Shown here piece after piece: positions 1-64,000 of a stretch of 64,000 nt of DNA (its first letter is position 1; every line of letters begins with the position of its first letter). The translations under genes were made by a program, and so were the position numbers. Below the pieces are notes generated by a model. The model made no database searches and was not told the origin of the DNA. It worked only from the letters and a program-made list of their open reading frames with translations. The stretch spans positions 62,945,554 through 63,009,553 of the forward strand of contig OX485803.1 of NCBI GenBank assembly GCA_950295325.1, in the 5' to 3' direction. The stretch comes from Polytrichum commune. Lineage: Eukaryota; Streptophyta; Polytrichopsida; Polytrichales; Polytrichaceae.

Positions 1-95
1 ACTGCAGGTGCTGGCGACCAATTTCTTAAAGCCTCTTAAAATTACTCGACGTGTTATGTGAAAGTACTGATGCCCTGCAAATCGATGTGTTTCAG

Positions 96-1149
96 GAGAA
101 CAAGAGCGTGACGAAGCAGGTGCTCACTTCGATCGTGGCTGCCGGTGTGGCAATCAGCTTGGCGGGATCGGCTTTCGCAGCTGCAGGCCCCGGAATCGAT
201 GGCGCTGAGCGCACTGCCCGCAAAGCCGACGAGCTGCTCCAGGGAGCCGATGCCCTCATCAAGAACGACTCCCCCCAGCGCTTTGGCCCCGACAGAGGCC
301 TCGAGGCAGCCAAGGAGGATGTCAACCGCTTCTCTCAAAAGTAGGTTTACTAGCTCCTTTATCATTTACTCAAATGCTTTTCGCGAATTAAGTTGTAGAA
401 ATTGAATTACGCCATCTACTCAAGGAGCCGTGGCTGTGGGCAAATTGGGTCACTTGATAATATCCTGGCAGCTACCGACCATTTCTAGGATGCATAGCAA
501 TTTTTTCTGGTCTTAATTGGAATAATTTTTTGGAAATTTGTGCACCACAGTCGTCGAGAAATAATTTTCCGGATATCTATATGATTGCAGGGCCGGAAGC
601 GGTGCCATCCCAGCGCTCCAGGATGCAAGCAGTGCTCAGGTTGCAGGCGCCAGGGACAAGGTTGCTTCCAACTTGCAGAAGACCCAGCGTAGAGTGGACG
701 GCATTTGGGGTCAATCAGCGGTGTGTTCATGGCCTTATCCTTGAAATTTTCATATTGAATCAGTAGAAATTGCAATAGGACTCCAATCCTTGGACAGCTC
801 ATCCTGTCTAATTTGTTTCTTTTGCACATTATTAGTTTTCTGACGTTCAATTCTACGAATGTCCATGCAGCGTATGGCCAATGACCTTGTAGCCTCTGCT
901 CAAGGCAAGGTCGACGAAGTGGGCAAGGGTGCCAAGAAGGCCTTCGGCCAAGCCACGCAGGGCAGCGTCAAGAACAATGTCAAGAGCAATGTGAGCAACG
1001 TGGCTGCAGATGTGAAGGGCAAGGTGGATGAGGTAACTCCTGTCCCCGCCAAGGGAGGTTTCTTCGGCAAGATCAAGCAGCAAGGGAAGGCCTTCCAGGG
1101 CGCCGTTGCCAGCAAGGGCAACGAATTGAAAAGTGCTCTGCCAAAGTAA
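96..1149 (+). CDS. Probable thylakoid-lumen protein, last three exons (5' end outside window)
   Basis: Three exons join in phase: 96-340, 591-720 and 871-1149 (stop TAA). The first exon is preceded by TTTCAG and opens in frame, so the true start lies left of the window. Near its beginning is a hydrophobic stretch (VAAGVAISLAGSAFAAAG) ending in an AxA site, as in thylakoid-transfer signals. The mature part is alanine-, lysine- and glutamate-rich: helical segments rich in ADELLQGADALI and GARDKVASNLQK, then a glycine/lysine-rich C-terminus (VAADVKGKVDEV, GKIKQQGKAFQGAV) that looks like late-embryogenesis-abundant (LEA) proteins. GC content is higher than in the surroundings, as expected for coding sequence. 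I do not recognise the family; lumen targeting is an inference from the signal-like segment only. A stress-related LEA-like plastid protein is the main alternative. Confidence 0.7.
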
Positions 1150-1827
1150 ATAATTGTTCTGACTTCGGAGATGACTAGTGCAGAGAGCATTGTTCACTTT
1201 GAACAAAGAGTGTAAATTATTTGCCGTTCGAACTAACTTAGTAGCCTCCACGACTAGCTAGGCTCAACAAATGATCCTCTTGAAGAGGATAATTTGCAAG
1301 TTGAGTAGCTCTATTATTCTGTACGATTTTGTGACGTTTGGGCCTCACATGTACATTTGAAAATAGTTGATTCTTTAATACAGACACTGTTGTCGGCAGA
1401 CAGGTGGTGGAATTGCATCCTCACTCATGGTGTTAGAATTGTCAATCCTGCTTTCTTCTGCTAAGCTTGTCAAAATTCGTGTGGTGTTCTACTCCAAAAA
1501 AAATCTGGTTGAGGAAGTGTTATCGTGTGTGTGTGTTACCTCCACTCTGGAATTTCGTGATTCAGAAATGTGGTGGTAAGTATCTGATGGGCGTTATCAG
1601 GTTATCAGTTAATGATTTTTTAGTGTTCAATTAGAGCATCTGACCCTTACCCGGGCTGAGTGAGATTGTAAGTTTGGGGTTAGGGTTTGGGTCGGATGGT
1701 GAAGGCCGGAGTCGAGAGAGGTGGATGATGTCTGTCGATTCGGAAGATAATGTTAATGCTCTCGCACCCTAATTGTGAGGTGGTGGTGAAGCTGTTTGAT
1801 CCTTGACCCTCTGCAAAACAGGAAGAA
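1150..1827. other. 3' flank and spacer
   Basis: Downstream of the stop codon at 1149 there is AT-rich sequence with no supported gene. A short telomere-like phrase (GGGGTTAGGGTTTGGG) sits near 1675-1692 but is not repeated. Confidence 0.5.
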
Positions 1828-2626
1828 TGTGATAACTTATGTTTGTACTCAATTCAATGAACGGGGCGAACCGACTGATCGTTACAGATGAACTGGTTTA
1901 GTTTGAGAAATAACTGCTTGAAGTTCAAGACTTCAGGAAATAACCGATCATTTTAGAGGAATGTATAGAATATGCCTCAAATTCGTAAACAAAAACCCAA
2001 AAGATCAGAACACGTAACCAGTTGGACTTGGAAACACTAGGATCGTGACCGATTATGCCCATTAATTAATATCACCGGATACTAACCCAATTGCTCAATA
2101 ACGTTTGCAGCAATGCTCTGAGCTGGTTCTTGTGGATGTGGAAATGGGTGTTTCTAGTCTTCAAATATCTCAAAATGATATAATATCATTTCGTTATGAC
2201 TTGAATACTCTGGGGCGTACATGCGCGAATGTCATTTCATCACCCCATGCTCCCGTACCTTTCACTTAATGGAAAGTGGGTGGATGCTTTAGGTTGTCAC
2301 GAAATCAACTGGATACTTACAAGGTGTCTGCTATTGCTGAATTCAAGCAGCCTATTCAACGTCAAAAGCCTCAAAGTGAAGATTCCCAAGCTGAACCCGC
2401 ACCAACATTTCCCAGGGTGAAAAAATGTGATAACTTATGTTTGTACTCAACTCAATGAACGGGACGAACCGGGTGTTCGTTACAGATTAAGTGCTTGAGT
2501 TTGAGAAATAAATGATTGAAGTTCAAGACTTCAGGAAAATAACCGATCATTCTAGAGGAATCTATAGAATATACCTCAAATTCGCGAAGAAAAATCCAAA
2601 AGATCAGAACATGCAACCAGTTGGAC
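1828..2626. repeat. Direct repeat pair of about 200 bp
   Basis: Copies lie at 1828-2027 and 2426-2626. Both open with TGTGATAACTTATGTTTGTA and end with AACCAGTTGGAC, with scattered substitutions between them. About 400 bp separate them. The TG start could suggest terminal repeats of a small LTR-type (TRIM-like) element, but I find no matching CA end and no clear target duplication, so the origin stays open. Confidence 0.7.
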
Positions 2627-2776
2627 CAAAAAGTAAAAAGTAGAGCAGATTCACCTGGACCTTGAGCGACGAGACATTTGATGGTAATCATCCTGTGCGG
2701 ACTCCTCCCTCTCAGACTATTCAGTTTCTGAATCTTCAAATACGAAATCTTCTTTATCTTCGTCATCATCTTTTTC

Positions 2777-3863
2777 TTAATCTTTCGTTGCTTCTCTTGT
2801 CCCTTCTGGTAATTCTACCTTCTTACATTCCTTCGTCGCTAAATCGAATAACATTAGCTTATATACTCGGGAAATGTCGATGAACCAGTAATAAATCACC
2901 AAGTATTGATCACAAAAGCATGTCACCATAGGATCAAACATACCAGGACCATTACTAGAATCAACGCACCATAAGCCATTCATAATCGGCAAACAAAACA
3001 CGAGCATATTCCACCCACTCATGATTCGTTTCGTCCACCATCTCCCACACCTCAATGCAATTTTGCTCCATGTTTTCGCTAGTAGTAAAAATACGACCCC
3101 CCCATGTCCCCAAGGTGTCCTCATTGTGGCTCCCCAAGGGTGGCCCTCGAAGGCTCGTCCAAAAGTCTCTCTCAATAGAATACATTAAAATCATGTCCTG
3201 GTGCCCCTCATATAAATAAACGCAACCGTTGCTGCACATACAACTTGCGAATCTCGTGAAGTAGGGCAATTTGATCAAATAGGATGACGGGGCGCTCCAT
3301 GAACCGGCCCGAAAATTACAAAATTGAGTCTTGTTGTGAGTGCAGCCCAGGAAGAGTTTAAACCTGTAGGGTCTTTCAGATGTATCTACCGTCATGCCAA
3401 GAGCTGAATATTTGGAATAATCAAAAAATAAATTGGAAGTGCTGATTGGAGTTGGTCCAGGTCGGGGTATGAAATGCCACGTTCTCAAGTGGATGCTGAA
3501 CACAGCCTTCTGACCCGGCTTGTCTGGGTGGTTGCAGTAGATCAAGCCTTCAACCTCCAATGGTGGATTGCCGTCAAGGACGAAGTGTTGGCGTCTCCAA
3601 CTCGATCTCCCAGTGTCAACATCATAAGTGAGAATTCCATTCAGGTACTCAAGTTCATCATCACTCGCCTTAGCACTCCCCACGATCATGGTCACAAAGT
3701 AGGGTTTCGGCTCTACTCTTTGTAGAGTCGCTTGTTTCCAAGATTTGCAAATCTCGCCCAGTCGGAAAAAATCCTTATAAGGCATCTTCCCGTGTATGTA
3801 CTGGAGTGGGATATGGTCTTGTAGTTTTCCCCACACCCTTGCATCTAGTTGTGTCCTTGTCAT
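2777..3863 (-). pseudogene. F-box/propeller protein gene with a late frameshift
   Basis: The reading frame from ATG at 3863 down to a stop at 2961 gives 300 residues. Residues about 5-50 form an F-box (DARVWGKLQDHIPL ... FFRLGEICKSWK), the part that binds Skp1 in SCF ubiquitin ligases. The rest resembles the C-terminal propeller of plant F-box proteins, with FSIHLRTWHFIPRPGP, YLYEGHQDMILMYSIERDFW and ENCIEVWEMV-like blades. Near 2970-3000 the homologous reading jumps by one base: after ARVLFADYE the frame stops, while the next frame continues as GLWCVDSSNGPGMFDPM and then VYKLMLFDLATKECKKVELP to a stop at 2777. So the gene is a single-exon F-box gene either broken by one indel or mis-assembled by one base. 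Substrate unknown. Confidence 0.75.
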
Positions 3864-4810
3864 TAATTACACTTGTGAATCGCTCAACTTACGAGGTTGT
3901 ACAGGAGCTTGCAAGCTGTACTGCAACGAAATTGCTCCAGATGGAAAGCAGTCGACTTTCACACAACCTCCATTGAAAAGAAAACCCGATGCACCTCAGA
4001 CTACGGTATTTATAACATTGCATTATAACATGTCAACCTTGGATTTAAAATGCTCATCTGACATTTTTTGTACTTTCAAACTTCTTATAGAGATTAAAAA
4101 ATAATATAAAATTAGTTCAGTGGCGGAAGAAATGCATAAAAATTGAGTGTGCAATCTACCCCCAACAACCTTGGGGGTGGACTCTTCGCACCACGAACTA
4201 ACGTGAGTGTAAGTAGGGGTGTTATTTGAGGCATTAGCGTACAAAGTATACATTAGGGAGAGGTTATTAATTTTTTTTGATGTAAAGGTAGATGTACAAT
4301 ATATAGGAGGGCCTAAGATTTAGAGAATTTTTTTACAATAAATGTGTTAGTTTCATCCAATTCATGTTTTCATCCACTATTGTCATATGGTCAAAGTCCT
4401 CAATGACTATCATGTGTGTTCTTGTTAGGGTTTGCATTTTGGTTCTAGGCTTTTACAAATTGAAGGTTCTTGGAACGTTCATGGCCTTCCTTGAGTTATG
4501 CTCTCCAGTTTGTGGCTAAGTTATTGTGCTCTTGTCTTTGTTTGTTTGTTTGATACATTGTTGAGTTACATGCCATGGATGATAATGATTTTTTCATAGG
4601 AAAGTGAAAGTGGATTTCATGTGTAATAAAAGGCCTACTAAATTTAGGATGTAGATTTTGTGTATGTAGTAGAGGTATTTATCGCATTAGATAAACTTAA
4701 TATAAATACATGAGTCCATTTCTTAGCATGTTGTTAGTATATATATACACTTACTTTTCTAGATAAACTTCTCATACATGGAGAGTTGATTTCATGGTGA
4801 ACCACGCACA
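3864..4810. other. Spacer upstream of the F-box gene
   Basis: This stretch should hold the promoter of the minus-strand F-box gene. It is AT-rich and has no convincing TATA or coding signal that I can defend. Confidence 0.4.
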
Positions 4811-5296
4811 TCATTTAGGTTTCCAATGAAGAGGCCATCCCCCGGGCCAGCAATACCTCACAGGAATACCAGGCATACCTGGTTGGCTATTGAAACGGAC
4901 GTGGACCTCCGTTGCAATCACTGCACGGCACTTTCCCCCTATTGTTTTGTCGGAAAAGCTGACCCAAAGCATTCTCTCTGGTTTCCACTCCACTTGTGAG
5001 ATTTTATGACTTAATATCCTTGAATTTGGTTGGCAACATTTGTATTCTCTATCAAAATGAGAATTATGAGATCCTGCCTCATAACCGATGGGAGCTCTTC
5101 TTTGGGAACCTCTATAGATGCCACCCCAGGATTCAACTTGGGGTTGATTAAATTGCTGTGAGTTAAGGGCTCCAACATACCAATCTTCTGGCATCTTTTT
5201 GTGGCCGTGCGAACGGACGTGGAACTCGTGAGCTTGAATATTCTTACGATTGCGATCTTCAAATTCAATCTGCCTACGTTCAAATGGACACCGCTC
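4811..5296 (-). CDS. Unrecognised terminal exon or gene fragment
   Basis: An open frame of 161 codons on the minus strand begins just after an ACAG acceptor-like site (exon start 5296) and ends with a stop at 4811. An internal ATG lies at 5194. The product is rich in aromatic, cysteine and proline residues (EFHVRSHGHKKMPEDWYVG, WGGIYRGSQRRAPIGYEAG, YKCCQPNSR, GMPGIPVRYCWPGGWPLHW). Base composition is richer in GC than the spacer around it. I do not recognise a family, and no upstream exon could be joined with confidence. It could be a decayed gene end. Confidence 0.3.
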   Translation of the reverse strand, partial: ERCPFERRQIEFEDRNRKNIQAHEFHVRSHGHKKMPEDWYVGALNSQQFNQPQVESWGGIYRGSQRRAPIGYEAGSHNSHFDREYKCCQPNSRILSHKISQVEWKPERMLWVSFSDKTIGGKCRAVIATEVHVRFNSQPGMPGIPVRYCWPGGWPLHWKPK

Positions 5297-6053
5297 CTGT
5301 CACCCACAACTAGCCTCGTGTCCCTTCATGCCTATTAATGCAGAATTCCAAAATAGATATCAATGGTTGGTGCACATAGCTAACCTCCCTGGGCCTAATA
5401 AGGACCACTCCATATGCAAGAGTTGAAGAGAGGGTTGAGTTCTAGCTCATGTGACAGTGATGATTGAAAAGCTCATGCCGTGTGGTTATCTGTTCTTTCG
5501 GATTGGGTTTGTGGCTGTTCAACCCATTTCACGACCCTAAGGTGTCACACGGTTGGGCAGGATAAATACTGATGTGACACATTCGTATGGTGGAGTTGCA
5601 GTTTTCATATTTCAATAGAGAACCATCTGCAGAGGAAACTTCGTTGGCGAAGTGGGAGGGGTATGCAGCCCTCGCGGCCAATACGCGAAGGAATGCAACT
5701 GTTGTATCTATCGACAATGACGCCGAGGACTCTACTGGCGAGCGGGCAGATCCCGAATCAGATCCCTCTGATGTTCAAGTGCCCGTGGACTCCTCGAAGA
5801 TATCGACACTGCTGCTCCTACGTTAATTGAGGTAAGGCCGTCCCAGGTAAGTAACGTCGCTAGACTCTAGCTATCATCTACAGTTGGGGTGACCATTCTT
5901 TCATTATGTCCGAAAGATCACATGACAAACAATTCCTAATTTCTGACAAGAGAACACTCCAAAAAAACTGAGACCATTGAATGTCCATATGGCTCCGAGA
6001 GGTCTGTCATTAGATTTGGGATCGATTAATGTCCATTAATTTGCTATTTGCAG

Positions 6054-6258
6054 ATGGTGCGAGGAACCCGTTGAAAACTTTTGCACCCTTGGTGACTTCA
6101 ACCTCATCTGCAATGACGAAGCCCACGATCACTCGTCTTCATCCGATTCATCCGATTCTGATTCGTCTCATGCTCATCGACATCGTCATCATACCCACAC
6201 TAACAGAGGCCGGTATAATGACAGTCCCAAGAGCGCTACCAAATCAAAGAACTCGTAG
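6054..6258 (+). CDS. Possible terminal exon, His/Ser/Asp-rich
   Basis: After a TTTGCAG acceptor at 6053, one phase gives WCEEPVENFCTLGDFNLIC followed by a serine/aspartate run and a histidine/arginine-rich tail (SSHAHRHRHHTHT), ending in TAG at 6258. An open segment at 5587-5826 upstream (product beginning MVELQFSYFNREPSAEE) may belong to the same gene, but its frame does not join this exon through either good donor (near 5833 and 5847). The two are therefore either unrelated or separated by a frameshift. Function unknown. Confidence 0.25.
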
Positions 6259-9200
6259 AACTGGTCTGGGAAAGAGAACCTCGGGTGTAAAGCCCGCCCT
6301 CTAGTAGCCGTGGTCGTTGTTTCTGTTTCTACAGGATTCAGGTGGAGTTAGAGATTTACAGTGGCTGGTAGAGAAATAGGTAACTACATCACAATCCATA
6401 CTTTTGGAGATGATATTATACTAAATCCGACATTTAAGTAAAACTGGACTTAGTTCAAGTCTACTATTCTAATGTGTTGAATTCCTTTCGTAGGATCTTC
6501 GGAGAGAATTGTATAGTAGGATTTTACAATAGAATATGCAGATTTGATTATGATAATATTATAGCAATTTTTTACATTATATTCTCATTACTTATCATAT
6601 AATTATATGGATTTAGTATCAAAAATAGATATTTTATTTTTCTCATCATATTTTATTATCATAACATTCAAGTTTTCAATGAAGATTCACATATCTCTTG
6701 TAAAACGTATGTACATCGGACATGTATCGATGGATCCACTGATAAAATTGAAGCAATCCAAAAGTCCAAATTTTGAAAATACGTCCAAATTTACTTGAAT
6801 ACGAGTCAAACAGATGAAAACTTACACCCATGAGCTAGTACCCTACAAATCCGCTAAGCACTAAGTCAAAACTGACAACCTGGAAGCTCCGGAATATGTC
6901 AGCTTCACAATTGGTGAATGTTGCTTTGGAAGCATTCTTAAACATAATGCCATGAAATTGTCCCAAAACAAACATTTTGTTTAAACTTCAGTGGGCAACT
7001 GTCGTAGAATTATATATAATGTCTCCAAATGGGACATTATTATGCTCAAAACCCACTAGTTGCAGCCATGTGAGAAATGTGCCTCTTAAACATATTTCCA
7101 TACAAGTATCCAGAGGTTCCTCATACGTAGCCTAAGTACTTCCGCAAAGTATCCAACAAAAACAGGAGACCACATGATCCAATTGGGGGTACTAACGATC
7201 AATGTGCTAATCAACTCCTCTAAGTCAGGTGCCTGCAGAAGACGATGCATGCATTGAGTTTCCTTTTCGAAGGTAACGATGATCGATTCAACAACATCAT
7301 GCTTAGCATAGAAACAAACATCACTTATTTCTTGAACAAACAACAACAAATCCTTAGCTCAGGGCAAAGTAGTCCATTCACCCAAAGTTTAGCATCGGAA
7401 GCTCCCAAGCTTCTTTCTCCAGCACAGCAGCAGATGATCAGCCCCCGCCCGGAGACCTTTGATTGCCTACAACTTAAGAGATGAATGCCACTGCAGCAGA
7501 GAAACCGACATAAATGACATCACTCAACAATACATTCACATCCTTCCCTTGAACCCTAAACCCAAAGTTCCACCAGCGATCATGAGATTTCCTACCGCAT
7601 TTTACATTGGATCCAAGACACTCCTTAGAAAGAAGAAGGGTGCTTGATGGCGGCCTATGAGTCAATGGCCTCAACAACCGAGATGATCGCTAGCCCTCGC
7701 ATTTCATCCTTACCATGATTCGAGAAAGGTGAAGGGCGTGCGGAAGGGATAGGTCATGTCAACCCCGTCATAACAAGGGAAGGTTGGCACACCCGGCGAA
7801 GATGTGGGCCTAGTTTTTTGGCCTTATGTAGGCTAATCCTTACTTTATTGGGGGTAAAGTTTTGTGACACCTACCAAGTGGAAGGATGAAAACGTTGGTC
7901 ACCATTGTAGAGCATGGACCCATGTACGCAACTTTCGTGTTATATGGCTATGATTATAATCATTTATAATGCATTTTAATTCAATTTCGAGTGATATAAT
8001 TTGTTTTCATATAGGAACTCTTGTAGCCCTTCTAACAAGGAATCCGAAAATGTAATTATATATAGGGAATGAATATTCCTTGAAGCATATAATTGCATTA
8101 AAAACCTAATTATATGAGTTTTTTTCATACATGTACATAGGCCACACTACTCAACTTTTTGGACTTTTGAATTAAAATTTTGAAGATTTTTTTTATTATG
8201 ATTAAAATATTGCCAATGACTTTTAATTTTAATTGGTGGCAACTACTCGTGTGGATCTTCTTAAATTAGACACTCTACAAGGTTTTATAAAAAAGGTGTT
8301 TCATTTCTTTACATATGTTGTGGAGATTTTTTTGTAATAATTATGCAACCCAACTATTTCTACATCTCATTTTATTTAAGCATTAACTACCTCTTTAATA
8401 TGATAAAATGGAGATTCTAAATGTCTCATTATCAAGTGTCGTAGTCGTATAAAAGAGGGAGTTTTGAACTAAAGAATTTGGTCTCACAAAAATGTGTCGT
8501 AATATCGAGGGTGTCGTATTAACAAGGCTAGATTGTAGTACCAAACTTAGCATTGGCTAAGCATAACATGAGTCAACTTTTTTAATTGGTAGTCCATGAG
8601 AAGAGCATATCATTATTCAAATCCATAACAATGTTGTGCGTGACTGACAGTGTTCTACAAAATATTGTCAGTCCCACAAAACATTGTTATGGATCTTAAT
8701 AATGTTATGAGAAACTAACCATAACTATATGAGTTAAATTTAGAGTCGAGTAAAGTGTACGCATATTAGTAAAAAGATAGGCATGGCAAGATTCTCAACC
8801 AACCTTTGGAGAAAGTTGCTAGGGAGACAATGCCATGCCACTTGGATGCCATTGTCAACCTCCTGCCTTGCTTTGGTCATTTGACATGCTTTGGGGGGCC
8901 AATGGCTACCTTGGCTACTAGCTCAAGTCTTCAATTGTTTGAGTGTCATAGTTTGACACACTCTACCTTTTGATAACTTGTAAATGGGATTACTTTGGTC
9001 CTTGGTCGTGGTCTTTGGCTCCTCTTCACACAACTATTCTACAAAGTATGATCAATTTGGTTGTTTTTGCATTTCTTGATGCATGAAGGTTACAGTTGTT
9101 TTTCACAATAATTAAAGAGACATAAAGGAACAAAATCATGTAACAATATTTAGTAATAGATTCACATTCCTTTTTTTTTTATTAAGAGTGAAAATAATGT

Positions 9201-9359
9201 GATGATATCATAACAACATGTATAGTTGGCCTAGTTGCATTTGATTTGGACATGCTCATGTTTGATAGATTTTCAATGTCTCATGGTGTAGGACAACTCG
9301 AATTTAGATTGAACTTGCTTTGAAGTGCGGGCATTTACCATTTTGATTTCTAGCCCCAC
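6259..9359. other. AT-rich spacer
   Basis: About 3 kb with no supported gene. Short open frames near 7245-7677 lack splice support and recognisable motifs. Sequence is strongly AT-rich from 7900 to 8700. Confidence 0.5.
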
Positions 9360-9703
9360 CCTCGGGGGGGGGGGCAGTGTGTTAAAAAGTTAAGGATATA
9401 GGTGCGAACAACCACTATTTTATAGGGGGGTATTACTTTCAATTCTCTTCTTTTTTTCACATGCTATCATTATGTAACTTTCTACTTTGGGTTAATAGAA
9501 AAATGGCTTGCATTACTTATAATTCCAAATTACCTATTATTCCATACCCTATAGTACTTTAAAGATGTCCAGTGCCATTTTTGATACCCTATATTACTCT
9601 TAAGTCCATTTATAATTTTTAGCCCCCATGTTTTTAAAATACCCTATCATTTGTTCGCACGTATATTGCTACTCCAACCAATGACTACCCCCCCTCCCCC
9701 GAG
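9360..9703. mobile_element. MITE-like element with 6-bp target duplication
   Basis: Imperfect terminal inverted repeats of about 80 bp start CCTCGGGGGGGG at 9360 and, read on the other strand from 9703, CCTCGGGGGAGGGGGGGG. Further in, both arms carry GTGCGAACAA and a run ending near TATAGGG/GATAGGG. The element is flanked on both sides by CCCCAC (9354-9359 and 9704-9709), which I take as a 6-bp target duplication. It is 344 bp long and has no coding capacity. Confidence 0.65.
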
Positions 9704-10110
9704 GCCCCACCGAACAATCTCATATAGCTAAAGAATAGGGTCATGCACACACAAAATACTAGCAATTAAGTTGACATGTCTCTCTGGCCTCCTCAATTGG
9801 CATGTAGGTTAGTAAGGTAGATGGGTTTTAAATGATTACTTTTTCTTCTTCCAACTAGCCCTCTTCTCCTAGAATATGAAAACACATGATTAGCAAATCC
9901 AAATTGAGGTTGTAGTCACTTTCTTCATAGTTTTCAGAGTTCATATGAATATCTTAATCACAAGTGAAGATTCTTGTGCTCATTGAATGGTCATAAAAAC
10001 CCTCTCAATTATGATGATTGTTGAGTTTAAAAACGGTTATCAAATTTTGAGCAGATTATTCAAATTTCTCTTTTGAAAACATGTCTTTCTGATATCCCTT
10101 CTTGGAGCTA

Positions 10111-10517
10111 CACCCTAAACTCCGTAATCTCACCCCTTATTGTCACATTTCTCTCCCTTATATCATGAAATTTGTCATAAAAGCAAACCACTAAAGAAGT
10201 CAACCCACACCCTCGCATTGCACCACGTGTCAACATGTAGAGTGTCTTCTTCTTCTTCTTCTTCTTCTTATGGCACTTCTTAAATGTTGGTGCATGCGTC
10301 TGCCACATTGTCCGGGAAGGCCAAGTGGAGTGGACCACACTAACGTAGGCGATGGGAGCACGAATTCAAATTGTCCTCACATCTCCTTTATGTTATTCCA
10401 TAATGTCACATGCTACACTAATTCTATAGTATTGTGCAGCCATGTTAACACTATAAAACTCCTTAATATCACGTGCACTTTGGTTGCCACAGGTGTGCTA
10501 CTACGGAGTTTAGAGTG
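10111..10517. mobile_element. MITE-like element with TA target duplication upstream of PYD1
   Basis: Inverted repeats CACCCTAAACTCCGTA (10111) and CACTCTAAACTCCGTA (read from 10517 on the minus strand) bound a 407-bp non-coding element flanked by TA on each side. A CTT microsatellite of about 25 bp lies inside at 10245-10269. A TA duplication fits the Tc1/mariner-type MITE class. The element ends about 390 bp before the PYD1 start codon and may lie in its promoter. Confidence 0.6.
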
Positions 10518-10909
10518 TAACCCTAATCACATACCACTCAAATGTGGGTGTCCGATTAAGATAAGTAACCGAATTAAGCACGCCTACATTGGAGTGACTA
10601 CTCGATCGGTTAACATTTTGGCATGGCAACGTGGGTGCTGACTGGATAGACACAGTGGACGATAAGCAATGAGGTGGCAGAGAATCAGGGTTTCTCTTCT
10701 AATTCCTTCATCGTGCTTCGCGTGAATCACGATTCATTTCACTCTGCATATTCCAATAATTCAGCTTGCACACATTCTACCCCGCTTGTTATCTCATCTC
10801 TTTCATATCCACAGAACGTCACCGATCTGCTGCAATTTGCTGGCCGAAGTCTTCGCAATTCGAGCTACGCTGGGAGAATTGTATGTGAGACGAGCAATTT
10901 CTTGCTTCG

Positions 10910-13900
10910 ATGGCAGGACTTGTGAACACATTGCATTTAGATGGCCTGCTGCATCAGGCATCATCACTAGGAGTCCCGGATCTTCGATCCAGATCACGTG
11001 AATTGCGATTCTTATCCGCCAGAAATGGGCGTCAAGTTGCGCCAATCCGAGCTGCGGCTGAGTCGCGGGGACCAGATTTGAGTGTCACAGTGAATGGGTT
11101 GCGTCTCCCGAACCCTTTCGTGATCGGATCAGGGCCTCCGGGGACGAACTACACGGTGATGAAGCGAGCATTTGACGAGGGATGGGGAGGTGTGATCGCC
11201 AAAACTGTTTCATTGGATTCATCCAAAGTGGTGAATGTAACTCCACGCTACGCAAGATTGAAGGCGGCAGCTCCAGCGGGGACCAAAGCGGAGGTAATCG
11301 GGTGGCAGAACATCGAGCTTATCAGCGACCGCCCTTTTGAGACCATGTTGGCGGAGATGAAGCAGTTGAAGGAGGAGTACCCCGATCGAATCCTCATAGC
11401 GTCCATCATGGAGGAGTATAATCGTAATGCATGGGAGGAGATCATTGAGCGTGTCGAAGAAACTGGGGTGGATGCCTTGGAAATTAACTTTTCCTGCCCG
11501 CATGGGATGCCGGAGAGGAAAATGGGTGCAGCCATGGGACAGGATTGTCAATTGCTGGAGGAGGTGTGTGGCTGGATCAATGCCAAGGCCACGGTGCCTG
11601 TTTGGGCTAAAATGACTCCCAACATCACAGACATCACTCAGGTTCGGGGCGACATTTGCTTGACCTCAAGTGTTTTTCACTGCAATTTGCATTCTGTTCT
11701 CGTGAATTAGGGTTTAGATGATGGTTTTGAAGACCGTCGTTGTGACGAGGAAAGTTATGGGTTTCTGTGGCTACTATAGCCATCACGCGCAGCGTTGACA
11801 GCAGGATGTGAAGGCATAGCTGCAATCAACACAATCATGAGTGTAATGGGCATCAACCTTGACACATTGCGACCCGAGCCTTGTGTAGAAGGGTAAGTCT
11901 TTTCGTTTCCTCAACACAAGTTTCTGTGTGTTGGGTAGTGTGCAATCAATGGTATTGAGAATGGGCTGAGTAATCAACCTTGATACATTGCGACCAGGTC
12001 TTCTGTTGATGGGTAAGCCGTTGTAGTTAGACTACATCTAAGTGTAGTTAGATTATAATTAAAAGCAGAATGTTGTTCTGCCTCTTTGGTATGGTCGTGT
12101 GTTTGCAACTTATGTGGCATTAGAGGACAAGAAACCTTTGAAAGTAGCAAATTATGCCTTCATTGCACACAATGACGCTCTTGTGAATTTGTCGTATCTC
12201 GTAGAGTAGATTGTGGCTTCATTGCAATTGAATTGACTTTTGGAGATAGGAACCCATTTGATATAAAAGTTGAACATCGCATCAATTAATGGAGTGTACA
12301 AATGCTGGTCTTCTGTGTGTTGCCAACAGATACTCCACACCTGGTGGATACTCATCCAAAGCTGTAAGGCCAATTGCACTTGCAAAGGTCATGTCGATTG
12401 CTCAAATGATGAGGGCTGAGTTTCCTGGTCAAGACAAGTCCCTCTCTGGGATTGGAGGGGTGGAGACTGGCAGTCATGCTGCTGAGTTCATACTCCTTGG
12501 TGCCAACACTGTGCAAGTTAGTGCTCATCTCTTTTGGTGTTTGCAATACATGTCTGCTGTAGCGTTTGCAGTGACTTTTTGTATCCCTAGCTCCCTTTCG
12601 CTCAAGAATGTCTTCTTAGTTGTGCTACACTGATTAGGGTAAGTAGTGTGGGCATATGTATAGTGTGACTTACCATAGGCAACCCCATAATGTGGCCCAT
12701 ACAATACAACATAGTCTACAACGTTACATAGGAAAATACCGTGCAACCCTAGTTACACTTGTCATGCCCCCGAGATGTACCTACCTCCTTCCTCCAGGTT
12801 GGAATTCTTTCAAATCCACACTATTCTCAATTGGAATTGTACGTTACAAAGGTTTGTAATGTACAATGTGGACGTCTGATGTTAAACAGTGTCAGTTGGG
12901 AAATAGTGTGTACCCACAATGTTATCCCACTGTTTTTAGTGTGGAAACAAGCTTAATAGCTTGGCCCACAGAATTTCCAGGAGCAGTGTAGGTTAGGGAG
13001 GGAACACATCTATTACTGTGCAAGTGCAATTATAAGGACATTGCTATGTAAACCCCAACTGCTATGCATACTGCAACCTTTTTGCCCTTTGTTAATGGTG
13101 GTAACTACACTAAATAGTCCTATTAGTGTGGGCCACAGTAATTCTCTAGAACCCACATCAATTTTCAGATCTCTGGTTAATGTAGCCCACACTAATTAAT
13201 TGTGGCAGATGCAAATTGGTTGATTTGAAGTCGAATTATATATCCATGATCTGTAATACTAGGGGTGTTTAGCACTCGGGTGATTATGATTTGCACAAGT
13301 TGAAACTCATTTTTAATAACTTTCTTGTTTGCGACAGGTATGCACAGGAGTGATGTTGCATGGATATGGCCATGTGAAAACGTTGTGTACAGAACTTCAA
13401 GCATTTATGGATAAGCATGGATTTACCTCTGTTGAAGACTTCCGGGGGTACAATAACCTACCAAACTTATTATATCACAAATTCTTAGTGAAGTTGTTTG
13501 TCATGCCTTTATCTGTTTATTGTACACATATCTTTGTTAGTACTACTTTTGAAGAAGTCTAATCACTAGAGGGGCTACATTTGGTGATGTCAGGTTTTCA
13601 TGTCATGCACATGCAAACCTTTGTCTATGGAATAGATCTTATACTGCCGAGTCATATTTAATTTGAATGTTCACCTACTTTTTTGAAGATGCAAGAGGTG
13701 ATTATAAGACTAGATCACACTTTATGCAACTTGTGGTAAGACGCAGGTTTAATTCAGACACTAGTTCGTATTGTTCACCCACCAACATTAAGACTGTGTT
13801 TGCCTATATTGTAGAGCATCTTTGGAGTATTTCACCACACACATGGATTTAGTACAGCGACAAAAGGAAGCTGTTGAGAAGAAACAAAAGGTTCGCAAGG

Positions 13901-13971
13901 GCTTGGCTTCAGATAAGGATTGGACTGGGGAAGGCTTTGTTAAGGAGACGGAGACAATGGTGTCCAATTAA
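10910..13971 (+). CDS. PYD1: Dihydropyrimidine dehydrogenase (NADP+), plastid
   Basis: Five exons join in phase to 432 residues: 10910-11641, 11780-11892, 12330-12516, 13338-13447 and 13815-13971 (TAA), close to the length known for plant PYD1. The enzyme reduces uracil and thymine in the first step of pyrimidine breakdown. Residues 1-55 are Ser/Arg/Ala-rich, as in plastid transit peptides. The FMN-binding barrel follows: LPNPFVIGSGPPGTNY (about 66-81), NFSCPHGM with the expected catalytic Cys196, VWAKMTPNITD (about 231-241) with the FMN-contacting lysine, AAINTIMSVMG, the SGIGGVETG loop and GANTVQVCTGVMLHGYG. The C-terminus reads DWTGEGFVKETETMVSN, typical of plant PYD1. All introns are GT-AG. 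Nothing appears broken. Neighbouring genes show no pathway link. Confidence 0.97.
12644..13194. mobile_element. Inverted-repeat element inside PYD1 intron 3
   Basis: The 10-bp inverted repeats TAGTGTGGGC (12644) and GCCCACACTA (ending 13194) enclose about 550 bp in the third intron. Related phrases (TTAGTGTGGGCCACA near 13123, TAGTGCGGGCCACAT near 14420) suggest a repeat family. I could not find a convincing target duplication, so the boundaries are tentative. Confidence 0.35.
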
Positions 13972-16900
13972 TATGTTCCTCACACTGGCGAACGGCATGG
14001 ACATTTGCTAAATTCATGTGCAAAGGGACTAGTTAAGGTAACTTTATACTGCAACAGTGACAGGGTGTGTATCTGCTTAAATGGTCACATTGTCAATCAC
14101 CAAATAGTGAATAAGAAACCTAGAGCTGCATTTAACTGTAGGTTGCAGATTGAAGGTGCCTTTAGGTGGTCCGGTAGTTATGTACCTGTGTGTATACAAC
14201 AATTAAATCCATGTATAGTGGGATGCAAGCTGTACATTCATAATTTCCTGCTAAAACAAGCAGGGGGGGTTAAATTTCAAGGTATTGCTGAATTCTTGAC
14301 TGTGTTGGGTAAGTGAAGTTGTCAATTTGTTCTGGGCTCTGTTTCAAATGAGGCAGGTGTTTGCGTGTAATAAATTGATAAGAGTGATCATACAAAACTT
14401 TGGGCAAGGGTCTGTTGATTATGGTAGTGCGGGCCACATTTAACATAGTGCAGATTCTTCACAAATTCTTGTTGCATGATACTTTAGGCAGAGATTTTTC
14501 TTTGAATTTTTTACACAGATGCAAGACCAATTAATTCTATTTGACAGGATTCTACTTGTAAGATGACAGGATTTAGGACAAGACAATCCCAGTAGATGCA
14601 TTTGACTGATTGCATTTTAGCAACAAGCTTAAATGAAGAGGTTTGCTGAGTTGCACTAAAGTTTTACAAGTTTGTAAATCAATTTATACACTTTGAATTT
14701 GACTAACACTGTTGCTCTACACTTACTTGGGCGCCATGGCAAGAAAGTCGAGACTTCTCACTTAGGAACTGCTTGTTGACAAAAAGGGGATGATTCCTTT
14801 CATGCGGAAGAAGTCTGAGCATCTGAATTGGATGTTGGGTGGCTTTTCAGTTGCCAGAAATGATAGCAGCTTCCACTAACCCTCCACCACCACTGCAAAA
14901 AAGAACACATAATGTTTTCAAAATCTCAAATCTCAAATATGTCCCCTTGCCTGTGGTTCAATTTCAGCCCTTTAGCAGCCTTTCTTGAGGACTTTTGCAA
15001 ATAGTGAAGGGCTGGCCTATCGGACACTTAAAATGTGGCTTAGATGGCTTCAATGACAAAAATGGAAGCGTTTTTTAAATAAAAATAAACTATAATGATA
15101 TTTGAAGTAGCTAAATGTCTGGACATCTGGAATGACACACGTGGTGAATAAGGTCAAGCAAACAAAGCCATTGTGGGTGACACAGATCAAGTATGATAGA
15201 AAGTTTGGCTATTATGATGTGAAAAAAAGTAATACATTGGCAAACTCCTAGAAGTGGAGTTCATTTTCCCTTGGACATGGGTTTCACTGCTCCGGTCAAA
15301 GATTTGCACCTCCTTTAAAATTCTAAGGTAACTACACTAAATATACCAATTGGTGAGTGTGGAAAATTAGTGAGGGTGATATAAATTCTTTTACACTATG
15401 AAGTAATGCCACCAAAAGATCTTTTGGTGTAAGAATATGGTGTTTAAAGGCACACAACTTCAAAAGAAAGAATTGGGTTAGACAAACCAAGAGAGAATGG
15501 TGCACAACGGCTAGACAACCCATGAAGAACATCCTCGTGTTGGGTTTTGTACTTTGGCCATCACCCTCCAAAGAGGTGAAACCGGAGAGAGCCACCAAAT
15601 CTTTACGTTTCTTAATTATCTTAGGCCCTTTTGGCTTCATGATATTGACAAATTTGGCAAATTCCAAGTGCCTTTCAGAATGGCAAGCAAAGTAGGAATA
15701 CATGGTATGTAGCAAACTTCCAATCCTTGTTTTGACTAATAAGTGGGACAACCCCCTCACTACCAAATTCGTGTGGTTTGGTTTGCAGTGAACACTTGTA
15801 TGTGTGGGATTATGGTCTCCTACATGGATTTTGTGATTTCACATCGAGCAACCTACCCCAAGCCACCCCTAGCAACCCCCATGCCAATATCAAGATCATG
15901 GAGAGGAAGAGCAAGAATTAGAGAATGATTATCTCATTTTGCGATTCTTCTTCATGGTGTTGTGGTTGTTGCTCTTCCTCTTTTGAAGGCACAAAGAAGA
16001 AGAGCAATTGTTGGAAGAGTTGCAAACGAACTTTGCATGTTCTTGCTTATGGTACATGTTCTTCTTCCTATTCCAAACATTTACAAGAGGAAAAAACAAC
16101 ATCAACATGAGCAAAATAAACACACTGTATTAGGTCATTTGAGACTTCCCATGATCTCAAATGAATATATGGATGATAACAACATGAAACTACCCTAAAC
16201 ATAAGCTACAATATATATATATATATATATAGTTAATGTATTAATAATCCAATCTCAAAGTTAATGGTTGGCCAATACAAGCAAATTGGGTAGTGCATTT
16301 GAAACCCATCCCATTAAGAATATCAAAGGAATGTAGGCTATTTTTACCATCCATTTTTGTTTTCTTTGTTGTGTTTGTTATCATTATGTAATTTGTCTTC
16401 ACAATGCTCACAAAGAGTATATGCATTCCATATGCTATGTTTGAGCTTTTTCAAAAGAAAAAGAAACATATCAATTTGGGTAGGTGACCATATCATCAAT
16501 GGGTTTGGGTTGATTGACCCAAACTTACACTTGAACACATAATATCACAAATACTAATTTAAAATTGAAGGAATAGTTGGTTTGACTGACCAAACTCTCC
16601 CTTCCACCATTGGTTTTAAGAAGACTTTCTTTACATTTTAGGACTAGTCTGGGTCGATGATAATATCTTGTCATTTTGCAAACGATTTTTGTTCATTGAT
16701 TACACCTAGCAATGATTTTGTGTCGATCGACCTAAAATGCACCTAAAATTAATCAACAAATTAATACCTTTACAAATGACTAAACTCTCCTCACTTCAAT
16801 CTCCCCAAGCACTAGCCGAGCAAAGCAATTCCTTACCCAAACAAATGAAATTATGAGAATTAAGAAAATATTTTGGGTTGATCAACCCAAATAATATTGT

Positions 16901-19900
16901 TGAATACTCACCTTCATGAAATATGAGCGCCTAAATCTAAATATCACATGACAAATAACAATTTCCCTTACCTTCTCCTCTTGAATCTGAAGTAGAATAT
17001 AAATCTATCATGTTGATGTACATTTGTGTTAACATAGTGGTAAGTTCCTTAAGAAAGTTATGATGTCAGTACTTGGTTTGGGTCAATTGACCCAAACTAG
17101 AAATCTATTGGGTAGTCCTAACAATGTTGCCCCCCTTGCGGCACCAAAAAAAAAAAGACCAAGTGAAAGGTGATTCATGCTTGCCCCTAATGTGATATGG
17201 GAGGAGCATGAGGCTCTTAAAGATGACTCGTATGTGCTGAAAGACGGGCTCATTATGAAATGGTCCATTCAAGTTGTTAGGGTGACACAATTGAAGATCC
17301 TCTTCGTTGTCAAGGTTGGTACTATGGAGCAGTTCACATGATCCAATCTATCGCTCGGGGGGGTCAATGGCAAAAATCGTAGAAACAACGTGCAATAAAA
17401 AAATAAGGTCTAATATATTCATTGTAGATAAATTTTGCAAAAAACGTACATATGATATAGGGGGGTTTAAAATAATGAAACATGTTTACATATGAAATAC
17501 TATCACATATAATGGCCTCATTTATCTAGTTAGTGTATGTAAAATAATGTGGAAACAATTACCATGAGTAGCAGGTTTAGGGTAAGGTATGTGCTAGTGG
17601 ATGAAAAGAGGTAATTTTTTGTTGAAAGATCTCGAATGGATGACTTTGCAGGCTAGCTGGTTTGAACATTAAAGTCAAAAACATTGGTTACTTGGGGTAT
17701 AAGGAAAAAAAATGCCATATAAGTAAAATAGGGTATTTTTAAATGATTCCCCAAAAAATTTATAATTACTGATAGGGTGTATTTAAATACAATCATTTAC
17801 CTTTATTTTGAAAAAGACCACACCTTATAATCTTTTTTGCAAGGTAAATAACCTCCCAATAGATAGCACTTGAGCACACATGTATGCACAATATAAGAGG
17901 GAGTGACCCCCCAAGTTCTAACGGGTTGGGAGGTAGCGTCGATGCAGGTGTTGGGGGATTATCTTGTTGTCGTCCTCAAGAACATGGCATTGGAGAATGT
18001 GCATATGTTCATGAACTAACACTCCAAGCCGTTTGATGCGATAAACATGAGAGATTCATGCGTGGACCTTGACATTGTGAAAACATGGTCAATCTTCATT
18101 GACGACATTGTTGCCAACACTAATGTGGCAAGTAGGTTTCATGAATTCAACTTGTAGTAAACACCATGAATAAGGGCAATAAGGCATGTGTTCATTGAGA
18201 GTACAACCTCAAGGAATATTGTGCCCACAAAACCTATTCCTGCAAAATTCAAAAAACCTCTACAACAAAGGTGCCCAATGATAATGATGTGCAAACGGCT
18301 ACCAACAGCAGGCATAACACCATGTCGAAGAGAAAGATGAGATACTTCGGGTATGACTGACGAGCCCGTCTCCCCCAAGCTACGTATGTCAAAACCTAGG
18401 CAAGTTGTGGATGCTAAAGAAATCCAAAAGACTGTAAACACTTTCACAACAAAGTGTCTACACTGCTTCTTCATGGCCAAGGATTTCAAGTTTGACATCA
18501 ACATTAGCCAATGCCATTTGGCTTCACTCGAGAAGTGTGTGCAAGCTAATGAGGATGCATACGCAAACTAGATAATTGCTTAAATAATGATTGAACATTT
18601 CAAAAATGATATTCAAACCCATTATCGTCATGCCTCATGCCTTAAGGGTAGAAGAAGTTGCCAAAACAAGATATGTTGCCCAAACTTGAAAAAATAAAAT
18701 TTTGGACGATTAACGGTCAACACAACGTGAAGTAAGGGGGAAAATCCAGCTCATGACTAACTAGGAGGATCCAAACGGTCAAAAAGAGAAATTGAAGATT
18801 TAGAAAGTGTGGTCGAACAATGAGACCATACTTGGTGACATTTCCAAATATTTTAACATGGTCAATTAGAGAATGGCATACCAACATCTTGGATTTGGAA
18901 TATTGTTGTTTCTTGGGAGGTTTGGGAGTTCTATGGAAGACCTCCCAAGGGAAAATAGAACACCAAAGATAAGAATCTCAAGTGGGAGGTAAGTAGAGTT
19001 TCGGTCAACTTACCCAAACTCCATTGCCATGACTTCAATTTTGTGAGTACAAAGTGGGGTGATCATCCCAAATAGTTCATGTATTCTAAAAATGTTTTTC
19101 TTTTGCTACTATTAAGCAAGCCTTCTATGTGTTGCATGCATGACTTCAAACATCAAATGATCAACAAGTTCTCATTTATTGATAACGCTTGCTACAAGCA
19201 AAAGAAGTACAACAGGCTCAAGGAGGAAATCTACCTGAGAAACTCCTCAAATGCCGTTTGGAGAAAGCGGAAGGAGGTATTCAAGAGACACAAGACTGGG
19301 GACCTCTTTTATTTGGACACCCATATGTTGTTCAACCAATCTTCAAACTTCAAATAGATGAAGCCTCTAGTAAGGGAATTCTTCAAGACTATGCAAAGCC
19401 TCATTGGAACAAAGATGAGAAAGGCGGCATCCCACATCCTCCACATAATGCCGACCGCAAAGAGATGTTGGGCACATGCAAAGATCATGTTCACTTACCC
19501 CAAGGCCTTCCTTCCCTTCTTCTATATTATTAAGGAATGAGTTGAAAATAAAAATAAAAAGACAATGATTGTCAAGGAGCTTAGCAAGTTTGTGCCACAA
19601 ATGAATTTCTTCATTGATAGGGAGATGTATTGAAACTCAATAAGTCTAAAGATTAGATTGCACAAGCATGTTACACATACACAAATGCATATGAACAATG
19701 CTTGGAGTGAGATAGTCATCCTCACCCCTTGCCTTGCCCTTTATTGCTCATTTTCAACTTGGTTCTCACAAACAATATGGGATAATTTTTCTCCCACTAC
19801 ACACCAGCCTTGTAAGCTTACTACAACTTCATTGATTTTCTTCTAATATTACATTTCTATGACTACAAGCAATCTAATGCTCCACCTTCAACACTCCCAC

Positions 19901-19969
19901 TTTGTGAGTAGTCAAAGACTTGTAATATTATTGAGTTTCTTAGTTTCTCAACCCTATATAATGACCTTC
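13972..19969. other. Gene-poor spacer with decayed repeats
   Basis: Six kilobases without a supported gene. An (AT)n tract lies at 16209-16231. Short inverted ends CTCGGGGGGGTCA (near 17354) and TGACCCCCCAAG (ending near 17915) bound a possible 560-bp element like the one at 9.36 kb, without a matching target duplication. Open frames between 18.1 and 19.6 kb carry no motif I recognise. Confidence 0.45.
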
Positions 19970-21880
19970 TAACATTGTCCATAAGTTTCTCCATATTATG
20001 GTTAATTGCTTCATTCCAACTCAAAGGACCTTCAAAATATTACCACATTTGCTATTTTTTCACCGTGTTGAGGCAAAATGTGATTCTTCCATCATTCTCG
20101 AAGTGGTCATCGCTCCCTCATGGGACATGGCTGCTCCTCGTTGAATCCTTCAACAAGAATGATGTCATTTGCCGGTCCTTCACGTGGCTATTCAATTGCA
20201 ATTTCATTACCTCCCACTTGCACGTTGTCATACACGAATTGTCTACATCCATCAAACAAAGGCGATGGAAGATTCATCCACCACCACCACCACTGTAGGG
20301 CCTTCATTTCACTCACTTGGATGCATCTCCAAATCTTTTATAATGCTCCCACTGTCTTCCATAAACAAAACATCTCTATTTTTTTTTTAATAATTTTCTT
20401 CGTTTCCAAATACATCAACATATATGCCTTCATATCTTTGCAATATCTGAGAAACATGCATTTGATTTCTTTCGCATTAAGTTTGCTCATTTTCTTGTCC
20501 GGAACCATTGTATACGAAATGTTTCTTAACAAACGTATGTATGCAACGTAAGGCCGCTTCCTGCTCCACGTTTCATTAAGTGTAATAGAGCGCAAGGCAT
20601 TCGTCGGACATCCGTTCAAGGTATAAACCGCATTTTCTACCGCTTTCACCCAAAGCGATTTTTCGAGCTTTTGAACTTTGAGCATACGCTTCGTCATTGT
20701 AATGGTTTGATTTGTACATTCCGTTGGTCCGATGTGTTGAGGCGTGCTCTCAATGATGTGTTTTATTAAAAAAAAACCTTCAAAATCGTTTGAAATGGAT
20801 TCCCCTCCGCTCATCTACTGAACCGCCTTGATTCATGCTCCAATTGAAATGCTCAAAACTCTTTAACCACTCAAACCACTTTCCTTTGGATTTCATCATA
20901 TTAATCCACAACTTCCTTGAAAAATCATCAATGAAAGTAACAAAATATTGTTCCCCTCCTAAAATTGTGTTCTTCATGGGGCCACAAACATCCAAATGCA
21001 CAATCTCCAAGGGTTTTGTCGCCAGCCGCTTTGCATCGTAGCCTCATTTCATCTCATATTGCTAACCTTCTGTGTAATCTTCGCAAACCAATGTAGAGGT
21101 GGGACAAGGGGTTCTACCTAGGCTCATGTCCCTCACCATGCTTTGTTATGTAAAAATACTCCTCACATTCAATTGTCCAAGTCGGCGGTGTCAAAGCTCC
21201 ACCAAACTGCCTCCCGCACGTGAACGCACAAAATTGACCGCATCCGTTGCGCATACGTCCATGAAGATTATTTGGTACAAATTCCTTTTGCGTCAAGCTG
21301 TTGCAACCACGTCGCCGTTCGCACCTCCTACAATGCATTCGTTTGCCTGAAATTGCATTTTCAAACCCTTCAACAAGAACTTATTCACCGAGAGCAACTT
21401 GGCTTACAACTTGGGCACGTGAAGCACATCCGTGATGCAAATTCTATTCATTTTGCATCTCGTTTCAACTCTAACAACAATGGATCCCATTCCGATGGCT
21501 TCGGCCACGCTATCATCACCTAAGAGCACATTACGTGAAAAATTACCTCGTAGGTGTTGAATGCCACCCTATGTAAAGTCATGCATTTTGAAGCTTCCAA
21601 ATTCATGATCCATTTGCAAACGCTCCTTGAATATACTATACGTTGCCTTGTAAATGTAAATTCATCCTCGTCCTTTGCATAGTAGGCATTCTCGGCATTC
21701 TCCCTTTCCTTGTTCATTGCTTTGTAGCAAAACCGCACAATGTGGCCCATTTTTCCGCAACAGAAGCACGTCCTTATGCCTTGCCGCAAAGGTGGATTGC
21801 CTCCTTTGTTGTCGTGCACCTCTCCATGAGGAGTGCCTGAAACATGTTGGGCACAAAGGGGACTCCGGAGTGACACCCGG
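19970..21880 (-). mobile_element. Ty1/copia retrotransposon relic (gag to integrase)
   Basis: Read on the minus strand in copia order. A gag zinc knuckle CFCCGKMGHIVRFC (C-x2-C-x4-H-x4-C) lies at 21727-21768. A protease-like start follows (WIMNLEASKCMTLHR; the usual DSGA active site is NLEA, so inactive), then gag-pre-integrase fragments near 21.0-21.4 kb. The integrase core comes next (EIVHLDVCGPMK, YFVTFIDDFSRKLW around 20.9-21.0 kb, then STPQHIGPTE with the third acidic residue near 20.7 kb). Several frameshifts and stops break it. Traces that may be the start of the reverse transcriptase region (EGPLSWNEAI) occur near 20.0 kb, after which it is lost. No LTRs were identified. Confidence 0.8.
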
Positions 21881-22701
21881 GACTTGTGGCGCCGTTTGTG
21901 AGAGGGCCCAAGTGATCCTAGTGTGTGTGAGGGCCTCAGGTGCTAGAAACGCCTCCCACCCACGGAAACTAGGAGTCACGAGGGTAAGGCCATAAGCTAT
22001 GTGTAGCTTATGGCATGCAGATTCTAGAATGCTAAACACCTCAATCGGAAGTATGAGGTAGGAGATATGGCAATTTGAGTGGGGCATTATCCCGGGACAT
22101 CGCCTTGATACAACAATGGCTTGGGAGTGGCTCCCGGGACTGCCAAGGTTTGAACAGACATAACCACTTTTGGATTGTGGTTTGCTATACATAATGCAAT
22201 GTTTGTTTCTATGTGGGAGGTGTGTGACATGTATAAGATTATTGGTTACCTTTGCTATCTCTAATTTCAACTAGACTCTACTATTTGTAACACTCGAGAA
22301 CTCTAATTCCCACTAAACTCTATTACTTGTAAGAAACAAGGACTTTATCTTGGGAGATGTAATAGTTCTAAAAGGTTAAGGGGAGTTACCCACTAGTTGG
22401 GACTATGGTGTTACATGATCTTCTCACCTCATAAGTAATAATTGTTACTTAAAAGCTCTTAACTCACCCCAAAGGCATGGAGGGGAGCCGGTTAAGTATA
22501 TACTTGAGGACTATTTGAGGGAACTTCAACTTTTAGATTCTACAAGTATACAAGGCTCAAGGTTGGGTGGATCATGCTTCATATTTTTCCTCTCTTTTGG
22601 AGAGACGTTACACATGGATATGCATTTTGATAATGAAGTAGATATAATTCATATGAGCTCCGAAAATTATGAGGAAAGTGGATATGGACACGATTTGGAT
22701 G
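21881..22701. other. Spacer between the copia relic and the LINE
   Basis: The stretch includes a GC-richer segment at 21.85-22.0 kb and then AT-rich sequence. A short open frame from 22515 runs into the LINE insertion and was interrupted by it. No product is recognised. Confidence 0.4.
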
Positions 22702-22713
22702 TGCTAAGCATCA
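22702..22713. repeat. LINE target-site duplication, left copy
   Basis: TGCTAAGCATCA occurs here and again, without a mismatch, immediately after the (TTC)n tail of the LINE at 37813-37824. Confidence 0.85.
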
Positions 22714-23471
22714 CCTCCCGATCTTATAGGGGGAGGAGCTCGATGACGACCGCACCGGAAGGATTCGGAGCTGCAAGCACACACCCGCCGGAGACAGCAC
22801 AGATCGGCCACCAACACGAAGGTAGTAGCCACATTGAAGCACACAAACATCACAAGAACGGCAGCCAGACCCAACCACGGGAACTAGACAAGACAGACCG
22901 CAAGGCAGATCTACATACCAGCAACCCTAACTGCCTCCGCTCCTGCTCTCACCTCCGACACAACAACAGCAAGACCGCACCATCAACACCAGACTACACT
23001 TGAATTGCAAGAGGCGCAGCAGAAGCAACAAGCAGACCCCGAAGCACACCAAGGAAATCACGCCACAACAAATACCAACGGAGATGCATCAAAAACGACC
23101 AGAGCCCACATACATTGATAGTGTTGTGGACACTTATCAACCTCACCAGGTTGTGCATTCTTGACAAACGCCCACCAGCGCATCACATCACACCCCATCT
23201 CCTCCTAAACCCTCCCCCCTCCTCCTCTCTAGATCTACACCTCTACCCTACGAAACACCTACCAAAACTACATGCGACCACGCCGCAAATCTGGAGCAAC
23301 AGATGTCGACATGGAAGAGTCACCTCCGAACAACCCCGACACCATCAGCGACAGTGCAGACGAGCGCGCATCAACTCTACCTGCACCAAACACACCAACA
23401 ACACATCAGCAAATGGCACACCATCCCCCACACAAAGGTACATAACTTCAAACCTAACCTCCCAATCCACC

Positions 23472-25203
23472 TGTGAGGCCAAAACCACCCCCCTTAGGCG
23501 TCCTAGTCCGGGTGATGGTGTTGAGAATCACATGTATTGTTCGTATCAAAAGAATGATCTCTTTGCATCCCAAGGCATACATGTCATTTTGAATCACTTT
23601 GTTTATTAGTAATGACCTCTTGGCTTGTGACCGAATTGGCCTTCTCAAGAGTCCAACCGGCAGCCTTGGCAACACAAGCTCTCAAGGATATTCTCCTTGC
23701 GCCTTTGATTATCCTCTCCTTCACCTTGCCAATGCTAGAGTTCTCCTCCCTCTCCATTGTTATATAAGTGATTGATTTTTTTACCAACAAGGATGTAAGT
23801 GTTGAAAAACACTCCCTCAATGGTTAACCTCAAATATAGTTGCTTGTAAAAACCCCACACCCTCCTAGCTATCTAACCACACAACTCACACATTGACTAA
23901 TTTCATTAAGTCCTTTCCCTAAGTCCTAATTCTAAGTCACTAGGATAATGGCACTAAGGTTTGGCCAAGTAAGCTTGTATGCTGCCCAACCGGTAAGCTC
24001 GTCTGCTGGCCCAACCGTAAGCTTATATGTTGCCCAACCGGTAAGCTTGTCTGCTGCCCAACCGGTAAGCTCGTCTGCTGGCCCAACCGTAAGCTTATAT
24101 ATTGCCCAACCGGTAAGCTTGTATGTTGCCCAACCGTAAGCTTGTATGCTGCCCAACCGTAAGCTTGTATGTTGCCCAACCGGTAAGCTTGTATGATGCC
24201 CAACCGGTAAGCTCTTCTGCTGGCCCAACCGGTAAGCTTGTCTGCTGCCCAACCGTAAGCTCGTCTGCTGGCCCAACCGTAAGCTAGTATGCTAGCCCAA
24301 CCATAAGCTTATATGCTGCCCAGCCGTAAGCTCGTCTGCTGGCCCAACCGTAAGCTCGTCTGCTGGCCCAACCATAAGCTTATATGTTGCCCAGCCGTAA
24401 GCTTAGTCTGATGGGCAGAGCCCAGTATATTTGCACTAAGGTTTGGCCAAGCTCCTTAATGGCCCTGAATTAACACACAAATTAGGAGGCTACCTAAGGG
24501 ATTTCAAACTACAACTAATTTGGTGACTCTACCCTCTAATCAAATACTTTTCTACTTGGTCTCTATGATTTGGAATAAGTAACTAAACTAACTCCCTAAC
24601 ATCACTAAGGCTAACTAATCCACACATGTGGCCTTCAAGCTATAAGAGCTTACTCCCATGGGGTGAATTGAGAGAGAGAGCTTAACTAACTAACTTCACT
24701 AGAAAACTAACAATCCACACACGTGGCTCAAGCTCTTAGGAGCTTGCTCCCTTGAGAGCGCTTGATGGAGAGAGAGGAAAATGAGAGAGAAAACACCTTA
24801 AGTAGCAAAGAGGGAGAGAGGGGGAGAGGGAGAGAAAGGTGAGGATAGGGTGAGAGGATTAGCACCTCCAATCACAATCCCTTAACCTTCACCTTCAAAG
24901 TAGGGACTAATCCCCTTCCACCAAGCTTCCTTCTTCCTAAACTAACAAGATGGATCCAAAAGTGGGCATTTAACCCGCGGAGCTCACCTTGCCTCACCTT
25001 ACCCCTTACTCACATAATCAAGGCATTCTCCTATTGAACTCAACCCTTGAAATAACCACCCAACACATTCTAATGCCTAAACTTAAATCCACACCACACT
25101 TCACTCTTTTTATGTTTTGTGAATAATCATAACACCTCAAAGTCAAACTAAAATTGGTTTCGAAGAGTTAATCACCACATGTGGGCACCATTTTGGGCTC
25201 ACA
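23472..25203. mobile_element. Solo-LTR-like insertion nested in the LINE
   Basis: The segment starts TGTGAGGCCAAAACC and ends TTTTGGGCTCACA, giving perfect 6-bp inverted ends TGTGAG/CTCACA of the TG...CA type. It is flanked by CCACC on both sides (23467-23471 and 25204-25208), a 5-bp target duplication as made by LTR-retrotransposon integrase. Its composition is ordinary, whereas the LINE on both sides is extremely C-rich. It is 1732 bp long with no convincing coding region and contains the tandem array listed next. A solo LTR left by recombination is the simplest reading; orientation is unknown. Confidence 0.75.
23969..24414. repeat. Tandem array of about 19 units of 22-25 bp
   Basis: The unit is about GTAAGCTTGTATGTTGCCC followed by AACCG, with variants such as AAGCTCGTCTGCTGG and AAGCTTATATG. 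The phrase GCACTAAGGTTTGGCCAAG occurs just before the array (about 23951) and again just after it (about 24434). The HindIII-like AAGCTT core recurs in most units. Confidence 0.9.
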
Positions 25204-25208
25204 CCACC

Positions 25209-27070
25209 CTACACCCCCCCCCCCTTCACCCCATACTCACACAAATACCACACAGACACACCCATACAAATCAAACAAAGCATACACAAGCAAACTGCCC
25301 CCCCATACGAGGAAGCACTCACCTGGCACACACAGCAGTCTCAGAAGAACGACCACAGCTCCTCCGATGCCGAATCCCCCGGGACGAAAACCTCCGAATC
25401 TGCCGAACAGTCAATCCATCCTCACACACTAACCAAAACCAAAACCACCCGCACATCGCCCCCTACCAAAGCTGAACATCTCTACCATAACAACACACAG
25501 AGCGGCAGACAAAGCCTGGTATCGCACCCCCCCACACAACGCCACATCTCGACACCTCCAACCACCCACCTAACAACTCAAGACAAACACCCACACGCAC
25601 AGCTCCGAAGCTACTCCCATCCACTACCCACACAACCCCTCCCCTCAACAAACCCAGCCTCCCCAACCAGCACCCACACATACACTCAAAACCAACACCC
25701 CCCAAGCTACCTGACACTACCCACTCAACCCCTTCCCTCAACAAACCCTGCCTCCCCAACCAACATCCACACATACACTAAAAATCAACACCCCCCAAGC
25801 TACCTGACACCGAAACAGCCACTCGCTAACAACGAGCCAAGCCCAGCAACACCCTCTGACACACACATCTCCAAAAAAGCCAATCCAGCCCATCACAGCA
25901 AATGCCCACACACACACACTAAGGAGACCAATAACATCCACACCCCAATAAGCACAAAGACAACCCCACAGTCACCAAGAAAAACATGCAACACACTCAA
26001 TAGACACAAACAAACCCACACCCCCCGAAAAAATAACCCAATCCCCACCCATGATCAACCCACGATTGAACGCTACCCCGAATTACACCAAAACACACGA
26101 ACCCCAACATGGCTACTATCCCCAACAAATCTAACCAGCAACAACAATCCCCCCCCCCCCACCCATTGATAATAACCAAGCCCACCCCCTACTTAACACA
26201 CCCAGCACATCCTCCCTCATCACTCACCTCTCACTGTGCACACACATCTCTCCACACCACAATCCACACCTCTCACATCTCATCCTCACCACTTCTCTGC
26301 ATCCAATTAGCACTCTCTCCCATCCACCACTTCACACAGATCCTCCCAAACCTCCTCACCGAGCACACCAAGGAATTTCGAGAACAAGCATCGCCAACAC
26401 CGAAGCAGCTGCTGACATCCCAAACCATACTAGAGCCAGAGACACCGCCGACGCCTCCAACAGAAACAGAACCGGAACAGCCCCAGGCGCCTTCACCGAA
26501 ACCAACGCAACCGAAGAGAGTGATTACAACGACTACACCGCCAACACTGCCGCCCCCACCGTACCCAACGCCCCGCACAACGCAGCTGGAGAAGATCGCC
26601 CACAAACCTGCACACCACAGCACAACACCAATCACATACTCAGCCCTCCAACACAGCAACACCGAAACGCGATCAACACCCAGCCACAACTACGACGCAA
26701 AGTAACGACCCACATCGAAAATCCGAGACTGCCGAGACCACCAACCATACACGCCAGAACCCCGCCAGCTACAGGCAGACATCGCCAATTCTACAGACCG
26801 CTACTACAAAGACACCGGCTCCCACGACTTGAGGACCATGCACCACCAAGGAAACCGACAACGACTCAAACACAGGAAACACAATCACGGCGGACAGCAA
26901 AAGACCAAATCCGAGCACAAGTAGCAGACAACAAAAACGCCCAGCAACGACTCGACGACACACAACAACACTACTGCGAGGAAACGCCCACTGCCCGACC
27001 CCAACAACACTCCAATACCCGAGGTAAATCGCCATCTCATCCACCTGCAAGCACGATTCAGCGCACAAAC
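25209..27070 (+). other. C-rich 5' region of the LINE
   Basis: This region sits between the nested insertion and ORF1 and is almost devoid of G on the plus strand. A low-complexity open frame at 26109-26705 is proline/threonine/histidine-rich and is explained by base composition. The region probably forms the 5' untranslated and promoter part of the LINE together with 22714-23466. A 12-base C run lies at 25214-25225. Confidence 0.5.
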
Positions 27071-29023
27071 ATGTCACAACCTCCTACACTCAATGAGCAG
27101 TACAATGACTTCCGGCAACAAGTACTAGCGCAGCCGCCACCGCCCCCCACAGCTCAGCTCTCAAATCACACTCTTCAACCTCATGACTTGGATGCCGAAG
27201 AAGACCTCGACATGGATGCACAATTGGAGAATGTATCTCCGGAAAGAGGAGGGAGCTCCCTCCAATTGACATATGACCGCAATCCACAACACTCCGCCAA
27301 GGCCACGCTCTTCAAAGCAACACACAACTCCGAAAGCACGCCCCCAACCCTTCAATACCGTAATCCGAGAATTGAAGTCGCATCGGAAAGCCAAACCACC
27401 AAGAGAAGAAAAGCGGACGACTACACCGCGACATCAACACTCGACATCCCACATGCATCCGCAACACCACCATCACACACAAAGGTACAAAAAATGGCCA
27501 CTCTTGGCATTGACATGATGGGTTGCATGTGGCTAGGATTTCAAATGCACGAAATGCTAGCTACACAAAGAGGCAAGAAAGAGTTGAAGGAGAAGCGCAC
27601 CGAAGAGGAATTCATCGCCACCAACACACCCGTGAGTGAAAGACACGAATTCCGATCACTAAGGCGAGCATTCCCAAGGGTCAAGCAAACTCTCTACCCC
27701 ATTGAACGACCGGATGCGGTACCCGGACAACATCTACACTTCACACAAATACCCATGTACGAGAAGACATCCCAAGTCACGGGCCTCACCGAAGATTTCC
27801 ACGTCACCATCCGGTTTGATGGAGAATACAAGCAACTTAGCCGAAGGGAGGTCAAGACCACATGCATAGAGCGACTCCGAATCATGAACATACCTCTTGG
27901 AACCACCTACTCCAACCCCATCGACATTGGAATCAACACGGTTACAAGGAATTGGGCCGGCTTCATCAAAATTCACCTTCAAGAACCCAAGCGTGATGGC
28001 CTAGCTCTACTCCGAGGGGACCGAGCATTTGTCATGGCAATGGGAGACGGGGAAAAAATCATTGGAAAGGTGGAGAAGGGCTTTGAGCTCATCACAAAGG
28101 TGAAGAACATGAGATTACACCTCAAGGGTGAAACCATTCGAAACAACTTGGCTCTCGACATACTTCGCAACCTCATGCAACACTCATATTACGATGGTAG
28201 AGAAGTTGAGATACTTTCCCTCACTAAGGCGGCCATAGAGAAAGACTTCACCTTCATCACTCTCACCACCGAGGAAGCCCGTGATGACATCCTCAACAAT
28301 GGCCTCACATTTCAATCCGAACGTTTCAAAGTAAGCATCACCAAAAACAAAGACTTGGGCAACCCCTCGGAGCTAAGAATTAACACTACTTTAGTTGCTA
28401 ACAACCTACCACAACGGGAGTCTCAATCAACCATCACCAAATCCCTCAAGAAGTTGTTCGGAGAGGAGAACATCACCGGAGTCACCTTTGGACACAAGAC
28501 CAATCAAGATGATGACCGCCAAGCCGGATGGTGTCACATACAATGTTTGAATGCGGCGGTCTACACGGATTGGCTTTACAAGTCTACATACATTCTAGGG
28601 AGGCGTGTAGACCTCATCCCGCACAAAGGAAGCATTGACGGCACCGAACCAAACCAAACCGCTATCCGCTTAGCACAAGCCCCCGTAAGAGAAGCCATTG
28701 CTCAGAAAGTTCATGCTATGAGCAACACCACGGCATCCTCACCACTAGTTTCCGAGAAACTCTTCACCAAAGCCATGAAAGAGCTAGCCAATACGATGGA
28801 CGACAAACTTACCACACTCACCAACAACATCAACCTCAACACGGACATGCGTATCGAAGCTTCTACGGACACTCTCAAAACACATGCAACAAACATCCAC
28901 AACATCATGAGCGCAATGGCAATGGAATTTCAACAATCAAACCACCGCATACACAACATAATGCAAACGTTAGCCGCCACATCCCCGGACCCCCCCCCCA
29001 CACACACACACACACCAACATAG
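27071..29023 (+). CDS. LINE ORF1 protein (RRM-like, RNA-binding)
   Basis: An intact open frame of 650 residues. The first 140 or so are low-complexity (Pro, Gln, Thr, Ser, charged). A central conserved-looking part follows (HFTQIPMYEKTSQVTGLTED, FDGEYKQLSRREVKTTCIER, TRNWAGFIKIHLQEPKRDG). Two segments resemble RNA-recognition motifs: about 375-427 (DFTFITLTTEEARDDILNNG) and about 433-520 (RINTTLVANNLPQRE with an RNP2-like strand, then AGWCHIQCLNAAVYTDWL with an RNP1-like strand). The C-terminus is a helical tail (KAMKELANTMDDKLTTLTNN) that may form a coiled coil. In other LINEs ORF1 coats the element RNA. The frame is uninterrupted, in contrast with ORF2. I chose ATG 27071 as the first in frame; a downstream start is possible. 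Confidence 0.8.
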   Translation: MSQPPTLNEQYNDFRQQVLAQPPPPPTAQLSNHTLQPHDLDAEEDLDMDAQLENVSPERGGSSLQLTYDRNPQHSAKATLFKATHNSESTPPTLQYRNPRIEVASESQTTKRRKADDYTATSTLDIPHASATPPSHTKVQKMATLGIDMMGCMWLGFQMHEMLATQRGKKELKEKRTEEEFIATNTPVSERHEFRSLRRAFPRVKQTLYPIERPDAVPGQHLHFTQIPMYEKTSQVTGLTEDFHVTIRFDGEYKQLSRREVKTTCIERLRIMNIPLGTTYSNPIDIGINTVTRNWAGFIKIHLQEPKRDGLALLRGDRAFVMAMGDGEKIIGKVEKGFELITKVKNMRLHLKGETIRNNLALDILRNLMQHSYYDGREVEILSLTKAAIEKDFTFITLTTEEARDDILNNGLTFQSERFKVSITKNKDLGNPSELRINTTLVANNLPQRESQSTITKSLKKLFGEENITGVTFGHKTNQDDDRQAGWCHIQCLNAAVYTDWLYKSTYILGRRVDLIPHKGSIDGTEPNQTAIRLAQAPVREAIAQKVHAMSNTTASSPLVSEKLFTKAMKELANTMDDKLTTLTNNINLNTDMRIEASTDTLKTHATNIHNIMSAMAMEFQQSNHRIHNIMQTLAATSPDPPPTHTHTPT

Positions 29024-29815
29024 CTAGGCTACCACATACACCAAGCACATCTATGGCCAATGCACAAGTAGGGGACAACAACGCACCACAGCTAGCACCC
29101 CCAGGATTCCAGAATCCCCATTTTAGGAACTCTCCATCAAGTCTCCACAAAGGCCCATACCACCTACATGAATAGTATACACATAGCATACTCATGGACG
29201 ATACTCATACATCTACTATGTATTTCCTTCTTACATATAAATAAAGGATACCCAATTGTGCTCAAAATGGTCACACTAGGCGTAAGATCTCCCTTATACA
29301 CGATCAAATACAAAATTACACCCTCTACTAACCAAGCATACATTATAATAATTGCACTTCTCATCATGAAAACATACGCCCACACCAACCCCCCAACCCC
29401 ACAAAACATAATCCACACAAAGGTCTACATACATACTAACCCCCTCATCCCACACACCACAATACATCCAACAACACATACCCACACGACCATTCACCAT
29501 CATCAAAACTATAATACCATCCCAAACTCAAACAAAACAACACCTAAAAAGGAAGAGCTATTTTACACACTAAAAGAAATACTACAAACTCACCTATCGG
29601 GCACATCCATCACATCCACACTAAACCCACATACACCTCCACTACCTCACACCACCCTACCATTAAAACATCACCACATTGGATATAGCCACATAAACCG
29701 CCACAACATTACTTTAGTCAACTTCTACACAATAAGACATACGCACTTAAAACGCCCAACACTACACAAAACCTTTGCACAAATTGTTGACCTCCAAACA
29801 CTCATCCTAAAAGGT

Positions 29816-29842
29816 GGAGACATACAACTCAACCCGGGCCCA
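29816..29842 (+). other. 2A-like ribosome-skipping motif (GDIQLNPGP)
   Basis: In frame with ORF2, residues 217-225, preceded by the hydrophobic segment VDLQTLILKG. The known 2A signature is D-(V/I)-E-x-N-P-G-P; here the glutamate is glutamine and NPGP is complete. Known 2A sequences separate the chain between the final Gly and Pro. Activity here is an inference. Confidence 0.6.
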
Positions 29843-30211
29843 CTTTCATACATTTATAAAAATCCCCCTATAAAAAACACACAAGAAACAAAACCATACT
29901 CTATTAAAAATCCATCCGTATTCCAATACGCCCAACTAGTAAGCCTATCACCCATACACTTACCACAACACCCCCCTAACCCCATCAAATTAGGCCTAGG
30001 CCATTCACACCACAAACCAACCGCCCCAAAACCCTTACATCCAAACTCACAACATAACACCGTAATTATACATAGATACATAGCTAACATATGGGCATTA
30101 CCCTACTTACTCCAAAATCAACCACCACCCGCCATACAATCACATAACAAGAAACCACAATTAAGCATAAGCACACAATACCACAATCAAAAACATCTCC
30201 TCCTACAATGT

Positions 30212-30238
30212 GGAGATATACACCCTAACCCAAGACCT
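30212..30238 (+). other. Second, degenerate 2A-like motif (GDIHPNPRP)
   Basis: Residues 349-357 of the same frame, preceded by KHLLLQC. The essential Gly of NPGP is Arg here, explained by one G-to-A change (GGA to AGA). As it stands it should not work. Confidence 0.5.
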
Positions 30239-33200
30239 ATGCCTAACCTACTACAAAAATACCCCCCGGCTCACAAAAGACGACAACATACATATTTCCT
30301 ACTTGGTACGATCAAATTTCAACCCGAATATCAACACCTTGCCAAAACATTCAAACATTTTTTCCAAAATACACACCCCTTACACGAACAAATAACACTC
30401 TCACTCCCATACTTATACAACCACATACAAAAATACCATGCCCACCCCCCCTCACGAATCATATATGCAATAATAGTAACAATTAGCCCCTCTACTATAG
30501 CATGTAACTTGTACCTACAACAACAACCAACACATAACTGGACATCACAAATATTAGAAAAAATGACCAAACTATCTAACCCGCCGGAACGACACATAGA
30601 CACCCCACACCCATATACGCAATTTTGTAACATATTTAATGATACAATCAACCCCGCCAACACAATACACAAAAAATTATATGATTACATCCACTTACAT
30701 CCCGACTCACTTAGCATACAAAATTTACAGGAAGCATTCCCATACCTACCAAAGCAACTTATAACGGAAGCCTTAAGATACAACGAACCCATAAACGAAT
30801 ATACACATCCTAATCCACCCATACCCATCCCACCATCACCATCCGAACCAATCCCACTAACAAGTCTAGAAACATATGCCATAACATGGAATGCTTCTTC
30901 ACTTAACACCGTTATGTCATGTTTACAAGACTTAATTACAAAAGAACCCCCGTCAATCATCACCCTACAAGAAACCAAACTATCCGCCACAAAATCCACA
31001 AAACACATACAAAGATAACTTCCCCAATATAAACTTTTCTTCAATAATACACATAACATCACGAGAATCACACGCCAAAAAATAACCTATAGAGGTTTTG
31101 GAGGAGGTCTCCTACTCCTTGTACACATCAAACATGCATTCCCCGGTAACATCTCCAAAATACCCACTCCCGCAGCCATATCCCCTTTTCTCCAAATAAC
31201 ACGCATAGCCAACCAACCCCTACAACCTTGGCTCCTACTTAACTTATATATGCCCTCACATGAGGACGACCTACCTCTCATCCCCACCATCCAAAATACC
31301 ATTACGGACCAAATTAACACACACCCAAACCACACATATATCTTATGCGGAGACTTTAATAGGGACATTGCCCTAATAGGACGACAAAACGACCAACAAA
31401 TTACACCGCCACAAACAGAGGACTACCTATGGAGATCCTTCATACTCGACCTCGGACTGACATATATTCCAACAAATACAACATTATCTAGACAAGGGGG
31501 ATACAACTACACACAAAACAACTTAATTAACGGTTTTTTCATAAAAACCCTTGATAACAACCAATACTCCGCTACTACAAACCAACATACTCAGCTAAAC
31601 TCCGATCACATGCCCATCCAACTAAAAATTCCCCCTAACACACTCATCGCTAGAACACCAATTATAGCATCCGAACCACCACCAAGAATTCTCAACCTTA
31701 TCCCAAAGGAGAAAATTGAAGACTTCCACACCAAATTCTTTGAAACTAACTCAACTCAAATTGATGAGCTCATACTATTATTAAAACATAACCAACTAAC
31801 AAATGAACAATGGCAATTAGCATGTGACTCACTAAACACCCTCACCGACAACATCACCAACATCGTCTTAGAATCATGCAGTGCCCCACCCATTCCCACA
31901 TTGCCAAACCGAATTGCTAACCAAGGAGGCTATCTCCCAAAGAAGACACAAAAAACTGGAAACTACACTTATCCACCTACCACCTCATCCGGAAGGCAAT
32001 TTACACCATAAAAAACAACCCGAACTGGCGCACCCACCCCATTATTACCCAAGAAATACACAATCATATTCACACTAGCATACCTCCACCACCAAACCCC
32101 TCTCTCCCACACAACACATGGGTGAATGCCCTAGCTAAAATTGCAAAAGAAGCTAAGAACAAAGCCCGCAAAATCATCACCGACTACACCACCAAACAAA
32201 TTAAAAAAACCATATCAAAATATCAACAACTCTATGATAAAAGTCCCAATACTATCTACAGAAAAGTTTTTAAAAATACCGACACCCCCCACTCGATTGC
32301 CTCATATATAGGCACAACAACATTCTTACCAACCCAAAAGACATCGCACAAGAAATACATGCCCAACAATCAATCAGTAATAGACCAACTGTCCCAACCT
32401 GCCATTATCAACCAGACCACCCACAACAATGTTGTCAATGCATATGCGGAGTCAGACAATACCCGTGGCATGATCTGAATGGATATGCCCTGGAAAAAAG
32501 AGGCGAAGCATCAACTCCCATGCATACATACCTAGATCAAGGAACATATGACATATGCCTCAAAAATTTAACCAACGAGAAAATCCCTGGATCCGACAAA
32601 ATACCCAATGCCATATTAAAAAATATGCCACCCAGATTTCACACACTTCTATTGCTATTTTTTACTCACTGCTACAAACAAAAACAAATCCCCGCATCTT
32701 GGAAAACAAGCCTCACAAACTCTTATATAAAAAAGGCAACCCCCACCACCTTACTAACCATAGACTAATCGCACTCGCTAATACAATTTACAAACTATTT
32801 ATTAGTACACTTACAAGCATATTATCCACGTACGGAGAAAAATATCAAATCCTACACAACAACCAAGAAGGCTTTAGGGCTGAACGATGCACCACACGAC
32901 AATTACAAACCCTCATAGCGGCATTAGAAGATGTAAGACTTACTACTCAAGATATTTACATATTATACATCGATTTCAAAAACGCCTTCGGATCTATTGA
33001 TCATGCCAGACTTCTCGCCATTATAAAGGACCTAGGCTACCCACAAGACGATGTGGCCTTAGTAGGCAATATCTACTCACAATCCACTACCACCTTTAAC
33101 AGAGAACATTTTGATCAAACAAAACTCATACCCATACAACGTGGCACTATACAAGGTGACACCTTGAGTCCATACATTTTTATCATATTTATTGAACCAC

Positions 33201-34964
33201 TCCTACAATGGCTACAACGAGGTAACAATGGATACACCTTTCACACCTCTAATACAAAACTACGCTCTGCAGCCTACGCAGACGACCTGGCCGTAATAGC
33301 CAATAATTTGCCATTCCTCCAACTCCAACTAAATAAATTGGACAAATTCTGTGAGTGGGCAGGTATGGACCTCGGCATCCCAAAATGCGCAATCACGGAT
33401 TGCCCCAACAAAACAAAATTAAACCCCCAAGCCTTCAAAACACACATAAAAAATATCAACATAAACTTTAGAAATCAACCCATACCTATCCTAAGCCAAC
33501 ACGAGCCATATATTTATCTTGGAATTAATCTAGTCCCCTCACTATAATGGAAAACTCAAACACACATAACAACAACTAACCTAATCAAACAATGCAAGCT
33601 ACTAACCGCATGCCCAGCCACCATGAAACAAAAAATCCAAATGATTGACACAGTCATAAGAGTTGGCATCGCCTACAATTTCTACGCCGTTCCATATTCA
33701 CTCCCGCCATTAAGAAACTCGATAAACGAATAATCGCCCTACACAAAACTATATGCGGCTTACCGAAATGCATGTCCAATGCGGTCACACAGCTACCACA
33801 AGATATGTTCGGCACACAAGCCTTTTCACTCAAAAATGCATACCTTACATGTATAGGTGAACAACTTATTAATGCCCTCAATGACAAAGGGCGACTAAGA
33901 AAAATATATAATGAATTAACTAAACACATACTTGCCAAACATGGCGGATCCCTTAAACTACCACGCATATCCCGCCAAGATTGTATCCGATCACCAATTA
34001 CACGCACGTTATTCTTACTCAAAACAACTAGTGGCATTCACCTCAAGAGCCAACTCGAGAAATTTCCCCTCCTCCCCACACCCTTAGAAACCCAACGGAT
34101 GCACCAAGCACAAACCATACCAACACTAACTCCCACACTCTCCCTTAAATACCTACATAAATTCATCCTCCACAACATAACCGAACTCAAGCACATAACC
34201 CACCCCAACGGCACACATCTTATGACAAACGATGACTTCAAACATTACTATGGTACACTCACTAAAACAACACAAGCCGCCATAAAACAAGCCCGAACTC
34301 TTTTTTGCGAACCACCGTGTCATAACCCATGCCTAAATAATTGCCCAACACATACCCTATCAAACATCCTCAAAAACCCTTACAAAATACACAACCACCA
34401 CATAGACACACGATTAGAAAGACATAATGCACACCTACCCACACCTCCACCTCCGGAATACCCGAAGCCACCCTCGTATATACAAAACAACCACATACAA
34501 TATCCAATTCACTCTATAATAAATGACCGCCCCCACACCTACAAAGATAAACACAAAATTACCAAAAGGTATACATCCTACCTATGCCAATGGATACTCC
34601 CCCACGAAACCATATACAACAAGTGGCTTCCCCAAAAAGAATTGTTCCCATGTAACAACCAAAACACCATAAGCCATAACATTCTACTTCTAACACAATA
34701 TTCTACCCACAAACAAAATCAACACTTCACCAACATCTTAAAATCACACTTTAATGAAGAACAACTAAGAGACACTAGATACATCCCCCCCCCCCCCCCC
34801 CCCCACAAATTATAACCCTATGTCATGTTAATATCAACGAATGTAACCCAGATAATGACATCGCCTGCACTCAACACACCATCCAAAGCCAACATAGTGT
34901 AACACACATATACGACAATGATGGTCGTCACTTAATTACCATCCCCGAACAAAGACTACAATGG

Positions 34965-35737
34965 TTGTGGGAACAATACCAAAATGCATTACACATACCG
35001 CACAATCTCAAACCCCCCACACAATCATTCAAACAAGAAGTTGTATGGTTATACCAAAGGTACAAATACCGAATGCCCAAAAGTGACCCCCTCAAACTAT
35101 CACAATATACACTCCCAAATGCCATCATTAACCATATTATAGACTCCTTCCATATCACACATTCATATTTTTCATCACCCGTCACATGCCCTACCACGCT
35201 AAGACAATTCTCCTCCACTTTCTCCCGAGACAAAGTTTTCAGGTAAAGAGGAACGGCATTCCAACACAAATGGACAGGTAACGGGTATGCCCACCCACAT
35301 ACAGAAACACACATCCAACAAGCCCTTCACTGGGCAAGACTTGCAGCCCACAACAACCCCGACACAATTACAATCCTTATAACAACTGATCCAAATTGGT
35401 ATAAGAACCTTCACCCTCATGAAGGCCCTTTCCCGGACTCATACGTCATCACGCACTTTAAAGCAGACACCATTACATACGAAGAACCCACGATACCCCC
35501 AGAACTACAAATCGAACCTCGAATAGAAAGCCGTGACATTAGAATACTATGTATACACCACAAAACCACGTCCATCGGAACCACAAGATATGCATGTTGC
35601 ATGAACACTATCGGCAAATTTCTACAAATACCTACTATATTCAACACAACCGCACCACCCACACCAATGAACACCTCAGTAAACCGTAGTAAGAAATGGG
35701 CCCAACTCACATACCCGCCCCCCCCCCCCAACCCCTA
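34965..35737 (+). other. Unassigned ORF2 domain between RT and RNase H
   Basis: About 250 residues in one frame with one stop (35244). Conserved-looking stretches are YFSSPVTCPTTL, FSRDKVF, RGTAFQHKWTGNGYAHPH, IQQALHWARLAAHN, TITILITTDPNWYKN and DSYVITHFKADTITYEEP. The pattern of an SPxxC start, an FG..G-F element, then a Gly-rich loop, a helix and a hydrophobic strand ending in PxWY weakly recalls the phage/PCIF1-type adenine methyltransferase fold, but the NPP[FY] catalytic motif is absent. The domain identity is an inference. Confidence 0.35.
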
Positions 35738-37271
35738 ACCCATAATACCACTATTCCACCAATCATAAACCATGACATATGCCTACCCCTCAAATACCCA
35801 CCACAATATTGTTATTATACCGATGGGTCATTTATCCCACCCAAAGCAATAACCCAAGAACATTGGAGACGAGAAAAGGCAGGATATGGAATATACAACC
35901 CTTTTAAAAACCTTAAAATTTCAGAACGACTACCAGGACTCCAAAATATACTACGAGAGGAACTGATGGCTATCCACCACACCTTATGCCTCCTCACCAC
36001 CACATACCGAAATGAACCCGCGCACATTTTCACAGATTGTCTTAATGTTTTATACCTCATAAACACACAAACAAAACATCCAACCTCACACAATAGTCAC
36101 CTGGACAAGAAGATACTTGAATCAATTATTAAGATGTTACAATCCCGCACACAAACCACCACACTACATAAAGTCAAAGCCCACACGAATATTAGTGGCA
36201 ACTAGCAAGCGGACAAATTAGCCAAAATGGGATGTGAATTAGAACATAGAGATGCCCTAGCCACGTACGAATACGCACACCCCACGCCATACTACCTCCA
36301 AAAAGGTTGGTGGCACTCAATGCAAGATACACCAGATAAAGGCCCCATCCGGCACCTTGGCAAATACATCACTAAATACGACAGAAAACATAACCTAGCC
36401 CTCATAGCAACTCAAACACACCAACTACACAAATGGCTCGATAATAAAGATATTGACAAAACACTATCAAATGATTTTTGGAACAACCCGATTATCACAG
36501 ACAGACAAAAAACATGCCTAGTCAAATTCAGAACCGGACAATACATGGGACATGCTAGAAAACAACTTCGGAAGAAATGCATACCCCTCACATACGTGCC
36601 CCATATGCAACGCACAAGAAGCAGACACATGGTTATATGTACTCCTCAAATGTAAACAACAACACATTCACGCACTAATAACCAAAAGACATAACAAAGC
36701 CGTATGGGAAATACGCAAACTTCTCATCTCAAACAAAAAGACAATATACTACACACTCATGAATGCAGGTACATATAATGAGCTCCCCCAAGAAAACACA
36801 GTACCATCATGGTTACTTCCATGCACATGTACCACCCAAAGATGTCACTGCAACGTTAGGCTCAAACCTGACATATTATGCATACTAGGACACCCATATA
36901 AGTCCCCACCACCAGAAGCACCCACACCGGAAATTACAGTTCAATTCATAGAATTCACATAGTGTAATGATAGATTCTCCACTGAAACCATAAATCAAAA
37001 AATTACAAAATATCAACCACTCATAAATAATATTATCGCAAAGGGTTGGAACGTAGCCCCACTTATTGTATTAGCATCTGGTGCTAGAGCCACAACTCAC
37101 ATCCCCTCAATGAACGAACTTGAAACAAAGCTTAAACTTCCTACATCACAAATTAGGAACACATTCAAACAACTTAACATAATTACCATACAATACGCAC
37201 ACTCAATATTAATCCACAAAAGACGAATAGAAAATAGACAACCCATCACAGATCTACAAAATCATAATTAA

Positions 37272-37812
37272 AATTAGAGAGGGGTAGTGGTCAGACCACT
37301 AGTTATTAAGTTACCACCTATAGCTCAGAAAGGCGGGGAGTAGCCAGCTGGTTGGCATAACTTTCCTGCCTATGATTAATTCACTTGCAGCACCAAGTCA
37401 AAGTGTATTGCACTAACACGCTCAGACGGATTCAACGCGAATCGAACCCGGACCGTATTAATATAACACGCACGTCCTTATCCAACCAACCTTGGAACCA
37501 TGACTTGGCGACCAACTATACAACCAACCACCACTTATACTCCAAACAAATACACACGCTTCCCGTCTCAAACAAAGTAGCAAGACCCACAAAATTCTAA
37601 ATTAAAACCCATGCACCCTACACACACCCTTCCCCCCCCCCCCCCCCCCGGTTCAACCGGTTAAAACATCAGTTACTAACATAGTGTCTACTCCCTCCAA
37701 AGGGTGAAGTAGTATTACACCCAACACCACTACCCTGGGGTACGGCCACGGTTGTCCTACGAACAAACACTTTATTCACTCCGGTCCCTAGTAGGGACCG
37801 GAGTTCTTCTTC
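37272..37812 (+). other. LINE 3' untranslated region with terminal hairpin
   Basis: It contains an 18-base C run (37632-37649) and ends with a perfect 13-bp stem at 37778-37804 (ACTCCGGTCCCTA, one base, then its complement), followed by TTC repeats. The last 150 bp or so match the 3' half of the SINE at 46.3 kb. On the minus strand at about 37438-37490 lie a box-B-like GGTTCGATTC and an upstream TTGGTTGGATAAGG, which together resemble a tRNA-like promoter in antisense. Confidence 0.75.
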
Positions 37813-37824
37813 TGCTAAGCATCA
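37813..37824. repeat. LINE target-site duplication, right copy
   Basis: TGCTAAGCATCA, identical to 22702-22713, directly after the TTC tail. Confidence 0.85.
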
Positions 37825-40800
37825 TGTACTAATCACATGTCTCGTATCTAGGAGAATTAAATTGTTTGGAAAAGTCAACCATTTACAACCCATCTACCTT
37901 AGCCCTCAAGTGTAGCACCGTTTTATATATATATATATATATATATATTTTTTGGCAAGTCTACATTTTATGTAGAAATCGCCTATCTAAAAAGGCATCA
38001 CATTAACCCCTAACTTCCCAAGTAACCCATTTTGAGTAGATGGATGAATTCTTCCCTACGTTAACCCCACCTAACTCATTCATCCGCAATCAAGAAACTA
38101 TAAACATCAAGCCAACATGAATATCTACACATATATTGAAACGAGCCATGTAATTTGGAGATGATTAGAATGTGGAAAAAAATGTCGAAGTGGGAAGTGG
38201 TCATATTTTTGTTGTGTTGGGAGCTCATACATGTGAGGGTGTTGACTCCAATCACTGGTTGTCACTCCAATGCAAACTTTGCATGAACATCAATGATGTT
38301 ATTTTGGTAAAATTGATTTTTTGTGTTCATATAAAAACAACATTTGTGCTCACATGGACTATTCAATTTGACATTTTAACACTCTTTAATTTTCAAGGAA
38401 TTTCTTGCACATATGTGATTAGAAATATGGGCCAATTTATACACCCCAAATGCAAGGTGACTAGCTTCTTGTGATTTGCACATTTTGGCATGAGAATTTG
38501 TGAAGGTGCATCATTATTAAGTTGTTCCCCATGTAGTGGATAAGACAAGCATTATGCTCATTTTCCAAGGGAACTTGGTTGGACAAAGGTCTATTTTGAT
38601 GGATAAAACATGACATTTTCTTGTGCATGCCTTTCCTTTAGTAATTATAATGTTAAAGTACAAATGGTTATTCATGCCCAATATTTCCCTGTGAAATAGC
38701 TCATCTCCCATGTTTTAAGATCCTACGGTTAAATCCAATTAGAAAATATGTCCATGGAATCTCCACAACCAACATTGAGTGAAATGCACTCAAAACTACC
38801 CTTTCATGAGCTTGGGAAGTTAAGGGCCGGTTCACATGGGGTCGCAAGTCCCAACTTTTGAGCCTCATGAAACCATTAAAATATTTTTTTAATTATCATT
38901 AAAATTTGGACCTAGATTATTTTTATGCAAAATATCTGCGGGACTTGTGTAGAAAGTTGGGTCTAGCTTTTTGGTCGACCCAACTCTAAACATAAGGACC
39001 ACTTCGCACACGAGCCAAGAGCCGTGACCATGAAATTTTGAGAGCCCAAAAGAAAGTGTCCAAAGGGCGTTTCAACACACCCCCAAAATCATGTAGTGTG
39101 GTCACGGACCCTCAAGTGTAATGTGAAGTCATATGTGACCGGGCCCTCAACCAAATGCTATTTCAACGAACTTCTATTTATACGTTTCCTCACACATGAT
39201 AAAATAGAATAAATCAACGGTTGTGAGCATTCAAAGTGCCATGATCTCCCGGTTTTGTGTTACGCCTACCTCCAAGAGGTGGTTTTTGAAAATAATGCAA
39301 GTGACCATGAAACACGATCCATTCGATGCCATGTAGGAGTCTATGTAGACTTTACATCCATCTTGCATTCACATACTCCGTCGGTCCCTCAACTGTAGTG
39401 TGAAGTAGCAAACTTGGACTGGCTCCGCCTTTTCCACCAATGAGAGTGCTCGAAGCGTAATGGTCACGGGCTCTCAGTCTCGCGTGTGAAGTGGCCCTAA
39501 GTCCCAAGCCTCACCTCCAAACAATGTTGCCATGCCTTGTCATACTCGGGACTTAGGACTTGGGGGAGAGTCTTACTAAAATAAGGATATAAATAATACA
39601 TAAAATAGTATGCCAAAATGGGGTTGATTCCGCCTGTTGAGACGCGGCAGCTGTGGAAGGAGGCCCTTCAGGGGAGGGGAGCCGGGGTCCAACCTGACGC
39701 GTCACATGCTTCCGCCACCTGGCGCCTTCTGTATGGCTGATCAGGGGGTATTTCCTGCGTGGCCTTCCAAGTAGGCAATCCTTCGTGGCGTCCAAGAGCC
39801 TAACTTAGGCGTGGGAGGAGGCGAGCCTGGGACTGCAGTCAGGAACTTAGGGCCTTTTTGGAATCCCCAACCTTGAGGAATCTTCATTTTGGGCTAATTG
39901 TGGCAAAACAACACACTATACTAATTAATATTGTTGGCTCTGTCTGTGGGACAGAGACTATGCATCAACTTCTTCGTTTCAAGAGCAAATTTCCTAACCA
40001 CTTTGTGTTCACACTTGGACGTTACTTGTTCTTGTTATTTTGGTTCTTTATGTATTGTGTATGTTAACTATAGTTTTTATATATATATACAAGTGCTTCC
40101 TAAAATGCATTGAAAGAAATCTAGTTAACTATAGTTAATGTGGTAGTTCTTGATTATTTATTTTAAAAATTTCGGGTGATAAATGAGTAGCTTCAATCCT
40201 TGACCTGTATTTGAGAAGAAGGTGCACGAAATCCAAGAAAGGTTTGGTATAGTGAATAGCCATGGATTGGCGTGAGCAAAGTAATCAGCTACAATTGTAG
40301 TCTTTCATAGCAAAGGACAGAGCCTCACGGTTCTACCGTTTTCTTGTTTTTAGAGTCATATGGTGCCACTACTATGCCGCTATGGTAACTTTTGTAATGA
40401 CATTTCTTATGAATGAGTTTACAAGTATTGTCATCCCAACTTACTTTTAGTTCATCCACTTTTGGTTTGGTAGATCCTGCATTTTATCAATTTGTTTAAT
40501 GAAACAATGTCATGGGATGATTGAAAATTGGATGAAAAATCATTTAGTAAGTGACAACAATCACACTTTTTTAATGTGTAATACCAAAAAAAAATTACAA
40601 GGAAAGTCAAATGATGTTAGGTTTACATTTAGTGTTGGTGACGCTACACATGCAATTTACAACTGGCATTGAGCAAGACAAGTAGAATTGGTGACACTAT
40701 ACACAATATTTAGTGTATTTATGGGCTCACTCAGGTCTGTCAAGATGATTTTGGAACTTCTTAATTCGGGATTGGGGTGCTTTTGCTTTCAAATTTGTAA

Positions 40801-42803
40801 TTAAATGGGGAATCAATAACTCAAAACGTGTGTATTGGCGACATATGCCACAAAGAATTTTAAAGGTGTTTCAAAGTTACAAGCTTTCATAAATTGATCG
40901 CTCATCCAAGAGTTGAAGGGTTACATGAACTCACCATGTTTTTTTTCTATAGTAGGCATCATATTATCCATAATTTCCATATTATGTTCACGAGTTGCTT
41001 GGTTATAACAATTATCAAGTTAGGTAGGTGGATGACTTCATTGCTCTTGTGGCTCATCGTCTGTCTCTTCTCATTGCTTATGGAGTTTGTAGCATGCCTC
41101 CATGGGGAAAGTAAGCAGACCTAATTTGCTAACTTGTTATGACACCCATGTTTGGGGTGTGTCTGATTAGGTGTGGATCTAAGAACATACATTAAAAAGA
41201 TTTGTGTTTAAAAGAGATTGATCTATGTGGTGGAAATTTGATAACCATTCAAGGTTCAATAGTCAAGATAATTGAAACGATCTACATGATTATACAATTT
41301 TTTTTGAAAAACCCCGCTTTGATAATTAAATACGATAAGCATATGAGCTTCAAAAGTCACCAAGAGAATGAACACAACCGTCATGTCCTAATTGAGCGTT
41401 TAATATCCCTAGGAAAAGTGGGTGCACAACCAAAAGCGTCCATTTAAGGCTCACCACGGGTTTTTAGCCTATAAGAATTTTGTGCATCATGTGCAATGGA
41501 GGGGTATTCGTTTACATGTTAATTACTCCCAAGTCATGAATTAAAGGTTACCTATAATTACTTAATTCTTTAAATCAACCCATTTGTTTGCACCGTATCA
41601 TTAATTCTATTTCCCATGCCAATGTAGTTTATTATAATATGTATTTCTTTTAAACTGATAAAAAATAATCCATGTCCATGCATATCATTGCATACATACA
41701 AAAGCCATGTCCATACATACTATTGCAAACATGGATCTTGAAGTCATGACCTTCATAGGGACTTTAGACAAAACACAACCAAGCACACTTGCATATCATA
41801 CACAACCATATCAACAACTAAAATATCATATATCATATGCATCACGAAAGTGTAAGTGTAATCACCAAAAATGTAAATGATTGTGTAATAAAAAAAAATA
41901 CAACACCCGCTCCGTAGCAGTTGCGCATGAGCACAAATAAACTAATATATGGGTTTTTCAAAACGATAACCTCAAAAACTAACAACCTCATGCAAATTTA
42001 GAATGCCCTAGCTCCCATTTCATGATCGTATTAAACATAGAACCTAGGATCCTAAACTCCAACCCCTATATTAATTATACTAAAAAGTAATGGCCCATGT
42101 TTTATACTATCTACTTTACTTATAATGGGACTATCCACTTTTGAAGGACCCTTCATTATTTGGAATTCCTTTATACTTTTTCATTTCAAATGAATTTCAT
42201 CCTCTCTATAATATACCGCATGTTGTTTTGTAAAATGCACTAAGTGACCCACCTATGAGGCTCACTCATTGTAGAGTATTAGAACCACATGTGGCTCAAC
42301 ATGAAGTCCTCGTTTCTCAAAAATATAATGACATGAAATCCAAATGGAGTCTTTTGCAATCAACTTTTAGAAGGTTAGTTGATTGCTTGGAATTCATTTT
42401 AAATTTGTCCATGAAATTGATCCTAGGGTTCTCCCCAACCCTAATTGTTGGGTATGGTTTTAAGATTGTCACATCCTTAAGCAAACATTGGCTGAAAATG
42501 ACAATGTGTATATTGTGGGTGAAGCAATATTGGGGGGGGGGGGGGGGGGGGATGTGAACTGTACTTTCATTGTTATTTCAGGTGTTGCCAAGTGGCAATG
42601 GCTTTCGATACATGTATTCGAGAGGCGGTGAGGATAACCACTAGACTAAGGTGTATCGTTATCTTAATAGGGATTGGTTTCCTCTTCACTTGCCATTGCC
42701 TTAAGAAAATTGATAGATATTGAGGGATCGAAATCAAAGAAATTGAAGAAAGAAAGGCGATGATCATTGAGATTATTATACGCATGATGAAATATGTCCA
42801 AGG
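37825..42803. other. AT-rich spacer
   Basis: No gene supported in 5 kb. An (AT)n tract lies at about 37923-37949 and a 20-base G run at 42532-42551. The GC-richer patch at 39.6-39.8 kb has a short minus-strand open frame without recognisable motifs. Confidence 0.5.
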
Positions 42804-43781
42804 AAGAGAGAGAGAGAGAGAGAGAGAGAGTTGGGCTTTTCTTGCTTAGTGCTATGCTTACTACCAAGCTTAGCTCTTGTGTAATACATCCTCTTAACAA
42901 GAGGTCAAACTATTCTTTTACGTATCCATGCACCTTTCAAAACCCATGAGGGTGGGTGGGATCATTTCATATGTCCACTTCCTTGCCTTACCATCATCTT
43001 ACCAATGTCATTGTTTCCTCTTGGTGTGTTCTTAAGAAAGTAACCACTCATAAGTAAACCCCATTACTAAGGTTTTCCTATTTGCACCCTTAAGCAAAGT
43101 ACTACATATCATATTTAAAATTTGCGAAATCAAGTATAAAACGGTATATAACACTTGTTCCCAAATACTTCAAGGTCCTATTACACTACAATACATTGCA
43201 TAACATTGCTCATCATCAAGGAAAGTCTAGGCACTATGCACACATTATTTTTGAAAAGATGATAAACAAAACCTAAATATGTTGTCAAACTTGTGAAGGG
43301 TCTACCTCACATGTGCCCATGCCACCAACCAAATCCAAGGAAAGGGTTAGTAACATACACGAGGTGAATAATAACAAAACTCAATTGTTATCTATGTCAC
43401 GCAATTATGTACAACATGAAAATACATTTTGCATCAAAGAATACACATACTTCCATAGAGTATTTTACTTGTTCCTTAGCCATTTGAACCTTGTGCGGTG
43501 GAAGTTAGAGTTAAGTTGCATACACCTCCCACCACAACTAGCTTGCACAATCTTACACTAAACCTAAGAGTTACTTAGGGTAAACATCCATTGTAGTGTA
43601 ACCAATGAAAGGAGGTTCTCATGTCCTCCTTCACTAAATATATGACTAGGTAATCCATTGTGGCCATAGATGCAAATGCCTTGATCTATGGTGGATATCT
43701 GTTAGTTGAAACTAACCTAACCCTAAAGTAACTTTACTTTGGGTTTAACTTGAGTTACTGTTTTGGTTCTTTATGGTTACG

Positions 43782-43827
<46 letters not shown>

Positions 43828-44140
43828 CTTGAGCAATTCTATGCTTACTTTGAAGCTTAGACACTTCTTAGCACATCCTCTTGTTTGAAGGTTGTTTCAC
43901 TCTCCTACATATCCATGTCTCCTCCAAAACTTAGGAGGGTAGGTGGGACCATCCCTCAATGAAAAACTATGTCCAAAAACTATCCTTGACTAGGTGCTTT
44001 CCTATAAAAGTTTGTCTCCTTAAAGTAAATATTCACATAAGCAAACAACAACCTATTACGGTTTTCCTTGTTTACACTTAAGTAAAGTTGTTTTGCTAAG
44101 TATCTAGTGTTTCATACTCAAGTTCAAGAAATGTGCAAGA
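42804..44140. repeat. Diverged direct duplication, each copy led by a GA microsatellite
   Basis: Copy one is about 42804-43140 and copy two about 43785-44140. Each begins with (GA)n, then shares CTATGCTTACT...AAGCTTAG, CATCCTCTT, TATCCATG, GAGGGT(G/A)GGTGGGA and GGTTTTCCT(A/T)(T/G)TT in the same order with many substitutions. They may be old LTRs or a local duplication; no TG...CA ends were found. Confidence 0.55.
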
Positions 44141-46320
44141 CAATATCAGTTGAGCTTCAAGTGTTTGCCTCAAACCCACATGCTTTGTAGAATACCTAAA
44201 CAAAATACAAAAACTTGAAGAAAATATGAGATACAAAAGTTAACTTGGTCAAAGTTTGGTGAGAGTTTCAATTTCTAGTGCATAGCTCAATCTTCCATGT
44301 GTGTGTGTGTGTGTGTAATATTTTTTCATGGATGAATGATAGTAGTCTATGATGTGAGCGACACAAACTCTTTGATCAACCATGTTGTTGGTGACGATGA
44401 CTTTGCCTTACTTGTTACTCGAAGCTTCTTGTGACAAGACACTTATTGTTGGTGACATGTTTGCATCTACGGTTTTCTTTCTTAAAATATATAATGAGGG
44501 GGTGGTTGGTAACATCTTTGTTTGTGGGTTTTTCTTTTCTAGAATATCTACTAAGAGGGTATGCTATATTGATAGAATGCTCAATATGGTCAAGGACATA
44601 TCAATCATCTTGCTTAAAACACTAATTTCATAATGCACCACTTTCCATTTGTAACATCGAATATAAATGCATAATCATCCCCCCACAAGGTTTTGCCTAA
44701 ATGGTACAAGCAAAATCATTCATGATTGATACACATGTGTTGAACCAAAATCTATTACCTCTCACAATGTCCCAAGGATGCAATTGATGATAAATTTTCA
44801 TGTTTGTGACATTGATTTGTTAACATATTGTGACCTTTCAATTATAATGGCTAAAGAATTATGAGTTACTCTATTTATAATTATGAGTCACCGAGGTTTT
44901 TCATGATATTTTCAATTAACATTGTATTGAATATTATATCATATTAAAACTCATATTTTTATATAAACTACTATATTATCATAGTTTTGATTCTCATGAT
45001 TATGATGGTTAGCATCACCTCGGTAGATTTTGACCACGAAAACAACATGACCTCATAATTAGCATAACTTTTTGGTATATAGTGAGTCCCAGTGAATTCA
45101 ATAAACCACACTGACTATCCCACCTAGTGCGTATGTTACTAAGTCCCAAAACGTGCGCTAATTTGCCAAATCTAAAAATGATTGAGGGCTGAAATTATCA
45201 CTAAATGATACTAAATTCATGAGAACATACTCATTCATCATACATTTTGAAGAAAAAAAGGTGTGTTCTAAAGCGCTTTGAAGCTAAGACCATAACTTTG
45301 AGATTAATTTTCGATGATGCAACAACAATAACAACTTCAAGCATTGTAAATTGGTGTGGTAGCATTGCTACTCGTCAAAACTTGAAAATAATAATGGCAA
45401 AAACACTTTGGACTACTAAAACCCTAAACTTTTTGGTGATACCAATTTCATAGCGTAAAGAAATTTAGAATGACCTTCACTAACTAACCAACTCTCATTA
45501 AATGGGATCATCAATATGGTATGGCGTGCTAAAGATATCTTGAAGGACTGCAAGATAAGCTTGAATGTGGGCCATGAAGGCAACAAGTCATGACACATAT
45601 CAATTGATCAGCTCATGCAACTATCTATAAAGGTCATGGTTCCTCTCCATCATCCTTTGCTTTTTTTACGTATTCAAACAACCGCCCAAAGCTTGCTTGT
45701 TGCCTTGACATAGCCCATATGAAAGAACGTGATGCAATACCATTCTAATGTGATGTAGATGGGTCACTACTCGCAATACATTGGAAGTTTGGATGTGCTT
45801 AGATATATCATGCTAGACTTATCCTAGATAGTGATTGATTGTGTTCCTATAACCCCCTTCAATCTTTATTGGATGTGGAGATATTGGTCAGTCCAATGAA
45901 AACTTCTTGAAACCCCAAGTTCCCTTTACTACAAGTATATGAGACTCGGACGACACGTTATACAACGAAGAAAATTGTCCTACATCATTAAGAAATTTGT
46001 AATTTTATCATTGTGATAGATTTGCAAATTCTTTCACGGATGTGGGAGTGTTGCCCAAGTCTTGTACACTTCTATGTCTTGCATTTCATTTGGTTCTTTG
46101 TTTTGTGATCATCCATGTCACAAAACAAAAAGGCATGGACGATTCAACTCCACATGTAGTCACATTCATGGAGATCAATTTGGACACTTGAACAATTTTA
46201 TAACAATATTGAGATGTGCAAATGCATTGTCTTTTTGTATTAGGAGCCTCCATAACCTTGAGACGAACACCCCCTTTAGATTCAACCTTAGAGTTGAAGT
46301 ACTGCACATGAAGTTTAATT
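44141..46320. other. AT-rich spacer
   Basis: No supported gene. A (TG)n tract of about 19 bp lies at 44298-44316. Confidence 0.45.
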
Positions 46321-46331
46321 TGTACTTGGCA

Positions 46332-46715
46332 AAGGCACCACGGGCCTTGGCTTGGTGGTTAGGGCTCATGGCCCCCAATGAGGAGGTTGTGGGTTTTATT
46401 CCCCATGCCGGCGTGGTGCTCACCACCTTAGTCCACCCAACTATGGTGGGGGGTCCTTGGACCTTGTTGTATGGGTACCTCAAAGCCCTTTGGGGGGATT
46501 CCATGTCCGGTATCTTCAAGGCACTTGTGGCTTGCTAGGAACTAGTATAGTGTGTCACTATAATGCCCATCCTCGAAAGGGGAGAGTAGTATTGCCCCAA
46601 TGTCCCCTTGTCCAGTGGGCATCGGGTCATTGACATTACGAACGGACACTTTATTCACGCCGGCCCCTTGCTAAAAAGGGACCGGAGTTTCTATCTATCT
46701 ATCTTTCTATCTATC
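46332..46715 (+). mobile_element. tRNA-derived SINE sharing the LINE 3' end
   Basis: A 384-bp insertion flanked by 11-bp duplications TGTACTTGGCA (46321-46331 and 46716-46726). The head has a Pol III box-A-like TGGCTTGGTGGTTAG near 46348-46362 and a box-B-like GGGTTTTATTCC near 46391-46402, about 40 nt apart, as in tRNA-derived SINEs. From about 46545 the body matches the LINE 3' end (AGTAGTATT, CACTTTATTCAC, GGGACCGGAGTT), including a hairpin of CCGG-CCCC/GGGA-CCGG form, and it ends in a CTAT-repeat tail. Without its own coding capacity it would depend on LINE machinery; the shared tail points to the family of the 22.7 kb element. Confidence 0.85.
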
Positions 46716-47612
46716 TGTACTTGGCATATAGTCATGAGCCAAGGGAGTAGCTAGGTCATATTAGTAATGTTGTATTATGGAAAGGTTTGAGAATAACGTA
46801 GAAATTACACGAACACATTGCCAAATTGAGTTGAAGAACATGAGAATTGAGTTTGTTATTTTGAAGTCAAAGTGAATAGCATTTTCAAACTTTTGAAATG
46901 TTGCCCATAGATATAATTCAAGCTGACTACTTTGCATATGTAAATTTCATACTTGGATACGTCACAAACCTTGGATAACACTATAGGTATGTCTATGTTA
47001 TAGGTGCACTCACCTTAATGGGAAGGTAATGAACAAGATCCAAAGATCATGTTCTTATTTAATTACTTGTAGGATGATTCGATGCCATTTGTCCAATTTG
47101 TTGCCTAGTGCTTATGTCTCCCTACAATGTGAAAAATACATCTCATTAGGCACAGTTTAACATATGTAGATATAAATAAGACTAGAAGGAACTTCATTTT
47201 TGAGATTCATGAAAAATACCATAAAGCAAGAAGTTGACTATGGCATTGGAATGCATATGCAACCATTCATGTTGAACTAATGATAGTTGCATCGCCCCCC
47301 TTGATAAAGGGATGTTAAGTTATTCACCATCGCCACTTACCCTACTCTAGTAAAACTATTAATTTAAGGGGGGAGAATACATTGGGCTTTAATCCATTAC
47401 GTAAGTTCAAGGCTAGTATGCAAATGGACCAAATGTTAGCACACATGATGACCTTACCTTGAAGTTTCCATCCAATAAGTTTTGGGTCATGGTGTTAAAG
47501 TGCTATTGCACTGTGATTCGACACCCAATACCTAATAAGTAGGAACTTCCCTAGGAAATTGAAAGGTTCCCAAAAGGGGACAGTAGTAGCCTTTTTGGTT
47601 AAGGAGCTCTTG

Positions 47613-47813
47613 ACACTACTAGGATTGTGGGGCCTAGCACACACTTCTCATTTGACACGGGTCATTGTGACATGACCCCATTTACATGTGTCAAGTCCAA
47701 TCTAACTTAAAATCGTTGTGAAATGGATTCGACTCATGTAAATGAGATCATGTCGCAATGGCTCTCCATGTCAAATGGGAAGTGTGTTGTAAGCCCCACA
47801 ATCCTAGTCGTGT
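47613..47813. mobile_element. Hairpin (fold-back) MITE
   Basis: The two halves are inverted repeats over about 80-90 bp: ACTAGGATTGTGGGGC and ACACACTTCTCATTTGACA on the left match CCATTTGACA...ACAATCCTAGT on the right when reversed. Total length is about 200 bp with a short centre. I could not settle the target duplication. Confidence 0.7.
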
Positions 47814-48496
47814 GAATGCCATATTTGCATCCAAGGGGGTTCCACTGACAAGACCGAGAAAGGAGGGGTAAGACCAAGAAAGGAGGGTGGACCAAAGGAG
47901 GTAATGGCTATTCTGACACTTTTGTTGTTGGGTGCCCCACACACACACACGGACACCCACAAACAACATAATTTAACAACTTGTCAACGGTTTGTCTCCA
48001 CTTCGGATGGATCAATGTTGATGTTTGCAAAACGTTCTACACGAGCATCGTCTCCAAGGCGGATATAGGTGCCCTTAGCTTACTCCCCATTGGGCCATTA
48101 GCATTGTTTTTCCCTAGGCGCCCTGCCCATGTCTGTGTAATCTGAGGAGGACTCTGACACTAGGCGGTTAGTTGGTTGGTTGGAAAACCTGCCAATGGCT
48201 ACATATCAAGCTAATCGTGAGAATATTCGCTCCCCCCTAGATCAGCCATATTCCTACATGTCGGAAACTTCCCAAATGAACCCAGATTGAACATTCAGGC
48301 TGAGCGCCGCAGGGGCAGTTGGTATATGGATGTAGATCTGAGAGGAATAGAAAGCATTCTTGAGGAATCAACAACAAGCTTAGATATTGCTCACGAAACT
48401 GGTAGATCTGAATGTTCGAAACCAGTTTAAGCCTAGATTTTGGGGGAAACCAGGGGTTAAGTAAGCCCTCTCTCACAACGGATGGAGGCCAAGACC

Positions 48497-48541
48497 GAAG
48501 GAAGGGAGGAAGGAAGAAAGGAAGGAAGGAAGGAAGGGAGG
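48497..48541. repeat. GGAA-rich microsatellite
   Basis: Repeats of GGAA with GGGA and AGAA variants, in the region that may hold the PEPC promoter. Confidence 0.75.
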
Positions 48542-48599
48542 AGGCAAGCAAGCAAAGGACTGGCGATGGTGAGATTGTAGCGTCCAAGGGTTCTGCCGT

Positions 48600-50260
48600 T
48601 ACTGCGTCTCATCCATCGAGATCTCCACCAACGCAAAGCGCATCTCCTGCGTATCCTTTAGAAATTTGTTTTTTGAAATTTCATAACCTGTGACCTCAGA
48701 TAGAGAGTGTTCTCTACGAGGATTGGAATTTCAGCCTCCGTGAGGCTGCCAAACCAAGCGCTTCCCTTGGAGGTTAGTGCTCTTGGTCCCCTTTTTTTTT
48801 TCCTGGTTCAATGTATCATAGGAAACAGAAAACGGATACTTGAAATTCGTAGTGACAGAATCCAATCCGCAGGTCCGTGTCCATTGCGGCGACCTGCTTT
48901 TTCTGGTCTGTCTCGGTTTCTGCGGCGTTGAGGTTATTTCCAAATGCTTCTGCTCCACAGAAGAAGAGTGTGGCGGTCTTGTATGTACCCTCTTTATTGA
49001 ATTCTGGTCTAATCAATGCGAAGATATATAGTCGACTTACACGTGGACATGGATTCCTATCCGGGACCGTTTTTCGTTCCAGTATGTTGACAATCCTAAC
49101 TTGACCTGATGTCGCTTGTACATTCTGATGTAATTTGTAGTGCCAATTTGTTTCCTTCAGTGTTGTAACTGGATTTTGTGTGTATTCTCTGCTTCTGTTT
49201 TAGCTTAGTTCCTGCACCTGTCCTCCTGTGAGCTTCCGTGAGCACGTCCGTCCGTCCGTCATCCGCAGAGGAGAGGTGTCTAGGTCCGAGGATTTTTTTT
49301 CGAAGATTGTCAGATCGCGAGAAGTAAGCAATATGTATGCTCACAGAGCTGCAGTTATAGTTTCTACTGCCTTCTGTTATTTCCAGGTGTCCATATTGTG
49401 CATGAACTTTTTGCATTTTGGCTGCATGATCGAGAATGTCCTGATGTCAGGATGCATTTGGTTCTCTTCTTTGTCTCCCATCGAAATGCCATCTGGCTCT
49501 GCTGCAATGAACGCAGGACGAATGAGTGGAGACAAGCGGGGAACAAGAAAGTGGACGTTTGTACTCGGCTCAACGAGATTTTCGTTGAATGCAATTCTCA
49601 AATTTTCCATCTTTCTCGGAAAATACAATAGAATCTTTTGAACCTTTTGAGATAAACTGAGAATGTGTGGAAATGAATGACATTATTGTGAATTCTGAAA
49701 GTACTGCCTGAAACGCACGCAGTCGAGCTTCCGGCAGTCGAACTGGAAGAGTCGTGACTGTGTTATAAACTAGTATTGCATCATTTTGAGATTCTCCGCA
49801 GGCAGTTACTTATTCCTGTAGCTCAAACAATCCTTGCGACATACATTTTCACGATATAATTTGTTCTAACCTTCATTAGTTCGTGGTTGTCGCCAATCAT
49901 CAACTGTAGCAGTCAGATGAAGAGATGAATTTCCTACTGGGGCTATGCATTCAATCTCCAGCTTCTCTATCACAGATTGTAGGAATTACGTAAGGAGCCT
50001 GATTAAAAGCAGAACCGAGCACCTTGAGTAGTGTAGCGGCAATCCGCTGTTTTCTTATTCTAATTGTGACCTGAAGGTATGTCCAAGAGGCAGGGGCACA
50101 AATTCAGGTAAATGAGGCGTTTGTAATCACATAGAAAGATCACTGAAGTGGAAGAGAAGACAGGTTTCTATCTTGTTGAGCTGTTGAAAGTTTTCTCCTT
50201 CTGGCAGTCTCATTCATGACTTGGGATTTCTTAATCTGACAGGTGCACATTGGTGCGGTG
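48600..50260 (+). promoter_or_regulatory. Likely promoter and 5' leader of the ACT-PEPC gene
   Basis: Sequence becomes less AT-rich than the spacer to the left. Donor-like GTTAGT follows a purine-rich exon-like stretch near 48770, and an ACAG acceptor lies at 50240-50243 just before the start codon at 50261, so one or more untranslated exons are possible. No clear TATA box was found and no transcription start can be fixed. Confidence 0.3.
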
Positions 50261-53200
50261 ATGGCACGCGCTCCAGCTAGTCTGCATACTGTATCCAGGT
50301 AAATCTAATTGAGTGATCTTCAGATGTTAAACCTCAACAAAACCCTGCTAGAAAGTCATGTTTACTTCTATTTAGTGGGAGAGGTTGCACAATACTTTGA
50401 AGTGGTAGATGAAGAACCAAACAAATTTTAAAACAAATTGCAATCAAGAGACACTCGTGTTGCTGGTTCTGGGAGGGTCAACAGGTTGCTGGAGGGACAA
50501 CCTCCAGCCAGACTTAGATGTCTCGTCAATGCTTGTCGATGCCATTTGCAACACCTTGGACACACTGTGAATCTTGGAGATGAAAGGCTGAGAGTCTTAA
50601 GTGACAAGTAAGTCATGGCTAGGAAGCTTGTCTTGTTTCACAAGAACCAAGAGGGACAGACATAATATCACGCCATATTCAGAGTCACACAGGGTAGGTG
50701 TTCGGATGTCCCGACTAAGGGTTATTTTGTTAATCCCGCAAAGTTACATGAAGTTGGAAGGTTCTACTGAACCGTGCATATTGAATGGACATGCAATAAG
50801 TGATGTGATGGTTGTCCCCCCCATAGATACTATCTAAATAATTTTCTTCTCTTGTTAAAGCATTCCAGTAGAAGTAAACCCTAGAAGGGTTTATGAGAGA
50901 GTGAACCTAAAGCATTTAAAGCTGATGCAGGTGATATGTGTTGGTCCTCTCAGCATAATTGATAGGTCAAGGTCTCAACTTTTTGCCACACTTTGGTGAT
51001 GTTTGTGTTCACAGTACAAGAAGTTTCTGGAGAGTAAGTGTTAGTGTGTGATTCTTTAGGTTGTAGAGATTTGCTGCAGCAGCAAAACATGCTGCTAAGC
51101 TTTTATTTCTGTGGTGCTGGTAATGTCTGTGCAGAACGTTGTGGCAGTTTGGTGCTGCAGCTAATTGCAGTGAAGAGCAACTGCTGCAACATGGGCAGGT
51201 GAGACCAAAGTATTCAGAGGCATGCAGCAATGTCTTTGAACGATCCTGCTGTGGTAGATACACAAGTTGTTGCAGTGAGCGGGTTTGGAAATTTAAACTG
51301 TTCTCTCAAAGTGAATAGGATCGTGTCCGTATCCAAGAAATGTGTAGAGAATTCTACCACGACGCGCATTTGCGATCAACTTACAGTCTTAAACAATAAC
51401 TAAATCAACAAGGAATATTTGTTGCCTTTCTGTAAGAAAATGAACAACAATAACTTTGGTCATGTGAGATTCTAAGATGCTGCTGCCCATCACTTAGTAA
51501 AGGGTATTGAAGAGCTTCAATGAGCTTGTCAATTTGAAAATGTAGTGTTAGTAATTGCTTTGGAATGCATCTTATGAGTTGACTTTGTAGTGAAAATTTC
51601 GTTCAATTTCTGAATGAAATATCTTCTTTTGCAGTTACCACTAATTTAGTCATAGAACTGATATGAAGTTCCAAGTTGGTGTTTGCAGGTGCCTAAGGCG
51701 TCACTGTATGGTAAGGTGGACCCTGTGTCTGTCTCATTTTCTCGAGGCAGCTTACATGGAGGAGCACACAGATTCTCAGCAATTGCACTGTCAATGCCTA
51801 CTATAAGGTGCTTTACCACTGCAGATAATTGTACATCTCGCATGTCTACGCACACACCATGATTCCAGGATTACTTTTCCATTTTTGTAATGTAATGGAT
51901 GTCAACAGAGCTTCCTGGGTTTGCCAATGCAATAGAATTCCACATTAAGGACGATATGCCTGCCTGCCTTTGCAATTAAATGGTTCAAAGAGCTTTGTTA
52001 TCTATCTGGGTTCTATGATGCAGGAGAGGCATGCATCCAAGGACAAGCAGCCGAGCTGTAGCTGAAACTTCAGAAACACGCCCTCCTAAGTCTGGTGGGT
52101 CAATTGTGACGGAGGATGGAGGAGGCCTTTCTGTTATGGATGAAGCACCTGGGTCTAGAGCAAATTATAGTGTTGATGCTGAGGGTGAGAGTGCCTACAA
52201 TGTGACGTTTGATAACGGAAGTAAACCTGGTTTCACTGTAGTTGGGGTTGAAGGAATGGACCAAGATAATCTTCTCATGGATGTGACGACGAGCTTCTTT
52301 GAAATGGGCATCAGGTTGGACAAACATGTACTTAATCCATTTCAGATACGTGTTGTTCCTAATGAGGCAGTATTGGGCATGCCCATGACTCTCTTAGCTG
52401 GAAATGTTTATTCTGTAGCTGCCTTCATTGAATGTGGTTCACTGTAGCTTCACGAGGCACTGGATTCTGTCGCTTTTGTTCTCTTCCTGTTTTCTCAATA
52501 GTTCTCCTTTTTGTGTTTATTTATCCTCATTCCTTCGTTTCAAACCTCTATAAGTGTACTTTTCCTGTAACTTGTTGCCTCTGCCTGAGCAGTGTGAAGA
52601 GTGCGCGAGTTTTATCAAAGAATAATCGCGTTGTGGACGAGTTTGTTGTAATGAAAACTGAAACCAAGACGGCTGTAAGCGAGAATGAGTGGCTTTTTAT
52701 CAAAGAAAAAATTATAGCCAAACTTAAACGAAGAAGTGCTCTTAATACTCCTGACGGTGACCCCCAGCTTCTGGAACAGGCAAGTCGCTTGCTATTATCC
52801 TTGTCTTAAGTGGTAGATAGTTACTTGTATTCAATAAACTCCTTTTGCTGCTTAGGAAGGAGTTTGTGGAGAGGATGGATTTGGCATGATTATGTTCATT
52901 ATGTAGTGCAGCATGTGCAGGATTGGCATTGAGTTTATGGCAGGAATGCAGGTAGAGGGCTATTAGTAGGAGAGCTTATAAGAAGGGTGACATGGAGTAA
53001 CTCATTGGACCCATTGAACTGAGCAGGTGACATTCTTGACACAAACGTTGGACAAAGCAGTTTGTGCAGATAGCCAAGAAGATGTGCTTGAGGCAGTAAG
53101 TATGAGCTCTTATCCTTATGTGTTCCATGCTTGGTTGGTTCTGGCTGTTATATCTGATGTCTTCTTTAGTTGCTTACCATTTTTTAAGGAAAAGACTACA

Positions 53201-56200
53201 AAATTGCAAAATATGTTCAGGAGAGAGTTAACTTAGAGGATGTCCTTGTGTTCTTTATTTCAATTTCTAGTTCTGGGGTTTTTTGAGAAAGATGCCTCAT
53301 GAAGACAGAGTGTTGCTGAGCTTTACCATCTTGAAGTTAGAACGTCTGCCTTTCTGCTGTGATTGTGTTTTGGAACTCAAAATATGATAAAACCCTACAT
53401 CCATGTAACCTGTTGTAGTTTGCTTTTGCAAATTAAAGAGTCTTCCTCACTGCCAGATTGTGTATGCAATCATCTATTAAAAGTCAAGTGCTTTTTGAAT
53501 GGCAGTATCGAATCAGCCAAAGAGAATGAGTAGTCAATGAGAGTCATTTCTGTCCTTTGCGCTCCATTTTAGGCATGTTATTTATGGAATGGCATGTTAA
53601 CCAGATTGCACAAACTGTGTTCACATGAGTATATGGGTTCTGTTAATACAGGCAACTTTGCTGCAAAAAGGATTCAATGAGCTGCGTCAGAGAGAAGATC
53701 CTCGTAAGAGAGCGGAGTTGCTGCGTTATATTGAAAAGATGGACCAGAAGAAGGTGTGAGCTTTGTTGTGGTCAATCTATTCTGATGTCTCCACTTGTGA
53801 AAGTGACGAGGTCAACATAAAGCTCATGAAACAAAGTGGATTGTTATCATATGATATGAAGTTTGTGCATATATCATGAAGTTAATACAGTCTGATTAGT
53901 GCTGAATCAACAATGTGTTCTTTGAAAGCTTTATGTAATCTCAATATAATTGCGACTTGTAATGAGTGAGGCAGAAGACCAACAAAGGCTCTGCATTTGT
54001 CTTTATTCCTTCTTGACATGAAGGCTTAAGAACATGTATGAGGTCATAGGCGTGTAACATGATTTGTGCATAACATAGATCACAATCAGTGATCCAGAGT
54101 GAATTTCTCTTCTGCCTTCAGTTTTTTGGTCTAACACAAGACTATTTGCAGATGACAGCAGTTGTTCGACTATTCTACTTGTATTCATCTCTTCTAAATG
54201 TGGCAGACGAGGCCCACAGTCATCGACAACGTCGCGAGATGGTAGGCTGTTATTCATATGAATCTTTAGTTGGCCATCTGTTGTCATTTGCCACAAGGTT
54301 GTACCATCACGGTGGTAGTCTTGGCGCCAAGGTTAATGAAGATGACGCCAAAGTAACTTAGTGAAAGTATATGCCTACAATGGACGTGCCTGTGATGAAC
54401 TTGGGTGGTGGTGGTTATGAATGATTACTTGCAATCTAGTGGGGAGATTCTAACTTTGTCAGTGCAGGTGTTTGCCAGCAGAAACGCTACACCACTATGG
54501 CCTGCTTCATTTGATCACACTTTGAGAACCTTCAAGGAGAAAAATGTGAAAGCTGCTGATCTTCAATCTTTGCTGAATAGGACCGAGGTAAGAGTGTGTG
54601 CTAAATGTGGTGGTAGATTTTGATGTACTTGTGAAGTAACAAAGTCATTTTTGTGGATTGATGGGTGTTGATTGTGTTTGATCGATCCAGTATTGGGTGT
54701 GTCCATGGCAGCGAACTAGGTTGCAACTTGTTGCTACCTTGCAGAATAGTCAATTTGATCACTTTCTGGAGCATCATATCTGAAAGCATGAAATAATCAC
54801 CAAGCTATGTCTGAGCCAGGACGAAGAAATGAGGGTATGGAGGAAAAATGGTCTTTGAAATAACTTTGTTGTAATGTTTGAAAATGTCAGTACAATCCAG
54901 TGTTTACAGCGCACCCTACAGAGGCTCGGCGTAGAGAGGTTCTAACATGCCTGCATCGCATCTTCCTTTTGTGCAATGATCGTGAGGTAATTTTTCCTTC
55001 TCCAACTTGCCATCAAGCCTGGGAGTCACTTCACTCTTGGATGTAGATTTCACCCGAGTTGGTTATTTGGAGTCTAAGTCTTGGAACATCTTGAAAGCTG
55101 CTGCCTGATTTTAGTGGACTTTGTAGCAAGCCTACCAGTTGATGCTAAGGTTTGTCAACTTGCTTCTCATTTGTGTTGTCATCCTGTCTCGTGTTCCTTT
55201 GAAAGGCGAATGTTTCTTATGTTCATTCAAGTCCTTCTATCCAGGTTCAATTCTAGTCATTACCACTTTGACCTTTTGGAAAGACTTATATTTTAGTTAT
55301 ACAGATTTTAGTATTCCCTGTATCAGTTGGGCACATTCATGTAAAACCCAGGTTATACTGATATCAATGTACGTGCAGGATCCAAGGCTTAGTCCAGCTC
55401 AGAAGGCCGAGGTGGAGGCTGAAGTGGAAGCTGAGGTTTGTGTGACTACCTTTTTCACTATACAGTTATCCAATTTGAAAATGTACAATTGTACAAATGC
55501 GAAGAAAAAAGCTAATTGGTACATGTACTGATGTCCAGATTGAGATACTTTGGAGGACAGATGAGATGAGGGCCACCAAACCTACCGTCCTGGAGGAGAT
55601 TGTGACTGGACTTGATTATTTTCGTTACTCTCTTTTCGAGGCTGTGTGCACCACATATCGATATGCTGAGAACTCTATCAATGTAAGTATTCAAGGTGTT
55701 GATTTTTAGTTTCATAAACTGTATGGAGATAAGAGGTCGGGCGTTTTTGACTGATTTCTCTTGACATTATTGCTCATGATCACAGGCTATCTATCCGAAT
55801 GAAGGTCTGGTTATACCAAGCTTCATCAAATTTGGTTCCTGGATTGGTGGTGATCGTGATGGTAATCCTTTTGGTGAGTACACCAACCTAAGTACCTGTT
55901 ACACATGTGTGCTTTTTTCTAGCTGCTGTCAAATGATTAAATTAAGGTCTTAATGCTTGGTAGTAGCTACGGGTGTGATAGTTGTTGGTTGGTTCCTCAC
56001 ATCTTTCCTTAAAACATGAGTGTTCATACATTTCTCAATTCATGACTTGGGTTGTGCTTTTATGCACAAGGATTTTCTGATCTGTTTGAAGGTAGTAAGA
56101 TACAAAATTCGTTACAATTGGTGGTCCCTGCCACTTGCACAGTTAAATTGCAAGATTGATTGATGTTTATAGCTGCATCTAGTCAGCATCCTCTTATTCA

Positions 56201-59200
56201 TGATCCATCTGAAACAAATGTCCAGAATTAGTGTTCTTGGAATGTAATTAGAAGTGAAGATCTTGACAAAACTCAGGCAATTTTCTCTTTTACCTCTAGA
56301 AAGGCCTGACTCTATGTATTCTGACATAACTGGAACATTGTTTTCATTGAGGCAGTGAAACCTGAAACAACAGAGATGGCTGCCCTGTTGGCGAGTCGCC
56401 TCGTCCTGGCGGAATATATTCGTCGTGTCCGTGCTTGTCAGGTAGAAGTCTGCAGATTATTGATTGTACCCAGATTATATGAATTGCACATGATGCTACT
56501 AAGACATCCTGAGAGAATAATTAATTAAGTTTTCCTTTTTTCCTTTTTGCATTCAAAAGTTGATGAACTTTTGGCCCAAGCCACAACATTTTTTCTTACG
56601 TTATCGTGTATCAGGGTCCAGATATTTCTGGAGATAGACATTAGCAAATGAAGAATAGTGATACAAATGCTCATCATGATTATAGTGTTGAGAATTTATA
56701 GACCCAAGTTGGGTGTTGTTTCACAAACAATTTACTTGTCTTGCAACATGGATTCACGAATCATATGTGCTTATGCAGGACACATTGACACACTCATTAC
56801 TCATTTGCAAAGTGTCAAAAGACCTGATAGACAGTCTTGAGAAGGACAAAAAAGTGATGGAGGAGATCCCAGGGATTAAATTTGACAGTTCGCTTTATGA
56901 ACAGGTAGTCAGTGTTTGAGTTGGCATGCTGCTTTGACAGGTGCAATGCTTGTTTTAGATTGTGTGCAGTAGTGGAATAATTTGAACCACCTCGTTTATG
57001 CCATTAGTAGAAAAATATTGCATGCCCTTTAGCGCAGTTTGCATTACATGCCTTTCTGAAGGAAAAATAATCCCGACTGTCTGAAGTTTTGTAAGGCATT
57101 CAACATTTCTTAATCATAGCCAAACAGTGAGGGAAGATGTTCCAAGTTCCTAGGGTGCCTTTGTATTGAAGGCTGATATTTTGAGAAACAATTGTTTACG
57201 CATCTCTATGCAGGAGCCATACAGATTGAAGTTGAGGGTTATGAGGCACCGACTTGAGCAAAACCTACGTAACGTGAATGCCCGCCTGCGGGAATTGGGA
57301 AAATTAGGCCAGCATGATGAAGTGCGTTACTAATTTGCCACTCTTGATTTACTCCAGTTCAGAATGATTGATACAATTAGGATAATCATGGCAACTCATT
57401 AACACCTCACATGATGCCAATGGCCCAAAAGTTTGTGATGTCATTTCACAAAGGAATAGATTTGATGCATGATGATTTCAGATAAATACAGAATCTGCAT
57501 CTTGCAACTTACTTGTTTCTAAGTGGTACTAGGGTTGTATGATGGTTTTGGATTAAAATTTAGCTTTGTCTCTTGAATTGTGAAATATTTAAGCATGATT
57601 TTGGCTTATTCCGAGTTGGATTGTTGATATGTCAACTGGGGTGACCCATGGATGGCAGTTGCTGATAGATATTGAGTTCAATATCGATGAGATAGCAGGT
57701 TTGGACCCAAAGAAGGATGCATATCTCAGTGAGAAGCAATTTCTACATGATCTGAGACTCATTGATGTGCGTGTTCTCAACACTACTGTTTTGGATATAA
57801 TATGTCTCCAATTAGTAGCTTGCAGGCATATCTGGTTATGAACCATCTGGTATATCAATTTGGTGAAGTCATCTAGAAAATTCATCCTGTGTGAGGGATT
57901 TGTTGAATAACATCCTCTACCAGAGCAGAGATATTGGCATGGTTAAGGAGGTTTAAGTCTGTTGTGAGATCTTATTGATAGCAGAAAATTAGGTGATGGT
58001 AAATCAACATAGGTGGACTAAGTCACATGAGTGGCGAGTCTCTTCTTTTCTGACCTTTTCAAGAATTTGCAGTCTTCTTTGAGAGCAAGTGGAGATGTTT
58101 GCTTGGCGGATAGGAGATTGAAGGACTTGATTCGACTGGCAGAAACTTTTGGCTTCCACTGTTGTTCTCTTGACGTCCGGCAGGAATCAACTGTCCATTC
58201 AGAGGTAAGCAAGCTTCTATCATCAACAAGTTTTAATTTTAGAAGTCATATGATTTGTAATGTTGACTAGAAGACCCCCTTTTAGTGGCAAGGTCCTCTT
58301 TTCGTTTGCATAGCTGGACAGGTTAATTTAATCATAATTTGGTTTTTTAGGAGTGTCTTTTCTTAGTTAGAATTCTCTTGTTGTGATTAAGTTGTATCTT
58401 CTGCATCAGAAGTATTAAGAGTAAGCTTAAACCTTGGTGGTTGGGTGTACCCTCCTCACACTACAGCAGTCCCTGCTGATGTTTTGAGGAGCTTCCAGAG
58501 AAGGAGGCTAATTTGCTCGAGTCAAAATAAACTGAGTCATTAATAGAAATGCTCTTATTGAAAAAAAGTATCTAAAATCAAAATGTGGAGCCTGCACCCG
58601 AGTCCCCTGTGATTGATGTCAACATTAGGTTTGTACTGTCAAAGTTGTTGTGATAGTCTATGTGTAGCTGAACTCTTTCAACTGCTAAGCTTCGCCTTTA
58701 AAATTTGATAGTGCATTCCATTTTCCAGCAGTAGGAACTGATGCTTGAGGATGCTTAGCGAAGTTGCTGGAGTTTGACTATATTTTAACCTACTATCTGA
58801 AAGACAGAATGGTCTTTACTTTTAGAAATTTCTCTCCATGAGAGTATGTCTTGTAGCTACTTGAATCAACTAGTTGTCTTTCAGAGGCACTCAGAATCGG
58901 ATGTGGGGTGTTGTAATACTGCAGGCAACAGATGAAATCATGCGGCTTCTAGGATTGACTGATAAGTACAGCTCTCTTTCTGAGGCAGAGCGGATGAAGT
59001 TACTTGCACACACAATTGCAACACCACCTCCTGTTGACAAGCTTGAGGTTTGTTTATTTTGTCTGAACAATCTTCATGAGCCCTGTAGTACATGAAGGTA
59101 TCTGGTATAATACAGTATTCATTTAGGAGCCAAATGTGATAGCAGCTCTTTTTACTTGTCAATGAACGTTTTATATTGCACTCAATTCCTGTACCGGCCT

Positions 59201-62200
59201 TGAGTAATTCAGGCATCACTATCTTAATAGCCAGATCTTTATTACCCTCTTGCAAAATTAGTTAGAATGAATCTGATTGGATAGAGTAGGTCCCTATACT
59301 CATATTATCAAATTTACTGTGATTTGATTTCAGAGCCTATTCGAGAAAATGTCAACAGGAACAAAGGAAGTGGTGGAGCTTTTTTTCTCATGTGCACGTA
59401 TCATGGACAATATCTCACACAACTCCATTGCCTCCTATGTTATTTCCATGACTCGCCAAGCATCTCATGTTATGGAGGTTTGTTTTACTTACTCGATGTC
59501 ATCAGCAAGAGGACCTTGTCTTTATTTATTTGTTTTACAACCTGTTCAACCACTGCAAGCTATACATTACAATATAGGTCATAGACAGTTGACAAGTTTC
59601 AAATTTGTATGGTTTGTCATTGATCTAGTGGTCAATCTCTATGGCCAGATGACAGTTAGTTGGGACTTTGGTGGGAGTATTGATGACTACTTTACTTCCT
59701 AAAGGACCAAAGGTTCATGGTTGAAATTGACCGATTCAATTGATCATATTGTGAAAAATTAATAGATCAGATGGGGCAAATTTCACTTTCTGAGAAGCAG
59801 TGCATGTTTTGGTCAAAAAGCAATTGAAATTGAACAAAAGTAAATGCCCTTTATGATGTACCCAAGATTGTTAAACCAACAATAGAGACCCAATCTGGGT
59901 GTCTTGGTCCTTTAGGGTTAATCAAGAATATGCCTCTGAGCTTTACTGTCTGGAGCAGGTATTATTTTTGGGATGGTTTTCATGTAAGAACTTATTGGAG
60001 AAGGAGGCATCTGGTGAATGGAAAGCAAGGCTCGTGGTTGCCCCTCTTTTTGAGACCATCCCAGATTTGGAGGTACTTTTGTGAAAAATGTTTGCCAGTC
60101 TACTTACGATTGGTACCTATGGTCCTTTTAGAGACCTAGCTATAGGAAAATTATAGTTCATATATTATCACAGGACTCAGGTGTGATTTAAGGAGGCAAG
60201 TCATTCGATGGGGATCAGTGCCTAGTTATCTTCTATCCTGGATTTTGTATACTGTGCTTATGTTTAACAGTTCAAGATGCTTGTGTTCATAGACATGTCA
60301 TTCTTGGCCCTGAATGTATAGCTTATGTAGTTCCTACAATTTTTTGGCTTGTAACTCTGATTGCTTATAGTTACTCATGAGATGAAACTCATGAACGGCC
60401 TGCAGAACATGCCAGAGGCTTTGGAATCGCTCTTTGGAGATGAGACTTACAAGGGTATTTTATTGGCCTCTGGTGGTATTCAGGTAGATATTATACCCTG
60501 TTAGCATCGTACACCCATGTTTCTTTTAAAAATTGAAAGCATGAGATTTGCCAGCACACTTGTCTTCTGATTGGTTAATAAGTGAATTGGTTCAAGGAGG
60601 TTGATGCTGAGATTCCCATCTTACTTTTTCAATCTTCATTTCCAGAAAGTGTGACAGACGACAAATGACATTTCTAATGCACCTGAGTGTGAATATTTGA
60701 GAGAATTATCCTACTTTAGATGATGTGGTGGGTCTTGGTTGTGGGATTTCTTTGATCCTTTACATCTGCTGTATAAAAGGATGTGGTGGTTCTTCCTTTG
60801 GTCGTTTGATTAGTTTCCGTTCTGTTCAGAATGCACTCTATCGAGACCTTCATGCTTTAACACTTATTTCAAAGGGCAATGTTTATTGCTTAAAGTTTCA
60901 GCCTTACTGGGAGCTGTATTCCAATCTAGAATCTCCTAGACCTTCTATGAAATCCATCTGTATTTACATTTGGATGAATTCAACAGTCAAGTAGATGAGC
61001 AAGTTGTAGTCTAGGTTTGACTAATTAGATGTGGCTTTACTTCGATGAGCTTCTCATAAATTAATTAATATAGTAGAGATTTATCTCATAAATCTGGGTG
61101 GGGATGGGAATCCAGGAGGTAATGCTTGGCTACTCAGATTCCTGCAAGGATGGAGGTATAACGGCAAGTGCATATAACCTTTACAAAGCTCAATGTGTGA
61201 TTCAAAAACTCACAAAGGAGGCAGGAATAAAGTCATGCATCTTCCATGGTCGGGGTGGCACTGTCGGCCGTGGAGCTGGCCCAACTCATGAGAGTATTCT
61301 TTCACAGGTATTTGTTAATGAAATATGTTGTGTTTAAAGTGAAGAAACTCACTATGCAACTCGTTCAGCTCACCTCTGCATCAATGCACCTACAGGTCGC
61401 TTCATGCTACCCATATTGAAAACAGGAATCCCATGCGAAACAAAAGATCATCTCATAGTACAATCTCAGTAAAATCGTGGAGTTTTCCAATTTTCATACA
61501 AACACAAAGTCAAATCTACCCATTTTGTAACTTACCACCTGCAAATGTATGTTCTTGAATCAAACTGTTCTAGTTTACTTGAGATGTGCTTATGGAGGAC
61601 TTTTCATTATTATTTTTGTTTAGATTTGAATTTCTTGTTGTTCTGTTCTGGCGTATGGCAGCCTCCAGGCAGTGTTGATGGACAAATAAAGTTCACAGAG
61701 CAAGGAGAAGTCATTACCTATCGCTACGGCAATGCTCAGACAGCTGCATATGAACTAACTGTATGTGATTGATTTACTGGAACCAATGGAGTGTGAACAT
61801 TTAGCATTCGTAGTTTTTTGGTTCAGATTTACTCTCTTGCTACTAGAATGGACAAGTGTCCATTTGTTTATTCTCTTGTATACGTGATAATGGGGTTAGA
61901 CAATTTGCCATAATGACCAGTGCGTATGAAACATCAGTGCCTGTACTTGTATAGTATTTAGACTTAGAGTTGAACCAGGGCTTCACTTTTGTAATTTCTG
62001 GGTCATTCAGGAAAAGAGTGTGTAGAACATTCATACTGATTGCTGTCCCCTTGATCGAACTGGTAGGTTGGCATTACCGGGCTCATGAAGGCAAGTCACC
62101 CTGCCACACGGTCTCCTGATGGCCTCTATGAAAAGGTGAGCATCTTCTATTTAAATGTCTTGAAATAGCACATACTGGTCAGGGACCTAGTGATGTTAAA

Positions 62201-63886
62201 TGTACTAGTTTGATACATCTGAACTATATGGTCCGTCTATAAGTAATCTCAGGCAATGTCTGATAGTAAGCAGCTTTGCTAATGCTAAGTAGGTCGTGAT
62301 CAATGCTTACTTTAAATGTCATTTCCGGCCTTTGTGTCAAGGAGCAACAGTCCTTATCATCTAGTCTCTCTGAAAGCAAATTTTGTTTGGTCAAATATAA
62401 GTGATGATGCCTCCATTCATGTGTGTACCAGTTTTTCCCTATCATGGAAGAGTTGGCAACAGCTGCAGAAAGGTCATACCGTGATCTGACAGACGAAACA
62501 GAGGGGTTTTATGATTATTTCTACGAATCAACTGTAGTCAATGAGATAAGTCTCATCAACATTGGCAGTCGTCCTGCTCGCCGCAAGGCAACAGTGCGAG
62601 ATAAATCCTCTTTACGTGCCATTCCTTGGGTGTTTGGCTGGGCCCAGGTATATCTTCCAACCAGTTACCCAATGTAGCTTGTAAAAATTGAAAAATAGTG
62701 GATAACACCTATGTTTGCCAACACTAGCATGAATTATAGAGTCCGGTTGCCTGCATGCTACTGCCTCAACAAAGAGGTGGACTCTTTCTCACTGCTGTAA
62801 CAGGTGCAAATCTTTCTAACAATCGCAAGTAGGGCAACTTGATTGCCCATTGTTCCTCCCTACTCATTGTGTTGTGTTGTTTGTGGGCAACAGTCAAGGC
62901 ATACTCTTCCAGCATGGTATGGTGTGGGGAGTGGCATCACATCATATACACAGGATGACCCAAAAAGGATTCAGGAGGTCCAACGTATGTATAAAGAGTG
63001 GCCCTTCTTCCGGACATTTCTTTCAAATGTCCAGGTATCTAATATTTCTCACCTCAACTTCATAGCTGAAGTAGACAACTCTGCATTGAACGTCAACTGT
63101 GACATGGATAGCCATTCGGGTTCATGAAAGCTTAATAATTGATGGGCTTACAGAGGTTGACTGGTTTCCAACACACAGGCATTGGGCTAATTAGCTGATA
63201 CCTCTCGCAAGTATGTCACTTTGTGTCTTAAACTTCAAGATGGCGAACTGAATCTGTAAAAACTTTGGCTAGTTGGAAGAGGTAGGACAAACAAACTGTG
63301 TCTGGACATTCATGATTTAGAAACTTGGCATGCTTGTATGTGAAACAGATTGATAAAATGCTACTTCTACTTACCAGAGATACTTTCCCTAATCAACATT
63401 GGTTGTTGCTTGAACAGATGTCTTTGTTCAAAGCTTCAATGGAGATTGCTCAAGAATATGCACGCCTTTGTTTGTATGTGTCCCACAAAATTAACTTGTA
63501 TTTCCTGTAGTAATTACTTAGACTATATGGCGCTTTTGTGTACTGTTTCAACTTCACTGGGAAACTCAATTTTTGTTTTAGAAAATATTGTCTTCCATCC
63601 TGCAACATGACAAAGTGCAGGCAGTAATGTTAGTTTGTTTTCTAGTTTCCCTGTTGACAACGACTTAGAGGGACGTCCTTCTACCACTATACAAGTTTCC
63701 AGATGTCCTAGAATGAAGTCTCCAAGGTATAGCTGATAGATAAATTTTGAATTTTGTGAGTATGAAGTTTGCAAATTTTCTTACATTCGTTTTTTTATCT
63801 GGTGAATCATTGAATACAGAAATCGCATCACTCAGAAGTTGGTGTTTGATCTAGTGTCACAAGAATATTTCCTCACCAGGGATCAG
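50261..63886 (+). CDS. Phosphoenolpyruvate carboxylase with N-terminal ACT domain (3' end outside window)
   Basis: I joined 31 exons in phase, giving 1188 residues so far: 50261-50298, 50449-50607, 51135-51198, 51689-51807, 52024-52314, 52593-52779, 53027-53095, 53652-53753, 54152-54241, 54468-54587, 54891-54986, 55379-55435, 55539-55682, 55786-55873, 56356-56441, 56779-56904, 57214-57321, 57659-57766, 58073-58204, 58925-59047, 59334-59477, 59959-60072, 60406-60483, 61116-61307, 61662-61760, 62067-62135, 62432-62647, 62894-63034, 63418-63473, 63646-63726, 63820-63886. PEPC makes oxaloacetate from phosphoenolpyruvate and bicarbonate. Residues 1-126 are Arg/Ser/Ala-rich, possibly a transit peptide; about 195-268 form an ACT domain ([35 protein letters not shown]). 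The PEPC part shows [12 protein letters not shown] (His421), [12 protein letters not shown] (529-540), [24 protein letters not shown] (924-934) and NIGSRPARR...[10 protein letters not shown] (1044-1071). These match bacterial PEPC more than plant-type PEPC. The last residues lie beyond the window. Confidence 0.93.
52780..52809 (+). other. GC-AG intron donor and read-through stop at the ACT/PEPC boundary
   Basis: Exon 6 ends CAG and the intron begins GCAAGT, a good GC-type donor. If the intron is kept, the frame adds nine codons (ASRLLLSLS) and stops at 52809. This is the only non-GT donor among the joins. Confidence 0.7.
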
Positions 63887-64000
63887 GTTGGTGTTGGCCT
63901 TTTAACAGTCACTCACAGCAAACAGTTCCTCAAATGCTTGGCTTTTACCTGCATATTAAAAGAGCTGTTTGCTATCCGTTTATGTGCAAGGACCATGATA

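Follow-up and report, generated by a model that had tools for sequence, protein, structure and literature searches.

Two clades have been described in the plant PEP carboxylase (PEPC) family (PMC8566536). In a survey of 17 genomes, 90 plant-type and 19 bacterial-type genes were counted together with 70 that carry other PEPcase superfamily domains, and Table 1 of the same work assigns one gene of this last group to Marchantia, two to Anthoceros and four to Spirogloea (PMC8784020). ACT domains are presented as amino-acid-binding, regulatory modules with a conserved glycine between beta1 and alpha1 (PMC3173338). Plant ACR proteins are reported to be devoid of a recognisable catalytic domain (PMC6081435), and a precedent for partner contact is provided by the ACT protein ACR11, which binds Fd-GOGAT (PMC4944146). 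Literature searches, in which few subscription papers were covered, returned no fusion of an ACT domain to PEPC, in keeping with the supposition of the initial annotation that such a protein had not been described.

The gene considered here lies in a stretch of 64,000 nucleotides of the Polytrichum commune genome (408 Mb, 64 contigs), hereafter the window (C1:62945554-63009553), and its features are given in window positions on the + strand. The spliced model comprises 32 exons from 50261 to 64832, with every junction in phase and a single terminal stop, and predicts a protein of 1,212-1,224 aa in which a basic N-terminus is followed by an ACT-like domain and then by a complete PEPC with the C-terminus RNTG. 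The initial annotation had stopped at 63886, which is the end of exon 30, whereas the stop of the model is at 64832. The base model has 1,212 aa; the 1,224-aa version, which was the one scanned against Pfam, results if earlier acceptors are used for exons 18 and 21. The 31 introns measure 103-720 bases (median 333), and 25 of them are in phase 0. Other features of the window include a strongly A/C-rich + strand at 24000-38000 (GC skew of about -0.31 to -0.55 in 2 kb steps), a tandem repeat of a 24-base unit at 23969-24410 (~18 copies) and, at ~30.9-31.1 kb, a frame that by eye resembles a LINE-type endonuclease. Elsewhere in the genome, a nuclear fragment matching rbcL (C3:14137891-14138196; G000, L087) is probably a plastid insertion. 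A plastid rbcL (best PDB match 9chz_A, 1082.1 bits) and the bacterial-type PEPC described below mark the host as a streptophyte.

The positions of exons 1-6 were chosen by eye on the basis of open frames and splice signals, and the first four of these exons are weak. Exon 1 (50261..50298) holds a putative start codon and ends in phase 2, its coding score resting on 12 codons with controls of equal length absent. Exon 2 (50449..50607) would encode the basic N-terminal extension, although an alternative frame outscores by codon score the one used in the model; it is followed by exon 3 (51135..51198) and exon 4 (51689..51807). The codon scores of exons 2-4 exceed the 95% level of intron controls, these controls being the introns from which the background was also derived. 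The first 130 residues of the model have a pI of 10.7, and exons 1-4 could jointly encode a targeting sequence. The ACT-like domain is divided between exon 5 (52024..52314), which carries its first half (beta1-alpha1) and ends in phase 2, and exon 6 (52593..52779), which carries the second half, a linker and the first PEPC residues (LLEQ). The sole spacing between ACT and PEPC exons is intron 6 (52780..53026), a phase 0 intron of 247 bases with GC-AG borders (donor GCAAGT).

From exon 7 onwards the model was obtained by spliced alignment guided by a profile of 10 gammaproteobacterial PEPCs, and the entire PEPC chain could be threaded from exon 7 to the stop at 64832 with zero in-frame stops. 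Exons 7-10 occupy 53027-53095, 53652-53753, 54152-54241 and 54468-54587; exons 11-14, 54891-54986, 55379-55435, 55539-55682 and 55786-55873; and exons 15-17, 56356-56441, 56779-56904 and 57214-57321. Exon 18 lies at 57716-57766 (its acceptor may be 57692), exons 19-20 at 58073-58204 and 58925-59047, and exon 21 at 59346-59477 (acceptor more likely 59334). Then come exons 22-25 (59959-60072, 60406-60483, 61116-61307 and 61662-61760), exons 26-28 (62067-62135, 62432-62647 and 62894-63034) and exons 29-30 (63418-63473 and 63820-63886). Beyond the window end there follow, in L002 and with the numbering continued, exon 31 (64091-64195) and exon 32 (64713-64832).

The PEPC part is, judged by its sequence, of the gammaproteobacterial type and additional to the normal plant-type and bacterial-type set, a circumstance that the initial annotation had missed. 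It matches PF00311 (PEPcase) over residues 285-1224 with E 9.7e-275 and 914.4 bits (cut-off 22.4), and the NCBIfam model PRK00009 with 850.1 bits, above its cut-off of 815. Sixteen of the 17 E. coli PEPC positions checked are identical, among them H138, R396, K546, R581, R587, R699, R713, K773, R832 and N881, the exception being R438, which is replaced by P; under the catalytic and aspartate-site roles that we assume for these positions, the aspartate-site residues are retained. Identity is highest to L003 (48.6%), L075 (48.3%) and L009 (45.0%), against 33.8% to the bacterial-type PEPC (BTPC) of the same genome (L085), 31.2% and 31.6% to its plant-type PEPCs and 31.5% to the E. coli enzyme. 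A quickly built tree with 66 rows places the fusion PEPC in a clade with 12 gammaproteobacterial rows (SH-aLRT 100), a support that concerns membership of the clade and not the order inside it, the tree program flagging ACTPEPC as a long branch. The sample is tilted towards relatives of the query, because patterns taken from this query served to find the bacterial rows: 80 of 103 relatives were kept, 63 had a frame holding the HGRGG motif, and 61 of more than 850 aa entered the tree and the extension test described below. The bacterial-like character that the initial annotation had given to this PEPC is thus borne out by the identity to L003 and by the clade.

A search of the genome for the PEPcase family gave 29 exon matches, which fall at this locus and at three others. 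Two of these, C1:33.14 Mb and C2:66.46 Mb, hold plant-type PEPCs with a QNTG end; the third, C1:71.48 Mb (L085), which begins MTDTTDDIAEEISFQ and which we take to resemble Arabidopsis PPC4, is the usual plant BTPC. Identity of the fusion PEPC as the usual BTPC was rejected, that role belonging to L085, which stands apart in the tree and is 33.8% identical; identity as a plant-type PEPC was likewise rejected on its RNTG instead of QNTG end, the 31.2% and 31.6% identities and the tree placement. As the initial annotation had noticed, the phosphorylation motif of plant-type PEPC is not seen in the model, where the pattern S-[IVL]-D occurs at three places, none in the context of that motif. The plant-type PEPC L083 (179-400) has near its N-terminus the stretch KMASINAQMR, which resembles the plant PEPC phosphorylation motif; a similar stretch was not seen in the portion of L084 that was read.

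The region encoded by exons 5 and 6 resembles ACT domains, most closely those of plant ACR9/ACR10, at scores below Pfam cut-offs. PF24931 (ACT_ACR9_3rd) matched it with E 2e-5 and 25 bits in the cut-out region and with E 6.8e-4 and 20.1 bits in the full protein, below the curated cut-off of 27 bits. Of the combination of PF01842 with PF00311 in one protein, through which the initial annotation had proposed to recognise the fusion, the second member was found, with its 914.4 bits; PF01842 is absent from the families reported by the Pfam scan for either the cut-out region or the full protein, and it is the comparison with ACR domains that points to ACT. In exon-wise searches of the genome, PF01842 (18 matches), PF24931 (7) and PF24914 (8) did not recover this locus, which is to be expected to some degree because an intron cuts the domain. 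The ACT profile gave no significant ACT match against PDB sequences, the best being EF-G (E 0.06) and GTP pyrophosphokinase (E 0.094). When the ACT profile was compared with a profile of four ACR ACT domains from this genome (set A2, which leaves out the L098_1 and L099 stretches and the C6 ACR gene), the probability was 96.6% and the score 53.0, whereas 60 column shuffles scored no higher than 18.2 and 74 slices of PEPC no higher than 14.9; the fusion ACT sequence alone reached 81.8% and a score of 31.9. The beta1-alpha1 glycine, invariant in the ACR domains, is N in the fusion.

Two unlinked places of the genome, L088 (reverse strand) and L089, encode small unfused ACT-like relatives of this domain, with aligned identities of 36% and 37% and with M at the same glycine position. 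In the fusion and in both paralogues an identical Ser codon, AG|T, is split by a phase-2 intron, and 37 columns are invariant across the three family members. The matches of the paralogues to ACR10_N (0.016 and 1.6e-4) and to ACT_4 (0.012 and 0.025) all stay under the cut-offs, and the top Pfam row for one of them is an unrelated lipase family (0.01). No clear attached enzyme was seen by eye in the flanks up- and downstream of either.

The presence of ACT-like domain and PEPC in one uninterrupted open frame, already claimed in the initial annotation for exons 5-6 and exon 7 onwards, is confirmed at the sequence level by a spliced model that stays in phase with no internal stop, and a single mRNA probably runs across the fusion. 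Under the competing reading, the fusion is a modelling artefact and two genes lie side by side: one for the ACT protein, with its end at 52809, and one for the PEPC, which begins farther downstream. The exon 6-7 junction does rely on a GC donor, and read-through past it meets a stop at 52807-52809, much as the paralogues terminate shortly past their second ACT helix. Against this, just 217 bases would separate the stop at 52809 from exon 7, and the second gene would be without a beginning: in the frame of exon 7 a stop ends at 53017, the interval from there to the exon is devoid of ATG, and the earliest Met downstream is residue 53 counted from the exon 7 start, so that initiation there would lose 52 conserved residues. 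The PEPC therefore needs an upstream exon, since exon 7 is without a start of its own and the first Met comes too late. The GC donor of exon 6 is, moreover, of full consensus and the sole candidate scoring at least 5/6 among the 128 stop-free phase-0 GT/GC sites between 51500 and 52986 (a test restricted to phase 0 and to ~1.5 kb upstream of exon 7), and the six residues before it rank 3 of 128 for fit to the PEPC profile. The coding score over the final 17 codons of exon 6 is 0.35 bits per codon, roughly the 99% level of the intron controls, and the PRK00009 match, which likewise argues against two genes, already starts within exon 6, at residue 3 of QLLEQVTFL. We therefore regard the two-gene reading as very improbable and treat the locus as one gene.

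With respect to the origin of the fusion, among the 61 homologue rows the stop-to-stop extension was at most 83 residues and no ACT profile match exceeded the inclusion threshold, the nearest approach coming from L011 (E 0.057, best domain E 0.84). The earliest matched query residue was 72, in the second ACT helix (the ACT part spanning ~1-93), in eight of eight named relatives and also among the matches listed from 229 of 369 genomes. Arrival of the ACT domain from bacteria together with the PEPC was rejected, as the bacterial relatives in the sets examined are without an ACT part, and because of this the simplest account is that a transferred PEPC was joined to a host ACT gene. We infer both the direction and the age of the PEPC transfer. 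A scan of viral contigs gave seven pattern matches and zero relatives.

In the proposed working, an ACR-like ACT domain would be fused straight onto the first conserved PEPC helix within one gene, and the enzyme, whose catalytic residues are complete, would most likely be active and anaplerotic. The classical aspartate/malate feedback site would still work alongside the ACT-like unit, which would dimerise or bind a partner and in this way alter the oligomer sensitivity or the assembly of the PEPC. Our confidence is moderate in this arrangement, in which an active anaplerotic enzyme keeps its ordinary feedback and the ACT-like domain mediates dimerisation or the binding of a partner. Dimerisation or partner contact, by which feedback would be tuned, is favoured because the glycine of the ligand loop is missing and the aspartate site is kept, and because that site is retained the ACT-like domain does not replace it. 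The initial annotation had the ACT module bind an amino acid; direct binding of this kind, relayed as allosteric control to the PEPC, is a doubtful possibility. It draws on the amino-acid-binding, regulatory character described for ACT domains, on the similarity of the fusion domain to ACR domains and on oxaloacetate, the product of PEPC, being a precursor of aspartate. The beta1-alpha1 glycine matters for ACT ligand binding, however, and its replacement by N in the fusion and by M in both paralogues, the persistence of the classical aspartate site and the sub-cut-off, ACR-like nature of the match leave amino-acid binding possible but not favoured. A further reading makes the ACT-like part a passive remnant of the gene that received the PEPC, acting as linker or targeting sequence only. 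The basic N-terminus (pI 10.7 over 130 residues), the loss of the glycine and the existence of paralogues that are short ACT proteins would all fit; the ACT frame is nevertheless intact and the 37 columns invariant among three family members argue against it, so that we consider this reading improbable. For the preferred dimerisation or partner-binding role, an analogy is offered by the N-terminal phosphorylation segment of plant-type PEPC, which sits on the same side of the enzyme and to which the ACT-like domain may be comparable.

How much carbon passes into the metabolism of aspartate, malate and 2-oxoglutarate is set by PEPC. Should the fused protein indeed be produced, carbon entry would be tied to another signal, and the fusion would offer one protein for testing a carbon-nitrogen link. 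Were a further PEPC clade to carry such a regulatory-looking fused domain, this would also show that different control modules have come to occupy the N-terminal position. As a tentative extension, streptophytes may hold a third, gammaproteobacteria-derived PEPC lineage fused to an ACR-type ACT domain and possibly plastid-targeted, through which the supply of oxaloacetate would depend directly on the status of nitrogen or amino acids; relatives may be among the genes that one survey put apart as carrying other PEPcase superfamily domains, for example one in Marchantia.

Compared with plant-type PEPC, the fusion belongs to a common family but differs by its RNTG instead of QNTG end and by the phosphorylation motif, which is not seen in it. 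With plant BTPC it has in common both the PEPC fold family and the RNTG end, although it is only 33.8% identical to L085 and distant from it in the tree. The likeness to gammaproteobacterial PEPC of the PRK00009 type (L003, L075) covers the whole PEPC chain; the relatives examined are without the ACT part, however, and the fusion gene has 31 introns. Finally, the likeness to plant ACR proteins (ACR9/ACR10, ACR11) consists of profile similarity to the ACR9/10 domains, and the ACR9-like gene L094 has, by our reading, an intron one base off the homologous place of the fusion intron; whereas ACR proteins are described without a catalytic domain, the fusion joins one ACT unit to an enzyme.
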